A stretch of DNA of 64,000 bases from Candidatus Sericytochromatia bacterium (GTDB taxonomy: Bacteria > Cyanobacteriota > Sericytochromatia > UBA7694 > JACMQJ01), in the NCBI GenBank assembly GCA_026004035.1, contig BPII01000004.1:62001-126000 (forward strand). Direction: 5' to 3'. The position numbers and the translations under genes are program-made. The notes beneath the pieces are model-generated. The model saw only the letters and a program-made list of their open reading frames with translations, did no database searches and was not told the origin of the DNA. Positions 1 to 64,000 of this stretch are shown piece after piece; within the stretch, counting starts at the first letter, position 1, and the number at the start of each line of letters is the position of its first letter.

Positions 1-29
1 ATGTCTTCTTCTTTTAATTTTTCTACCAT
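1..29 (-). CDS. grpE: Start of GrpE (partial, runs off left edge)
   Basis: Only the first nine or so codons are inside the window, reading MVEKLKEED on the minus strand. They follow a strong Shine-Dalgarno (AGGAGG) placed just after the hrcA stop. The identity rests on position: grpE directly follows hrcA in many bacteria, and GrpE proteins often begin with a charged, Glu/Lys-rich segment. GrpE is the nucleotide-exchange factor for DnaK. It would be co-transcribed with hrcA from the CIRCE-controlled promoter. Too little is visible to confirm the family directly. Confidence 0.55.
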
Positions 30-38
30 TTATCCTCC

Positions 39-1087
39 TTATTCTATTTTGTATAATTTTGATAACAAATTATTTAAGTAGTTACTCATTTCTCTTACTA
101 CAGCTATAGATTTTGCATAGTTCATTCTTAGTGGACCTAATAAACCTATGCTTCCGTAAAGTTCTCCATTCAAATTATATGTTCCAAAAACTAAACTACA
201 ATCTTTTAATTCAGAAATTTTTATTTCATTACCTATTAAAACTATAGGTTCATTACTTTCTATTTTTTCAAAAATTTCTGATAATTTTAAAGAGATATCG
301 TTATTTTCAAAAAGAGTCATTAAACTTTGAACTTTTTCTCTTTTCATTAAATTCTGGTGCTTTTAGTAAATTAGAAGCACCTGTTATTTTTATTTTAGAA
401 TAGTTTACTATTATTAACAATACTAGAAATACCTTCATATATATTCTTAAGTATATTATCATCATTTAAATCATTATTAATTAATTTTTTTAATTTTTTA
501 GATACTTCTGATAATGGAGTATCTTTTAAATTTTTATTTAGATAATTAGAAATTCTTTCAAAGTGTTCTTCATCTATTTGAAAAGAAGTTTTAATCATAT
601 AATCAGAAACTTTACCAGTGCTAGAAACGATTATAATTAAAAATGTATAGCTACTTACTGGTAAAACTTGGAAATGTTTAACATATTCCTTATTTATTTC
701 AGGAAATTGAATGAAAGAAACAGAGTCTAATATTGCTGATAGTATTCTACTACTTTGTTCTAATATATTCTCTAAATTAACTATTTTAGTATTTATATTT
801 CTTATCATTTCAAGTTCTGATTCATCTAAAGTTTTATTATCCATCAAATAATCTACAAAACTTCTATAACCTTTTTCTGATGGAATACGTCCTGCTGATA
901 AATGAGGCTGTTCTAAAAGCCCTAACTCTTCTAATTCAGACATTTCATTCCTTATAGTAGCAGGACTTAGACCTAGTTGGTATTTTTTAGCAATTGTCCT
1001 AGATCCAACAGGCTCACCTGTCATTATATAATCTTCAATAACTGCCATTAAAATAGCCTTTTGTCTAGGAGTTAAATTAAAAATCAT
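39..1087 (-). pseudogene. hrcA: Heat-shock repressor HrcA, split by one frameshift
   Basis: HrcA represses the dnaK and groE operons by binding CIRCE. The N-terminal part (395-1087, 230 aa) has the winged-helix start (LTPRQKAILMAVIEDYI, then PVGSRTIAKKY, SPATIRNEMSELEELG). The C-terminal part (39-347) has the conserved end of the dimerisation domain (YGSIGLLGPLRMNYAKSI). The two read as one protein if one base is removed near 397-403, giving SKIKITGASNLLKAPEF across the join. That in-frame sequence is typical HrcA, so the break is a single +1. It may be a sequencing error or a recent mutation. An intact CIRCE lies 41 bp upstream, and the grpE start follows directly. Confidence 0.92.
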
Positions 1088-1127
1088 AATAAAATAAATA
1101 CCATCAATATATATTTTACATCAATTG

Positions 1128-1154
1128 TTAGCACTCTTAATATATGAGTGCTAA
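1128..1154. promoter_or_regulatory. CIRCE operator
   Basis: A perfect inverted repeat, TTAGCACTC then 9 bases then GAGTGCTAA, matches the canonical CIRCE operator exactly. It lies between the hrcA start (1087) and the pckG upstream region, oriented to control the hrcA-grpE operon on the minus strand. HrcA binding here gives autoregulated heat-shock control. AT-rich -10-like sequence sits between the operator and hrcA. Confidence 0.97.
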
Positions 1155-1443
1155 AATTTAAAATTTATTAACATTATATAATAGCAACAAAGGAACCGGG
1201 TTCAAGTTAAATATAGTACCACTTTTTAATTTATTAGAGAGTGTTTAAAAGTAGTAATTTTATATAATTTATGTTATAAAATTATTAAGAGTGTAAATAT
1301 GTAAATTATATTTGATATTAATTTAAGTGTAAAAAATCTATTATTTACTTTGAATTTTTAGCCATATTTTTTAAAAAAGTAAAATTACACTAATCTAAAA
1401 TATATTATAATTAACTAGCTATATTTTAAAAAAGAGGTAATTT
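1155..1443 (+). promoter_or_regulatory. Upstream region of pckG
   Basis: This 289-bp gene-free stretch holds a TATAAT-like box near 1408-1413 and an AGAGG Shine-Dalgarno just before the pckG ATG. The words GTGTAAA or GTGTTTAAA recur three times (about 1239, 1292 and 1325), and TTACACT in inverse orientation lies near 1384. This could be operator half-sites for a regulator of gluconeogenesis. In DNA this AT-rich, chance recurrence is quite possible. No RNA gene is recognised. Confidence 0.35.
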
Positions 1444-3288
1444 ATGTTTAATGAAGAAAATTTAAACATTCCTGAATATGTTAAAAATAAAAAATTAATA
1501 AATTGGGTAAAAGAGATTGCAAATTTATGTAATCCAAAAGAAGTTTATTGGTGTAATGGTTCCCAGGAAGAATATACAAAATTATGTAATCAAATGGTTG
1601 AAAGTGGAACATTTAAAAGATTAAATCCTGAAAAAAGACCAAATAGTTTTTTGGCTTTATCTGATCCAAGTGATGTAGCAAGAGTAGAAGAAAGAACATT
1701 TATTTGTAGTAAAAGAAAACAAGATGCAGGTCCTACCAATAATTGGGTTGAACCAAAAGAAATGAAAGAAAAATTGATTAAGTTATTCACAAATTGCATG
1801 GAAGGTAGAACTATGTATGTAATACCTTTTAGTATGGGTCCTTTAGGATCTAATATATCAAAAATAGGTGTAGAAATTACTGACTCTCCTTATGTAGTAG
1901 TAAATATGAAAATTATGACTAGAATGGGAAAAGAAGTTCATAAATATTTAGATGATGATTTTGTCCCTTGCTTACATTCAGTAGGTTACCCATTAAAAGA
2001 TGGACAAAAAGATGTTCCATGGCCTTGCAATAAAGAAAAATACATAGTTCATTTTCCAGAAGAAAGGAGTATATGGTCTTTTGGAAGTGGATATGGAGGA
2101 AATGCTTTACTTGGTAAAAAATGTTTAGCTTTACGTATAGCTTCTGTAATGGCAAGAGATGAAGGTTGGTTAGCTGAACATATGCTTATTTTAGGAGTAA
2201 AAGAACCTAAAGGAAGAAAAACTTACATAGCTGCAGCTTTTCCTAGTGCCTGTGGTAAAACTAATCTAGCAATGTTAATACCCCCAAAAGGATTTGAAGG
2301 ATATGAAGTTACAACTGTTGGTGATGATATAGCATGGATAAAACCTGGTAAAGATGGAAAATTATATGCAATAAATCCTGAAGCAGGATTTTTTGGAGTT
2401 GCTCCTGGGACTTCTATGAAAACAAATCCAAATGCAATGTTAACTTTAAAAGAAAATTGTATATTTACTAATGTAGCTCTAACACCTGATGGTGATGTAT
2501 GGTGGGAAGGTATGACTGATGAACCACCACAAGAACTTATAGATTGGCAAGGTCAAAAATGGAATCCAGATTGTGGAAGAAAAGCAGCACATCCTAATGC
2601 TAGATTCACAGCTCCAGCAAGTCAATGTCCTGTTATAGACGAGAATTGGGAAAATCCTGAAGGAGTTCCAATAAGTGCATTTATATTTGGCGGAAGAAGA
2701 GCTAGTGTTGTTCCTTTAGTTTATCAAGCTTCTAACTGGTACTTTGGAGTATATTTAGCTGCTACTATGGGAAGTGAAATGACAGCAGCAGCATTTGGAA
2801 ATATTGGTCAAGTAAGGAGAGATCCAATGGCAATGCTTCCATTTTGTGGCTATCATATGGGAGATTATTTTAATCATTGGTTACAAATGGGTAGAGTTAT
2901 TTCTGAGCCCCCAAGAATATTTGGTGTAAATTGGTTTAGAAAAAATAAAGATGGTAAATTTTTATGGCCAGGCTTTGGAGAAAATATGAGAGTTTTAAAA
3001 TGGATTATAGATAAAGTACATGGTGAAGCTAATGCAATAGAAAGTCCTATCGGATGGATGCCTAGATATTCTGATTTAAAATGGGAAGGATTAGATTTTT
3101 CACAAGAACAATTTAATGAATTAATGTGCATGGACATGGAAGAATGGAAAAATGAAGTAACTTCCCATGAATTATTATTTGACAAATTATATGATAGATT
3201 ACCAAAAGAATTTATTAACATGAGAGAGTTATTGTTATCTTCATTATGGCGTTCTCCTGAAAAATGGGCTTTAGAACCTGAAGTATAA
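1444..3288 (+). CDS. pckG: Phosphoenolpyruvate carboxykinase (GTP)
   Basis: It converts oxaloacetate and GTP to phosphoenolpyruvate, GDP and CO2, the first committed step of gluconeogenesis, in the cytoplasm. At 614 aa it is full length for the GTP-dependent class. Landmarks are [13 protein letters not shown] (P-loop/kinase-1a, about residue 265), the DDIAW metal-site segment (about 297), the [10 protein letters not shown] segment, and [19 protein letters not shown]. The ATG follows an AGAGG Shine-Dalgarno by about 6 bases. A McrB-like ATPase gene begins 3 bases after the stop, so the two may be co-transcribed. The frame is intact. The GTP-type enzyme, rather than the ATP-type, is a useful lineage marker. 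Confidence 0.98.
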
Positions 3289-3291
3289 TAG

Positions 3292-5255
3292 ATGATTGAA
3301 AGTATTGAAGATATAAAAAAAAAGAAATTATTGGGTAATTGAAATACCTAATAATAGACAAGATAGCTTAATAAAAAGATTTGTTTCTGAAGGAATATTT
3401 GTTAATATATTCTTTGATAAGTATTCTAATTTAGTAAAAAATGAAGTAAATTCAGATGATATAATAGCAATAGTTTCAAAAATTGTTGTAAAAAATGGAG
3501 ATAATAATTATAATACTATAAATAGAATAAAAGCAATAGGAACAGTCGTAAGAAACTTTAAAGATGGTAGATTTTTAGAAATAAGATGGAATAATCAAGA
3601 AAATTTTTATGATATAAATGTTGATTTAGAAAATGAAAATATCATTAAAATTAATGATATAGAAAAAATTTTAAAAATATTTTATCCAAATAAGAACATA
3701 CCAAATAATATAAAAACATTAGAAGAAATTTATGAAAATAATAAATCTAATTTTCCTCTAAATCAAATATTCTTTGGTCCTTCAGGCTCTGGCAAAACTT
3801 ACAATTCAATAATAACAGCTTTACAAATAGTAAATGGTTTTTACAGTGAAAATAAAAGTGATGTAAAAAAAATGTTAAAACACTATATTGATAATAATCA
3901 AATTGTTTTCGTAACTTTTCATAAAAATTTTAAATATGATGATTTTATAGAAGGTATAAAAACTATTTTGGATAAAGAAACTGGAAATTTAGTAAATATT
4001 GTAAGAAATGGTATATTAAAAGATTTATCAAAATTAGCATATTCAGAACTTCAAAAAAGAGATTCTAACTATAAATTAAATTTTGATAAGACAAAAAATA
4101 AAATATTTAAGATGTCTATTGGCACTAAATCATTAGAAAAAGATGATTTAACATTATCATATTGTTTTGAGAAAAATTATATAGCACTTGATTTATTAAG
4201 TAATATAGATTATTCAATAATAGAAAATACTGAAGATTGGGATAAAGCTAGAGAGGAATTATCTAGATTTTACCAATATGAAGAAAATGTTGATGAAGAT
4301 AAAAAAAGATTAGAAATACAATCTATATACTTTTTTAAAAATTATATGAAATCAGATGATATTGTCTTAGTATCTAATGATAATGAAAAAATTATTGGTA
4401 TAGCAAAAGTAAATGGTTGGTATGAGTTTAAAGATGTTGTAGGAATTAGATTTAATCATTTCAGAAAAGTTGATTGGTTAGTGAAGTCTTGTAGCATACC
4501 TGTAGAATTATTTTATAAAAGAAAGTTTTCATCTCATAATATTTATGAACTTGATAAAAGTATATTTAATTTTGAAAATCTATATGACTTTATAAATGGT
4601 AAAAACTATAAAAAATTATGTTCTAATTATTGATGAAATAAATAATAGTGATATATATGATATTTTTGGAGAAGTTATAACAATAATTGATGAAGAGAAA
4701 AGATTAGGAAATTCTGAAGAGTTAAAAATTAAACTTCCTTATTCAGGAGAAGAATTTGGAATACCAAAAAATCTTCATATAATAGCTTCTATAAATTCTT
4801 TTGATAATATAGATATAAATTTAATGAGAAAATTTGACTTTATAAAAACAGAAATAAATTATAAACTTTTAGATTTTTCAATAGATAACATAAATATCTC
4901 TAAGTTACTTAAGTCTATAAATAAAAGAATAAGTTATTTACTAGGAGAAAATTATCAAATTGGTCAAGGTTATTTTAATAAATTAATAGAAAATCCAAGC
5001 TTTGAAAATTTAAGATATATTTTCAAAAATAAAATAATACCTTTTTTACTTAATATATTTGAAAATGATTTAAAAAAAGTTTCTATGGTTTTAGGTGACT
5101 TAAAAAAAAATAATGATGATTATAAATTTATAAGACAAGAAAAAACAAATACAAAAGAACTATTTGGAAAAAGTATAAGCATTTCTAACAAAGAGCTAAT
5201 AATAAATATTCCAAACATAAATATTGCTTTTATACAAATATATGATGAAGTTTAA
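3292..5255 (+). pseudogene. McrB-like AAA+ NTPase, two frameshifts
   Basis: This reads as one protein of about 650 aa broken by two +1 insertions in A runs (3315-3323 and 4610-4615). Pieces in order: an N-terminal domain (KNYWVIEIPNNR...) resembling EVE/PUA-like folds; Walker A GPSGSGKTYNS (about 3779-3811); a long insert ending in IIGIAKVNGWYEF, also EVE-like; Walker B VLIIDEINNSD just after the second break; and a sensor-like IIASINSFDNIDINLMRKF. These match the McrB/AAA_5 family (GTPase of Type IV restriction, acts on modified DNA). No McrC nuclease gene follows; trmL overlaps the 3' end instead. Removing one A at each run restores the frame, so the gene may be alive. The function on modified DNA is inferred from family only. 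Confidence 0.8.
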
Positions 5256-5703
5256 TATAGTTCTTGTTTATCCTCAAATACCACAAAATACAGGTAATAT
5301 AGCAAGATTATGTGCTGTTACAAATAGTAAATTACACTTAGTAGAACCAATGGGATTTCATATTACTGATAAACTCTTGAAAAGAGCTGGTTTAGATTAT
5401 TGGGATTTTTTAGATATAGAAAGACATTCATCTTTAAAAACTTTTTTTGAAAAATATTCAAATAAAAGAATGATTTTTCTTAGTTCAAAGGTTAAAAAAA
5501 TATATTATAACTATAAGTTTCAAAATGGAGATTTTTTAATTTTTGGTAGTGAAACTTCTGGACTACCTCAAGAAGTACATGAGAAATATTCTGAAAACTT
5601 TTATACAATACCACAATTTAATGAAAATGTAAGATGCTTAAACTTATCAAATTCTGTTTCAATTGTTTTATATGAAGCTATAAGACAAGTTATGTATAAT
5701 TAA
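5245..5703 (+). CDS. trmL: tRNA (cytidine(34)-2'-O)-methyltransferase TrmL
   Basis: A SPOUT-class methyltransferase that 2'-O-methylates the wobble base of tRNA-Leu isoacceptors. At about 152 aa it is the right length for TrmL. Motifs: IVLVYPQIPQNTGNIARLCA at the start, then LHLVEPMGF, and the knot-forming end FGSETSGLP with NVRCLNLSNSVSIVLYEA. Two ATGs in tandem (5242 and 5245) overlap the stop of the McrB-like gene. The MKFNIVL start fits the family, so the upstream codons in the longer frame are not used. The gene ends where the convergent helical-repeat gene ends. Confidence 0.95.
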   Translation: MKFNIVLVYPQIPQNTGNIARLCAVTNSKLHLVEPMGFHITDKLLKRAGLDYWDFLDIERHSSLKTFFEKYSNKRMIFLSSKVKKIYYNYKFQNGDFLIFGSETSGLPQEVHEKYSENFYTIPQFNENVRCLNLSNSVSIVLYEAIRQVMYN

Positions 5704-6935
5704 GATTTTTTACTCCAAGTTACAACACCATCTACAACTTTACCTTCATAGTGTTTTTCGAATTCTCTTACTAATTCTTTATCAGACTCACTTCCACTAT
5801 TTCTTAGTTTATCAAGATAAGAAGTTCCTTTTAAACCTTCTTTATATTCTCCTTTTTCAGCTAAATATATAAGTTTAGATATATGTACTTGAGCTTTAAT
5901 TAAATCAGAAGACTTATTATTACCACTATCTATTTCATTAAAGAACTTTTTAGCTTTTTGATTATCTAATTTTTCTAATTCAGCTAAGACACTTCCCCAA
6001 ATTTTAGGATTAGAACCAGCAACTTCTTCAAAAACATCTTCAGCTTTTTGTTTATCCATACTATTAAGTATTTGTGCTGCTTTTTGAGGATCAGATTTTG
6101 CAATTTCTGCTATAAATTCACCTGCTTTAGCATCTTTACCTATATTGCTTAATATTTTTCCAGAATCTTTTAAATCCATTGCTTTTAAAACTTCACAAGC
6201 TTTACTTTTATCCATAGCTCTTAAAACATCATCAGGATCTTCTTCTTTTATTTTTGGTAGTAATTTCACAACTTTTTCAGTTGACATATTTGATAAAATT
6301 TTGCCCATTTCTTTAGTTTTATCACCAACATTAAAGAACCAATCACCACTACCAATTTCATTAAAAGTTTTTAATACTTTATCATCAATCATATTGTCTA
6401 ATATTTTTACTGCATCTTCTGGTCTCATTGATAATAATATATCTTTGTTATCACTATCCTTTAGACCTTCCATTACTTTAGCTGCTACTCTTGGATCTAA
6501 TGAAGAAAAAACTTGTTTTAAATCAGAAGATTTTGCACCTTTATCTATGTAGACATTTACCAATGTTTTTAATTCATCAGCAGTTAAATGTTGAATAATA
6601 TCTTTATTTTTTAATACATCTCCAACTGATTCTTTACTTGGTGAATATTTCCATTTTTCATCACTCCCATTTATAGTATGATATAAAGACCTAAAAGCTG
6701 CCTCAACAGCTCTAGATCTTGGAGAACTATCATTATTTATAGCATCAACATGATCTCTACCTTTTAATTCTCGTTTTTTAACTGGACTTGTTACTAATGA
6801 TGATAATGCATAAACATGAGGTTTTTCCTGTTCAGTAACGTTATATTTATCATCAGTTTTTGGTGTTTCATTAGTTTTTGGATCTTCTTTTTTACCTTCC
6901 ACTTTTTCTTTTAGCTTTGTAAAAAGTTGCTTCAT
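5700..6935 (-). CDS. Helical-repeat protein resembling MgtE N-terminal repeats
   Basis: 411 aa with no signal peptide or membrane segment. A Lys/Thr-rich linker (about residues 10-45) leads to a conserved stretch (about 50-100) and then many 25-37-residue alpha-helical repeats of the pattern xILSxMxxEKxVKLLxxI, xVLKAMDLKDSGKILSNI and AAQILNSMDKQKAEDVFEEV. These look like the superhelical MgtE_N fold, also seen in MotE-like and other regulatory proteins, but there is no CBS or Mg-channel domain. The start overlaps the end of the next gene upstream by 44 bp in another frame. Dropping one T at 6921-6925 (plus-strand A run) would fuse the two into one protein of about 750 aa. Function unknown. 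Confidence 0.7.
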   Translation of the reverse strand: MKQLFTKLKEKVEGKKEDPKTNETPKTDDKYNVTEQEKPHVYALSSLVTSPVKKRELKGRDHVDAINNDSSPRSRAVEAAFRSLYHTINGSDEKWKYSPSKESVGDVLKNKDIIQHLTADELKTLVNVYIDKGAKSSDLKQVFSSLDPRVAAKVMEGLKDSDNKDILLSMRPEDAVKILDNMIDDKVLKTFNEIGSGDWFFNVGDKTKEMGKILSNMSTEKVVKLLPKIKEEDPDDVLRAMDKSKACEVLKAMDLKDSGKILSNIGKDAKAGEFIAEIAKSDPQKAAQILNSMDKQKAEDVFEEVAGSNPKIWGSVLAELEKLDNQKAKKFFNEIDSGNNKSSDLIKAQVHISKLIYLAEKGEYKEGLKGTSYLDKLRNSGSESDKELVREFEKHYEGKVVDGVVTWSKKS

Positions 6936-7959
6936 CTAATATTCCATTTGATTTTCCATCATCAGTAGAACAAGCTTTTAATAATTTTTCAGCATCTGTT
7001 TTATTACTTAAAGTATCTTTATTTATATATTCTTGTGCTTTATTATCAGCAATTTTTTTCATGAAGTCTAACTTAGTATTATCAGGGATATTTTGTAAGT
7101 TATTTATTTGTGTAGCTGCTTCTTCAAAAGTCATATCTTTGGATTTTGATGTTATCTCAACAGCTTTATTTAAATCACTTTCTATTTTTGCTTTTGCATC
7201 TATTAAACTAGCTCCTTGCTGAGATAGTTTGCTTAAAGTTTCACCAATTTTTGTTCCTTTAAATTTTGTAGCTAAAGTATTCATTAAAGGTGACAATGCT
7301 TCTATAGTTTCAGTATCTCCTTCTTTAAGAGCTTGATTATAGACTTTTGCAAAAGCTTCTAATGTTTGAGGACCAAATTTACCATCTTTTAATTGAATTG
7401 GAGGATTAGTAACACCTAATTTAACAGTAAGATAATTTTGTAGTTTTTTAACATCAGTACCAGGTGGTAAATCAGATTGTTTAAGATAAAAAGATTTTGT
7501 TACGCTATAAAACTCAGTATTTTGCTTGTATCCTTGAAACTTAACATTATTCATTTCTTCTTCTTGTAAACCAGCAGCTTTAACATCTAATTTTTCAAAT
7601 CCATCAGTTATGTATGAATTATTATCTTTAACTGTAATAATTCCAGGTATGATTTCATGAGTTGTTGGCTGATTTTGAGTAGAAACACCTTCAGTAGAAT
7701 TATTATTAGAGTTATCGTCTATGTCTATAGATAAATTATATTCTACCGTAGCTGAACCTTCCTTAATATTTATTTTAAAGTTAGATTCATCAGTTTTACT
7801 TTTTAAAAGCTCTAAAAGTTTTTTATCATCATTTGTTTGATTTTGAATAGCTTCAAGTTCTGCTAATTCTTGTTTTGTTATAATTTTATCAGAGCTAGCA
7901 TTTTTAAATTTTTCAGCAAAAGCTGTACTTAAGTTTCTAAATTCTCCAATATTTCCCAT
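6892..7959 (-). CDS. Hypothetical protein with a peptidoglycan-binding-like segment
   Basis: 355 aa with no clear signal peptide. A Ser/Asn/Thr-rich low-complexity stretch (about residues 80-100) precedes a segment (about 170-205) ending DGKFGPQTLEAFAKV, which has the shape of a PG_binding_1 repeat. The rest is helical and Lys-rich. The very end (STDDGKSNGILDEATF) resembles an EF-hand-type loop, then runs into a short basic tail (YKAKRKSGR) typical of out-of-frame reading. This supports the idea that the true protein continues into the downstream 5700-6935 frame. A large helical protein associated with the cell wall or a scaffold is possible, but no function is assigned. Confidence 0.65.
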   Translation of the reverse strand: MGNIGEFRNLSTAFAEKFKNASSDKIITKQELAELEAIQNQTNDDKKLLELLKSKTDESNFKINIKEGSATVEYNLSIDIDDNSNNNSTEGVSTQNQPTTHEIIPGIITVKDNNSYITDGFEKLDVKAAGLQEEEMNNVKFQGYKQNTEFYSVTKSFYLKQSDLPPGTDVKKLQNYLTVKLGVTNPPIQLKDGKFGPQTLEAFAKVYNQALKEGDTETIEALSPLMNTLATKFKGTKIGETLSKLSQQGASLIDAKAKIESDLNKAVEITSKSKDMTFEEAATQINNLQNIPDNTKLDFMKKIADNKAQEYINKDTLSNKTDAEKLLKACSTDDGKSNGILDEATFYKAKRKSGR

Positions 7960-8021
7960 ATTATTACCTTACAAAATAATAAATATATATTTTTTTATAG
8001 TTTTTTTATTGTAAATTCTTG

Positions 8022-9110
8022 CTACTCTTCCAAAAACAATTTTTTATATGTATAAATAATTAACGATCTTATTATAGCTATTACAGGAACAGCAAGTAAT
8101 AATCCTGCTATTCCAAATAAATGTTCACCTACAAATATTGAAAAAATGATTATCGCAGGATGTAACTCAACACTTGTTCCCATTATTTTTGGATTAAAAA
8201 AATTAGCTTCTATAAAATGTATTATCAGAATTACTATCAAAACTTGAATAGAAGTAAATAAACTTTGAGTAGCTGCTATTATCATTGCTGGAATAGTACT
8301 AAATATTGTTCCAAAAACAGGAATAAGACTAAAGACTGCTGCTATTATTCCTAAAGTTATAGCAAAATTAACTTTTAAAATTAGTAAAGCAATTGTTGTT
8401 AAAAATCCATTTAGTAAGCATATTAATAGTTGTCCTCTTATAGAACCACTTAAATCTCTATTTATATATGTTGCTAAATCTATCAAAGATTCATGATATT
8501 TTTTAGGAATAACATCAAGTATAAATTTTTTTAATTTAGGTAAATCTATTAATACAAAAGCAGTGAAAATTAAAATTGCTACAAAAGATGTTATTGTTGA
8601 TAAAATGCCTCCTATTAGTTTTTGAATAAAATTAGGTAGAGCTTCTACAGACTTTTTACTCTCTTCTATATAAGATGCTAAACTTTTATCTAAATAATCT
8701 TTTAAATTAACATCAACTCCGTATTTATCTATTTGCTTTTGAAAACTTTCTAAAAATACTGGCAATGTATTATCTTTAAAATTATTTATTTGTTTTGGTA
8801 ATTCTGTTGCTATTTTTTGTCCTTCTGCATATAGCATTGGAAATAGAATCATACTTGAAAGTGTCAAAATTACAATTATAAAAGTATATAAAATAATTAC
8901 ACTAAAAGCTCTTGAAATATTTTTACCTTTTATTTTTATATTAGAAATATAATTAACAATAGGTGCAAAAAGATATATTAGAACAGATGATATTATAAAA
9001 GGCGTTATATAATGATATATTTTATATATTATGTATAAAATAATTAGTAAAAATAATATTGGAATATATTTTCTTAATTTATTAGTATCAATTTCCAATT
9101 TATACACCAA
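8022..9110 (-). CDS. AI-2E family (PerM/YdiK-type) membrane permease
   Basis: 362 aa with about eight hydrophobic segments: three at the N terminus, a soluble middle (about 95-150), then a block of membrane spans. It carries the family's characteristic end, including ISLIPVFGTIFSTIPAMIIA-type and HPAIIIFSIFVGEHLFGIAGLLLAVP-type stretches. Members are putative exporters, reported for autoinducer-2, Na+/H+ or other small solutes; the substrate cannot be told from sequence. It is monocistronic and lies just outside the defence island, next to an rplI fragment. Confidence 0.9.
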   Translation of the reverse strand: MVYKLEIDTNKLRKYIPILFLLIILYIIYKIYHYITPFIISSVLIYLFAPIVNYISNIKIKGKNISRAFSVIILYTFIIVILTLSSMILFPMLYAEGQKIATELPKQINNFKDNTLPVFLESFQKQIDKYGVDVNLKDYLDKSLASYIEESKKSVEALPNFIQKLIGGILSTITSFVAILIFTAFVLIDLPKLKKFILDVIPKKYHESLIDLATYINRDLSGSIRGQLLICLLNGFLTTIALLILKVNFAITLGIIAAVFSLIPVFGTIFSTIPAMIIAATQSLFTSIQVLIVILIIHFIEANFFNPKIMGTSVELHPAIIIFSIFVGEHLFGIAGLLLAVPVIAIIRSLIIYTYKKLFLEE

Positions 9111-9300
9111 AAAATATTAATAATATTATAAAATTACTATGAATAATTTTAATAATAAATTTTGTAACTTCATTTAAGTTATAAACTTAAAAACTATTAA
9201 GTTATATGGAACTTATAAAATTTTAAATAAAAATCAATACCTTATACATAAATTGTAAATTAATAACCACGACTGAAGGAAATATTGAAAAAGTAAATGT

Positions 9301-9417
9301 GGTGAAAATGCTAAGTTATATGGAACTGTTACTAATAAAGAAGTAGCATAAGCAATAAAAGAACAGTTAAATCATGATATAGATAAAAAGAAAATTCATA
9401 TTGATGAGAATTTTTAA
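9301..9417 (+). pseudogene. rplI: Fragment of ribosomal protein L9 gene
   Basis: In one frame this reads GENAKLYGTVTNKEVA, a TAA, then AIKEQLNHDIDKKKIHIDE. It matches the middle of L9, where GKLFGSVTNKEIAEALKEQ and IDKKKI are conserved. It has an internal stop and no N-terminal domain, so it is a decayed fragment. A 15-bp word (AAGTTATATGGAACT) inside it also occurs at 9199-9213, 114 bp upstream. The intact rplI must be elsewhere. The debris marks the left edge of the defence island as a rearrangement point. Confidence 0.65.
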
Positions 9418-9444
9418 ACTAAACAATACTAATAATAATAAGTC

Positions 9445-9755
9445 TTATTCTTTTTCTATAATTAATATATTCTTCACTGACAAATTCTTTTTATTTCTAT
9501 CTTCTAATCTCCCACCATATATGTTTATATACTCTTCTTTAAATAAATCTAATAACTTTAAAAATTGCTTTTGAGATAATCCAATAGATACTCTCCATTT
9601 TATATCTGTTGTTAATTCTTTTATACTTATTCTCATAAATTTTTATTGAAAAAACACTATATTGCTGAACTATTGTAAATATTATACTATAAACTATTTT
9701 CTATTTTTCTAAAAAACTTTATTTTAAAGGTTAAAACAAGTCTATTATAATATAT
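9445..9755 (-). mobile_element. Truncated IS5-like element (5' end and transposase N-terminus)
   Basis: The minus-strand ORF (9445-9636, 63 aa, MRISIKELTTDIKWRVSIGL...) is the N-terminal helix-turn-helix part of an IS5-family DDE transposase. The roughly 115 bp upstream of it (to about 9755) is nearly identical to 52986-53100, so it is a shared IS end that includes the terminal sequence GACTTGTTTTAACC. The catalytic part is missing. It lies directly beside the 3' end of IIG-1 and bounds the island on the left. Confidence 0.75.
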
Positions 9756-9827
9756 ATATTGTTAAATTTTATATCTATTTATATTTACTAATTCAAGTTA
9801 TTGATTTTATTTTAAGAAAATAAAAAA

Positions 9828-12800
9828 TTAATTACCATAATTATATCTAAATTCAATTTCATAATTTTTAATAAATTCAATTTCTTTATTATTCATATAA
9901 TATAAAGGACATATAAAATCATCAATTTTATCAATTATAGCTTTAGATTTTCCAATTTTATATTCTCTAAATGAATCAATTCCTGAATAGTTAGTTTTTT
10001 CATGTAAAATAGAATTTTTTTGTATATCATTGAGATAGTTTTCATATAAAGAATTAATAGTTTGTACCTTATAATCTGTTAAATTATATAAAGGAATTCT
10101 AAAATTTTCAATTTCATACATTTTCAAGCTTAGATTATCTGAATAAATTTGATAAAACCAAAAATATAAGTTACTGCTTAAAATCGCTCCTATTAGATTT
10201 GCAATTTTCTCTTCAAATTGAATATATTTTTCAGTAGAAGATCCTGTGGAAAAATTCGTTATTACTTTAAAATATCTTCCACCAGAGGCTCTATAATAAA
10301 TTTTTTTTGAAGTTGGTGAATTACTTATAAGTTCCTTAATAGGAGTATTTTTTTTAGAAAAAATTTTATCAAGAATTTGTTTCTCAATTTCATAGCTTAT
10401 TTTAGGGTATCTACCTTTTAATTTATAGTTAAAAACATCAATAAACTCAAGTTTTTTTAATAAATTTTCTAGACTATTTTTTTTATTCTTTCTATACATT
10501 TTTGTAGAAAAAATTTTCTCACATTTTGTCAATGTTTTTACAAATATCAAAATAGATGTATTTATAACAGCATTTTTAAATATTGGTTGTGGTCTAACTG
10601 CAAAAGATGAAATTTCTATTTCTTTGCAATTGTTTTCAAGCAATTTATGTATGCCAACCATGGAATCACTTGAAGTAAATGAAAGAGGAATAATATATGA
10701 TAAGCAACCATTTTTTTTAAGTAAATTAAATCCTTTCTCTATGAATAAAGTAAAAGTATCAAGAGAACCTTTTTGTATATTTTTAATTGTTTTTGCACTT
10801 TGATAATTACTTTTAAAGTATTCCTTCTCTTGATTTGAATATGATGCTCCATAAGGTGGATTACCAATAACAATGTCAAAGCCATCAGTAATTCCAAACA
10901 TCCATTCAGAATTAAAAAAATCAGCACTAGAATTTGGATCATAAGGATTCCATTTTGCTAATTTTTTAGCTTCATTTTCATCAAATTTATTTTCTATTAA
11001 CAAATTAATTATTTCATTTCTTATTTGATTATCTTTTTCTATACATTTCTTTTTTTGTTGAAAAGTTTTAGCATTAAAATAATTTTCTCTAACTTTCTTT
11101 AATTTTTCTTCTTTTTCTTTAATTTGACTATGTATATTAGTATCAATAACATTTAAAGAATTAGATAAGAAAGTCAAAACTTCATTTTCATTTCTTTTTA
11201 TATCTATAAGAGCATTAGCACAAACAAATTTAGTTTCTAGATTTGGAAGAGGAATTATTCCAAAATTATAATCATTTCTTTTTATATCTTGGTCTATAAC
11301 AAGAGAAATAAAAAACCTTAATTTACTTATTTGAATAGCTATATTTTGTATATCAACTCCGAATATACAATTTTGAACAATATATAATTTACGTCCATAA
11401 TCCAATTCATTATTTTCAAAAGATTTTTCTATATCATCTATAGTTTTTTCTCTTATTACATAATCATCAATATTATTAGCTTTTTCTATTTGTTTATTTT
11501 TCCATTTTTCATTATTAGGATCAAGTTTGCTTAAAATAAAAACGATTTTGTGTAATATTCCCATAGGAAAAGCACCAGAACCACAAGCAGGATCTAATAT
11601 TTTTATGTTATCTATTGAATTTATTAATAAATTTACTTCTTCATCATCAAATTTATGTTTCTCTTCATTATAAGAAAGTAAATCATTTAATTTTTCTTGT
11701 ATTTCTTTTATTTTTTTCTCATCATTTATATTAAACTTTTCAATAAATTTATTTTCAAAATATTTACTTAAACTTTGAGTTACCATAAAATTTACAATTT
11801 CTCTAGGAGTATAAAAAGAACCTGTTTGTTTTCTAGCATTTTCTTTTGTTTCTTCATTATAAGATGCAAGTAAATTTTCAAAAACTTTTCCTAATAATTC
11901 AGGGTCTAAAGCTACTTCTTGGTCTATTTCTGATGCTTCATCTATAGTAAAATTATAACTTTGTAAAATATCTATAAGACCTCTTACTTTTGCATTTTTT
12001 TCAAGTCCATATTTAGATAAATCACAATTTATTTCTTTTTCTTCAAAAAATAAATAATCAGGTATTTTTGCTTTCTTGCTTTCATTTCTTGAAAATCCCT
12101 CTATATAAACTATTTTATTACTTTCATCCTCTTTATCTAAACAATCAAATAATCCACCATTTAAAAATGGTATATTCTCAAATAATTTTAATATATCTTC
12201 TTCTTTTTCTATTAAAAACTTATCTTTATATCTAAATAAATTCTTTATTCCATATTCTTTTTTATTTTCATTAAAATTTCCTTCTTTTACAAATCTTCTT
12301 TCCTCTATTTTCTGATTTAATGTAGCAAAAAATAAATTTTGTAATATTGCATTGTAATAATTATGTGCTTCTTTATCCTCGTAAAAATCTTTTACTATAT
12401 CTTTTATTTTATTTTTATCAAATAAATCAGGATTTATAAGTCCTTTTTCTTTTATAAACCAAATAAAAATTATTCTTGTTATTAGTCTTATAAGATTAAT
12501 TTCATTTTCATTACTTGGAAAATAAACTTTGTCTAAAGAATAAAAATACCAATTTTGTAATTCTTTATAAAATTGTTTTGTTACAGGTTCAACAGAAAAG
12601 GCTTCTTTTATTTCATTTATACTTGAAAAATTACATTTTGATATTTGATCTATAAATGTTTTATTTGTTAAGCTTGGACTAACAAAAAATGTAAATCTCT
12701 TATAATAAGAAAATTCTCTTCTTATTCCTAAATATTCAACATATATAAATGAAAAACGAAAGTTTCCAGTAGATTTGTCATAAAAAATAAATATTCCTGC

Positions 12801-13076
12801 ATCTATACTATTATCTCTTATTATTTTCTTTCCTAAATCATATTGTAACTTTTTAATACTTCTATGATTTAGTTCTTTACTTGTTTCTATATAAAAAAAC
12901 TTTATTTTAGTAATTTCATCAAATTCTAATTCACCTATACTTTTTATTTCAAAAAAATTTTCATCTCTATAATTAGAATAATCTTCTTGTATTCTTCTGA
13001 AATTGGAATTTCTATAAGAAAAAAAATCTTGTAAGTTTTCTATAAAACAATTATTTATTACTTCTTCTAATAACAT
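9828..13076 (-). CDS. Type IIG-like restriction-methylase, copy 1 (distinct specificity half)
   Basis: 1082 aa of the Eco57I/COG1002 type, joining nuclease and N6-adenine methylase in one chain. Residues about 60-150 (ETSKELNHRSIKKLQ, then DAGIFIFYD) form a nuclease-like N-terminal domain. Methylase motif I ILDPACGSGAF lies near 495 and motif IV VIGNPPY near 735-741. The first 740 residues match copy 2 almost perfectly and copy 3 closely. From NPPY onward the sequence is unrelated to copies 2 and 3 (ASYSNQEKEYF...), and ends in a normal family tail (SKAIIDKIDDFICPLYY). A different DNA target is therefore expected. The frame is intact, and the start is shared with the other copies. It is divergent from rpnA1. 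Confidence 0.92.
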   Translation of the reverse strand: MLLEEVINNCFIENLQDFFSYRNSNFRRIQEDYSNYRDENFFEIKSIGELEFDEITKIKFFYIETSKELNHRSIKKLQYDLGKKIIRDNSIDAGIFIFYDKSTGNFRFSFIYVEYLGIRREFSYYKRFTFFVSPSLTNKTFIDQISKCNFSSINEIKEAFSVEPVTKQFYKELQNWYFYSLDKVYFPSNENEINLIRLITRIIFIWFIKEKGLINPDLFDKNKIKDIVKDFYEDKEAHNYYNAILQNLFFATLNQKIEERRFVKEGNFNENKKEYGIKNLFRYKDKFLIEKEEDILKLFENIPFLNGGLFDCLDKEDESNKIVYIEGFSRNESKKAKIPDYLFFEEKEINCDLSKYGLEKNAKVRGLIDILQSYNFTIDEASEIDQEVALDPELLGKVFENLLASYNEETKENARKQTGSFYTPREIVNFMVTQSLSKYFENKFIEKFNINDEKKIKEIQEKLNDLLSYNEEKHKFDDEEVNLLINSIDNIKILDPACGSGAFPMGILHKIVFILSKLDPNNEKWKNKQIEKANNIDDYVIREKTIDDIEKSFENNELDYGRKLYIVQNCIFGVDIQNIAIQISKLRFFISLVIDQDIKRNDYNFGIIPLPNLETKFVCANALIDIKRNENEVLTFLSNSLNVIDTNIHSQIKEKEEKLKKVRENYFNAKTFQQKKKCIEKDNQIRNEIINLLIENKFDENEAKKLAKWNPYDPNSSADFFNSEWMFGITDGFDIVIGNPPYGASYSNQEKEYFKSNYQSAKTIKNIQKGSLDTFTLFIEKGFNLLKKNGCLSYIIPLSFTSSDSMVGIHKLLENNCKEIEISSFAVRPQPIFKNAVINTSILIFVKTLTKCEKIFSTKMYRKNKKNSLENLLKKLEFIDVFNYKLKGRYPKISYEIEKQILDKIFSKKNTPIKELISNSPTSKKIYYRASGGRYFKVITNFSTGSSTEKYIQFEEKIANLIGAILSSNLYFWFYQIYSDNLSLKMYEIENFRIPLYNLTDYKVQTINSLYENYLNDIQKNSILHEKTNYSGIDSFREYKIGKSKAIIDKIDDFICPLYYMNNKEIEFIKNYEIEFRYNYGN

Positions 13077-13147
13077 AAATAATTTTCAAAAAAATAATGC
13101 TTAAATTTTAACATTAATGGTTTTTTTATTCAAGAATTTTTTTATAT

Positions 13148-13153
13148 TATAAT
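13148..13153 (+). promoter_or_regulatory. -10 box giving a probably leaderless rpnA1 transcript
   Basis: TATAAT ends 6 bases before the rpnA1 ATG, and no Shine-Dalgarno is present. A start site 6-7 bases downstream of the -10 would fall on or beside the ATG. The same arrangement occurs before rpnA2 (TATAAT at 18820-18825). No convincing -35 is visible. Confidence 0.55.
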
Positions 13154-13159
13154 TTATCT

Positions 13160-14199
13160 ATGAAAAAGAAAGAACTATATAAAATTTATGACAGAAATTA
13201 TAAGGAGTTCTTTTCAAACAAATTTGCAATAAGAGAATTATTAGAAACATTTGTAAATGTAGATTTAGTCAAATATATAGATTTTAATAGTGTAGAAATA
13301 ATAAACAAATCATTTATTCTTGATAGTAATAAAGAAAAAGAATCTGATATTATCTATAAAATAAAGCTAAAAGAACAATATTCTGACATATCACTATATA
13401 TAGTCATATTACTAGAATTTCAATCAAGTGTAGATAAAAAAATGCTTTATAGAATGATAGAATATACATTGTTATTATACAAAGAATTAGAAAAAACAAA
13501 TAAAAAGTTACCCCCTGTTTTTCCAATAGTATTATACACAGGTAGTAAAAAATGGAATGTTCCTAATGACTTAAATCAAATAGTAAAAGGTAATGAATTA
13601 CTAAAAGACTATGGACTTAAATTTAAATATTTTCTTTTGGATGTAAATAAATATACAAAAGAACAATTACAAGAAATAGGAAATATAATATCAACATTAT
13701 TTTTAGCTGAAATAATAGAAACTGAAAATATTCAAGAATTAGGAAATCAAATTGATAAATTGATAGAAAATGAAAATAATAAAGAAAATATTAAACAGCT
13801 AATAAAATTTATTCTAAATATTTACAAGAAAGATGAAGAAATAGACTATAATAAATTACAGGAAGACTTAAATAGTAAGTTTAGGAGTGGTTCTATGTTA
13901 GTTGAAAATGTTCTTAAATTTGAAAAAAAAGCTAGAATGAAAGGTTTTAAAGAAGGTATTGAAAAAGGTAAATTGAAGGTAAAATTGAAGGTAAAATTGA
14001 AGGTAGAGTTAAAAGTACAAGGAATAAGTTAAAATTATTATTAAAAAAATTCAGGGATTACCAAAGGAAATAGAAGAAAAAATAAAAATTGTAATGATTT
14101 AAATAAATTAGACTTAATTATTGACAATATTTTTGATATTTCTAGTTTAGATGAAATAAATAACTTTTTAAATATTATTAATAATAAACAAATCTGTTA
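13160..14199 (+). pseudogene. Rpn-family PD-(D/E)XK nuclease, copy A1, 3' end frameshifted
   Basis: The family (Transposase_31/YhgA-like, Rpn) cuts DNA and was named for promoting recombination; antiphage activity has been reported for E. coli members. The open frame is 13160-14032 (290 aa). The nuclease core is complete: KESDIIYKIKL, then LLEFQSS, DKKMLYRMIEY and LPPVFPIVLYTG. After residue 265 a missing A turns the GKIEG repeats into KVKLKVKL. Two more small deletions break the helical C-terminal domain, whose remains reach 14199. An internal AGGAG (13883-13887) and ATG (13895) sit at codon 246. It is divergent from IIG-1. Confidence 0.85.
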
Positions 14200-14203
14200 A
14201 AAT
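14198..14203 (+). promoter_or_regulatory. Extended -10 box of rpnB1, leaderless
   Basis: TGTTAAAAT (an extended -10 with TG upstream) ends 6 bases before the rpnB1 ATG, and no Shine-Dalgarno is present. The same motif precedes rpnB2 at about 19852-19858. This suggests that each rpn gene has its own promoter and makes a leaderless message. Confidence 0.5.
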
Positions 14204-14209
14204 AATTTT

Positions 14210-15223
14210 ATGAAAAATAAAGAGTTATATAAAATCTATGACAGAAATTATAGAGAGTTTTTTTCAAATACATTTGCAATAAAAGAATTATTAGAAACAT
14301 TTGTAAATGTAGATTTAGTCAAATATATAGATTTTAATAGTATAGAGATAATAAACAAATCATTTATTCTTGATAGTAATAAAGAAAAAGAATCTGATAT
14401 TATTTATAAGATAAAATTAAAAGAACAATATTCTGATATATCACTATATATAGTTATATTACTAGAATTTCAATCAAGTGTAGATAAAAAGATGCTTTAT
14501 AGAATGATAGAATATACATTGTTATTATACAAAGAATTAGAAAAAACAAATAAGAAATTACCCCCTGTTTTTCCAATAGTTTTATACACAGGTAGTAAAA
14601 AATGGAATGTTCCTAATGATTTAAATCAAATAGTAAAAGGTAATGAATTACTAAAAGACTATGGACTTAAATTTAAATATTTTCTTTTAGATGTAAATAA
14701 ATATACAAAAGAACAATTACAAGAAATAGGAAATATAATATCAACATTATTTTTAGCTGAAATAATAGAAGCTGAAAACATTCAAGAATTAGGAAATCAA
14801 ATTGATAAATTGATAGAAAATGAAAATAATAAAGAAAATATTAAACAGCTAATAAAATTTATTCTAAATATTTACAAGAAAGATGAAGAAATAGACTATA
14901 ATAAATTACAGGAAGACTTAAATAGTAAGTTTAGGAGTGGTTCTATGTTAGTTGAAAATGTTCTTAAATTTGAAAAAAAAGCTAGAATGAAAGGTTTTAA
15001 AGAAGGTATTGAAGGTAAAATTGAAGGTATTGAAATAGAAGGTGAGAGTAATTGAAAGGTAAAATTGACATTAAAATATTTACTAAAGAAAAAGTTTAAA
15101 GAATTACCAAAGGAAATAGAAGAAAAAATAAATAATTGTAATGATTTAAATAAATTAGACTTAATTATTGACAATATTTTTGATATTTCTAACTTAGATG
15201 AAATTAACAAAATTTTAAATTAA
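14210..15223 (+). pseudogene. Rpn-family nuclease, copy B1, 3' end frameshifted
   Basis: The open frame runs 14210-15055 (281 aa). The nuclease core is nearly identical to A1, with changes such as KELYKIYDRNYREFFSNTFAIK at the N terminus. The frame breaks just after a short GKIEG repeat. The remaining C-terminal helical domain (KYLLKKKFKELPKEIEEKI...) continues in other frames to 15223, where it would overlap the IIG-2 stop tail-to-tail, as in the intact B2 copy. The internal AGGAG (14933-14937) and ATG (14945) are conserved, but the short product would be only 36 aa. The nuclease domain is complete, so a truncated active enzyme is conceivable. Confidence 0.85.
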
Positions 15224-18200
15224 TTATTCTCAATAATACTAATCTCTTCATTTGTCAAATCATACAACTGATAAACTAATCTATCAATTTCTTTTTCTAA
15301 ATCAGTTGTGTCAGCTTGATTATTTTTTTCTTTGATTTCTAATATTTTATTAACTAAATTTTCAATTTGTTTTGTATATTCTATGTTTTTATTTTGAACT
15401 AAAGGTGAATTTTCAATGTATATCTTTGCTCCATAACTACCTTTCTCCTAATGTAGCAACTGAATTTTTAGTCCAATATCTTAATAATTTAGAGTTTAAT
15501 AATCCTAAGAAATACTTACTATAATCACCTGTTATAAAAAATGTGCTATCTAAGAAGAAAATAATTTTTAGGAACAAATGAGTAACTTATTGTATTTGTT
15601 ATCTATTCCAAACAACTTTTTCTTTTTCAAACTCTTGATAATAAGTATTAGCACATCTTTGTAAAGCATACCATTCATATCTTATTCCTGTTTCATCCTT
15701 ATTTCTTTGAAATAATTTATCTTTATAATTTAATAAATAATTATACAAACATGGATATTGTTTTTTAAATTCTTCTTCTGCTTTTATACTACTACCTTGA
15801 ATATTTTTATCTTCATGCAAAGGAAAATGCCAAGGTATAAATATAATCCACAAACCAGCCCATTGATAAGAATATCTTTTAATATCTCTACCTCTTAGAA
15901 TAGGTTTAATAATTTGTTCAGTTTTTTGTCTTTCTTCTGTAGTTTTGCAATTATTAAGAATTTCATTCTTCTTGTTAGTATCAATTATGAAAGCTTCGTT
16001 TAGTCCTGTTTTTACACCACGATTTATTTTAACATCCCAATCTTTAAGAGGTTTTCCAATTTTTTCTATTTTTTCTTTTAATTTTTGTTCTTTTTCATTA
16101 CCAATATACCATTGTTGAGATGATAGATTTTTAATTAAAACAGCATTATTTTTTACTTCTTGTGCAATGTCAATATTTTTATTTTCTTTTTTCAAAAGAG
16201 TTAATCCTAACATTTCATTATTGTATTTAGATTTTTCTATGAATAAAATATTTGTATCAACTGTTGCATTTTCAAATACGTTTGGTCCCAAATCAATAAG
16301 TAACTTAGGATTATATTTTAAGAAAAAACTTCTTAATTTTTTACCATAACCTGCTCTCATCCATTTATTAGAAGTAATATAAACAAGAATACCTTTGTCT
16401 TTTAATAAATTAATACCTTTTTCATAAAATAAGCAATAAATATCACCTGTTCTTTCTAGAGTTTGATAGTTATATTCAGAGTATAAATTAGCTAATTTAC
16501 CACTATTTTTTTGTAATTGAATATAAGGCGGATTACCAATAACAATGTCGAAGCCATCAGTAATTCCAAACATCCATTCAGAATTAAAAAAATCAGCACT
16601 AGAATTTGGATCATAAGGATTCCATTTTGCTAATTTTTTAGCTTCATTTTCATCAAATTTATTTTCTATTAACAAATTAATTATTTCATTTCTTATTTGA
16701 TTATCTTTTTCTATACATTTCTTTTTTTGTTGAAAAGTTTTAGCATTAAAATAATTTTCTCTAACTTTCTTTAATTTTTCTTCTTTTTCTTTAATTTGAC
16801 TATGTATATTAGTATCAATAACATTTAAAGAATTAGATAAGAAAGTCAAAACTTCATTTTCATTTCTTTTTATATCTATAAGAGCATTAGCACAAACAAA
16901 TTTAGTTTCTAGATTTGGAAGAGGAATTATTCCAAAATTATAATCATTTCTTTTTATATCTTGGTCTATAACAAGAGAAATAAAAAACCTTAATTTACTT
17001 ATTTGAATAGCTATATTTTGTATATCAACTCCGAATATACAATTTTGAACGATATATAATTTACGTCCATAATCCAATTCATTATTTTCAAAAGATTTTT
17101 CTATATCATCTATAGTTTTTTCTCTTATTACATAATCATCAATATTATTAGCTTTTTCTATTTGTTTATTTTTCCATTTTTCATTATTAGGATCAAGTTT
17201 GCTTAAAATAAAAACGATTTTGTGTAATATTCCCATAGGAAAAGCACCAGAACCACAAGCAGGATCTAATATTTTTATGTTATCTATTGAATTTATTAAT
17301 AAATTTACTTCTTCATCATCAAATTTATGTTTCTCTTCATTATAAGAAAGTAAATCATTTAATTTTTCTTGTATTTCTTTTATTTTTTTCTCATCATTTA
17401 TATTAAACTTTTCAATAAATTTATTTTCAAAATATTTACTTAAACTTTGAGTTACCATAAAATTTACAATTTCTCTAGGAGTATAAAAAGAACCTGTTTG
17501 TTTTCTAGCATTTTCTTTTGTTTCTTCATTATAAGATGCAAGTAAATTTTCAAAAACTTTTCCTAATAATTCAGGGTCTAAAGCTACTTCTTGGTCTATT
17601 TCTGATGCTTCATCTATAGTAAAATTATAACTTTGTAAAATATCTATAAGACCTCTTACTTTTGCATTTTTTTCAAGTCCATATTTAGATAAATCACAAT
17701 TTATTTCTTTTTCTTCAAAAAATAAATAATCAGGTATTTTTGCTTTCTTGCTTTCATTTCTTGAAAATCCCTCTATATAAACTATTTTATTACTTTCATC
17801 CTCTTTATCTAAACAATCAAATAATCCACCATTTAAAAATGGTATATTCTCAAATAATTTTAATATATCTTCTTCTTTTTCTATTAAAAACTTATCTTTA
17901 TATCTAAATAAATTCTTTATTCCATATTCTTTTTTATTTTCATTAAAATTTCCTTCTTTTACAAATCTTCTTTCCTCTATTTTCTGATTTAATGTAGCAA
18001 AAAATAAATTTTGTAATATTGCATTGTAATAATTATGTGCTTCTTTATCCTCGTAAAAATCTTTTACTATATCTTTTATTTTATTTTTATCAAATAAATC
18101 AGGATTTATAAGTCCTTTTTCTTTTATAAACCAAATAAAAATTATTCTTGTTATTAGTCTTATAAGATTAATTTCATTTTCATTACTTGGAAAATAAACT

Positions 18201-18748
18201 TTGTCTAAAGAATAAAAATACCAATTTTGTAATTCTTTATAAAATTGTTTTGTTACAGGTTCAACAGAAAAGGCTTCTTTTATTTCATTTATACTTGAAA
18301 AATTACATTTTGATATTTGATCTATAAATGTTTTATTTGTTAAGCTTGGACTAACAAAAAATGTAAATCTCTTATAATAAGAAAATTCTCTTCTTATTCC
18401 TAAATATTCAACATATATAAATGAAAAACGAAAGTTTCCAGTAGATTTGTCATAAAAAATAAATATTCCTGCATCTATACTATTATCTCTTATTATTTTC
18501 TTTCCTAAATCATATTGTAACTTTTTAATACTTCTATGATTTAGTTCTTTACTTGTTTCTATATAAAAAAACTTTATTTTAGTAATTTCATCAAATTCTA
18601 ATTCACCTATACTTTTTATTTCAAAAAAATTTTCATCTCTATAATTAGAATAATCTTCTTGTATTCTTCTGAAATTGGAATTTCTATAAGAAAAAAAATC
18701 TTGTAAGTTTTCTATAAAACAATTATTTATTACTTCTTCTAATAACAT
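15220..18748 (-). pseudogene. Type IIG-like restriction-methylase, copy 2, C-terminus broken
   Basis: The open frame is 15599-18748 (1049 aa). It is almost identical to IIG-1 up to NPPY and to IIG-3 after it (differences such as NRGVK/NCGIK and WAGLW/WADLW). It stops at EKVVWNR, where IIG-3 has EKVIWNIVTN: one base is lost there, and two further single-base gains lie near 15550 and 15445. The remaining 115 residues, including the final tail, are still recognisable down to 15220. The catalytic and methylase parts are complete, but loss of the end of the specificity region probably inactivates it. It may serve as a donor for recombination. Confidence 0.9.
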
Positions 18749-18831
18749 AAATAATTTTCAAAAAAATAATGCTTAAATTTTAACATTAATGGTTTTTTTA
18801 TTCAAGAATTTTTTTATATTATAATTTATCT

Positions 18832-19831
18832 ATGAAAAAGAAAGAACTATATAAAATTTATGACAGAAATTATAAGGAGTTCTTTTCAAACAAATTTGCA
18901 ATAAGAGAATTATTAGAAACATTTGTAAATGTAGATTTAGTCAAATATATAGATTTTAATAGTGTAGAAATAATAAACAAATCATTTATTCTTGATAGTA
19001 ATAAAGAAAAAGAATCTGATATTATCTATAAAATAAAGCTAAAAGAACAATATTCTGACATATCACTATATATAGTCATATTACTAGAATTTCAATCAAG
19101 TGTAGATAAAAAAATGCTTTATAGAATGATAGAATATACATTGTTATTATACAAAGAATTAGAAAAAACAAATAAAAAGTTACCCCCTGTTTTTCCAATA
19201 GTATTATACACAGGTAGTAAAAAATGGAATGTTCCTAATGACTTAAATCAAATAGTAAAAGGTAATGAATTACTAAAAGACTATGGACTTAAATTTAAAT
19301 ATTTTCTTTTAGATGTAAATAAATATACAAAAGAACAATTACAAGAAATAGGAAATATAATATCAACATTATTTTTAGCTGAAATAATAGAAACTGAAAA
19401 TATTCAAGAATTAGGAAATCAAATTGATAAATTGATAGAAAATGAAAATAATAAAGAAAACATTAAACAGCTAATAAAATTTATTCTAAATATTTACAAG
19501 AAAGATGAAGAAATAGACTATAATAAATTACAGGAAGACTTAAATAGTAAGTTTAGGAGTGGTTCTATGTTAGTTGAAAATGTTCTTGAATTTGAAAGAA
19601 AAGCTGAATTAAGAAGGTATTGAAAAAGGTAAAATTGAAGGTAAGATTGAAGGTAAAATTGAAACATTAAAAACAAAAACATTAAAATTATTATTAAAAA
19701 AATTCAGAGAGTTACCAAAGGAAATAGAAGAAAAAATAAATAATTGTAATGATTTAAATAAATTAGACTTAATTATTGACAATATTTTTGATATTTCTAG
19801 TTTAGATGAAATAAATAACTTTTTAAAATGA
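18832..19831 (+). pseudogene. Rpn-family nuclease, copy A2, 3' end frameshifted
   Basis: The open frame is 18832-19623 (263 aa). The N-terminal 245 residues match A1 essentially completely. The frame breaks just after the internal start (ENVLEFERKAELRRY, stop). The GIEKGKIEGKIEGKIE repeat and the helical C-terminal domain (LLLKKFRELPKEIEEKI to DEINNFLK) remain in another frame to 19831. AGGAG (19555-19559) and an in-frame ATG (19567) lie at codon 246. TATAAT 6 bases before the ATG suggests a leaderless transcript. It is divergent from IIG-2. Confidence 0.85.
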
Positions 19832-19865
19832 TTAATTAATAAACAAATCTGTTAAAATAATTTTT

Positions 19866-20912
19866 ATGAAAAATAAAGAGTTATATAAAATCTATGACAG
19901 AAATTATAGAGAGTTTTTTTCAAATACATTTGCAATAAAAGAATTATTAGAAACATTTGTAAATGTAGATTTAGTCAAGTATATAGATTTTAATAGTATA
20001 GAGATAATAAACAAATCATTTATTCTTGATAGTAATAAAGAAAAAGAATCTGATATTATTTATAAGATAAAATTAAAAGAACAATATTCTGATATCTCAC
20101 TATATATAGTCATATTACTAGAATTTCAATCAAGTGTAGATAAAAAGATGCTTTATAGAATGATAGAATATACATTGTTATTATACAAAGAATTAGAAAA
20201 AACAAATAAAAAGTTACCCCCTGTTTTTCCAATAGTTTTATACACAGGTAGTAAAAAATGGAATGTTCCTAATGATTTAAATCAAATAGTAAAAGGTAAT
20301 GAATTGCTAAAAGACTATGGACTTAAATTTAAATATTTTCTTTTAGATGTAAATAAATATACAAAAGAACAATTACAAGAAATAGGAAATATAATATCAA
20401 CATTATTTTTAGCTGAAATAATAGAAGCTGAAAACATTCAAGAATTAGGAAATCAAATTGATAAATTGATAGAAAATGAAAATAATACAGAAAATATTAA
20501 ACAGCTAATAAAATTTATTCTAAATATTTACAAGAAAGATGAAGAAATAGACTATAATAAATTACAGGAAGACTTAAATAGTAAGTTTAGGAGTGGTTCT
20601 ATGTTAGTTGAAAATGTTCTTAAATTTGAAAAAAAAGCTAGAATGAAAGGTTTTAAAGAAGGTATTGAAAAAGGTATTGAAAAAGGTATTGAAAAAGGTA
20701 TTGAAAAAGGTAAAATTGAAGGTTTGAAAGAAGGTGAATTGAAAGGTAAAATTGGGACATTAAAATATTTACTAAAGAAAAAGTTTAAAGAATTACCAAA
20801 GGAAATAGAAGAAAAAATAAATAATTGTAATGATTTAAATAAATTAGACTTAATTATTGACAATATTTTTGTTATTTCTAACTTAGATGAAATTAACAAA
20901 ATTTTAAATTAA
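19866..20912 (+). CDS. Rpn-family PD-(D/E)XK nuclease, copy B2 (the only intact copy)
   Basis: 348 aa. The nuclease domain covers residues 1-245: KESDIIYKIKL and LLEFQSS supply the acidic/Q active-site pattern, followed by DKKMLYRMIEY and LPPVFPIVLYTG. After codon 246 (ATG at 20601, preceded by AGGAG 7 bases upstream) come MLVENVLKFEKKARMKGF, four GIEK repeats and a helical C-terminal domain ending ISNLDEINKILN. An internal product would be 103 aa. The extended -10 close to the main ATG and lack of Shine-Dalgarno suggest leaderless expression. The stop overlaps the stop of IIG-3 by 3 bases, tail-to-tail. A role in antiphage defence or recombination is inferred from the family and the island context. 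Confidence 0.9.
   Translation: MKNKELYKIYDRNYREFFSNTFAIKELLETFVNVDLVKYIDFNSIEIINKSFILDSNKEKESDIIYKIKLKEQYSDISLYIVILLEFQSSVDKKMLYRMIEYTLLLYKELEKTNKKLPPVFPIVLYTGSKKWNVPNDLNQIVKGNELLKDYGLKFKYFLLDVNKYTKEQLQEIGNIISTLFLAEIIEAENIQELGNQIDKLIENENNTENIKQLIKFILNIYKKDEEIDYNKLQEDLNSKFRSGSMLVENVLKFEKKARMKGFKEGIEKGIEKGIEKGIEKGKIEGLKEGELKGKIGTLKYLLKKKFKELPKEIEEKINNCNDLNKLDLIIDNIFVISNLDEINKILN
20589..20603 (+). promoter_or_regulatory. Internal Shine-Dalgarno and start codon within rpnB2
   Basis: AGGAG at 20589-20593, 7 bases, then ATG at 20601, in frame at codon 246. The identical signal is at 13883/13895, 14933/14945 and 19555/19567 in the other copies. The main starts lack any Shine-Dalgarno, so this internal site looks the better ribosome entry. 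It would make a short protein consisting of the repeat region plus the C-terminal domain. Confidence 0.65.
20661..20708 (+). repeat. Four 12-bp repeats encoding GIEK
   Basis: GGTATTGAAAAA occurs four times in tandem in rpnB2, extending into related GKIEG and LKEG units. The other rpn copies have one GIEK-like unit or different GKIEG counts. Twelve-base units keep the frame, so copy number can vary without killing the protein. Confidence 0.9.
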
Positions 20913-23900
20913 TTATTCTCAATAATACTAATCTCTTCATTTGTCAAATCATACAATTGATAAACTAATCTATCAATTTCTTTTTCTAAATCAGTTGTGT
21001 CAGCTTGATTATTCTTTTCTTTGATTTCTAATATTTTATTAACTAAATTTTCAATTTGTTTTGTATATTCTATGTTTTTATTTTGAACTAAAGGTGAATT
21101 TTCAATGTATATTTTTGCTCCACAACCACCTTTTCCTAGTGTTGCAACTGAATTTTTAGTCCAATATCTTAATAATTTAGAGTTTAATAATCCTAAGAAA
21201 TACTTACTATAATCACCTGTTATAAAAAATGTGCTATTAAGAAGAAAATAATCTTTAGGAACAAATGAGTAACTTATTGTATTTGTTACTATATTCCAAA
21301 TAACTTTTTCTTTTTCAAACTCTTGATAATAAGTATTAGCACATCTTTGTAAAGCATACCATTCATATCTTATTCCTGTTTCATCCTTATTTCTTTGAAA
21401 TAATTTATCTTTATAATTTAATAAATAATTATACAAACATGGATATTGTTTTTTAAATTCTTCTTCTGCTTTTATACTACTACCTTGAATATTTTTATCT
21501 TCATGCAAAGGAAAATGCCAAGGTATAAATATAATCCACAAATCAGCCCATTGATAAGAATATCTTTTAATATCTCTACCTCTTAGAATAGGTTTAATAA
21601 TTTGTTCAGTTTTTTGTCTTTCTTCTGTAGTTTTGCAATTATTAAGAATTTCATTCTTCTTGTTAGTATCAATTATGAAAGCTTCGTTTAGTCCTGTTTT
21701 TATACCACAATTTATTTTAACATCCCAATCTTTAAGAGGTTTTCCAATTTTTTCTATTTTTTCTTTTAATTTTTGTTCTTTTTCATTACCAATATACCAT
21801 TGTTGAGATGATAGATTTTTAATTAAAACAGCATTATTTTTTACTTCTTGTGCAATGTTAATATTTTTATTTTCTTTTTTCAAAAGAGTTAATCCTAACA
21901 TTTCATTATTGTATTTAGATTTTTCTATGAATAAAATATTTGTATCAACTGTTGCATTTTCAAATACGTTTGGTCCCAAATCAATAAGTAACTTAGGATT
22001 ATATTTTAAGAAAAAACTTCTTAATTTTTTACCATAACCTGCTCTCATCCATTTATTAGAAGTAATATAAACAAGAATACCTTTGTCTTTTAATAAATTA
22101 ATACCTTTTTCATAAAATAAGCAATAAATATCACCTGTTCTTTCTAGAGTTTGATAGTTATATTCAGAGTATAAATTAGCTAATTTACCACTATTTTTTT
22201 GTAATTGAATATAAGGCGGATTACCAATAACAATGTCGAAGCCATCAGTAATTCCAAACATCCATTCAGAATTAAAAAAATCAGCACTAGAATTTGGATC
22301 ATAAGGATTCCATTTTGCTAATTTTTTAGCTTCATTTTCATCAAATTTATTTTCTATTAACAAATTAATTATTTCATTTCTTATTTGATTATCTTTTTCT
22401 ATACATTTCTTTTTTTGTTGAAAAGTTTTAGCATTAAAATAATTTTCTCTAACTTTCTTTAATTTTTCTTCTTTTTCTTTAATTTGACTATGTATATTAG
22501 TATCAATAACATTTAAAGAATTAGATAAGAAAGTCAAAACTTCATTTTCATTTCTTTTTATATCTATAAGAGCATTAGCACAAACAAATTTAGTTTCTAG
22601 ATTTGGAAGAGGAATTATTCCAAAATTATAATCATTTCTTTTTATATCTTGGTCTATAACAAGAGAAATAAAAAACCTTAATTTACTTATTTGAATAGCT
22701 ATATTTTGTATATCAACTCCGAATATACAATTTTGAACGATATATAATTTACGTCCATAATCCAATTCATTATTTTCAAAAGATTTTTCTATATCATCTA
22801 TAGTTTTTTCTCTTATTACATAATCATCAATATTATTAGCTTTTTCTATTTGTTTATTTTTCCATTTTTCATTATTAGGATCAAGTTTGCTTAAAATAAA
22901 AACGATTTTGTGTAATATTCCCATAGGAAAAGCACCAGAACCACAAGCAGGATCTAATATTTTTATGTTATCTATTGAATTTATTAATAAATTTACTTCT
23001 TCATCATCAAATTTATGTTTCTCTTCATTATAAGAAAGTAAATCATTTAATTTTTCTTGTATTTCTTTTATTTTTTTCTCATCATTTATATTAAACTTTT
23101 CAATAAATTTATTTTCAAAATATTTACTTAAACTTTGAGTTACCATAAAATTTACAATTTCTCTAGGAGTATAAAAAGAACCTGTTTGTTTTCTAGCATT
23201 TTCTTTTGTTTCTTCATTATAAGATGCAAGTAAGTTTTCAAAAACTTTTCCTAATAATTCAGGGTCTAAAGCTACTTCTTGGTCTATTTCTGATGCTTCA
23301 TCTATAGTAAAATTATAACTTTGCAAAATATCTATAAGACCTCTTACTTTTGCATTTTTTTCAAGTCCATATTTAGATAAATCACAATTTATTTCTTTTT
23401 CTTCAAAAAATAAATAATCAGGTATTTTTGCTTTCTTACTTTCATTTCTTGAAAATCCATCTATATAAACTATTTTATTACTTTCATCCTCCTTATCTAA
23501 ACAATCAAATAATCCACCATTTAAAAATGGTATATTCTCAAATAATTTTAATATATCTTCTTCTTTTTCTATTAAAAACTTATCTTTATATCTAAATAAA
23601 TTCTTTATTCCATATTCTTTTTTATTTTCATTAAAATTTCCTTCTTTTACAAATCTTCTTTCTTCTATTTTCTGATTTAATGTAGCAAAAAATAAATTTT
23701 GTAATATTGCATTGTAATAATTATGTGCTTCTTTATCCTCGTAAAAATCTTTTACTATATCTTTTATTTTATTTTTATCAAATAAATTAGGATTTATAAG
23801 TCCTTTTTCTTTTATAAACCAAATAAAAATTATTCTTGTTATTAGTCTTATAAGATTAATTTCATTTTCATTACTTGGAAAATAAACTTTGTCTAAAGAA

Positions 23901-24436
23901 TAAAAATACCAATTTTGTAATTCTTTATAAAATTGTTTTGTTACAGGTTCAACAGAAAAGGCTTCTTTTATTTCATTTATACTTGAAAAATTACATTTTG
24001 ATATTTGATCTATAAATGTTTTATTTGTTAAGCTTGGACTAACAAAAAATGTAAATCTCTTATAGTAAGAGAATTCTCTTCTTATTCCTAAATATTCAAC
24101 ATATATAAATGAAAAACGAAAGTTTTTAGTTACTTTATCATAAAAAATAAATATTCCTGCATCTATACTATTATCTCTTATTATTTTCTTTCCTAAATCA
24201 TATTGTAACTTTTTAATACTTCTATGATTTAGTTCTTTACTTGTTTCTATATAAAAAAACTTTATTTTAGTAATTTCATCAAATTCTAATTGACCTATAC
24301 TTTTTATTTCAGAAAAATTTTCATCTCTATAATTAGAATAATCTTCTTGTATTCTTCTGAAATTGGAATTTCTATAAGAAAAAAAATCTTGTAAGTTTTC
24401 TATAGAACAATTATTTATTACTTTTTCTAATGACAT
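20909..24436 (-). CDS. Type IIG-like restriction-methylase, copy 3 (full length)
   Basis: 1175 aa, the complete form. Nuclease-like N-terminal domain with DAGIFIFYD near residue 95, QTGSFYTPREIVNFMV before motif I, ILDPACGSGAF near 495 and VIGNPPY near 737. The specificity half starts IQLQKNSGKLAN and ends with a family-typical tail (DLEKEIDRLVYQLYDLTNEEISIIE). The N-terminal third differs from copies 1 and 2 at scattered sites (MSLEKVINNCSIENL against MLLEEVINNCFIENL; KVTKNF against KSTGNF). The 3' two thirds are nearly identical to copy 2, which points to gene conversion. It is divergent from the helicase gene with 101 bp between, so these two are probably the original pair. Confidence 0.95.
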   Translation of the reverse strand: MSLEKVINNCSIENLQDFFSYRNSNFRRIQEDYSNYRDENFSEIKSIGQLEFDEITKIKFFYIETSKELNHRSIKKLQYDLGKKIIRDNSIDAGIFIFYDKVTKNFRFSFIYVEYLGIRREFSYYKRFTFFVSPSLTNKTFIDQISKCNFSSINEIKEAFSVEPVTKQFYKELQNWYFYSLDKVYFPSNENEINLIRLITRIIFIWFIKEKGLINPNLFDKNKIKDIVKDFYEDKEAHNYYNAILQNLFFATLNQKIEERRFVKEGNFNENKKEYGIKNLFRYKDKFLIEKEEDILKLFENIPFLNGGLFDCLDKEDESNKIVYIDGFSRNESKKAKIPDYLFFEEKEINCDLSKYGLEKNAKVRGLIDILQSYNFTIDEASEIDQEVALDPELLGKVFENLLASYNEETKENARKQTGSFYTPREIVNFMVTQSLSKYFENKFIEKFNINDEKKIKEIQEKLNDLLSYNEEKHKFDDEEVNLLINSIDNIKILDPACGSGAFPMGILHKIVFILSKLDPNNEKWKNKQIEKANNIDDYVIREKTIDDIEKSFENNELDYGRKLYIVQNCIFGVDIQNIAIQISKLRFFISLVIDQDIKRNDYNFGIIPLPNLETKFVCANALIDIKRNENEVLTFLSNSLNVIDTNIHSQIKEKEEKLKKVRENYFNAKTFQQKKKCIEKDNQIRNEIINLLIENKFDENEAKKLAKWNPYDPNSSADFFNSEWMFGITDGFDIVIGNPPYIQLQKNSGKLANLYSEYNYQTLERTGDIYCLFYEKGINLLKDKGILVYITSNKWMRAGYGKKLRSFFLKYNPKLLIDLGPNVFENATVDTNILFIEKSKYNNEMLGLTLLKKENKNINIAQEVKNNAVLIKNLSSQQWYIGNEKEQKLKEKIEKIGKPLKDWDVKINCGIKTGLNEAFIIDTNKKNEILNNCKTTEERQKTEQIIKPILRGRDIKRYSYQWADLWIIFIPWHFPLHEDKNIQGSSIKAEEEFKKQYPCLYNYLLNYKDKLFQRNKDETGIRYEWYALQRCANTYYQEFEKEKVIWNIVTNTISYSFVPKDYFLLNSTFFITGDYSKYFLGLLNSKLLRYWTKNSVATLGKGGCGAKIYIENSPLVQNKNIEYTKQIENLVNKILEIKEKNNQADTTDLEKEIDRLVYQLYDLTNEEISIIENN

Positions 24437-24537
24437 AAATAATTTTCAAAAAAAATAATACCTATTAATTTTAACATTAATTTTTTTTTTGTATTATAAT
24501 TGTTTTAATTTGGATTTTCTTATTAAAATCTTTAGCT
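24437..24537. promoter_or_regulatory. Divergent promoter region between IIG-3 and the helicase
   Basis: 101 bp between divergent starts. TATAAT at 24495-24500 could drive the helicase. The 40-50 bases nearest IIG-3 (AAATAATTTTCAAAAAA...) match the regions upstream of IIG-1 and IIG-2, where the same spot faces rpnA instead of a helicase. The IIG promoter was therefore duplicated with its gene. Confidence 0.5.
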
Positions 24538-27500
24538 ATGGGGAATTTTATAACAAATCAAGGAAATATAACATTATCAGAAAGAATTAGAGATTTAGTG
24601 AAATATTCTAATGAGCTAAGCTTTCTTGTAGGATATTTTTATTTTTCTGGTATTCAAGAATTATACGAAAGTTTAAAAAACAAAAATGAAAGTAATGAGA
24701 ACTTTCTATTGAAAATTCTTGTTGGATTAGATATTGATTTTATTAATAATAATATTATTGAACTTGTAAAAACAAAAAATAATAATTCAAATTCTGATTT
24801 AGTAAATGAATTTATGACTTCATTAAAAAAATTTATAAATTCTGATGAATATGATAATAATAAATTTATTGAAGAAATAAAATTTTTTATTTCTCTTATA
24901 AATAGTGGTAAATTAATTATAAGAAAAACTCGTGAACCTAATCATGCAAAACTATATTTATTTAATATTTCACAAAATTATAGGGAACTTTTAGAAAAAA
25001 CATTTATAACGGGTAGTAGTAATTTAACAAGAGCAGGATTAGTAAATCAAAATGAATTTAATGTTGAGATAAAAGATTATGGATTTGATGAAGCAAAAGA
25101 ATATTTTGACAAATTATGGGAAAAATCTATAAAAATAACTGAAAATAATGAATTAAAACAAAATCTTTTAAAAATAATAAATAGTGAAACTCATTTAAGA
25201 AAAATAACTCCTTACGAAGCATTTGTTTTTTCATTAAAAATATATATAGATACTTACAAAAGTGATGATGAAAATATTAGTAATACAATAAATACTATAA
25301 AAAACATTTTAAATGAAAAATATTATAAATTATACAATTATCAAATAGATGCAATAAAACAAGGATTATCAATAATAAAAAAAAATAATGGTGTAATAAT
25401 AGCTGATGTTGTAGGATTAGGAAAAAGTATAATAGCATCTTGTATAGCAAAAGCTTTAAAAAAAAGAGGCATAATTATATGTCCTCCTGGACTTATAGGT
25501 GATTATGATTCAGGATGGAAAAAATATGTTCAAGATTTTAAATTATATGATTGGGAAATTTTTTCTTTAGGTGATTTAGAAAGAGCATTAAAATTTATAA
25601 GTAATAATAATGATATTGAAGCTATTATAATAGATGAAGCACATAGATTTAGGAATGATAAAACAAAATCTTATGATTTGCTTAGTAATATTTGTAGAAA
25701 TAAAATAGTAATTTTGTTAAGTGCAACACCATTTAATAATAATCCAAATGATATATTGTCTCTTTTAAGCTTATTTACTTTTCCTAAGAATTCTAATTTG
25801 ACTATAGATGGTTATTTAAGAGATGAATTTATATATTACAGACAAATATTTGAAAAAATTAATTATATAAATAAATACTACAATGATGATAGAAAAATTG
25901 ATAAAGTTAGAGATTATTATTCAAAAGTTTTTGAAAATGAAAATAACCAAAATATAGACTTAAATAAATTAAAAGAAAAAGCTATAGAAATTTCAAAAAA
26001 AATTAAAAATATAATTGAACCTGTAGTTATAAGAAGAAATAGATTAGATATAAAGAATAATCCTCTATATTCAGAAGAAGTAAAAAATCTTTCTGAAATA
26101 GAAAATCCTATTGAAGTATTTTTTGAATTAAATGAAGATCAACTAAATTTCTATGAAGAGGTATTAAATATTTTTACAGAAGATAAATTTAAAGGAGCTA
26201 TTTATAGACCTTTCCACTATGAAAAAAATATTGAAGATATTCAAAATATAAACTTAAATGAGGAAGAAAATTTTGAATATATACAACAAGATAGTTTATT
26301 TTTACTAATAAAAAGATTAATAGTAAAAAGATTTGAAAGTTCATTTGGAGCTTTTAGAAATACCATAGAAAATTTTAAGAATATTACGCAAAAAATACTT
26401 AATTTTATAGAAAAAACTAATAAATATCTTTTAGATAAAAAATTAATAGAAAATCTTTCTGAATTAGAACCTGAAGAAATAGAAGAAGAATTAAAAAAAT
26501 ATTCTGAAAAATTACAAGAAGAAAATAAAGCAACTTATCATAAAGTTTATGAAATAAATAAAATGCAGAAAAAAAACGATTTTATAAAGGATATAAAAAG
26601 TGATTTGAATATATTTGAAAATATTATTAGTAAAATAGATAAGTTAAATTTAGTTAGAAATGATCCTAAATTTGAAGCTTTGTGTAATAAAATTAAAAAA
26701 TTACAAAAAAAAGAACCAAACAGAAAAATAGTAATTTTTTCAGAATATTTAGACACTGTTAAACATCTTAAACCATTATTATTAGAAAGATTTAATCAAA
26801 GAGTACTAATTATAGAAAAAAGTATAAGTCGTGAAGATGTTAAAAAAATAAATGAAAATTTTGATGCTTCATTTAAAGAAAAGAAAAATGATTATGATAT
26901 TTTACTTGGGACAGATAGAATATCTGAAGGTTTTAATTTAAATAGAGCTGGAGTAGTTATAAACTATGATATACCTTGGAATCCTGTTAGAGTTATACAA
27001 AGAGTAGGTAGAATAAATCGTATAAGTAAAAAAGTTTTTGATAAACTCTATATAATTAATTTTTTTCCAACTAAAAAAGGTGAGGATATAGTTAAATCAA
27101 GAGAAATAGCATCTAATAAAATGTTTATGATACACAATATACTAGGTGAAGATTCAAAAATATTTTCAATAGATGAAAAACCTGAAGCATCAGCTCTTTA
27201 CAGTAAATTACAACAAAACCCTGATGATTTAGAAGAAGAAAGTTTTTATACTAAAATGATATCTCTTTATAATAAAATTCAAAAAGAAAATCCAGATATA
27301 ATAAATACTATATCAAATTTTCCAAAAAGAATAAAAGTAGCAAAAAAATATAATAAAAGTGAATTAATAGTTATAGCTAAAAAAATAAACTTATATATAT
27401 ATTATTATGATTATGAAAATAATAAATTTTCTATAAAGTATTTTCAAGACATATTTGATAGTATTTGTTGTGATAAAGATACTGAAAGCTGTAATTTAAG

Positions 27501-27873
27501 TGATAAATTTTGGGATACTTATAAACAATTAAAAGAATATAACGAAAGTCAAAGAAGATATCAAAATTCAAATAGTATAGAACAACAAGCACTAAATAAT
27601 TTAAAAACAATTATTAGGTCTAATAATAGTAATGAAGTACTAAAATTTTTTGATTTTATTAAAAATTTAATAAAAGATATAGAATCTTACGGAACTTTAA
27701 AATATCATACATTAAAAAAAATATCTAAAATAAAACATAATGATCAGGAAAGTATTATAAATACAATGAATGAATTGTCAAAATATATTAAATTTAATTA
27801 TCTAGAAAAAGAAAAAAATATAAATATAGAAAAGGAAATAATTATTTCTATAGAAAATTTAGTTAGTTCTTAG
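24538..27873 (+). CDS. PLD-nuclease/SNF2-type helicase of the defence island
   Basis: 1111 aa. The N-terminal phospholipase-D-like nuclease domain contains HAKLYLF (about residue 141) and GSSNLTRAGLVNQNEF (about 160). The helicase core has Walker A IIADVVGLGKSIIAS (about 288), DEAH box IIIDEAHRFRND (about 365), LLSATPFNNNP, then VIFSEYLDTVKHL and the C-terminal motifs LGTDRISEGFNL and WNPVRVIQRVGRINRI. A helical insert separates the two helicase lobes. Proteins of this build are commonly found beside Eco57I-class methylases in defence loci, with components reminiscent of DISARM (SNF2 helicase, PLD, adenine methylase), but drmA/drmB-type genes are absent here. It probably translocates on DNA and cuts unmodified targets; that is an inference. 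Confidence 0.9.
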   Translation: MGNFITNQGNITLSERIRDLVKYSNELSFLVGYFYFSGIQELYESLKNKNESNENFLLKILVGLDIDFINNNIIELVKTKNNNSNSDLVNEFMTSLKKFINSDEYDNNKFIEEIKFFISLINSGKLIIRKTREPNHAKLYLFNISQNYRELLEKTFITGSSNLTRAGLVNQNEFNVEIKDYGFDEAKEYFDKLWEKSIKITENNELKQNLLKIINSETHLRKITPYEAFVFSLKIYIDTYKSDDENISNTINTIKNILNEKYYKLYNYQIDAIKQGLSIIKKNNGVIIADVVGLGKSIIASCIAKALKKRGIIICPPGLIGDYDSGWKKYVQDFKLYDWEIFSLGDLERALKFISNNNDIEAIIIDEAHRFRNDKTKSYDLLSNICRNKIVILLSATPFNNNPNDILSLLSLFTFPKNSNLTIDGYLRDEFIYYRQIFEKINYINKYYNDDRKIDKVRDYYSKVFENENNQNIDLNKLKEKAIEISKKIKNIIEPVVIRRNRLDIKNNPLYSEEVKNLSEIENPIEVFFELNEDQLNFYEEVLNIFTEDKFKGAIYRPFHYEKNIEDIQNINLNEEENFEYIQQDSLFLLIKRLIVKRFESSFGAFRNTIENFKNITQKILNFIEKTNKYLLDKKLIENLSELEPEEIEEELKKYSEKLQEENKATYHKVYEINKMQKKNDFIKDIKSDLNIFENIISKIDKLNLVRNDPKFEALCNKIKKLQKKEPNRKIVIFSEYLDTVKHLKPLLLERFNQRVLIIEKSISREDVKKINENFDASFKEKKNDYDILLGTDRISEGFNLNRAGVVINYDIPWNPVRVIQRVGRINRISKKVFDKLYIINFFPTKKGEDIVKSREIASNKMFMIHNILGEDSKIFSIDEKPEASALYSKLQQNPDDLEEESFYTKMISLYNKIQKENPDIINTISNFPKRIKVAKKYNKSELIVIAKKINLYIYYYDYENNKFSIKYFQDIFDSICCDKDTESCNLSDKFWDTYKQLKEYNESQRRYQNSNSIEQQALNNLKTIIRSNNSNEVLKFFDFIKNLIKDIESYGTLKYHTLKKISKIKHNDQESIINTMNELSKYIKFNYLEKEKNINIEKEIIISIENLVSS

Positions 27874-27878
27874 TTAAA

Positions 27879-30800
27879 TTATAAAGAATTACCTATATTA
27901 GAAATATTTCTTGTTAATCCTGATGTTGTTTCTTTTAAGTTAAATGGAAATGCTGTCATTTCAAGATTTATAGAAAACATAAAATCATTTTTATTAAAGT
28001 TTGGTACATATTGACTAAAAATATCAAAAGATAAAATAAAATCGTGTAAATCTTTTTTTACTGATAGATATGTATTAAAAGGTAAAAATGGTCTATTAGT
28101 TTGTTTAGGTTGTTGTCCTTCTGGTACTAGTTCAGGAGGAATTAATGTTAATTGTGCTTGTATTTTTGTATGAGAGCGCCAATCACCACCTATTTCAACA
28201 AGTAAATCTAAACTTGTATTTTGAAACTTATTTATGAAATTAGTAAAACTTTTATTAAAATCAAGATTTGTCTTATAAAAATCTTCACCTTGAAAATCAA
28301 TATTTGTTTTTAATGAACCTGCTATTCCCCAAGGTATATCTTTTTCTTTACCAACATTTTTTTCAAAGTTAAATTCCCAAGGAGTACTGATTGTTAAATT
28401 AAGATTTAGTGGTTCAAATTTTGATCCTCTAAATTCTAATCTACCAATATCATTTTCTGTTAATCTTGTATTATCTATAACTTCTTTATCCATTGAATCA
28501 TATAATCTATTATCTATACCATATTTTTTTTTTAAATCATTATCACTTAAACTCTGAATGTCTTTTCTAGCATCATCTTTGCTTATACCTAAATAGTTCT
28601 TTGAAAAATTCTCATCTGATAAATTATCAATATCTTGTATTAGTTTATTTTTATCTACCCAATTAGGATTTGGTCTATTTAAATCAGATAATTTTATTGT
28701 ATTTAATCTATATGATGTATTAGCACTAATGTTAAATAAAGCACCTGCCAAGAATTTTGAATTTAAACTTAATGTTATAGGTGATAAAAAACCTCTATCA
28801 TAACCTTGATAAGTTAAGTTTGGATCATTTGGAGTATAAGGATCTCCAAAATCATAACCTAAATTAGTTATATTTAATGTAAATTCTTCAGTATTCCAAA
28901 TACCTATGCTACCTAACAAAATATCTTGTTTATTTCTTGATAATTTATCAAATAAAAATGGAGTGTTATTTTTCTCATCTAAAATTACTTTTTTATAGGA
29001 GAAACTAGGAATAAAGTATTTTAATAAATCATTTTTATAATTAACTTGTCCTATTACTTGAAATTGTGCATCTTGAGTTTGATAAAATAATTGTTTATAA
29101 CCACTTCCACCAAAATTTATTTTATTTCCAAAACCCAAATCAAATTCTTTTTGTCCTAAATCAATATTAAATTCTGTTCTTATCAAATCATTTATAGTTT
29201 TAGATAATGAAGCATTAGAAAATGAATTAGCTTCAAAATATCTTCCTACTTTACTAGATATACTTATAGGAAAAGTATCTTTAAAAAAGTCATTAAATTT
29301 TAATTCTAGTTCTGGGAGTTTATTTATGTAATTACCTGATTTTCTTTTATTAATTGCATTATCTCTTTTTAAAATTTGTTCTTGAGAAAGGTTTTGTATA
29401 ATATTTCCATTACTATCTCTTGGAAAAATTTTATCTTCAAGAAAATCGTTTCTATGTTCTATATTTAAATTTAAACTACCCCAATCAAGATTTTGATTTA
29501 AAGTTAATTTCGTATTTAATTGTTGATTTAAACCATCATCAGAAGTTTGTATAGGTGCATCATTTACATTATTTGGTTGTCTAAATATCATATTATCATT
29601 ATTTATAAAATTTATATTTCCATTTAAAACTAAATCAGGTAAAATATTATAATTAATTGATAAATTACTATTTAAGTCTATTGTATCATTACTTTTGAAA
29701 AAGCTTTCTGTATTTGGAAAAATTGTTTCTCTTATAGTATTTTTATAACTATTTGTAAAATTTATATTTATATCATTTAATTTGATTGAAGGATTAAAGT
29801 TTAGCTGAAAAACGTTGTTTCTACCTGTTTGTATTATTTTTTGTGTTTCTTGATTAATATTTGAATCAATTTGTTGTCTATAAGAAACATTAAAATCATT
29901 ATTAAAATCTATTCTAGTATCTTTAAATGGTTGAAATATTTCTTTATCTTTAAAATCAAGTTTATATTCTATGTAATTATCTCTAGGTGAAAAAACAGAA
30001 TTAATATTGTAAAAGTCTCTTTTATGAAAAGAAAAATTTGCTTGTGCATAAGGTAAGAATGGTAACCATTGCTCATGTCTAAAATAAGTTTCTAAATCTT
30101 CAAAAAAAGGTCTTATATTTTTTTTTAGGTTTTCATTTGTTTCTGTAAAATATCTCATATTTATAGGGTTACCAAAAAAATATCCATAACTTGCTGAGTA
30201 CGGATAATTTAACCATAGATGTTCAAATCCTGCACCTAATAGTTTTTTTTCCATCAATCTTAAAAAAATATTTCCATCATGAGAGTCATTTATTTTGTAG
30301 TAATTTTTTAAGTTTAAAAAAAATCCTTCTGCTTCATTTCTTCCAGCATCAAGTCTTATTTCAAAGTTTTCTAAACCTTTTAATGGTATATACAAAAATG
30401 GAAACCAATAAGCTTTGCTTTTACCAAAAAATATTTCAGAATTCCAAGTTATAATCCTGTCATTATTTATAAAATCAATATTTTTAGCTTTTATTTTGTA
30501 GTGAGCTTCAGAGTCTTTCTCTTCTTCATAATCGCAAGTAGTAAAGTCTCCATTTATAACACTAATTCTTTCACCTTCATTATATATAGTTATCTCTTCA
30601 CCTTGAATATATACTTTTTTATCAGCTGCTTCTGCATCAGTTTTTAACTTAGCAAATCTAGTTATCAGTTTTTTATTTTCTGTGTGAAATTCAAATGATT
30701 TTCCTTTTATTTCAGTATCTTTACCATCTTTTTTTGTTTTTATAGTAAAATCTTTATCTGTATAAACAAGTTTTTTCTCTTGGTCTAATATAATTTCTTC

Positions 30801-30983
30801 ACTATTTATTATAGTATCTTGTATTATAACTTCTGCATTTCCTTTTAAGATTGCAATTTTACCTTTTTTTTGATAGGTTAATTTATTTCCTTTTATTTTA
30901 GCTTTTATTTCATCAGCATAGGAGTTATAAGTGATTAATGTAAATAAAATTGATAATATAATTATCTTTTGTCTACTTGCCAT
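27879..30983 (-). CDS. lptD: LPS-assembly outer-membrane protein LptD
   Basis: It inserts lipopolysaccharide into the outer leaflet of the outer membrane. The preferred start is MASRQKIIIL at 30983, which gives a signal peptide (to SYA) and overlaps the lptG stop; the longer upstream reading adds 15 residues of another frame. The mature protein opens with an OstA/LptA-like jellyroll (KLTYQKKGKIAILKGNAEVI, then TEIKGKSFEF). A YWFPFLYIPL-type segment leads into a long beta-barrel rich in alternating Asn/aromatic strands. About 1034 aa, somewhat longer than many LptDs. It is co-transcribed with lptG and argS. Its presence shows the cell has an LPS outer membrane. Confidence 0.88.
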   Translation of the reverse strand: MASRQKIIILSILFTLITYNSYADEIKAKIKGNKLTYQKKGKIAILKGNAEVIIQDTIINSEEIILDQEKKLVYTDKDFTIKTKKDGKDTEIKGKSFEFHTENKKLITRFAKLKTDAEAADKKVYIQGEEITIYNEGERISVINGDFTTCDYEEEKDSEAHYKIKAKNIDFINNDRIITWNSEIFFGKSKAYWFPFLYIPLKGLENFEIRLDAGRNEAEGFFLNLKNYYKINDSHDGNIFLRLMEKKLLGAGFEHLWLNYPYSASYGYFFGNPINMRYFTETNENLKKNIRPFFEDLETYFRHEQWLPFLPYAQANFSFHKRDFYNINSVFSPRDNYIEYKLDFKDKEIFQPFKDTRIDFNNDFNVSYRQQIDSNINQETQKIIQTGRNNVFQLNFNPSIKLNDININFTNSYKNTIRETIFPNTESFFKSNDTIDLNSNLSINYNILPDLVLNGNINFINNDNMIFRQPNNVNDAPIQTSDDGLNQQLNTKLTLNQNLDWGSLNLNIEHRNDFLEDKIFPRDSNGNIIQNLSQEQILKRDNAINKRKSGNYINKLPELELKFNDFFKDTFPISISSKVGRYFEANSFSNASLSKTINDLIRTEFNIDLGQKEFDLGFGNKINFGGSGYKQLFYQTQDAQFQVIGQVNYKNDLLKYFIPSFSYKKVILDEKNNTPFLFDKLSRNKQDILLGSIGIWNTEEFTLNITNLGYDFGDPYTPNDPNLTYQGYDRGFLSPITLSLNSKFLAGALFNISANTSYRLNTIKLSDLNRPNPNWVDKNKLIQDIDNLSDENFSKNYLGISKDDARKDIQSLSDNDLKKKYGIDNRLYDSMDKEVIDNTRLTENDIGRLEFRGSKFEPLNLNLTISTPWEFNFEKNVGKEKDIPWGIAGSLKTNIDFQGEDFYKTNLDFNKSFTNFINKFQNTSLDLLVEIGGDWRSHTKIQAQLTLIPPELVPEGQQPKQTNRPFLPFNTYLSVKKDLHDFILSFDIFSQYVPNFNKNDFMFSINLEMTAFPFNLKETTSGLTRNISNIGNSL

Positions 30984-32044
30984 AAAAGAATTAAACCGTT
31001 TATAGCGAAAACTATATTGGAGGACCAAGCAGCTATTAAAGGTGAAACAAGTCCATTTAAACCAATTGACCTTCCAATAGATTCTGCAACATAATATATA
31101 AATATTAAAATTATACTTAAAGCTACTCCTATATAATTACCTAATCTAGCAAAAATAAATCCTAATGGTGCTGATATTGTAGCTGAAAAGAATGTAGCGA
31201 ATGACCTTGCATACTTTAAATAGTATTCAACTTCTAATTCTCTTGCTTCAAATCCAGCAGTTTTTCTTATATCTATTAACTCTTTTAATCTTTTTGTGCT
31301 TAAATCACCAGGGTTTTTTTGTTCTTCTAAAATTTCATCTACTTTTACTTTAGAATCAACAAATTTTATATTAAATTTTTCTTCTTTATAAACAAATGAT
31401 GATCCTTTTTTATAATAGTGAATAACTCCATCTTTTAATTTCCAATTAGTATTTTGCCAGTTTCCATTTTTTGCTAAAATAATTGTTCTATCTTTATTTA
31501 AATCAATATCAGCTATAACTATATTTTCCATTTCTTGTCTATCTCTATCTATTCTATGAACATGAAAAAATCTATTATCAGGTCCTCTAAAATAAACGTT
31601 ATTATTTATAAGTCCTTGTTTTTTATATCTTGCAAATTCATCAACAGCCTTTTGACTTTCTTTTATAGAAAAAGTAACTATATATTCATTTATAAGAAAA
31701 CCAGAATAACTTATCAACACTGATAAAAATAGTATTGGTAACATTAACCTTTTAAATTTAATACCAGCTGCTCTTAATGCTGTAGTTTCATGATCTCTTG
31801 AAAGTCTTGATGTGGTTAATAGTGTAGCCATTAAATAAGCAATTGGTAAAGATTGAACAATGTAATCAGGTATTTTGTATATAATAGTTTTTATTACTAT
31901 TAAAGGAGGTATTTTATCTCTTACTATACTTTCTATATCATCACCTAATCTAACAGAAATCATAACTACAATAAAAGCCATTATAACCATTAAAAATGGC
32001 TTTATTATTTCTTTGATAATATATCTATCAATTATTTTAATCAT
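30962..32044 (-). CDS. lptG: LptF/LptG-family LPS export permease
   Basis: An inner-membrane subunit of the LptBFG transporter (YjgP/YjgQ family) that extracts LPS for transfer across the periplasm. MIKIIDRYIIKEIIKPFLMV at 32044 is the typical family start, placed 4 bases after the argS stop; the 11 upstream residues of the longer frame overlap argS and are not expected. Three N-terminal membrane spans with the RLSRDHETTALRAAGI cytoplasmic loop are followed by a periplasmic jellyroll (about 130-250) and three C-terminal spans. Only one permease gene is present here; cells with a single LptFG-type gene are known. lptD overlaps downstream. Confidence 0.9.
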   Translation of the reverse strand: MIKIIDRYIIKEIIKPFLMVIMAFIVVMISVRLGDDIESIVRDKIPPLIVIKTIIYKIPDYIVQSLPIAYLMATLLTTSRLSRDHETTALRAAGIKFKRLMLPILFLSVLISYSGFLINEYIVTFSIKESQKAVDEFARYKKQGLINNNVYFRGPDNRFFHVHRIDRDRQEMENIVIADIDLNKDRTIILAKNGNWQNTNWKLKDGVIHYYKKGSSFVYKEEKFNIKFVDSKVKVDEILEEQKNPGDLSTKRLKELIDIRKTAGFEARELEVEYYLKYARSFATFFSATISAPLGFIFARLGNYIGVALSIILIFIYYVAESIGRSIGLNGLVSPLIAAWSSNIVFAINGLILLWQVDKR

Positions 32045-32048
32045 TAAT

Positions 32049-34052
32049 CTACATTTTTTCTGGTGCTTGTATGCCAAGTAATGACAAAGAGTTTTTAATT
32101 ATTATTTTTACCATATAGCACAATGCTAATTTAGCTTTTTTTTGTTCATATTCCATTTCTTTTATTCTATTATCATTTTTACTATAAAAGCTATTAAATT
32201 CAGATGCTAAGTTATAAATATACTCTGTAATATATGATGTGTTATATTGCAATAGTGCTTTTTCAACTATATAAGGGTATTGTTCTAGTAATCTTAATAA
32301 TTTATAATCACTTTCAGTATTTAGTAATTTAAAATCAATATCTTTTAACTCTATATTCAATGTATTTAATAAAGTGCATATCCTAGCATGTGTATATTGT
32401 AAATAAGGTCCTGTTTTACCATTAAAGTCTATTGATGCTTTAGGGTCAAAAATAAACTCTGTTCTAGGGCTAAATTGCAAAATATAGTATTTTAAAGCTC
32501 CTAAACCAACAGTCTTTGATATATTTTCTAATTCTTCATTATTAAATTCTCTACCTCTTAATAAAATTTCTTCTTTTGCTTTCTCTTGCATTTCTTTTAT
32601 CAAATCATCTGCTTCAACAATTTTTCCTTCTCTTGATTTCATTCTTCCTTCAGGTAAGCTTATCATTCCATAGCTTAAATGGTAACACTCTTTAGCATTT
32701 TCAAGTCCTAATAATTCTAGTATTTTGAATAAAACTTTAAAGTGATAATCTTGTTCAGAACCGACAACATATATTGATTTATCCATTTTAAAATCTTGAT
32801 ATTTTAGAAAAGATGTTCCTATATCTTGTGTCATGTAAACAGATGTGCCATCTTTTCTTAGCAAGAGCTTATCACCGCCAAATTCTTTTTCTGGTAATTT
32901 TATCCAAACTGAACCATCGTCTTTTTTATAACATATACCTTTTTTTAAGCCTTCTTCAACATACTTTTTACCTAATTTATAAGTTTCGCTTTCATAATAG
33001 TATTTATCAAATTTTATTCCCAAACTTTCATAAGTTTTATTAAATCCTTCTATTACCCAACTATTTAGTTTTTTCCAAACTTCTATTACTTCTTTGTCTC
33101 CTTCTTCCCATTTTGCAAGCATTTCTCTAGCTTCTTGTAAAATTTTTGAATTCTCCATTACTTCTTCATCTATAAATTTTTCTTTTTCATATTTTTCAAA
33201 AGAGTTTAAATCAATTAAAATTAAATCTTTTTCAGAGAAATTTTCTTTTACTTTGTTAAATATATCATGTAGATATTTAAAATCTTTTCTTTTCAAGCAA
33301 TCACTTTTTGTTACTTCATTTTTACCAAAAATAGCATAAGCTTTATTTTTTAAGTAATTTTTTTTACTTTCAAACTTTTTAGCATCTAATATAAATATAT
33401 TTTCATATAAATGTTTAGACAAAAATTCATCTTTTTCTTTTTTTGCTTCTTTTTCAAATAAAACATAGTATTTACCAACTAAATAATCACCTTTTAAATT
33501 TTCTGAAGGTTCTTCACCATTACCAAACTTTAACCATGCAACCATAGCTTTACATATATGAATGCCCCTATCGTTTAATAAATTAACTCTGATAGCTTTA
33601 TAACCGTTTGCTTCAAATATATTACTTATAGAATCACCTAAAAGATTTGTTCTTATATGCCCTAAATGTTGAGGTTTATTTGTATTTGGTGATGAAAACT
33701 CTATCATAACAGATTTTCCATTTGATTTTTTTCTTCCATAATTTTCTTTTTTATTAGATATTTCTTCAAATAGGTTTTTAAAGAAAAACTCTTTATTTAT
33801 TTTAAAATTTAAATATGGACCAAGATTATTTACTTCATCTATAAAATCTTTTTTTTCATTATCTATAATAGATTTAATATCTAAAGATATTATATTAGGC
33901 GATTTTTTTAGTATCTTTGAAAATTGAAAACAAGGAAGAGCAAAATCTCCAAAAGAAATATTTTCTGGGACTTCTAAAATTAGATTATTGATATTTAAAC
34001 TATAATTTTTGTTTATCAAGTCAGTAATGTAATTAATTAATATATCTCTCAT
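32049..34052 (-). CDS. argS: Arginyl-tRNA synthetase
   Basis: Class I synthetase charging tRNA-Arg. 667 aa. It has an N-terminal additional domain (about 1-110), the HIGH-type motif in SSPNTNKPQHLGHIRTNLLG (about 125-145), the QDIGT and VVGSEQDYHF segments of the catalytic core, a KMSKS equivalent GRMKSREGKIV, and the all-helical anticodon-binding domain ending LSLLGIQAPEKM. It is longer than the usual 550-580 aa because of a Lys/Glu-rich insert (about residues 190-300), a known feature of some argS subtypes. First gene of the argS-lptG-lptD set. Confidence 0.97.
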   Translation of the reverse strand: MRDILINYITDLINKNYSLNINNLILEVPENISFGDFALPCFQFSKILKKSPNIISLDIKSIIDNEKKDFIDEVNNLGPYLNFKINKEFFFKNLFEEISNKKENYGRKKSNGKSVMIEFSSPNTNKPQHLGHIRTNLLGDSISNIFEANGYKAIRVNLLNDRGIHICKAMVAWLKFGNGEEPSENLKGDYLVGKYYVLFEKEAKKEKDEFLSKHLYENIFILDAKKFESKKNYLKNKAYAIFGKNEVTKSDCLKRKDFKYLHDIFNKVKENFSEKDLILIDLNSFEKYEKEKFIDEEVMENSKILQEAREMLAKWEEGDKEVIEVWKKLNSWVIEGFNKTYESLGIKFDKYYYESETYKLGKKYVEEGLKKGICYKKDDGSVWIKLPEKEFGGDKLLLRKDGTSVYMTQDIGTSFLKYQDFKMDKSIYVVGSEQDYHFKVLFKILELLGLENAKECYHLSYGMISLPEGRMKSREGKIVEADDLIKEMQEKAKEEILLRGREFNNEELENISKTVGLGALKYYILQFSPRTEFIFDPKASIDFNGKTGPYLQYTHARICTLLNTLNIELKDIDFKLLNTESDYKLLRLLEQYPYIVEKALLQYNTSYITEYIYNLASEFNSFYSKNDNRIKEMEYEQKKAKLALCYMVKIIIKNSLSLLGIQAPEKM

Positions 34053-34126
34053 AATTCTCCTAAAAATTTTAGTAAATAAAGAATATTATCATATTTAAAC
34101 TAATATTCTTTTATAAATTTATGAAA

Positions 34127-34568
34127 TTAAAAGTTTATTGAAAGTAAATTTATATTAAAAGACAATTGTTCAAAGTCAGTTTCTTCTTTATTAATATTTT
34201 TTTCAAATGATTTTTTATAAGCATCATTTATATTATAAAGCCATAAAGAAGGAATTAAAACTCTATTTGTAAAAAATAATATTTCTATCAAACTATTTTG
34301 TTTTTTAGATAATTCATTATTTTTTATTGTTGGACTTAAGTAAAAAAATATCTATTGAAATTAAAGTTACTAAAGATGTAAAAAATAATATTCCTTTCAA
34401 ATAATCTTGATTAATTATTTGACCAGAACCCGGTATAAAGGTAGAACTTATAGTTGGAATATATTTTTGAATATTAACATTATCATTTTGTGATATATCT
34501 ATTAATTCAGCATTTGAATTATTTGTTATTATAATAAGCATTGTTAAAGACAAAATTATTTTTTTCAT
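34127..34568 (-). pseudogene. DUF5683-like small membrane protein, frameshifted
   Basis: The N-terminal part (34317-34568) has a signal peptide or anchor (MKKIILSLTMLIIITNNSNA), then STFIPGSGQIINQDYLKGILFFTSLVTLISIDIF. This is the proline-glycine plus membrane-helix signature of DUF5683/TM2-like proteins. Removing one T from the run at 34320-34325 joins it to NNELSKKQNSLIEILFFTNR and a second hydrophobic segment, ending INLLSINF at 34127. It overlaps the upstream lipoprotein gene by 4 bases, so the pair is translationally coupled. It is probably a cell-envelope protein of unknown role. Confidence 0.6.
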
Positions 34569-35257
34569 TTAAAATCTTTTAATTCTAATGTATAAGTTAT
34601 TCCTTCTTTTATTTGAATTGATTTAACAAGTCCTATATCCTTACCATACCAATTTATAGTTTCCGAATCGTCTATTTTAGCAATAATTTTTATTGCTTCT
34701 ATTTCTTTAAATGGAACTTTTATTTTTTCAGGTTTTTCTATAATCTCTGTTTTTATACTAGTACTAATTTTCTCACCACTTACTGATATAACAGGTATTA
34801 TTGAAGGTGAATTATCTGAATTTATATTTATAGTTAATTCAGTAGCTCTAAGTTGTGATTCTTTAGATGATGAAAGTATTATTTGTTTAATTTTATAGCT
34901 TTTTTCTGATACTGATATTATTTCTCTTAATATTTCTGTGCTTATATTAGAATCTTGACTTTTAATTGTATATATATATGTATATTTTTTATCTTTTATT
35001 ATAGGATTATAAATTTTCCAATCAACATTAGTTTTTTGAACTTCTGTATCAGTTGTTACTACTTCTTTATCATTTGGATCAATATCTTTTTCATCATCAC
35101 TAATAGGTTTTGAAGTTGGAGATAAAATAGGTTTAGGAGTTTGCTTTATGCTTTGAGATTTTGAATTATTGTTATTACTATTGTTTAATAATATTTCTTC
35201 TTGATACTGACAAGATAAAGTAAGAAAAAATAATGTTATTATTAATTTCTTTTTCAT
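34565..35257 (-). CDS. Putative lipoprotein
   Basis: 230 aa. The N terminus MKKKLIITLFFLTLSCQ is a lipoprotein signal with a lipobox-like LTLSC. A Ser/Asn/Thr/Pro-rich linker (about residues 25-75) precedes a compact beta-rich domain (VDWKIYNPIIKDKKYTYIYT... to ITYTLELKDFK). The domain resembles DUF3108-like or LptA-like periplasmic sheets, but no family can be named with confidence. It is followed with a 4-base overlap by the DUF5683-like gene. Probably anchored in the outer membrane or inner leaflet. Confidence 0.75.
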   Translation of the reverse strand: MKKKLIITLFFLTLSCQYQEEILLNNSNNNNSKSQSIKQTPKPILSPTSKPISDDEKDIDPNDKEVVTTDTEVQKTNVDWKIYNPIIKDKKYTYIYTIKSQDSNISTEILREIISVSEKSYKIKQIILSSSKESQLRATELTININSDNSPSIIPVISVSGEKISTSIKTEIIEKPEKIKVPFKEIEAIKIIAKIDDSETINWYGKDIGLVKSIQIKEGITYTLELKDFK

Positions 35258-35336
35258 TTCCTTTAAATATAATAATAATTCTATTATATTAAATATCTGA
35301 AAAAAAAGTATTATTTTAATAAATTATTTAAATTTT

Positions 35337-35624
35337 ATGAATAAAAAAAGAGATAATTTTTATAAAAAACATGTTTTTATTTGTACATTTGGAAAAACTT
35401 GTTCAACTCTACCTGAACATTTTGAAATTTTTAATATCTTAAAAAATAAAATAGCTGAAAAAGGATTGCAAAATGAGATAAGAATAAATAAAGCAGGATG
35501 TATGAATTGGTGTTCTGCTGGTCCTGTATTAGTAATATATCCTGAAGGAAAATGGTATAGTGAAATAAAAATTCAAGATATTGATAACATAATAGAAGAT
35601 ATCACAAAAGAATTTATAAAATAA
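35337..35624 (+). CDS. Thioredoxin-like (2Fe-2S) ferredoxin
   Basis: 95 aa. It has the family pattern of an early cysteine pair (VFICTFGKTCST) and a late pair in AGCMNWCSAGPVLVIYPEGKWYS, the four ligands of a [2Fe-2S] cluster in the thioredoxin-fold ferredoxin family (Aquifex Fd4/NuoE-like). It probably carries electrons in the cytoplasm; the partner is unknown. No Shine-Dalgarno is visible before the ATG. The gene stands alone between the divergent lipoprotein gene and tRNA-Asp. Confidence 0.88.
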   Translation: MNKKRDNFYKKHVFICTFGKTCSTLPEHFEIFNILKNKIAEKGLQNEIRINKAGCMNWCSAGPVLVIYPEGKWYSEIKIQDIDNIIEDITKEFIK

Positions 35625-35687
35625 CAAAACCTTCAAAATTTACTTAAAAATTAATTTTTGTTAATTTATTAAATTTTATTAAATTCG

Positions 35688-35797
35688 ATGACATTAGAGG
35701 AAAATTGGTTAGAAAAAATCAAAGAATTAAAAGAATTAGATTCCTCTTCAATTTTCTGTTTTTATAAAACTATTTATTTTAAGGTTAAAACAAGATT
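35688..35797 (+). mobile_element. Short coding start truncated by an IS-end fragment
   Basis: An ATG at 35688 reads MTLEENWLEKIKELKELDSSS. It then runs into 35752-35797, an inverted copy of the IS-end sequence found at 41490-41535 (TTTTCTGTTTTTATAAAA... AAGGTTAAAAC). The first 20 codons may be the start of a gene destroyed by insertion and later deletion. The longer open frame reaching 35888 runs antisense through tRNA-Asp and is not a real protein. Confidence 0.5.
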
Positions 35798-35833
35798 TAT
35801 TAGAAATAACTTTATTTGTAAAAAAAAATTTAA

Positions 35834-35907
<74 letters not shown>

Positions 35908-35990
35908 CTAGCTGATGTATTGTTAGAAATTATATAATTATTTTGATTAAATGACAATACTTGTAATAATTCTTAAATTCTATCTAATCC

Positions 35991-36130
35991 GGCACTGGGC
36001 TAATGTTATTTTTCGATAAGATCAAAATCCTTTAATATTAATCATTTTAAAGATTTATATTAAAAATACTTTAAATTTAGTATTTATCAGCATTTCAAGG
36101 TAATTTTTTCTATAACTCAATCCCAGTGTC
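35991..36130 (-). mobile_element. MITE-like element, copy 1
   Basis: About 140 bp bounded by imperfect terminal inverted repeats: GGCACTGGGCTAAT at one end and the complement of GACACTGGGATTGAG at the other. The whole unit recurs in inverted orientation at 58563-58696, with matching blocks such as GAGTTATAGAAAAAATTACC and a shared right end. It contains no coding capacity, so it is a candidate non-autonomous transposon. Confidence 0.75.
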
Positions 36131-36250
36131 GAAAATGGAACACTTATTACTATTTAATATTTCTTAATATTTATATTTTCTGAAAATCTTGATATACTAT
36201 GATTATAGGATTTGTTAATAATTTTTTCTAGGTGTTGCATTTCGAGTGAA
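36131..36250. repeat. Second inverted-repeat element next to the MITE
   Basis: AATGGAACACTT near 36133-36145 is approximately the reverse complement of AGGTGTTGCATTTCGA near 36230-36246 (allowing one gap), about 120 bp apart. There is no coding frame between them. It could be another small transposon remnant or a large imperfect hairpin. Confidence 0.35.
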
Positions 36251-36332
36251 AAATTATAAAAATATCAAGAATTATAACTTTAACATAAAAAGCAAACATA
36301 TAGATTTATAGTATTTTATTTAAAAATAAATT

Positions 36333-36386
36333 CCCCTTTTAAAAGGGATAGCAAACCGAAGGTTTGAGCATAGTATTCAGTGAATA
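36333..36386. repeat. Cluster of three short hairpins
   Basis: Three palindromes follow each other: CCCTTTTAAAAGGG (36334-36347), CAAACCGAAGGTTTG (36352-36366) and ATTCAGTGAAT (about 36374-36384). They lie just downstream of phhA (ends 36439 on the minus strand). They could act as a terminator or mRNA-stabilising structure, or be a repeat family. No U-tract immediately follows, so a standard intrinsic terminator is not certain. Confidence 0.5.
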
Positions 36387-36438
36387 TCATATATATTTAG
36401 TACAATAACTTTAATAACTATAAAAGTTATAAAAAACT

Positions 36439-37257
36439 TTATAAACTATTACAATAATCTTTAACTTGTCTATAACAATCATCAAAACTTTCAGCTACAA
36501 AAAGTATTTTTTGAGTAATAGTTGGATCATAGGAGGTATTAGCTATAACTTCAATATCAAAAGGTCTATGACATTCTTTTTCTTCTACACATCTCTTTAT
36601 ATCTATAAAAGAGCTTAAATTTCCAGCTCCAAACGTTTTTATTTTTCCATTTTCTTTTATAAGTCCATATTCTATAACAAACCAATAAATATTTTCTAAT
36701 TTTTTTAATTTATCTTTATCATCTGTTTTTAATGCAGCACTTCCTATTTCTTTAGCTATTTTACTAACGTCTTTACTGTAAAGACCACTTGCATGTCCTA
36801 ATATTTCGTGTATTATATCAGGTTCAGGTGTAAATCCAGGTGTAGAATGATGTCTTACATATTGAGTAGAGTAAAAAAAACCTTCTGCAAAACTTTGCAT
36901 AAATTCTTTACCGGGTATTAATCCTTTTACTGGTACCATTTGAAAACCTGTTTTTTTATGCATTATTTCTGTAATATATCTTAATTGTGGTATTTCTTTA
37001 CCTGTAATACCCAGTTCATTAAGTCCTGTTATATGTTCATCAAAAGCATAATAAGGTGAAAGTTCAATAAGTTTGCTATAAACATATTGCCAAGTTTCTA
37101 ATTCTTTATTAGTATATTCTATAGTAGGTATGCTATCTATACTTCCGTTATATTTTTCACTTTCTAAAGCTATAAAATCTCTTCTTCGTCTATATTCCTC
37201 ATCTCTAAAACCAGGATGATCAGCATCTAGCTGAACAATATAAGGATTAATTATCAT
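36439..37257 (-). CDS. phhA: Phenylalanine 4-monooxygenase
   Basis: Hydroxylates phenylalanine to tyrosine with a pterin cofactor and non-haem iron. 272 aa, the size of bacterial single-domain PhhA. The iron ligands are in PDIIHEILGHASGL (two His, about residue 150) and the Glu of VIEYGL (about 190). Other family blocks are WQYVYSKLIELSPYYAFDEH and TGFQMVPVKGLIP. It is divergent from a ferredoxin gene across a 121-bp promoter region. With the FAH-family gene at 51.9 kb it hints at aromatic amino-acid catabolism, though hpd and hmgA are not in the window. Confidence 0.96.
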   Translation of the reverse strand: MIINPYIVQLDADHPGFRDEEYRRRRDFIALESEKYNGSIDSIPTIEYTNKELETWQYVYSKLIELSPYYAFDEHITGLNELGITGKEIPQLRYITEIMHKKTGFQMVPVKGLIPGKEFMQSFAEGFFYSTQYVRHHSTPGFTPEPDIIHEILGHASGLYSKDVSKIAKEIGSAALKTDDKDKLKKLENIYWFVIEYGLIKENGKIKTFGAGNLSSFIDIKRCVEEKECHRPFDIEVIANTSYDPTITQKILFVAESFDDCYRQVKDYCNSL

Positions 37258-37335
37258 AATAAAAGCTCCCTTGCTCTAATTAAATTCTATAATAAAAATT
37301 TAGCTTTAACAATTTTGATTTTTAAAAAATTATAG

Positions 37336-37341
37336 TATAAT
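37336..37341 (+). promoter_or_regulatory. -10 box upstream of the ferredoxin gene
   Basis: TATAAT about 38 bases before the ferredoxin ATG, with a good Shine-Dalgarno (GAAAGGA) just ahead of the start. The region between 37258 and 37378 serves both this gene and divergent phhA. Confidence 0.45.
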
Positions 37342-37378
37342 TCTATATTGTTATTATTTTTAATGAAAGGAAAAAATA

Positions 37379-37639
37379 ATGCCACATGTAGTTACAGAAC
37401 CATGTATAGGGACAAAAGATAAAGCATGTGTAGGAGTTTGCCCTGTTGATTGCTTTTATGATATAGGAGAACAATTAGTAATAAATCCTGATGAGTGTAT
37501 AGATTGTGGTGCATGTGTTGATGTTTGTCCTGTAACAGCGATATATCCTGATGACCAAGTTCCCGAGAAATGGGAATCATATATAGAAAAAAATAAAAAA
37601 GCGTTTGATGGTGATACACCTCCGAAAGCTTCAGTTTAG
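37379..37639 (+). CDS. fdxA: Seven-iron (3Fe-4S/4Fe-4S) ferredoxin
   Basis: 86 aa electron carrier. The first cluster motif is C-x7-C-x3-C in [17 protein letters not shown], and the second is [18 protein letters not shown] with classic CxxCxxCxxxCP spacing. The tail ([15 protein letters not shown]) resembles the FdxA/Azotobacter FdI class. Strong Shine-Dalgarno. The following TPR gene starts inside its last codons in another frame, so the two are probably one transcript. Confidence 0.93.
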
Positions 37640-38288
37640 TTTATTAATAATATTTTTTTTATTTTATATAGAAAAAGCAAAAGCTATTATCATAGATTTT
37701 AATAATACTTTAAGGAATTCAAAAGATTTTTATTCGAAAAATGATTATAAGACTTCATTTGAACACTTTTCAAAATTAGAAAAAAAATATCCAAATAATT
37801 TACTAATAAAATATAATTTAGCTCATTTACATTATAAAAACGGCGAATATGACTTATCAGAAAAAAAATTCAAAGAATTAGCTGAAAATATTAATATTGA
37901 TAATATTTTAAGAGCAAACTCTTTTTATAATTTAGGAAATTCTTTTTATAAACAAGCAAAATTAGAAGAAGCTGAGAAAGCATATTTATCAGCCTTACAA
38001 ATAAACCCTAATGATATACAAGCTAAAAAAAATTTGGAAAAAGTAAGACAAGAATTAAAAAATAAAAATAATGAAAATAATGATTTAAGAAAACAAAAAG
38101 ATAAAAAACAAAAAAAAGATAAAGATAATAAAAATAAGAATTCACAAAGAAATAATAATAATAATAGTAATATAGATAAGAATATAAGAAAACAGCTCAA
38201 TAATTTAGAAGAAAGTAATAAAGATTTTATAAAAAATCAAATATTGAAAAATATAACAGGAAATTATGGTATAGAAAAAGATTGGTAA
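37605..38288 (+). CDS. Secreted or anchored TPR protein (BatC/BatE-like)
   Basis: Up to 227 aa. A hydrophobic N terminus ([15 protein letters not shown]) looks like a signal peptide or anchor. Two or three TPR units follow ([61 protein letters not shown]), then a Lys/Asn-rich low-complexity tail (about 150-190) and a short helical end. This order resembles the TPR proteins of Bat aerotolerance operons, but the VWA-domain partners are absent. The start is uncertain: ATG at 37605 or 37608 overlaps the ferredoxin gene, and alternative starts lie inside the signal region. Confidence 0.7.
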
Positions 38289-38291
38289 ATA

Positions 38292-38957
38292 TTACTCTAT
38301 TGCTCTAGCTATAACTATAACAAATATTTTATTTACACAATTGTTTTTCAATAATTTACAAGCTTCTTTGATAGTTGTTCCTGTTGTGTATATATCATCA
38401 ACAATAACAATATTCTTATTTTTAAGATTTATTTTACTATTGATAATAAAGGCATTTTTTAAATTTTCTTTTCTTTCATCAAGATTTAATGAAAATTGGG
38501 CTTTAGTATTTTTTATTCTATCAAGTATATTTAAATATTTCCACCTTTTTTTATAAGCAATTTCTTTTGCTAATAACTCTGACTGATTAAAACCTCTTGA
38601 TTTCATTTTTTCTTTATGAATTGGAATAGAAGTAATAATATCTACTTTATCTTTTATATTTATATTTTTTTCTATTAAATTAGAAAATATTATTGATAAA
38701 TCTTTGTTTTTATTATATTTATATTCATAAATCAATGTTTTTAGTAATCCAGAATAAACACCTATACAAAACAATTTTTCAAAATATATTTCATTGTTAT
38801 TACAATGATTGCAAACATTACTATTTAGAATGAATTGACATTTAGAACATTTATATTCTAAAGTTTGTATAAGACTTTCACAAGGTTTACATAATAAATT
38901 ATTTTGTATTCTATTACAAGATATACATTTTTTCTTATATAAAAAATCTAAAAACAA
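38292..38957 (-). CDS. comF: ComF-family phosphoribosyltransferase-like protein
   Basis: 221 aa. An N-terminal double zinc-finger-like region (CISCNRIQNNLLCKPC and CSKCQFILNSNVCNHC) is followed by a PRTase fold. Family blocks are IPIHKEKMKSRGFNQSELLA and the PRPP loop IVIVDDIYTTGTTI. ComF proteins act in natural DNA uptake, probably with the ComFA translocase. It follows the FecR gene with only one base between stop and start, so it is the last gene of a three-gene operon. It converges on the TPR gene. Confidence 0.93.
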   Translation of the reverse strand: MFLDFLYKKKCISCNRIQNNLLCKPCESLIQTLEYKCSKCQFILNSNVCNHCNNNEIYFEKLFCIGVYSGLLKTLIYEYKYNKNKDLSIIFSNLIEKNINIKDKVDIITSIPIHKEKMKSRGFNQSELLAKEIAYKKRWKYLNILDRIKNTKAQFSLNLDERKENLKNAFIINSKINLKNKNIVIVDDIYTTGTTIKEACKLLKNNCVNKIFVIVIARAIE

Positions 38958-38958
38958 T

Positions 38959-39939
38959 TTATTTTATTATTATTTGCAAATCACCTGTTGTTGGTGAAGT
39001 ATTTAAGTTTTGATTTTGCTGAACATTTGGCATACTTGGTATTTGTTGTGTATTGACATTTGAAGGACTAAGATTTTCTTGATTTGGAGAAGTATTTGAA
39101 AAATTGTTACTATTATTATTATTATTATAATTTTGAAAATTACTATTATTATCATTATTATTAACATTAGCTACATTATTATTGGTATTGTTATTATTAC
39201 TATTGTTATCTGAATTATTGTTGTTAAAATTATTATTCTGATTATTATTTGCATTAAAATCAGGTGTTGCTATATCTCTATTTTGATTTAAAATTGATTC
39301 TATACCAACATTATTTATTGAAAAGACGCCATTAGAAAATGTTATTATATCACCTGGTCTTACTTGTAGTGCTTCTCCAGTAGGGTTACCATTAATGTCT
39401 AATTTAAATAAGTTAGCTGTACCTTCTACCAAACCAAAAGCAAATGAACCAGAAATACCTTGAGCAATCTTATTAATATTATTACTAGCAATCATATTAT
39501 TAATATTACTTCCTTCTTTATCATTATCTTCAAATTTTGCAAATCCTTCTGTTCCTGTTATAGCTGCAACAGCTGAAGGTGTTTTTATATTTAAACCTAC
39601 AGATTTTTTAACTACTTTAAACCACATTTTACCAGAATTTAGTTCAACTGATCTTGCTTCCATATCTAAAACTGTAAAACTTGATCTACTACCTATTCTA
39701 GCTAATGAACCATCACCATACATTATTTCTACTTTTGACATTGCACCTGTTCTTATATTTGTGCCTGGTCTAAGTAATTGATTAATTCTAGCTTCTCTCC
39801 ATTCACTTACTCCATATTTAAGTTCAACTTTATTTTCTAAAGATTTTATAATTGCTTTTTTAGGATCAGTGTTTTCAGCATAAACTAATGTAGAACAAAC
39901 TAAAATTGTCAAAAAACTTACAAAAGCTTTTTTTATCAT
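38959..39939 (-). CDS. FecR-domain periplasmic protein with Asn-rich tail
   Basis: 326 aa. Signal peptide MIKKAFVSFLTILVCSTLVYA. The FecR domain (about 40-150) contains LRPGTNIRTGAMSKVEIMYGDGSLARIG and KTPSAVAAITGTEGFA, the typical VRTPTAVAAVRGT-like motif. Residues about 215-285 are almost purely Asn/Ser, probably disordered. FecR proteins with this layout sit in the periplasm and often accompany outer-membrane barrels, here the upstream gene. There is no sigma factor partner nearby, so ECF-type signalling is not implied. Confidence 0.88.
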   Translation of the reverse strand: MIKKAFVSFLTILVCSTLVYAENTDPKKAIIKSLENKVELKYGVSEWREARINQLLRPGTNIRTGAMSKVEIMYGDGSLARIGSRSSFTVLDMEARSVELNSGKMWFKVVKKSVGLNIKTPSAVAAITGTEGFAKFEDNDKEGSNINNMIASNNINKIAQGISGSFAFGLVEGTANLFKLDINGNPTGEALQVRPGDIITFSNGVFSINNVGIESILNQNRDIATPDFNANNNQNNNFNNNNSDNNSNNNNTNNNVANVNNNDNNSNFQNYNNNNNSNNFSNTSPNQENLSPSNVNTQQIPSMPNVQQNQNLNTSPTTGDLQIIIK

Positions 39940-39950
39940 AAAATATCCTC

Positions 39951-40733
39951 CTAAAAATTAATCACATTATTATATCCAGCAATTATATTTAACCCTGTAT
40001 TAAAAATTCCTAAATTTCTATCGACTGATTTAGATGTTATTTGAGTATATTCTCCAAACCACTGCAAAGTAAGCCAGGGACTAAAATAATATTGAAAATT
40101 AAGATTTCCAGAATATCTATTTTCATCTTCTATATTATCCAAATCTCTTACTCTAAATCTTGCATTAAAGTTACCAACAAAATTATTGTTAAATACATGT
40201 CTTAAGCCAATTAAAAATGTGTGATTTGTTGCCCTAAAATCCTTGAGCTCTGTATTTATTCTATCTAATTGATAACCAGCAAACAACAATTCATTATTTA
40301 TAGGATAATAATAAGTTATACCACCTAAATATAGCATATCAAAAGGTCTTCTATTATTAACAGTTGAAACTAATTGTATTGGCTGTAAGCCTGTATATAT
40401 ATTTAATGAGTTGAAAAGCCATTGAGACAAATTTAAAGAACCAGTAAATAATAATGAGTTAAAATCTTTTAGATTTAAAAAGTTATTAAATTGAGTTTGT
40501 AACCTAAACAAAACTTGAGTTTGAGATGATGCTAAATATCTAGCAGTTCCTGTTAAAGAATAAGAGTTTATAAAATCACCAGGAAAATTACTTATCTGTG
40601 CTAAATTAGAGTTAAATTGTCCTCCAATATCACCTTCTATTCTAAAATCTATTTTATTATCAGTTTGTGCTATTGCTATTTTATTATTGCAAGATAAAAA
40701 TAGTATTAATAAATATAGTGTTTTTTTTTTCAT
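39951..40733 (-). CDS. Putative outer-membrane beta-barrel protein
   Basis: 260 aa. Signal peptide MKKKTLYLLILFLSCNNKIAIA. The mature part is a run of alternating strands (TGTARYLASSQTQVLFRLQTQFN, FLIGLRHVFNNNFVGNFNARFRV, NLNFQYYFSPWLTLQWFGEYTQI), with the final residues VINF ending in Phe, typical of outer-membrane barrels. The family is not recognised by name. First gene of the operon with the FecR protein and comF. Confidence 0.75.
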   Translation of the reverse strand: MKKKTLYLLILFLSCNNKIAIAQTDNKIDFRIEGDIGGQFNSNLAQISNFPGDFINSYSLTGTARYLASSQTQVLFRLQTQFNNFLNLKDFNSLLFTGSLNLSQWLFNSLNIYTGLQPIQLVSTVNNRRPFDMLYLGGITYYYPINNELLFAGYQLDRINTELKDFRATNHTFLIGLRHVFNNNFVGNFNARFRVRDLDNIEDENRYSGNLNFQYYFSPWLTLQWFGEYTQITSKSVDRNLGIFNTGLNIIAGYNNVINF

Positions 40734-40895
40734 TATCTTACCTGTTTATATTCCATAAATACAAATTAATTATATCATTATAAAATAATTTTATAACTTT
40801 ATTTTTCTTTTTACAGTGAGATTTTTAACAGTAAAGATATTTCTTAACTAATATTTAAAAATTTATGAGTTTGTATGCTTAATCTCCATTCAGGA

Positions 40896-41414
40896 TTATT
40901 TTTTTACTAAATCTATGCAATAATTAATATTTTCAAAATTTGGAGAATCATAATTCATTTGTGGTGATATTAAATATTGTTTAAAATTTCCAAATTTTTT
41001 AGGAATTTTATCACCTTTTTTTATAACAAATTTTAGTTCATCACCAAAATCTTGAGAAATATTTTTTGATTTTGGAGATACGCAAATAAAATCTATTAAT
41101 TTTGGAGTTTTTAATATCCCATTAGTTTCTATTGCTAAATAATAATTCTTTTCTTTTAAAGTTTCTAATAAATCATCATCTAATTGCAATGTTGGTTCTC
41201 CACCAGTAAATATAATGTTTTTACAATTAAATTTTTGAATATATTTAATTATTTCATCTTTATTAAGACTTAAATTTATATTATTATAAGGTGTATCACA
41301 GAAACTACAAGATAAATTACAATTAGAAAAACGAATAAATATATTTGCTGTTCCTGTTCTTATTCCTTCTCCTTGCAAAGAATAAAAAATTTCTACTAAA
41401 TTATACTTTTTCAT
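40896..41414 (-). CDS. queE: 7-carboxy-7-deazaguanine synthase
   Basis: Radical-SAM enzyme making 7-carboxy-7-deazaguanine from carboxytetrahydropterin in queuosine biosynthesis. The short (172 aa) form is within the family range. It starts with FYSLQGEGIRTGTANIFIRF. The cluster motif is CNLSCSFCDT (CxxxCxxC, the usual QueE or radical-SAM pattern), followed by FTGGEPTLQ. The product could feed tRNA queuosine, and the GTC (Asp) anticodon at 35.8 kb is a queuosine-modified type. No other que gene is in the window. Confidence 0.93.
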   Translation of the reverse strand: MKKYNLVEIFYSLQGEGIRTGTANIFIRFSNCNLSCSFCDTPYNNINLSLNKDEIIKYIQKFNCKNIIFTGGEPTLQLDDDLLETLKEKNYYLAIETNGILKTPKLIDFICVSPKSKNISQDFGDELKFVIKKGDKIPKKFGNFKQYLISPQMNYDSPNFENINYCIDLVKK

Positions 41415-41489
41415 ATTTGAATATTTTTATACTCAAATTCTGTAGTTTGCATTAAAAAAAAAAACTTAAATGTTGAATAATAGACTCGT

Positions 41490-41800
41490 TTTAACCTTAA
41501 AATAAATGGTTTTATAAAAACAGAAAATTGCTGTAATATAGTATTTAGAGTGATTTTGTAATGTAAAATTTCTCTAATAGCAATTTTTATAATAAATGAT
41601 GCATAATTAATAGTTAAAATAAAGTATAGAGAATAAAAACAGAAAATACTATTTGTCAAGTAAAAAAATATAAAATAATTCTTTAAAGATTAAAAATAAC
41701 CGATATTAATCTATATAACAAGATTATAGATGTATGTTGTGGATTATTTAATTTTTATATAATGAAAATAATTATAAGCATACAATAACTCTAATATAAA
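41490..41800 (+). mobile_element. Internally deleted IS-end pair
   Basis: The left end (TAGACTCGTTTTAACCTTAAAATAAA..., 41482-41535) is a variant of the IS end at 52986 and of the fragment at 35752. The right part (41665-41800) matches 53525-53650 over about 120 bp, including TATGTTGTGGATTATTTAATTTTTATA and ACTCTAATATA. Nothing of a transposase remains, so this is a solo IS shell. The minus-strand open frame 41411-41659 across it is not a credible gene. Confidence 0.6.
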
Positions 41801-41863
41801 TCTTTAAAACGCTTACTATTGAAGGATTTTAAGCTTATTAAAAAAACATTAGCCCAGTGCCTT
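41795..41863 (+). mobile_element. MITE-like element, truncated copy
   Basis: Carries the right half of the element seen at 58563-58696: ATAAATCTTTAAAACGCTTACTA, then GGATTTTAAGCTT and the terminal TTAGCCCAGTGCC. The left terminal repeat is missing, probably removed where it abuts the IS shell. Confidence 0.65.
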
Positions 41864-41948
41864 CTTTTTTTTAGAATTACAATAAATTTACTAAATTTTG
41901 ATAGCTAAAATTTAGTAAAGATAATAATTGTAACTTTTTACTTACTAC

Positions 41949-42809
41949 TTACCAAAAAAAGAATATCAAAGGTAAATGTAATCTTTCAGCCCAAGCTCTT
42001 TCATTATGTTCAGCTTCTTCATGCTCAAAATATGCTAAATTTTCACCTTCTACAAAACCTATATCTAGAAGAATATTTCTTAATTTTCTAGTACTCTGTA
42101 TGCCTTCATTTTCTTCTTCATCACCTTCATATTCTTTTGTTCCCATGTCAAGCCATATTTTTAAATTAGGAACTAGGTTTCTTGCATGCTTATAAACTAT
42201 TCCATTACCCCACCATAAAGAAGGAGACATAATACCTATTTTTGAAAAAACATGGGGATAGTAAAGTCCTAGATAAAAAGAAATAATACCACCTAAAGAA
42301 GATCCCATTACAGCTGTAGTATCTCTATAAGGTAAAGTTCTATATTTTCTATCAATAAAAGGTTTCAACTCACTGACTAAAAATCTTGAATATTTTCTAC
42401 CACCTCCACCTTGTTTTATATCATCATAGTCTAAATACATAGATGTCCAAGTATATTCATATTCTCTTTCATAAGAATTACTTATACCTACAACAATTAT
42501 TTCTTCAATTAAATGATTTTCCGTTAAATATTCTACTGTCAAATCAACATCCCAACTTACACCACCAAAAGATATTCTCGGATCAAATAAGTTATTTCCA
42601 TCATGCATGTAAAGAACAGGATAAGATTTATATAATTTTTCATAATAACCTGGTGGTAAATAAATATCTATATATCTTTTATTACCTAGAGTGTTAGAAT
42701 AGAACTTATGTCTTTTTATTATACCTTTTATATTTTTTGAATGTTTATAAACATTTAAATTTTTCTCTCTATCTATTTCCGAATGAAATTTTCTTAAAAA
42801 ATCATTCAT
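41949..42809 (-). CDS. Putative alpha/beta-hydrolase esterase
   Basis: 286 aa of the Esterase (PF00756, enterochelin-esterase/esterase-D) type. RYIDIYLPPGYYEKLYKSYPVLYMHDGNNLFDP is the N-terminal family block (about 45-80). The nucleophile elbow is GSSLGG (about 168). The catalytic acid is probably in WLDMGTKEYEGDEEE and the His in HNERAWAERL. No signal peptide, so cytoplasmic. Its start codon overlaps the DUF433 stop; with the DUF4388 gene this is a three-gene operon. The substrate cannot be predicted. Confidence 0.88.
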   Translation of the reverse strand: MNDFLRKFHSEIDREKNLNVYKHSKNIKGIIKRHKFYSNTLGNKRYIDIYLPPGYYEKLYKSYPVLYMHDGNNLFDPRISFGGVSWDVDLTVEYLTENHLIEEIIVVGISNSYEREYEYTWTSMYLDYDDIKQGGGGRKYSRFLVSELKPFIDRKYRTLPYRDTTAVMGSSLGGIISFYLGLYYPHVFSKIGIMSPSLWWGNGIVYKHARNLVPNLKIWLDMGTKEYEGDEEENEGIQSTRKLRNILLDIGFVEGENLAYFEHEEAEHNERAWAERLHLPLIFFFW

Positions 42810-43024
42810 TATAAATTCTCCAATATTGGTCTTGAAAAAACTTCTTCAGCATATTTTATAGCAGAAATAATATCTTCTTCACTTAATTGAGGATAAATTC
42901 TAGCTATTTCTTTTATTGATTTTCCACTAGCTAGTTTATTTAATATAGTTGCTACTGTTATAGTTGTTCCTACAAAATGAGCCTTACCATTCAATATCTC
43001 TGAATTATGAACAATTTTTCTCAT
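42809..43024 (-). CDS. DUF433-family small protein
   Basis: 71 aa. It shows the family's beta-helix start (NGKAHFVGTTITVATILNKLASGKS) and helix-turn-helix-like end (IKEIARIYPQLSEEDIISAIKYA). DUF433 proteins are often antitoxin-like and paired with PIN/DUF5615 toxins. No such toxin gene follows here; instead the ORF overlaps the esterase start and lies 2 bases after the DUF4388 stop. It may act as a small DNA-binding regulator of the operon. Confidence 0.85.
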   Translation of the reverse strand: MRKIVHNSEILNGKAHFVGTTITVATILNKLASGKSIKEIARIYPQLSEEDIISAIKYAEEVFSRPILENL

Positions 43025-43026
43025 TT

Positions 43027-43890
43027 TTAAACCTCTATTTTATTTATATATTCATTCATAGAATTATACATTTCTTTCCATCTATTTTCTAGCTGTGGTA
43101 AAAGATTAGTAAATTCATTCTTTTGCTAAAATTGAGATTTTTTTTAGCTTTCTTATAGTTATTTTTCTCGTTTGGAGCAAGTCCAACCTCATTTCTTTTT
43201 TCAGCTAAAAATTTTATAGCAACATTTTGATCAGTATATTTTGATATTATATTAACAAGTTCTAATAAATGTTTTTGTTCTATTTCCTTATCCCAATTTT
43301 CAGCATTTACAATTATAGAAGAAGATAATAATTCATGAAAAACTTTACAAGACTGAATTTCTTCACTAAAAACATTTGTAAGTAATTCTGATAAAGTAAC
43401 TCTGTCTTTTGATCTTATATAGTCTATAACTTTTTTCTTTAATGTGTCTGACAAATCACTTTCTAAAAGATTATCTTCATTTAAAGCTACTACATCAGTT
43501 ATTTTATTAAATTTCTCTTGAATATCTTTTTTATAAGGGCATTCATCATTTCTCTGCATAACTCTCATTAAAATTTGCTGAGGAACTAATTTACCAAGAG
43601 ATTTGTATAAAATTTTTTCTCCTGTATAGTTACTATTAAATTTAAATTTCCCATGACCATAACCCCAACAAAACATATGAGATATTACGTCTATACCACC
43701 TAATTTATTAAGTTCTGTATGTGTTAAATTACCTTCATACATATACATAGAAGCATTAGCTTCTTTTGATAAATAAAAAATCTAATTTTCCAGATTTATT
43801 TAATAAAGATAAAAATTGTATAATACTAGGTATTACAAAGTTATCTCCTGATTCTCCTTCAAAAACTAAAAAATCTGATGATTCAGCCAT
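43027..43890 (-). pseudogene. DUF4388 (PATAN-like) protein, two frameshifts
   Basis: The N terminus (MAESSDFLVFEGESGDNFVIPSIIQFLSLLNKSGKLDF) starts at 43890. An extra base at about 43767-43775 separates it from SKEANASMYMYEGNLTHTEL..., the open frame 43089-43748. That fused text, with a 'store size/short repeat, strand, lipid-like' pattern ending HMFCWGYGHGKFKF, is a DUF4388 domain, found in gliding/chemotaxis-type regulators. A second shift near 43119-43124 cuts off LLPQLENRWKEMYNSMNEY and the true stop at 43027. It probably has a signalling role, and leads the DUF433-esterase operon. Confidence 0.7.
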
Positions 43891-44040
43891 AATAATAAAT
43901 TAACATACAATAATTTTAAATGTAAAAAGTTTAAAATATATTATTTAATAAATTTATAATACATAAGTCTATAAGTTTTTTTTATGCCAAATTTATAGTT
44001 TTATTGTTAAAGTAAAGTGATATAATTATTTTATAGATAT

Positions 44041-44510
44041 GAATAAAAAAAATATTGACATTAACAAGAAAACATCATCATTAATGATTAATACATCTAA
44101 TAATAATGATGATAAAGATAGTAATCAAAATGAAAATAAGAACATTATAAAAAAAATCTAGAACAAAAAAAACTCTCTACTGATGAACTTGATACTAAAG
44201 TATTAGAGGAAGAAAGTAAATTAGAATTTGAAGAACAATTAAATGCTATAAAGAATATAAAGAAATTTCTAAATATGGAAGTTTCTACATTTTTAAAAAA
44301 ATGTATAAGTATTGTAGAGAAAATAAATAAAAAACTTTTTGGTTCTTTAAGAAAGAAAAAAGATACCGAAGTTATAGAATCAGAAAAATACAGAAGAAAA
44401 TAAAGAACAAGTAAAAGAAGAAGTTTTTTTCTTTTAAATCATTTATTGAAATGAATATAATATTTACAGATAATAAAAGAAAACCTTTATATTCTCCACC
44501 AAAAACATAA
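44041..44510 (+). pseudogene. Unrecognised charged protein, several frameshifts
   Basis: The start MNKKNIDINKKTSSLMIN is followed by an Asn/Asp-rich stretch. After removal of an extra A near 44156 it continues NLEQKKLSTDELDTKVLEEE..., then KNIKKFLNMEVSTFLKKCISIVEKI. Further shifts lie near 44390 and 44430. Mostly helical and charged, with no recognised domain. It belongs to the indel-dense zone, so the original protein cannot be reconstructed exactly. Confidence 0.4.
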
Positions 44511-44517
44511 AAATAGT

Positions 44518-44781
44518 ATGTATGAATATAATGAGGAAGTTTTAAATACTTCTACAATCGAAAAAATAAAAGAAGTTTTTTTTGGATACTGCTGATAAAT
44601 TAAAAAAAATACCAGTTCCTGATAAAGGAAAATATAAAGATATTCCACTTGATGTAATAATGAGAAATATAAAAGATGATGAAATTTATGAATTTTTATT
44701 TTTATGTTAAAAAAATTTCCATCTAAATATATAGGAAAAAATTATAGAATATCAGAATCATTCGCTGCATGGGTTTATTGA
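44518..44781 (+). pseudogene. Unrecognised small protein, frameshifted
   Basis: With two single-base removals (T run near 44575-44582 and near 44700) it reads MYEYNEEVLNTSTIEKIKEVF, LDTADKLKKIPVPDKGKYKDI, PLDVIMRNIKDDEIYEFLFM and LKKFPSKYIGKNYRISESFA, ending AWVY. It may be the C-terminal part of the preceding gene. No family recognised. Confidence 0.4.
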
Positions 44782-44900
44782 GTGGAACTCCAGATAATTA
44801 ACCTTAAACAAAAATTTTATTTAACTTAACCTAAATTAAAGAAAGTAAATATTTTTAAATTCTATAATAAATTTGTAAAAAGCTAGAGAGGATTTTAAAA

Positions 44901-45560
44901 ATGAGTATTAATTCCATTAACAATATATTTAACAATATAAATAATGGTATTTAACAGTGCAGTTAATACAATTGGTGATTTTACTCAAGGTGCTGTTCAA
45001 TTAGGAACAAGCTCTTAATGGTTTAAATAATGCTCTTAATGGTATGCCAACAGACCAATATGTACCTGGTTCAACTGTTGCAAATCCAAGTGGTAAAGTT
45101 GAGTTAAAAAAACTATTTGCTGAAAATGGTCAATATTGGCCCAAATCCTTTAGAAAGTAGATTTGCTGATAGATTAGCTTGGTTTGGTATTAATGATTCT
45201 CAAGAATTCTTGAAAGCAGCTAGTAGTCCTTTTTAAAAGATCATTAATGTCATTTTTTAGTTGGTTTTGGAAATGATAGAAAGTATATAAGGCAAAAAAA
45301 TAGATCAATGGGTAGGTCAAGCTGATTTAATAAGAACAGGTGTAAGTGTTAATGATGCAAAAACTAATGCAAATAAGCGGAGGTAAAGGATGCTATACAC
45401 TTATCAATGTATGCTAATCCAATAGATAAAGGAGCTTTATATGCAGCAATGGGTGCTAATGCTATGCAATATGGTTTTTATATGCCAAACTTTGGTGCTT
45501 TATCATCTGCAATAGATAAAGCAAAAAACTTTACCACCTATAATAAGATGGAATTAAAAA
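44901..45560 (+). pseudogene. Unrecognised Asn/Gly-rich-start protein, many frameshifts
   Basis: After correcting single-base shifts at about 44949, 45010, 45139, 45233, 45256, 45297 and 45372, the text runs MSINSINNIFNNINNG, FNSAVNTIGDFTQGAVQLG, PTDQYVPGSTVANPSGKVEL, ESRFADRLAWFGINDSQEFL, RKYIRQKIDQWVGQADLI and YGFYMPNFGALSSAIDKA. It is consistent protein sequence, so the gene was recently functional or is functional and misread. No family recognised. One shift per 20-130 bp is far above the rest of the window. Confidence 0.5.
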
Positions 45561-46405
45561 TTCCTCTTTATAAAAAAATATATTTTTTATTTAATCTTGA
45601 AGATACTTTTTCTTATAATTTCATTTCTTATTTTCTCTATAAATGCTTTTTGCATTGGAAAAAGATTTTACATCTAAAGATGATATAAAGTTTGGACCTA
45701 TAATTAAAATTTCATATCCTCACTTTAATAATGAAAATATAAAATTTGTAATTTCCACCTTTTAAGCTTAAATATATATGGTGAAAGTTTTTTTTAATGG
45801 AACAACAGGATTAATTATAGAATGGTTTAACTATGATAAAGTTTTTAAAAAAATTTAGAAGTAGGTAAAAACTTATTTTTTATGAAATAAAAACCTAATA
45901 ATTCTAGTAAATTAAAATAAAAATTTATTACTTATATCACTTAAATCACCTATATCATTTAAATCAGAAAACAATATTGAATTTGGTTGGTTTTGGTGGA
46001 ATTATTGCTCAATTTATCAACCTTAGAACAAAAATTTTCTGGAGATACTAGTCCAAACATAGGAATTAATTTTGGATCATATTTTAGAATATATAATTTT
46101 TATCCATTTGTTCCAAACATTGATTTAAGATTATTATTAGGTAATTTTTATGATAATGGAAGAACTTTTCAAGAAAAAAAAACTTTCTACAAGTATTAAA
46201 TTAGGAATATATTGCAAACATTGGATTTGATTATTTTATAAATAGAAGAATTTATACTAGTTTTTCTTATTCTATCTTAAATCCTGAATTTATATACTTA
46301 TCACCGACAAAATCAAATAATAATAATGAACCATTAAGTGATCCTAGTTTTAACAATTTTGAGTTTTTTTAATATGGTTAATGCTTCAATAGGTTTTTTA
46401 TTTTT
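45560..46405 (+). pseudogene. Putative outer-membrane protein, many frameshifts
   Basis: The reconstructed N terminus KKIYFLFNLKILFLIISFLI, then FSINAFA, looks like a signal peptide. The mature part gives DDIKFGPIIKISYPHFNNEN, GTTGLIIEWFNYDKVFKNLE, a stretch LVGFGGIIAQFINLEQKFSG, FGSYFRIYNFYPFVPNIDLR and a likely end NASIGFYF, where a C-terminal Phe is typical of barrels. It converges on menI. The frame changes every 40-100 bp, so boundaries are approximate. Confidence 0.45.
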
Positions 46406-46411
46406 AAAAAA

Positions 46412-46837
46412 CTACTTTTTATCAATAATAGCTAATGTTAGCCTACTTATACAAACTAAATCATTTTCATTATCATATATATGTATTTCCCAAACATGAA
46501 TTTTTTTTCCTAATCTTAAAGGTCTAGCAATACCTCTAACAAAACCTTCTTTAACACTTTTTAAGTGATTTGCATTTACTTCTATACCAACACTATATTG
46601 TTTATTATAATCTAAACATATATTAGATGCCATACTACCTAAAGTTTCGGCTAAAACCAACAGAAGCACCACCATGCAATTATACCATGTAATTGTTTAG
46701 TTTTATTATTAACAGGCATTATACCTTCTAAAAAGTCTTTTCCTATATTTGTTACTTTTATATCTAAATGAGAAACTATTGTGTTCTCATTCATTTGATT
46801 AAGTTTTTTCTATTGTAAAAATTTCCGTATTAATCAT
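46412..46837 (-). pseudogene. menI: Hotdog thioesterase, likely DHNA-CoA thioesterase MenI, frameshifted
   Basis: Two extra bases 30-40 bp apart near 46650-46675 break it; without them the text is KQLHGILHGGASVGLAETLG, the active-site helix of the MenI/YdiI/PaaI-type hotdog fold. The intact downstream part (46412-46675) continues SVGIEVNANHLKSVKEGFVR, RGIARPLRLGKKIHVWEIHI and ISRLTLAII, which is closest to 1,4-dihydroxy-2-naphthoyl-CoA thioesterases. Its ATG overlaps the ubiE/menG stop (ATGA), so the two are coupled. This supports a menaquinone pathway. Confidence 0.7.
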
Positions 46838-47589
46838 TTTATACCTATATGTAAAGCTGATGCACCACCAGCAAATTCATAACATTTAACATCATTCAAA
46901 CCTAAATCTTTCATTATTTTTATTAATCCTTCTTGTGCTGGGAATTCTTCCAAGGAATTAGGTAAATATGTATATGCTGATTTATCACCTTGAAATATAC
47001 TTGTAATAAAAGGCATTATTTTATAAAAGTAAAAGTAATAAAATATTTTTATATACAGGAATTCTAGGTTTTCCTAAATCTAGAGATATTATTCTAGCAC
47101 CTTTTTTAGCAACTCTTATCATTTCAGAAAATTGCTTTTGGTATATCAGGTATATTTCTAAGACCATAGCTAACAGTAACAGCATCAAAAGTATTATTTT
47201 TCAAAAGGTAAATTCATAGCATCACCTTGTATAAAATTAATATTAGTGCTATTTAATTTTTTTTGCTTTTTTCATTAGCTATATTTAACACTGTCTTGAA
47301 CAAAATCTAAGCCGATAACTTTTCCATTTTTTTCCTACTTTTTTTAAAAGTTTTAAAAGCTATATCACCAGTTCCAGTGCATATATCTAAAGCAATATCA
47401 CCATCTTTTAAATTAGCTTTTTCAACAAGATAATTTTTTCCAATATCTATGCATTCCAAAACTTATAACATCATTAAAAAAAATCATATTTTTGATGCTA
47501 TACTTGAAAAACATTTCATATACATATTCTTTTTTGTCTTTTTTAGTATTATTAACTTCTACAAAATCTTTTTTTACTTTTATACCCAT
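46834..47589 (-). pseudogene. ubiE: Demethylmenaquinone/ubiquinone methyltransferase, many frameshifts
   Basis: The final quinone-ring C-methylation step. Segments recognisable in shifting frames: start MGIKVKKDFVEVNNTKKDK, FFNDVISFGMHRYW, SAM motif ALDICTGTGDIAFK, GKVIGLDF, AVTVSYGLRNIPDI and the intact end MPFITSIFQGDKSAYTYLPN, PAQEGLIKIM, CYEFAGGASALHIGIK (46834-47016). About ten single-base insertions, some in T or A runs, separate them. Coupled to menI and a few hundred bases downstream of rpmG. With the polyprenyl synthase it points to menaquinone. Confidence 0.8.
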
Positions 47590-47730
47590 AAACTAAATAT
47601 TATCATAAAAAGTAATTTTTAAAATGAAAAATAGATTAAATAATTTCTACAAATTGAATTTAATAAAAAGATAAGATTAATAAAGCTAACTTTGTTAATT
47701 AAAGCTGATGATAAAGCTAAGTTTTAATTT

Positions 47731-47895
47731 TTATTTTTTAGTTTCTTTATATATTACGTGTTTATTTAAAGTTGGATCATATTTTTTTATTTCTAATCTA
47801 TCAGGATCGTTTCTTTTATTTTTTTCTGTTGTATATCTATGCTTACTTTCTGTGCTTTGTAAAGTAATTATAACTCTCGCACCTGCTTTTGCCAT
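47731..47895 (-). CDS. rpmG: 50S ribosomal protein L33
   Basis: 54 aa, short of the usual gene-caller threshold: [20 protein letters not shown], then [20 protein letters not shown] and [14 protein letters not shown]. This is the L33 family without the zinc-binding CxxC pairs (the C- form). A Shine-Dalgarno-like AAAGGAAA precedes the ATG. It is the only intact gene in the 44-47.9 kb zone. It lies on the minus strand upstream of ubiE; the longer plus-strand frame across it is spurious. Confidence 0.95.
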
Positions 47896-48063
47896 AATAT
47901 TTTCCTTTAAACATTAAAAATAGTAATAGTATTAAAATTAACATATTTTTTTAATTAAAGTCAATATCTTCTTAATGTTATTTTAAGTAACTTTTTTATT
48001 GACATTTTTAAGTATAGAAAATTATAAATTCAGATTAAAAGAGAGTTCTCAAGAAAGTTGTGT

Positions 48064-48719
48064 TTAGTAGTAAAACCTCAAATTAAAAATTTGCTTAAGT
48101 TCATAAATATGATTTTTAATATGAGGTATAGAATTAAACTTCCACTTATTATTCATTTTTTCAATAAATAAAAAGAAAGAAATTTCTAAACAATCAACAC
48201 TCTGGAAATATCCAGATTTTCTATATCTAATTCTTTCAAAACCTGAATTGACAGATTCAACAGGATTAGTTGTATATATATGCTTTTGTATTTCCTTAGG
48301 AAAATTCAAAAAACAAATATATTCATCTATTTTAGAATCTAAACTTTTAATAAAGTCTGGATACTTGTCTGAATATTTATAGATAATTTCCTCTTTAAAT
48401 AAATTGAAAGCTTTTTCAAATGAATTAGATGTTTTTATTTGAGTTAAAATTTCAATAATATTTTTACAATCTTGTTTAGAAGTATTTCTGAAAATACTTC
48501 TTTGTAAATGAACAAAACATTTCTGTATATAACAATCAGGGAAAAATGTTTTAATAGCATCTGATATACCGCTAAAATCATCACAAATAAAAAATCTATG
48601 TATACAAAAAAGTATTTATCTTCTAATTCTGTTAATTTAAAATCTTTTATCTTTATTTTTATACTCTCATATATTTCTTCTACTGCTTGGTTAGAGTAAT
48701 TTAACCCTTTACATCTCAA
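48064..48719 (-). mobile_element. IS256-family transposase remnant
   Basis: Three pieces in different frames: RCKGLNYSNQAVEEIYESIKI and EDKYFFVYID (entry to the DDE domain), DDFSGISDAIKTFFPDCYIQ with KCFVHLQRSIFRN (the C-H-x-R region), and the C terminus FPKEIQKHIYTTNPVESVNS, which is diagnostic of the mutator/IS256 class. An internal deletion removes the part between YID and DDFSG, and the N-terminal third is absent. It abuts the tmk 3' end. Confidence 0.85.
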
Positions 48720-49329
48720 TTTTGATTTTATCTACAATAATATTTTTTATTTTTTCAAAAACATTTTCTATTGTGTCATTAGAATTTATAACACAAAATC
48801 TATTTTCTTTTTTTGATATTTCTAAAAAACCTTTTCTAATTCTTGAGTGAAACTCAAAGGATTCTTGTTCTATTCTATCCAATAAATTTCTATTTTTTAT
48901 TCTATTAAGTCCATTTTCCACTTCTAAATCTAGGATAAAGGTTATATCAGGTTTTAGTCCTTGTGTAGCTATATTATTTAAATATTCTAATATTTGTATA
49001 TCAAATAATCTACCATAACCTTGATAAGCAATAGTAGAGTCTATATATCTATCAGATATAACAAAGTAATTTTTTTTTAAGTATGACTTAATAAAAGTTT
49101 CTACATGATGGGCTCTGTCAGCTAAATACATAAATATTTCTGACATACCTATAGGTTTATCATCAATATTTGGATTTAGTATTAAATCTCTTATTCTCTT
49201 ACCTAATTCAGTACCTCCTGGTTCTTTTGTAATAACAACATTATTACCTCTTGATTTAAGAAACTCATAAAGTAATTTTATTTGAGTTGTTTTACCTGCT
49301 CCCTCTATTCCTTCAAATGTTATAAACAT
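48709..49329 (-). CDS. tmk: Thymidylate kinase
   Basis: Phosphorylates dTMP to dTDP. 206 aa. P-loop EGIEGAGKTTQIKLL, the DR-Y motif ISDRYIDSTIAYQGYGR, and LID region FILDLEVENGLNRIKNRN. The last codons overlap the IS256 remnant by about 11 bases, so the final residues may be altered by the insertion. It starts 1 base after the R3H-protein stop, in the same operon. Confidence 0.97.
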   Translation of the reverse strand: MFITFEGIEGAGKTTQIKLLYEFLKSRGNNVVITKEPGGTELGKRIRDLILNPNIDDKPIGMSEIFMYLADRAHHVETFIKSYLKKNYFVISDRYIDSTIAYQGYGRLFDIQILEYLNNIATQGLKPDITFILDLEVENGLNRIKNRNLLDRIEQESFEFHSRIRKGFLEISKKENRFCVINSNDTIENVFEKIKNIIVDKIKIEM

Positions 49330-49330
49330 A

Positions 49331-50874
49331 TTATATTCCTCTAGGATATATTCTTAGTCTTTTTTCATTTTCTATTCCGACTATTTCAAAATTTAACTTA
49401 TTTTGTTTTGCTATTTTTTGTTGAATTTGTAATATATCTTCATTTCTTGGTAAAAGTTCAATTGGAACATTTACATGCTTTAATAATCCTTCTACTGCTT
49501 GATTAACGTCTTCAATTGCTTCTTCAAGTTCTTCATCAAATTCTTCAAAAGACTCTTCTTGTTCAATATCTAATTGCAAAGCAGTTCTTAGGATTTTTTG
49601 TAATTGATAAATATTGTTACTTTTAACTACATATACAGGTATTTGTTTTATCACTAGCATTTTTTACAATTTTATTATTTGCTTTATAATATGATTTTAA
49701 AATAAAAATCATATCAGCATCGTCTAAAGATTTTGTAACTATTGCTTGTAAGTTATAATTTTTTATTAATTTTTCTAATTGTGTTCTACTTACTCCATAA
49801 GGATATATTCTTATTTGATAACCTTCATTGCCAGTAAAATTTACATCTTTTATTTTTTTTACTTCTTTACTTTCATTTAGAATTGTTATTTTTTCCATCT
49901 TCTTCTAAAATTCTTACTTCAAAATCAGGTAATATACCAAATCTAAGATAGTTATCTACAACATTTTCTATATCCTTATGTATAGCTAATCTATTTCTAC
50001 TTTGTAATTCTATTATTATATCAAAAGTTGGTGGTGCTTTTCTTTCTAAGATTGTTTTTTGAGTTTGTCTTCTTCTTGCTTCTTCGTCACCTAATGTTAC
50101 ACTCTGTATTCCACCTATTAAATCATTTAAAGTAGGATTAGCAATTAAATTTTCTATACTAGAACCATGAGCTGTTCCTATTAATTGAACACCTCTTTCA
50201 GCTATTGTCCTTGCTGCTAATGCTTCTTCTGATGTGCTTATTTCATCTATTATTATAACTTCTGGCATATGATTTTCAACAGCTTCTATCATTACAGAAT
50301 GTTGTTCTTTAGGATTTGTTACTTGCATTCTTCTTGCTCTTCCTATAGCTAAATGTGGTATATCTCCATCACCTGCTATTTCATTAGACGTATCTATTAC
50401 AATAACTCTTTTACCAATTTCAGTGCTTAATATTCTAGCTATTTCTCTTAATTTTGTAGTTTTACCAACACCAGGTTCTCCCATTATTAATATGTTTTTT
50501 CCTGTTTTTATTAAATCCTTTATTATATCAACAGAGCCTTTTATTGCTCTACCAACTCTACATGTTAATCCTATTATTTCACCTTTTCTATTTTGAATAC
50601 CTGATATTCTGTGCAAAGTTTTTTCTATTCCTGCTCTTCTATCTTGTCCAAAATTACCTATACGTTTTATTACATAGTCTATGTCTTCTTTAGTTACATA
50701 AGGTATATTATCTAGATAAACAACGCTTTTATCATATCTTATTTCTACTTCTCTACCTAAATCCAAGACTATTTCTAATAAAATATCATTTTTTTGTATT
50801 TTATTTAATTCTTCTATTACTCTAGGTGGTAAAACTTTTATTAATTCATCTATATTATCTTCTATATTATTCAT
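49331..50874 (-). pseudogene. AAA+ R3H-type nucleic-acid-binding protein (Ycf45-like), split in three
   Basis: The ATPase part (49873-50874) has GEPGVGKTTKLREIAR (Walker A), VIIIDEISTSEEALAARTIA and IGTAHGSSIENLIANPTL, and resembles SpoIIIAA/Ycf45. Two +1 shifts (T runs at 49889-49894 and 49646-49649) separate it from QIRIYPYGVSRTQLEKLI, LDDADMIFILKSYYK and the C-terminal IPVYVVKSNNIYQLQKIL, VELLPRNEDILQIQQKIA-type domain ending RLRIYPRGI. The full protein would be about 510 aa, matching the cyanobacterial family. Function in nucleic-acid or thylakoid/PG metabolism is unknown. It heads the operon with tmk. Confidence 0.85.
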
Positions 50875-50988
50875 ATTTAAAAAATTAAACTATTAAATTA
50901 AAAAGCAGTTTCAAAATTTATTTTAACTTATATTAATCATATTGATTAAAAGTTTTTTATAAATTAATAATATTATTTATTTTTTGAA

Positions 50989-51942
50989 TTATTTACTAAA
51001 AATAGCTACTTTCCAAGCAAAGTCAATATCATCATTTTCTAAAGCTATTTTTGATGTTAATTCAAGAAAATATTTATACTTGTTAGAATTTTTCAAGCAT
51101 AAACAAACTTCTAACATTTTTTTATGTTCTTTTCTTTTTAAAAATCTATAAAAATTAGACTCATCATATTGATTATTTGTTTCAAAATTTTTTATAAAAT
51201 TATTTACTTCGTCTTTATTAGGTATTTTTTCAACATTTGCTAATTTTGCTAAATTATTAGCAGTATATACATTTGAATTTTTTATAAACTCAGGTAAATT
51301 ATCATAGCCTATACATTTTTTACCTATAGGCTTTTCTACTTTGAATATAGAATTTCCAGAAGCTCTTGTATAAAAATCTCCACTATTTCTTGCTACTAAA
51401 TCTATGTAATCAGGATATATTATTCCATCCTTAAAAATATCTTCAGAATAATGAAAATATAAAACCTCACATATTGCTATATTTGCTGAACCTTTATCAT
51501 TTCCTATATTTATCATTTGTAACAATTTACACTCCATTTGAAATGGTGATTCTTTAACTCTAGGTGGAGTAACTACTAAAGATTTTATAGGTGTTAAACC
51601 GCTTTTTACAAATTCATTAATACCTGTTTCATATTCTGTAGAAGAAAGACTAACTTGTTCAACCATATCATAAGTAACAGCTTGTATAACACACTCTTTT
51701 GTTCTTACTATATTATTATAAGTATCTTTCAAGCTTGCATCTCTTATTCGTCTTGAAGCTGAAAAAGCTACAACAGGTGGATTAGCACCAAAAGCATTAA
51801 AAAATGAAAATGGAGACAAATTAGGCTCACCATTTTCTGAAATTGTTGATACTAAAGCTATGGGTCTTGGTGAAACTCCTCCTAAAAGTAATTTTTGAAC
51901 CTCTAAAACACTTATATCTTTGGGATTAACAGATTTAAACAT
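50989..51942 (-). CDS. Flavin reductase-like FMN-binding protein
   Basis: 317 aa. The split-barrel FMN-binding domain (about 1-200) has SPRPIALVSTISENGEPNLS, PFSFFNAFGANPPVVAFS and FQMECKLLQMINIGNDKGSA. The C-terminal helical extension (about 230-317) is not part of the core and is unassigned. The start overlaps the FAH gene stop by 8 bases, so they are co-translated. Such pairs occur in aromatic-degradation or hydroxylase contexts in several phyla. The reductase may supply reduced flavin, but the partner is unknown. Confidence 0.88.
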   Translation of the reverse strand: MFKSVNPKDISVLEVQKLLLGGVSPRPIALVSTISENGEPNLSPFSFFNAFGANPPVVAFSASRRIRDASLKDTYNNIVRTKECVIQAVTYDMVEQVSLSSTEYETGINEFVKSGLTPIKSLVVTPPRVKESPFQMECKLLQMINIGNDKGSANIAICEVLYFHYSEDIFKDGIIYPDYIDLVARNSGDFYTRASGNSIFKVEKPIGKKCIGYDNLPEFIKNSNVYTANNLAKLANVEKIPNKDEVNNFIKNFETNNQYDESNFYRFLKRKEHKKMLEVCLCLKNSNKYKYFLELTSKIALENDDIDFAWKVAIFSK

Positions 51943-52942
51943 TCTTTTTCCTTGATAGTAATGAATATGTATTCGGATTTTTTACAAACGTATTTTTTAA
52001 TTTTCCTAATGCTGTTATTTCAAGTTCTATAACATCATTTTCTTTCAACCATATTGGTGTGAAACTTTCTCCTTTTTCTTTTGCTTCTATTGCCCAAGTC
52101 CCATTTAATTCTAAATAACAACCTGTTCCTACAGTTCCAGAACCTATAACATCACCTGGGTATATTTCAACTCCATAAGAAACTCTTTCTATAATCTCTG
52201 CAAATGTCCAATTCATATCTTTTGTATTGCCATAAGAGATTTGTTTACCATTATGATATGCTTTCATTTCTAAATCATATTTTAATCCAAATTCTGTATT
52301 TATTTTATATTGTTCTAATTCATCTTTTGTAACAATATATGGTCCTAAAATTGTTGCAAAATCTTTACCTTTTGCCGGTCCTAAATTTAATTTCATTTCC
52401 TCCATTTGTAAAACTCTTGCTGATAAATCATTCATGATTGTATATCCAAAAATATATTCATCAGCTTTATCATATTGTATATTTTTACCTTTTTTTCCAA
52501 TTATAGCTGCATATTCTAATTCAAAATCTAAGTTTTTGAAATGATCTTCTTCTAAAATTATTTCACCTTCTCCGAAAATTGAATTATGATTTGTAAAATA
52601 GAAAACAGGAAATTGGTCAAACTCTGGTATCATTTCAAGCCCTCTATTTCTTCTTGCAGTCATAACATGTTGTCTAAAAGCGTATCCATCGCGACACGAA
52701 GTAGGTTTAGGTATAGGTGATATTAATTTATATTCCTTTTCAAACATTTCCTCATCAATTTTTTTTAGAAATTCTTTAGCTTGTTCTAATAGTTTTTCAG
52801 AGTTATTAAGAAAGTAAATTATATCTTCTGGAAAATTATAATTTAATAATTTACCACTTTTATTCAAGTCAATTACATTGTTATTATATAATACACCTAA
52901 TTTTTGTTTATTTTCATTATTTAAAAAAGTTACAAACTTCAT
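51935..52942 (-). CDS. Fumarylacetoacetate hydrolase-family protein
   Basis: 335 aa, close to bacterial fumarylacetoacetase-like enzymes of the tyrosine/homogentisate route. Metal-site and catalytic blocks: PVFYFTNHNSIFG, DFELEYAAIIGKKGKNI, IMNDLSARVLQMEEMKLNLG, PAKGKDFATILGPYIVT and GSGTVGTGC. With phhA (Phe to Tyr) it suggests aromatic amino-acid breakdown. It could instead act on another acylpyruvate, since the family is broad. First gene of the pair with the flavin reductase. Confidence 0.88.
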   Translation of the reverse strand: MKFVTFLNNENKQKLGVLYNNNVIDLNKSGKLLNYNFPEDIIYFLNNSEKLLEQAKEFLKKIDEEMFEKEYKLISPIPKPTSCRDGYAFRQHVMTARRNRGLEMIPEFDQFPVFYFTNHNSIFGEGEIILEEDHFKNLDFELEYAAIIGKKGKNIQYDKADEYIFGYTIMNDLSARVLQMEEMKLNLGPAKGKDFATILGPYIVTKDELEQYKINTEFGLKYDLEMKAYHNGKQISYGNTKDMNWTFAEIIERVSYGVEIYPGDVIGSGTVGTGCYLELNGTWAIEAKEKGESFTPIWLKENDVIELEITALGKLKNTFVKNPNTYSLLSRKKNV

Positions 52943-52985
52943 TAATTACCTCTAAAATTAATTTTATAACACATGTAATTAAAAT

Positions 52986-53650
52986 TATAGACTTGTTTTA
53001 ACCTTTAAAATAAAGTTTTTAACAAAAATAGAAAATGATTATAGTATAATTTACAATAGTTTAGCAATATAGTGTTTTTTCAATAAAAATTTATGAAAAT
53101 AAGTATAAAAGAATAAGCAAAAAGAAGAAAAGACAATAATAGATGCTACTGAACAAAGAATTAATAGACCTAAAAAAAAAATCAGAAAAAGAAATATTCA
53201 GGTAAAAAAAATGTCATACACTAAAATCAATGTTAATAGTAAATGAGAAAAAAGAAATATTGTATGTAAGTAAAGCATATGAAGGAAGAATACATGATTA
53301 TAAACTTTTAAACAAAGAGTTTCCAACTGATAAAGATTGGTTTAAGAATTTAGTTGTAATAGCTGATTTAGGTTATTTGGGTATAGAAAAAGACTATAAA
53401 TGTAAAAAGGTAATAATGAAAGATAAAAAACAAAAGCAAAAAGAATTAACAAGAAGTCAAAAATTAAATAACAAAAAAAAATCTAAAATGAGAATAAAAG
53501 CATAGTATTTGTGGAGTAAAGAAATATAAAATAATGTCTGAAAAATTAAAAATAACTGATATTAAATCTCTATAACAGGATTATAGGTGTATGTTGTGGA
53601 TTATTTAATTTTTATACAATGAACTAATTATAAGCACACAACAACTCTAA
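52986..53650 (+). mobile_element. IS5-like element, internally deleted
   Basis: The left end begins TAGACTTGTTTTAACC at 52990. The transposase start (ATG 53092, MKISIKE) is followed by a deletion. The DDE core resumes with IIDATEQRINRPKKK (first Asp), SYTKINVN-like text, KEILYVSKAYEGRIHDYKLL and VVIADLGYLGIEKDYK (second Asp), ending 53505. The right end (to about 53650) matches 41665-41800 and touches the stop of the polyprenyl synthase gene. Confidence 0.85.
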
Positions 53651-54648
53651 TATATCCGCGATACAAGAAAACTTATTAAATCGTTTACATAATCATGGTA
53701 CTTAGTTTTTGGTATTTGGGAAACTACATTTTTTATGCTAATAATATCTTTTTCTAAATAATTTTTCATTTTTATTTGTATATCCTCTTCTTTAATTCTA
53801 TTAGAAAAATCTTTTCCTAATTTTTCTAATTTTTCTAAATCATTATTTTTTACTAAAGTTTTCCATTGAACAAAACTATAATTATCTTCTTGAAATAAAA
53901 ATATTAAAGGTAATGTTATTTTACCTTGATAAAAATCTTGCAATCTTTTTTTACCTAAAATATTATTACCTGTGTAATCTAATATGTCATCAACTATTTG
54001 AAAAATTCTACCTATATGATTACCAAGATTTCTAAATAATTCTGTATATTCTAACTTATTACAAGAATATGTCCCTGCAACAGTGCACCATTCAAATAAA
54101 CTCGCTGTTTTTAAATAAATTAATTTTTCATAATCTTCTAGGTTAATACTATCTTTATTTTTCATATCCATTTGATGTATTTCACCTTCTACAAGTTTTG
54201 AAACAGTATTAATCATTTCAAATAATTCATTTTTAAAATTTCTTAATTCTCTAAATACTTTACTTAATATAAAATCACCACCTAAAACAGCCGTATGATT
54301 TCCATAAACTAAATTAACAGTAGGTAATCCTCTTCTTTCTTTACCTTCATCTATAACATCATCATGTAGTAATGTAGCTGTGTGGACATATTCGGCAATA
54401 GCAGACATTAATATACAATTGCTATTTATATTTTCATTTGTTAAAAGACTATAACTTAAAAAAACTATAATTGGTCTTATTCTTTTACCACCAGCTAATA
54501 ATAAATGATTTAAAACATTTTGAAACCATATAGGTTTATCACTTGCAAAATTGATAAGTAATTTTTCTGACTCTTCAAGATATGGCTTAAATGCTTTTTC
54601 TATTTTTACAAAGCTATCAATAGATTTATATGTATTTAAAACACTCAT
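53647..54648 (-). CDS. ispB: Long-chain polyprenyl diphosphate synthase
   Basis: 333 aa trans-prenyltransferase making the side chain of menaquinone (length set by residues near the first Asp-rich motif; not predictable here). First Asp-rich motif LLHDDVIDEGKERRG (about 95), TAVLGGDFILSKVFRELR, second motif FQIVDDILDYTGNNILGK with KKRLQDFYQGKITLPLIF. The last codons (SRIY, stop) lie at the edge of the IS5-like element, so the original 3' end may have been altered. The symbol is by function class only. Confidence 0.9.
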   Translation of the reverse strand: MSVLNTYKSIDSFVKIEKAFKPYLEESEKLLINFASDKPIWFQNVLNHLLLAGGKRIRPIIVFLSYSLLTNENINSNCILMSAIAEYVHTATLLHDDVIDEGKERRGLPTVNLVYGNHTAVLGGDFILSKVFRELRNFKNELFEMINTVSKLVEGEIHQMDMKNKDSINLEDYEKLIYLKTASLFEWCTVAGTYSCNKLEYTELFRNLGNHIGRIFQIVDDILDYTGNNILGKKRLQDFYQGKITLPLIFLFQEDNYSFVQWKTLVKNNDLEKLEKLGKDFSNRIKEEDIQIKMKNYLEKDIISIKNVVSQIPKTKYHDYVNDLISFLVSRIY

Positions 54649-54795
54649 TCTATATAAAAAATAATAATATTATAAATAATAACAAAATAATATGATTAAG
54701 TATTTACAAATTGATTAATTTAAGTTAATTTTTATATTTAAAGATTTAATTTTTTTATAGGCTTTAATAATTTAGTTATTTATTTCTTATCATTT

Positions 54796-55710
54796 ATGAT
54801 TAATTTTAAAGACATAGAACAAAAGTTTAATGAATTAGATGATGAAAATAAACAAAAATTTTTATCTTTAATTAATAATTTTTTTGACAATATTCAGAAA
54901 AATAATTCATTATCAGCTTTAAAATCATCTTTTATGAAAAGCGACTCACCTTTACCACCACCTCCACCAATTCCTAATATGCCACCACCTCCTATTAATA
55001 TGAGTAATACAATTGACAATACAGGATTTAATCCTTTAAAAACTAGGAATATAACAACAGGACCTTTAACCTTTAATAAACCTTTACAATCAACTTCTAT
55101 TGCCAATAGAAAGAAATATTTAAGTATATTAGAAGCCTTAGATTATATTTGTCCTGTTATAACTGATTTAGGAAGAGAAGCTTTAAATCCTAAACGTATG
55201 ATTGAAAGTGATATTTATAAATTTTTAAAACTAGTATCAGAAAATAATATTTCGTTAAAAGAAGTATATATAATGGAATTTTCGAATAAATATAAATTAG
55301 GTAAATTTTTAGAAAAAGTTTATCAAATGTCAAAAGAAAAATATTTTGTATATAGAAAAAATAAATCTTTAAATGAAAACGAAGAAATTAATTCTAGAAT
55401 AGGTGACTTATTATTGGAACTAAATTTTATAAATCAGGAACAATTAGATTTAGCTTTGAAAATACAAAAAGGAGAAGCTGATTTTCCAAAGGAAACAAAT
55501 ATAAATGATAATTTAAATAAGGGAATGCTAAATATAGCACAACAAGTAATGCAAAAAATTAATGTTAGTAACAATAATACTAATTTACCAAAACAAAAAC
55601 TACTTTTAGGAAATATTTTAGTAGAATTGAAATATATTAGTAAAGAACAATTAGATTATGTTTTAGGATTACAAAGATGGTTTAAATATGCTCTTGAAAT
55701 TACAAAATGA
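54796..55710 (+). CDS. Protein with two MshEN-like motifs and a polyproline linker
   Basis: 304 aa, no signal peptide. A Pro-rich linker (LPPPPPIPNMPPPPINM, about 52-72) follows a short helical N terminus. Two similar 25-residue segments near the C terminus, INSRIGDLLLELNFINQEQL (about 195) and KLLLGNILVELKYISKEQLD (about 270), have the (R/K)(I/L)GxxLxExxxIxxEQLxxAL pattern of GspE-N/MshEN domains, some of which bind cyclic-di-GMP. The middle (about 105-190) is unassigned. It is coupled to the next gene by a 4-base overlap. A role as a nucleotide sensor is only a guess. Confidence 0.65.
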   Translation: MINFKDIEQKFNELDDENKQKFLSLINNFFDNIQKNNSLSALKSSFMKSDSPLPPPPPIPNMPPPPINMSNTIDNTGFNPLKTRNITTGPLTFNKPLQSTSIANRKKYLSILEALDYICPVITDLGREALNPKRMIESDIYKFLKLVSENNISLKEVYIMEFSNKYKLGKFLEKVYQMSKEKYFVYRKNKSLNENEEINSRIGDLLLELNFINQEQLDLALKIQKGEADFPKETNINDNLNKGMLNIAQQVMQKINVSNNNTNLPKQKLLLGNILVELKYISKEQLDYVLGLQRWFKYALEITK

Positions 55711-56462
55711 TTAAAGTAATTTCTTTATTAAAATTTCAACTGAAAGTCCTTTCAATGTATTTTAAAGATTCAAATTGGAGCAAAGAAAAAACAAAAGAGT
55801 TTTTTTTCTATATTCTTTATTATTTAATGAATATATGTTATTACTCATTTTTATGTTTTGCAGAATATATTTTTATTTTAAAAAATAAAAAGTTAAAGGA
55901 AATAGATAATAAAATAACTGATATTTATAAAAATGATAATCAATTTTGGGTTTCTTTAAAAGAAGGCTATAGTATAAAAACTGAAAAAATTTCTAATTTA
56001 ACTTATGGTGAAACTTCTTATTTAGCTATAAAATATAGTCTTGATTTTATAAAACTAAATTCTCAAGATGTTTTTTATGATTTAGGTTGTGGAACTGGTA
56101 AAAATGTTTTTTTTTCTAACATTGTTTATAATGCTAAATCAATTGGTATTGATTTAATAAAATCCTTTATAGATAATGCTAACAATATAGTTAAAGAATT
56201 TGATTTAAAAAATATAACTTTCATAAGAAAGAGCATTTTTGATGCTGATTTAAATAATGGAACAGTTTTTTACATTACTCCAACTTGTTTTGATAGAGAT
56301 AATTTAAATAAATTATTTAATAAAATAAAGACCTTACCAAAAGGTTCAAGATTAATAGTTCTAAGTATAGAAATAAATTTACCAGAGCTAAAAAAACTTG
56401 GACAAAAGAAATTATTTTATTCATGGGGATTAGCTGATACTTTTTATTATCAAGTAGTGTGA
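55707..56462 (+). CDS. SAM-dependent methyltransferase
   Basis: 251 aa. An N-terminal hydrophobic segment (FFFYILYYLMNICYYSFLCF, about 33-52) suggests membrane association. The class I methyltransferase core has VFYDLGCGTGKNVFFSNIVY (SAM motif I, about 125-145), KSIGIDLIKSFIDNA and ITFIRKSIFDADL. The target is unknown. It lies with a 4-base overlap after the MshEN-like gene and 3 bases before the UXS gene, so it belongs to the glycan-related operon. Confidence 0.85.
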   Translation: MIKVISLLKFQLKVLSMYFKDSNWSKEKTKEFFFYILYYLMNICYYSFLCFAEYIFILKNKKLKEIDNKITDIYKNDNQFWVSLKEGYSIKTEKISNLTYGETSYLAIKYSLDFIKLNSQDVFYDLGCGTGKNVFFSNIVYNAKSIGIDLIKSFIDNANNIVKEFDLKNITFIRKSIFDADLNNGTVFYITPTCFDRDNLNKLFNKIKTLPKGSRLIVLSIEINLPELKKLGQKKLFYSWGLADTFYYQVV

Positions 56463-56465
56463 AAA

Positions 56466-57401
56466 ATGAAAAAAGTTTTAATAACAGGTGGAGCAGGATT
56501 TATAGGTAGTCATTTATGTAAAGCTTTTTTAAATAAAGACTACAAAGTAATATGCTTAGATAATTTATTTACAGGAAGTTTGGATAATATAAAAGATTTA
56601 ATTGGTAATAATAATTTTGAATTTATTAAGCATGATATTAATATTCCTATTAAAATAAAAGTTGATGAAATATATAATTTTGCTTGTCCTGCTTCTCCTA
56701 TTCATTATCAATATGATCCAATATATACACTGAAAACAAACTTTATTGGAACATTAAATTTACTAGAGTTAGCAAAAGAAAATAACTCTCTTTTTTTTCA
56801 AGCTTCGACATCAGAAGTTTATGGCAATCCACTAGAACATCCACAAAATGAAAAATATTTTGGAAATGTTAATAATATAGGAGTTAGAGCTTGTTACGAT
56901 GAAGGTAAAAGAGTTGCTGAAACTTTGTGTTTTGATTTTTATAGAAAATATAATATTAAATTAAAAGTTATAAGAATATTTAATACTTATGGACCTAATA
57001 TGCTTGAAAATGATGGTAGAGTAGTAAGTAATTTTATTGTTCAAGCCATTAAAAATAATGATATTACCGTTTATGGTGATGGACAACAAACAAGGTCTTT
57101 TTGCTATATTTCTGATTTAATAGATGGTATTATAAAAATGTCAGAAGCTTCAAATTTTATAGGTCCAGTTAATTTAGGAAACCCCGAAGAGTATAAAATA
57201 ATAGAATTAGCACAAAAAATTATTGATTTATCTAAAAGTAAATCTAAAATAATTTTTAAGAATTTACCAGAAGATGACCCACTAAAAAGAAAACCTGATA
57301 TACATTTAGCAAATCACAGACTAAATTGGAAACCTAAAGTAAAATTAGATGAAGGATTAATAGAAACAATACAATATTTTAGAAATAAAATAGAAAGGTA
57401 A
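56466..57401 (+). CDS. UDP-glucuronate decarboxylase (UDP-xylose synthase-type SDR)
   Basis: 311 aa extended short-chain dehydrogenase. NAD site GGAGFIGSHLC. Family-specific ACPASPIHYQYDPIYTLKTN, the Ser/Thr in STSEVYGNPLEHPQ and catalytic YDEGKR (YxxxK). The sequence is closest to UXS, which turns UDP-GlcA into UDP-xylose, rather than to galactose epimerases. It supplies a nucleotide sugar for surface glycans with wecB 3 bases downstream. Confidence 0.9.
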   Translation: MKKVLITGGAGFIGSHLCKAFLNKDYKVICLDNLFTGSLDNIKDLIGNNNFEFIKHDINIPIKIKVDEIYNFACPASPIHYQYDPIYTLKTNFIGTLNLLELAKENNSLFFQASTSEVYGNPLEHPQNEKYFGNVNNIGVRACYDEGKRVAETLCFDFYRKYNIKLKVIRIFNTYGPNMLENDGRVVSNFIVQAIKNNDITVYGDGQQTRSFCYISDLIDGIIKMSEASNFIGPVNLGNPEEYKIIELAQKIIDLSKSKSKIIFKNLPEDDPLKRKPDIHLANHRLNWKPKVKLDEGLIETIQYFRNKIER

Positions 57402-57404
57402 AAA

Positions 57405-58547
57405 ATGATAAAAGTAATGACTATATTTGGAACAAGACCTGAAGCTGTTAAGCTTGCACCAATTATAAAAAAACTAGAAAAAGAAAAAGACTATTTTAAT
57501 TCAAGAATATGTGTAACAGCACAACATAGAGAAATGTTAGATCAAGTTTTAGAACTATTTAATATAAAACCTGATTATGACTTAAATATTATGAAACCAA
57601 ATCAAAATTTATTTGAACTAACTTCTAATGTTTTAATTGAGCTAAAACCTATATTAGAAAAAGAAAATCCTGATTTAATACTAGTTCAAGGTGATACAAC
57701 AACGGTATTTGTTGCTTCTTTAGCAGCTTTTTACTTAAAAATAAAAATAGGACATGTTGAAGCTGGACTAAGAACTTTTAATAAATATAGTCCTTTTCCT
57801 GAAGAAATAAACAGAAAGCTAACAACCTCTTTAGCTGATTATCATTTTACACCAACTAAAACTTCAAAAGAAAACTTATTAAAAGAAAATATAAATGAAA
57901 AAGATATATTAGTAACAGGTAATACAGTTATAGATGCTTTATTTATGACATTAGATAAATTAAAAAAAGATGAAAAAGAAAATAATTTAAGTAAAAAAGT
58001 TAAAGAAGTTAAAGATTTGTGTCAAAAAATTAGTGTTAATAAGAATAAAATAATTCTTGTAACAGGACATAGGAGAGAAAATTTTGGACAAGGATTTGAA
58101 AATATATGTAATGCAATTAAAGATATTGCAAAAAATAGCAATATTCAAATTATTTATCCTGTTCATTTAAACCCTAATGTAAGAGAACCTGTAATGAGAA
58201 TAATTGGTAATTTAGAAAATGTACATCTTATTGAACCACTAGACTATGAACCTTTTGTATATTTAATGAATCAATCATATTTAATACTTACAGATTCAGG
58301 AGGAGTGCAAGAAGAAGCACCTTCTTTAGGAAAGCCTGTATTAGTTATGAGAGATACAACCGAAAGACCTGAAGCAGTTATAGCAGGAACAGTTAAATTG
58401 GTAGGAACAAATAAGGATTTAATTATAAAAGAAACATTAAATCTTATTGAAAATAAAAATGATTATGAAAAAATGAGTAAAGCTCATAATCCTTATGGTG
58501 ATGGTAAAGCAAGTGAAAGAATAATTAATTTTTTAAAAAACTTATAG
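57405..58547 (+). CDS. wecB: UDP-N-acetylglucosamine 2-epimerase (non-hydrolysing)
   Basis: 380 aa. Interconverts UDP-GlcNAc and UDP-ManNAc. Blocks: [73 protein letters not shown] and the end [20 protein letters not shown]. An AAAGGT-type Shine-Dalgarno precedes the ATG. Last gene of the 54.8-58.5 kb set, followed by a MITE-like element. Confidence 0.96.
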
Positions 58548-58562
58548 AAAATTAAAAGTAGG

Positions 58563-58696
58563 TACTGAGATTGAGTTATAGAAAAAATTACCTTAAAAGC
58601 TTATAAATATTTAAAGTATATTTTAATATAAATTTTTAAAATGCTTACTACTAATGGATTTTAAGCTTGTCAAGAAGTAATATTAGCCCAGTGCTA
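58563..58696 (+). mobile_element. MITE-like element, copy 2
   Basis: Full-length copy of the roughly 135-bp element: left end GGTACTGAGATTGAG, right end TTAGCCCAGTGC, opposite in direction to copy 1 at 35991. It occupies about half of the 264-bp gap between wecB and lgt; the rest is AT-rich with a likely lgt promoter and a GGAG Shine-Dalgarno. Confidence 0.75.
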
Positions 58697-58811
58697 CTTA
58701 TATAAATACTGTTTTTGAAATTTTTATTAATACTTTGAAAATATTTAAAGAAAAAAATATTCTATACTTAATTAATTTATAATTAATTGTTTATTCTTTT
58801 GGAGAAATATA

Positions 58812-59619
58812 ATGCTTAAATATCCAGAAATAAGTCCAACTATTGTAAAACTGGGTCCAATAGAAATCAGATGGTATGGTTTTATGTATGTTTTAGGCTT
58901 TGTTATAGCTTATTTTATTATAAAATCAGAAGTAACTAGAAAAAAAATTAAGTTATACAGTAGATGATATATCAGATTTCATATTTTATCTAGTTATAGG
59001 TGTTTTGTTAGGTGGTAGATTAGGATATGTACTTTTTTATAATTTTAATTATTATTTTTCAAATCCTATTGAAATAATAATGATTAATAAAGGTGGAATG
59101 TCTTTTCATGGTGGTCTTATAGGAACAATAATTGCTACTTATTTATTTACAAAAAGAAGAAAAATACCATTTTTTCAATTAGCTGATATGGGTGTTTTAG
59201 CTGGTTCATTAGGACTTGGTTTTGGTAGGATTGGAAATTTTATAAATGCAGAACTTTATGGAAGAGTTACAAGTCCTGATTTTCCTTTAGCTATGGTTTT
59301 TCCAAATGCTGGACCTGAACCTAGACATCCGTCTCAGCTTTATGAATCTTTTTTTGAAGGTTTTTTAATGTTTGTAATATTATATTTTCTAAGCAGAAAA
59401 AACTTAAAAGAAGGAACTTTATTTGGAACTTTTATAATGCTATATGGATTATTTAGATTTTTTATAGAATATACAAGACAACCAGATGCACATTTAAACT
59501 TTGTATTTATGAATTTTTCTATGGGACAAGTTTTGTGTTTTCCTATGATACTTATAGGATTATTTATAATAATTTTTGTTTATAAAAAAAATAATAGCTC
59601 TCTTGTAAATATAAAATAA
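58812..59619 (+). pseudogene. lgt: Prolipoprotein diacylglyceryl transferase, one frameshift
   Basis: Inner-membrane enzyme that lipidates prolipoproteins. Frame 1 gives MLKYPEISPTIVKLGPIEIR, then WYGFMYVLGFVIAYFII. An extra A in the eight-A run at 58940-58947 then shifts it. The frame reopens as KLSYTVDDISDFIFYLVIGV and the Lgt signature LLGGRLGYVLFYN, followed by GGMSFHGGLIG, GLGFGRIGNFINAELYGR and FIEYTRQPDAHL. The complete protein would be about 268 aa, normal for Lgt. It is essential in most Gram-negatives, so the break is likely a sequence error. Confidence 0.95.
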
Positions 59620-59663
59620 TGTAAATTATAGTATTGATGTTTTTTAAATGTGATTAGATAGTA

Positions 59664-60320
59664 ATGAAAGTTAAAATTTTTGCTAAAGAAAGGCCATACT
59701 TAATAGATTTTATAAACTTGCTTTCAAAAAAAACAGATAACATAGAACTATATATAGGAAAAGTTGGAGAAGAAATTCCTAAAAAAGCTTTTGAAAATGA
59801 ATGTGATATTTTATTTTCTTACTCTTCACCTTGGATTATACCAAGTTCAATTTTAGAGCTTACAAAGACGTATAATATAAATTTTCATCCTGGTTCTCCT
59901 GAGTATCCTGGTTCTGGATGCTTTAGCTTTGCTTTATATAATAATGAAAATACTTTTGGAGTAACTGCTCATTTAATGAATACAAAAGTAGATACTGGAA
60001 AAATAATTAAAGTAAGAAGATTTCCAATATATCCTGAAGATACAGTTAAAAGTTTAATAGATAGAACTTATTTTAATATGATTTTACTTGCAGAAGAAAT
60101 TTTAAATGAATTGTTTGAAACTAATAAATTAGAGTTTTCTAATGAAACATGGAAAAGAAAACCATATACTAGAAAAGATTTAGAAAGTTTGTATTGTATT
60201 AAATCTACAAATATTTCAAAAGAAGAACTTCAGAGAATAATAAGAAGTACATATTATCCTCCCTTTTTACCTTATATAATCATAAATGGGTATAAATTTG
60301 TGTATACAAATGAGAGCTAA
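59664..60320 (+). CDS. Formyltransferase-family protein
   Basis: 218 aa. Formyl_trans_N fold: the catalytic Asn-His pair is in INFHPGSPEYPGSG (about 70-84) and the Asp in MNTKVDTGKIIKVRRFP (about 110). Length and lack of a tRNA-binding C-terminal domain argue against Fmt. It resembles sugar N-formyltransferases or other small-molecule formyl/hydrolase-type members. Lying between lgt and a GT4 gene, it may modify an amino sugar of the surface glycan (inference). Confidence 0.8.
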   Translation: MKVKIFAKERPYLIDFINLLSKKTDNIELYIGKVGEEIPKKAFENECDILFSYSSPWIIPSSILELTKTYNINFHPGSPEYPGSGCFSFALYNNENTFGVTAHLMNTKVDTGKIIKVRRFPIYPEDTVKSLIDRTYFNMILLAEEILNELFETNKLEFSNETWKRKPYTRKDLESLYCIKSTNISKEELQRIIRSTYYPPFLPYIIINGYKFVYTNES

Positions 60321-60365
60321 TTTTTTAAATGTGTTAATTTAATAAAAAATTAAAATTACTATTTT

Positions 60366-61529
60366 ATGAATATATTAATATATATACCTTACATAAGCAA
60401 GTCAATTGGAGGAGTTTATAATTATTCTCTTAACCTAATAAAAACTTTATTGTCAGATAAAGAAAACAATTATTACATATATAATTTTAATGAAGATAAA
60501 AATATAAAGAGTTTAGTAAATAATTTAGAAAATTTTTTTATTATAAATCAAAAAAAATATTCAGAAAGTAGGTTTGATAATAAGATATTAAGATTAAAAG
60601 AGATAATAAAAAATAATTTAAATTTAGATATTAAAATAAAAAGCAAATTAGATTTTGTTTGTAAAAAATATAAAATAGACATTGTTCATTGTCCTTATCA
60701 GTATTTACCTAATACTAGTAAAAAAAGAATAGTTACTATGCATGATGTTCAAGAACTTTATTTTCCTGAATTTTTTACATCTGAGCAAAGAGCATACAGA
60801 GCAGTTAATTATAAAAAAGCTATAGATAATGCTAATAAAATAATAGTGAGTTATGAACATGTAAAAAAGGATTTAGTTAAATTTTTTGATAAAAATCCTG
60901 ATGATATAGAGGTAATATTAATGGATATGAAAAATTTATGGTTTGAAAAGTTTATAAATAAAAAAGTAGAAAAATTAGACAAATATAAAGATTATATATT
61001 ATATCCTGCTATAACTTGGAAACATAAAAATCATAAGAATTTAATAATAGCTTTAAGTAACGTTTTAAAAAAAAATATTGATATTAATTTAGTATGCACA
61101 GGATATAAAAATGAATATTATTATAATGAATTAGAACCATTAATAAAAAATTTAGGATTAGAAAAAAACGTATATTTTGAAGGACAAGTTGAAGAAGAAT
61201 ATTTATATAAGCTTTATAAGAGTGCTAAAGCTGTTGTTATTCCTACATTATACGAAGCTGGAAGCTTTCCTTTAGTAGAAAGTATTTTATTAAATGTTCC
61301 TGTAATATGCTCAAATGTTACTTCATTACCAGAAACAATTCAAAATAATGAATTTGTTTTTAATCCTTATGATATAGAAGATATGACAGATAAAATAATA
61401 AATATTATATCAAATAATGAGTATATAAGAAGAAATCTTGATAACTCTAAAAGAGTATCTAAAATGTTATCAAATAATAATGCACTTAAAAAATTAAAAG
61501 AATTATATTCTAATATGTCTAATAGTTAA
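60366..61529 (+). CDS. Family 4-type glycosyltransferase
   Basis: 387 aa, GT-B fold. The N-terminal acceptor domain starts ILIYIPYISKSIGGVYNYSL; HDVQELYFPEFFTSEQR is a typical GT4 block. The C-terminal donor domain has ILYPAITWKHKNHKNLIIAL, EKNVYFEGQVEEEYLYKLYK and the E-x7-E motif PTLYEAGSFPLVESILL. It probably transfers a sugar (often mannose in this group) in surface-glycan assembly. The GH38 gene follows 58 bases later. Confidence 0.93.
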   Translation: MNILIYIPYISKSIGGVYNYSLNLIKTLLSDKENNYYIYNFNEDKNIKSLVNNLENFFIINQKKYSESRFDNKILRLKEIIKNNLNLDIKIKSKLDFVCKKYKIDIVHCPYQYLPNTSKKRIVTMHDVQELYFPEFFTSEQRAYRAVNYKKAIDNANKIIVSYEHVKKDLVKFFDKNPDDIEVILMDMKNLWFEKFINKKVEKLDKYKDYILYPAITWKHKNHKNLIIALSNVLKKNIDINLVCTGYKNEYYYNELEPLIKNLGLEKNVYFEGQVEEEYLYKLYKSAKAVVIPTLYEAGSFPLVESILLNVPVICSNVTSLPETIQNNEFVFNPYDIEDMTDKIINIISNNEYIRRNLDNSKRVSKMLSNNNALKKLKELYSNMSNS

Positions 61530-61587
61530 AATTTGATATGAAAAAATACTTTGTTATAATAAAAAAATATTTATTTTAAAAAATATT

Positions 61588-64000
61588 ATGAAAACTAAGG
61601 TTTTTATATTTTCTCATGTTCATTGGGATAGAGAATGGTATAGAACATTTCAAGAGTTTAGATTTGATTTGGTAAAAGTTATAGACAAAATTTTTGATTT
61701 ACTACAATCAGAAGAATATAAGTATTTTATACTAGATGGACAAACAATAGTAGTAGAAGATTATCTTGAAGTAAGACCAAAACTCTATAATACTCTAAAA
61801 AGTTGGGTAATGTCTGGTAAATTACTTATAGGTCCTTGGTATGTATTACCTGACGAGTTTTTAGTAAGTGGTGAAGCAATAATAAGAAATCTTTTATTTG
61901 GAGTAAAAATTTCTAATGAATTAGGTTCAAATATAAAAATAGGTTATTTACCTGATATGTTTGGACATATAGCACAAATGCCACAAATATTAAAAGGTTT
62001 TAATTTAGAATATGCTATATTATGGCGCGGTGTAAATCCATCAAAAGATGTATTTTTTTGGGAAGGATTAGATAAAACAAAAATAATTTCTCTTCACTTA
62101 ACTGATGGTTACTATAATACATTTATTATAAACTACAAAGAGCAAGAAAAGGATTTAAAAAAACATTTAACCAAATTAAAAGAAAAAGCAAATAAAAATA
62201 TTTTATTTCCAAATGGAGGTGATCATTTAATACCTATAAGTAATTTTAAAGAAATTTTAAATGATATTTCATCTAAAAATAAAGATTATATTTTTATTGA
62301 ATCAAACTTGATAGATTTTTTTAGTGAAATAGATAAAAATAACATAAATGAAACTATATTTGGAGAATTAAAATATCCTTCAAGTGCATATATACTACCT
62401 GGTGTATATTCTAGTAGAATATACTTAAAACAAAAAAACTTTGAGTTACAGAATATACTTTCAAATATTGTAGAACCTATATCTGTTATATCATGGTTAC
62501 ATGGTGATGATTATAAGGAAGAATTTATTAATTTAGCTTGGAAAAAATTGCTTCAAAATCAACCACACGATAGTATTTGTGGATGTAGTACTGACCAAGT
62601 TCATAAAGAAATGTTAGTAAGATATGATGAAGCTAATCAAATAGCAAATAAAATAGTAAAAGATTGTTTAGAATATATTTGTTCTTTATTTAATTTAGAT
62701 AAAAATAAAGATTACTTTATATTATATAATTTAAGTAACTGGAAATATAATGCTATCATTGATTTTTGTTTTGATACAGATAATTTAAATTTAGAAAATA
62801 TATCAATATTAGATGAAAATAATAATGAAATTTATTTTGAAATAAAAAAATCATATGATACTAAAAAATTTGTTTCTGAAATAGACATATTACCTGATTG
62901 GGTAAATATAAAAAGATTTGAAATTTTAGCTAGAATAGAAAATTTTGAACCTTTATCATATAAATTGTTAAAAATTCTTGAAAAGAAAAGTTCTATTAAG
63001 TTAAAAAATATTTTTGAAATAAAAGAAAATTTTATAAGCAATTCAATTTTATCTATTTCTGTAGAAAAAGAATTTTTATATTTAAATTACAATGATAGAA
63101 AATATATAGTAAATAAATTTATTGTTACTGGAGATGTAGGAGATGAATATAATTACTCACCACCTATAAACGACTATTTAATAAAAGCAAAAATAAAAAA
63201 TTATGAAATAGTTGAAAATAACTATTTATCATTAGTATTGAAAATAAATTATAGTTTAGAACTACCTGAAAAGATAGAAACTGATAGAAAATATTATGTT
63301 AATAATAAAGTTATAAACCAAATAGAAACATATTTAACTTTAAATAGAGATGAAAAAAAGATTTATTTTAAAACTATCGTAAATAACAAAGCCGAAGATT
63401 TTAGGTTAAGAGTTTATTTTAGTCAAGATATTATAAATAAAAATGAAAATATTCTTTATTATGACACAGCTTTTGGTTTTTTAACAAAAGACTTGAAAAT
63501 AAATAAAGAACCTTTTGATGTAGAAAAATATAAAGAAAGAAAAGAAGAAACTTTCGCTATTCAAAATTATGCTTCTTTATTTTCAAATGATCATGGTATT
63601 GCTCTTTTTACAAAAGGGATACCTGAATGTGAATTGTATCAAGAAAATGATATATTTTACTTATCTACAACTTTAATAAGAGCTATTGGTTGGTTATCAA
63701 GAGATGATTTGAGAACAAGAGGAGGAGGTGCTGGTCCATCATTTCCAACTCAAGATTCACAATGTAAAGGAATAAATATATTTGAGTATTTTTTAGAATT
63801 ATTTGATAATGATTTTAACAGTTCAAACCTAAATAAATCAGCAAAGCAATATTCTAATAATATTTTAATAAAACAGTTTAAGCCTAAAAATACAAAAAAT
63901 AACTATATTTTAAAATCATTAATAAACTTATATCCTGAAAATTTGATAATAACAGCACTAAAAAAATCTGAAAGTGATAATGGATTTATTATTAGATTTT
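61588..64000 (+). CDS. Glycoside hydrolase family 38 alpha-mannosidase (partial, runs off right edge)
   Basis: The frame is open for 804 codons from ATG 61588 to the window end. The N-terminal catalytic barrel has SHVHWDREWYRTFQEF (zinc ligands His and Asp), YLPDMFGHIAQMPQIL (catalytic Asp) and WRGVNPSKDVFFWEG. Then NQPHDSICGCSTDQVH is the late zinc His-Asp region of the family. The C-terminal beta-sandwich part is present up to FIIRF. It hydrolyses alpha-mannosides; the close relatives include cytosolic bacterial mannosidases active on glycerate- or glycan-derived mannose. No signal peptide, so cytoplasmic. Confidence 0.93.
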   Translation, partial: MKTKVFIFSHVHWDREWYRTFQEFRFDLVKVIDKIFDLLQSEEYKYFILDGQTIVVEDYLEVRPKLYNTLKSWVMSGKLLIGPWYVLPDEFLVSGEAIIRNLLFGVKISNELGSNIKIGYLPDMFGHIAQMPQILKGFNLEYAILWRGVNPSKDVFFWEGLDKTKIISLHLTDGYYNTFIINYKEQEKDLKKHLTKLKEKANKNILFPNGGDHLIPISNFKEILNDISSKNKDYIFIESNLIDFFSEIDKNNINETIFGELKYPSSAYILPGVYSSRIYLKQKNFELQNILSNIVEPISVISWLHGDDYKEEFINLAWKKLLQNQPHDSICGCSTDQVHKEMLVRYDEANQIANKIVKDCLEYICSLFNLDKNKDYFILYNLSNWKYNAIIDFCFDTDNLNLENISILDENNNEIYFEIKKSYDTKKFVSEIDILPDWVNIKRFEILARIENFEPLSYKLLKILEKKSSIKLKNIFEIKENFISNSILSISVEKEFLYLNYNDRKYIVNKFIVTGDVGDEYNYSPPINDYLIKAKIKNYEIVENNYLSLVLKINYSLELPEKIETDRKYYVNNKVINQIETYLTLNRDEKKIYFKTIVNNKAEDFRLRVYFSQDIINKNENILYYDTAFGFLTKDLKINKEPFDVEKYKERKEETFAIQNYASLFSNDHGIALFTKGIPECELYQENDIFYLSTTLIRAIGWLSRDDLRTRGGGAGPSFPTQDSQCKGINIFEYFLELFDNDFNSSNLNKSAKQYSNNILIKQFKPKNTKNNYILKSLINLYPENLIITALKKSESDNGFIIRF

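Follow-up and report, generated by a model that had tools for sequence, protein, structure and literature searches.

An rpn-interleaved array of methylase genes with one front joined to different rears at NPPY, and its predicted PLD-SNF2 helicase partner, in a Sericytochromatia bacterium

The exchange of TRDs and the presence of several specificities at one locus are already known. In Type III methylases of H. pylori, TRDs move at the DNA coding for conserved motifs (summary in PMC3983042). In Type I systems with duplicated hsdS genes (PMC7394358, PMC4948785), one motor/nuclease is combined with alternative specificity genes and recombination takes place between repeats; separate S subunits are exchanged, and inversion was shown in the pneumococcal case. 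Type IIG enzymes contain an N-terminal cleavage domain (PMC3874165). Type ISP enzymes, e.g., LlaBIII (PDB 4xqk; PMC3874165), carry a Mrr-like nuclease, a translocase, a gamma-class methylase and a C-terminal TRD in one chain, and BrxX/PglX of BREX, a system that also contains PglZ and BrxC/PglY, is a large N6-methylase with a C-terminal recognition region. For Rpn proteins, DNA endonuclease activity and an anti-phage role as intragenic toxin-antitoxin genes were reported elsewhere (PMC10327210).

The window analysed in our study is a stretch of 64,000 nucleotides from a Candidatus Sericytochromatia bacterium (contig BPII01000004.1). The list of open reading frames contained three large methylase genes on the minus strand, IIG-1 (9828-13076, 1082 aa), IIG-2 (15599-18748, 1049 aa), and IIG-3 (20909-24436, 1175 aa). 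A sequence-only reading of the window had noticed that the three genes have about 740 residues in common, that IIG-1 then continues into an unrelated rear and that IIG-2 and IIG-3 have a common one. Alignment of the three genes confirmed the first point, with 98-100% identity over residues 1-742, and comparison of the rears confirmed the second. The same-strand repeats of over 2 kb that it described were also present; the full repeat was found to be larger, a direct tandem with a unit of about 5.68 kb including an rpn pair, in which 10851-18799 and 16523-24490 were 98.4% identical (7991 aligned bases). The plus-strand order is rear D, front A1, rpn pair, broken rear C, front A2, rpn pair, rear C, front A3, and a helicase in the opposite direction. 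The locus thus reaches past 9828-24436, up to the divergent helicase gene at 24538. Its features are as follows.

9828..10850, minus strand: rear D of methylase 1 (IIG-1), intact, 340 aa; remaining methylase domain and predicted target recognition; single copy in the genome
10851..13076, minus strand: front A1 of methylase 1, residues 1-742; N-terminal domain, helical region and N6-methylase motifs through NPPY; Eco57I/N6_Mtase profile
10851..10865, minus strand: junction; common DNA stops after GGTAATCCNCCTTAT (NPPY codons; last base 10851)
10851..16522, no strand: tandem unit 1 (front, rpn pair, rear C), 5.67 kb
13160..14032, plus strand: rpn gene 1, Rpn/YhgA-like nuclease (PF04754/TIGR01784), C-terminus frameshifted
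14210..15055, plus strand: rpn gene 2, C-terminus frameshifted
15223..16522, minus strand: rear C of methylase 2 (IIG-2), broken; three single-base indels within its final ~400 bases, frame ends at 15599
16523..18748, minus strand: front A2 of methylase 2; mosaic, 5' part as A1 and 3' part as A3 in the variable-site table
16523..22210, no strand: tandem unit 2 (front, rpn pair, rear C), 5.69 kb
18832..19623, plus strand: rpn gene 3, C-terminus frameshifted
19866..20912, plus strand: rpn gene 4, full length, with EKGI-type four-residue repeats
20909..22210, minus strand: rear C of methylase 3 (IIG-3), intact, 433 aa; TaqI-like C-terminal specificity domain
22211..24436, minus strand: front A3 of methylase 3, the copy adjoining the helicase
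24538..27873, plus strand: PLD-SNF2 helicase, predicted partner nuclease/translocase, 1111 aa; divergent from methylase 3; PLDc_2, SNF2 and Helicase_C

On the coding strand, the junction of methylase 1 reads ...GGTAATCCACCTTAT followed by GGAGCA, where the final T of the NPPY codons is 10851. The copies with junctions at 16523 and 22211, and one on another contig of the genome (C5), had the identical junction base. A sharp boundary at the NPPY codons had been proposed from the letters, and the base-level comparison placed the end of the common DNA exactly there. Since the identity is 98% over kilobases and the fourth copy, on its separate contig, has the same junction base, chance is excluded. 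Rear D showed no DNA similarity to rear C or to rear E, the rear found on C5, and the protein similarity was 28-30%. One front is joined at one base to three rears, C, D, and E, in this genome. Three working specificities in the array itself were not supported. In the rear of IIG-2, single-base indels stop the frame at 15599 and reading-frame remnants continue to 15223, so that two intact genes are present here and the third is on C5. Here, unlike in the Type III case, it is the whole rear after motif IV that moves, the gamma-class methylase has a PLD-SNF2 helicase as its predicted partner, and a single array of one genome contains the copies. Unlike Type I hsdS, the present genes combine recognition and methylase in one chain, and their repeats have the same orientation.

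The A1 and A2 fronts were identical save for 3 sites near the 3' end. Of the sites that distinguish A1 from A3, all those through alignment position 1305 had the A1 base in A2, and those at 1800, 2301, and 2322 had the A3 base. For 40 substitutions, the probability that the A3-like sites fall precisely on the three most 3' positions is about 1e-4. This clean mosaic bears the mark of an unequal crossover of A1 with A3 in an ancestor D-A1-rpn-C-A3, of which it is the expected product. The A2 front had zero private changes, and the rpn genes and rear C differed by ~1-2% between the units, with the excess differences between unit 1 and unit 2 located in the rpn repeat tracts and the decayed IIG-2 tail. 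Because the units differ more in the rpn genes and rear C than in the front, one duplication is not a full explanation, and a later gene conversion is needed; probably, the fronts underwent exchange or conversion once more after the duplication. The recombination between same-strand copies foreseen in the sequence-only reading therefore stood in part, as the mosaic IIG-2 front and the loss or duplication of units, and failed as a source of new fusions. Every front runs into its own rear, and crossovers between fronts can thus only delete or duplicate whole units; this geometry ruled out front-repeat recombination as the origin of new fusions, which need exchange at the conserved motif DNA itself.

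The same repeats raise the question of the assembly. With 46 contigs, 75% completeness, and 4% contamination, the genome is a draft in which exact repeats of ~2 kb can be misassembled, and a chimeric repeat path would also resemble the A2 mosaic. The second unit would then be a misjoined repeat or a strain mixture. We regard this as very unlikely, since the units differ from each other in the rpn genes and rear C, indels included, and the separate contig has the same front joined to another rear at the same base in an open frame.

The fourth copy, on C5, contained the common front (98% protein identity) and the third rear, E, in an open frame; no helicase was found within the 19 kb examined. 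An orphan rear F without a front (L014:15739-16446, last 235 residues) was also observed on C5, beside a run of rpn genes, and it was about 84% identical in DNA to the F rear on contig C1. The C1 copy (L015:8362-12198) is broken. Its residues 1 to ~415 matched the common front with ~96% DNA identity, after which, at the conserved FYTPREIV block and not at NPPY, the core of another methylase begins and continues into rear F. The NPPY junctions and this switch together indicate that at least two conserved motif blocks served as exchange points. The broken state of IIG-2, the C1 copy, the orphan F rear, and three of the four array rpn genes would suit decaying debris, in which the rpn genes and methylase copies are spreading repeats without present function. 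However, the frames of methylases 1 and 3, of the C5 copy, and of the helicase are open over their full length and contain conserved motifs, and debris seems a poor description of the whole, with a low probability. Two further observations were made in the window. Just downstream of rear D, 9400-9827 is a dispersed repeat with 32 matches in the genome, probably a mobile-element remnant; as a mobility signal of the array it was rejected, because only one of the 32 matches (C1:176672-176781) lay within ~0.5 kb of another methylase array. At 3872-5255, two overlapping frames were found, one of which resembles a McrB/MoxR-type AAA ATPase by eye, with no Pfam match.

Among the aligned relatives from many phyla and the copies of this genome, fronts that are 62-78% identical can carry unrelated rears. 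The front identity and the rear bit-score ratio were 77% and 0.17 in L060/L061, 70% and 0.08 in L068/L072, and 69% and 0.06 in L062/L063, respectively. In 20-residue bins, the identity fell from 90-100% in the 20 residues before NPPY to 0-20% in the 20 residues after it, whereas control pairs with related rears (L059/L060 and L072/L073) showed no collapse at NPPY. Part of this drop reflects the strong conservation of the block before NPPY. The copies in this genome, with a near-identical 2.2 kb followed by unrelated DNA, are on their base-level alignment beyond explanation by block conservation. Rear E was 55% identical to the L072 rear and the matching fronts only 46%; similarly, rear F was 60% identical to the L062 rear and the fronts about 50%. 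The rears E and F are thus nearer to distant genomes than their fronts are, which indicates that rears travel independently of fronts.

The front is rare in the phylum. In 385 other genomes, only three matched the N-terminal 300 residues (E 1e-30), and those matches were partial, from residue 117 onward, with 41-48% identity; G001, the only other genome of the family that was compared, had no close homologue of the N-terminal 300 residues. In G001 a YhcG-type nuclease gene was seen to adjoin the methylase. A plasmid search gave seven matches, all distant. Eighteen relatives, defined as loci whose match begins within the first 29 front residues, had this N-terminus, and exactly one front copy was found per genome in them. 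The single front in those genomes and its rarity among the 385 point to a front that was gained horizontally and then amplified locally.

In all 18 of these relatives, a homologue of the helicase (37-53% identity) was present upstream of the methylase on the same strand. The two genes usually abut directly, with a 4-base overlap in several. In four loci, accessory genes were observed between them, namely AlbA_2 (L060:368-1744), a nucleotidyltransferase-HepT pair (L068:4476-5101), PDDEXK_3 (L080:7532-7909), and DUF559 (L081:4112-4465). Loci without this N-terminus mostly had distant helicases or none found, the exceptions being L087 (32%), L098 (46%), and a few short fragments of higher identity. 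An apparent helicase-methylase fusion of 2210 residues in L098 was discarded because its frame crosses masked bases. The best PADLOC match of the helicase in the window was the HKD+Snf2 helicase C3a139 (E 2.9e-37, residues 7-879), with PLD/HKD and SNF2 in one protein. Its model matched RapA and other SNF2 motors with TM-scores of 0.2-0.3 on the full chain, which identified the motor only. The gene at 24538-27873 is the only close helicase copy in this 75%-complete genome, against five front copies. A second, distantly related pair of helicase and Eco57I-type methylase was observed in the same genome (G000:C37:2065-7300).

The methylases contain a gamma-class N6-methylase and a C-terminal TRD in one chain, as Type IIG enzymes do, on the evidence of the Eco57I, N6_Mtase, and TaqI_C profiles and of fold matches to CamA, BrxX, and MmeI-type enzymes; LlaBIII was also among the matches (mean pLDDT of the model 71; the fold searches covered solved structures). 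The best PADLOC profiles are named REase_MTase_IIG, and the C5 copy stands without a helicase in the stretch examined. Each protein might accordingly be a true Type IIG enzyme that unites methylase and N-terminal nuclease and works by itself, in which case the helicase would be an unrelated neighbour. The N-terminal 150 residues were modelled confidently, and their order, alpha-beta-beta-beta-alpha-beta, is that of PD-(D/E)XK folds; taken by itself, this order would fit a degenerate nuclease fold. Nevertheless, a PD-(D/E)XK nuclease sought there by profile and by conserved acidic residues was not found. The N-terminal domain had no Pfam nuclease match, and in an alignment of 16 proteins none of the acidic columns within the first 150 residues came near invariance, whereas R72, K75, K76, Q78, and K83 were invariant. 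With the helicase linkage in every relative that has this N-terminus, the self-contained enzyme is improbable, and the label Type IIG given in the sequence-only reading is probably wrong. The linkage also speaks against cleavage at a fixed distance with no separate translocase, as is expected of that type. In comparison with Type ISP, which has all its parts in one polypeptide, two genes were found in the window and in the relatives, and the nuclease is of PLD type. BrxX was among the best fold and profile matches; the BREX methylase models nevertheless scored far below the cut-off (BREX_1 MTaseX 92 vs. 500), and no other BREX gene was recognised among the scanned neighbours of the array. For DISARM, in which the methylase is accompanied by the DrmA helicase, DrmB, and DrmC, the DrmD score was 140 against a cut-off of 610. 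The scanned flanking genes were housekeeping genes (PEPCK, SpoU, AI-2E transporter, LptD, and LptF/G) or unmatched. Judged by its anatomy, the system may be a split Type ISP-like or a minimal BREX-like pair.

All four rpn genes of the window scored above the PF04754 and TIGR01784 cut-offs, and 14 of the 19 rpn matches in the genome sit in the three methylase arrays, those of the window, C5, and C1. Like the described Rpn proteins (PMC10327210, PMC5350276), they have variable four-residue C-terminal repeats; their interleaving with methylase copies differs from those cases and was seen in none of 80 related loci. Three of the four genes were frameshifted in or near the EKGI-type repeat tracts, and the sole full C-terminal domain, the antitoxin part in E. 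coli Rpn, is that of 19866-20912. The rpn genes may have a stabilising effect on the array, or an action independent of it.

A distant relative of the pair is present on the Lactococcus plasmid pJM1F (NZ_CP016750.2), where a helicase lies beside an N-6 methylase with a front of 29% identity and an apparently exchangeable TaqI-like specificity domain. There, unlike here, an inverted spare domain is present, and it becomes homologous to the active domain ~100 residues after NPPY. The region (L141:4233-9038) contained 321-base arms that are 71% complementary, beside an annotated Mpi-type recombinase, and looks like an invertible version. The array in the window might likewise be an active phase-variable switch that rearranges within the population and alters the methylase present, and hence restriction and gene regulation. 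The near-identical 2.2-kb direct repeats would favour this, as would the zero private A2 changes, which imply recent recombination, and the pJM1F locus with its oppositely oriented spare domain beside an annotated invertase. On the other hand, the array contained no recognisable recombinase gene, repeats in direct orientation lead to deletion or duplication and not to reversible inversion, and all copies retain their own upstream region with no single expression site evident. Such a switch seems rather unlikely.

We consider it probable that the locus encodes a two-gene restriction system of a translocase-nuclease and a methylase, in which rears were exchanged at motif DNA and copy number changed by unequal front crossover. 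The PLD-SNF2 translocase/nuclease (24538-27873) and a gamma-class N6-adenine methylase would form a two-component restriction-modification-type defence. The common front, with the N-terminal domain, the cofactor motif, and NPPY, would be the constant part and the rear an exchangeable cassette joined at motif IV. The N-terminal domain travels with the helicase subfamily, which suggests that it is a docking face. Each rear probably sets a different target. The rears are likely to have entered where short stretches of motif DNA are highly conserved (WMFG..DGFDIVIGNPPY, and in one copy the FYTPREIV block) and permit homologous recombination. Unequal crossover between the 2.2-kb fronts could then have converted D-A-rpn-C-A into D-A-rpn-C-A-rpn-C-A, so that the methylase was amplified together with rpn genes of toxin-antitoxin type. 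Each intact methylase, presumably expressed from its own conserved upstream region, would mark its own target in the host and, with the helicase-nuclease, attack DNA without that mark. Given one close helicase and five front copies, the simplest arrangement is that one helicase serves all intact methylases, although a further helicase may be missing from the 75%-complete assembly. The orientation of the helicase, divergent from methylase 3, stands against this two-gene system, as the operons of the relatives are co-directional.

A wider form of the two-gene system is possible but doubtful. In it, one PLD-SNF2 motor-nuclease would serve a chromosomal library of methylases with one docking front and with rear cassettes gained by recombination at motif IV, and the rpn genes, of toxin-antitoxin type, would accompany the spare copies and either maintain the array or make it mobile. 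If true, it would amount to a defence of "one motor, many readers" whose specificity library is addicted. As far as the open PubMed Central literature and the searched collections show, the new elements are the exchange of whole rears at NPPY across a helicase-linked family, a base-exact triple case in one genome, the unequal-crossover mosaic, and the rpn-interleaved array.

The locus provides a natural case, with base-exact breakpoints, of a large single-chain methylase that changes its specificity half, and the unit of exchange is everything after NPPY, among relatives of many phyla. NPPY would thus be a cut point that nature already uses, and one at which recognition halves of BREX-like and Type ISP-like enzymes might be joined. 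Whether many methylases have one translocase in common becomes directly testable. The rpn genes, proposed as promoters of recombination and shown to be anti-phage, are linked here to a defence array that has visibly recombined. The locus shows how a defence enzyme can gain and lose target specificities by recombination.
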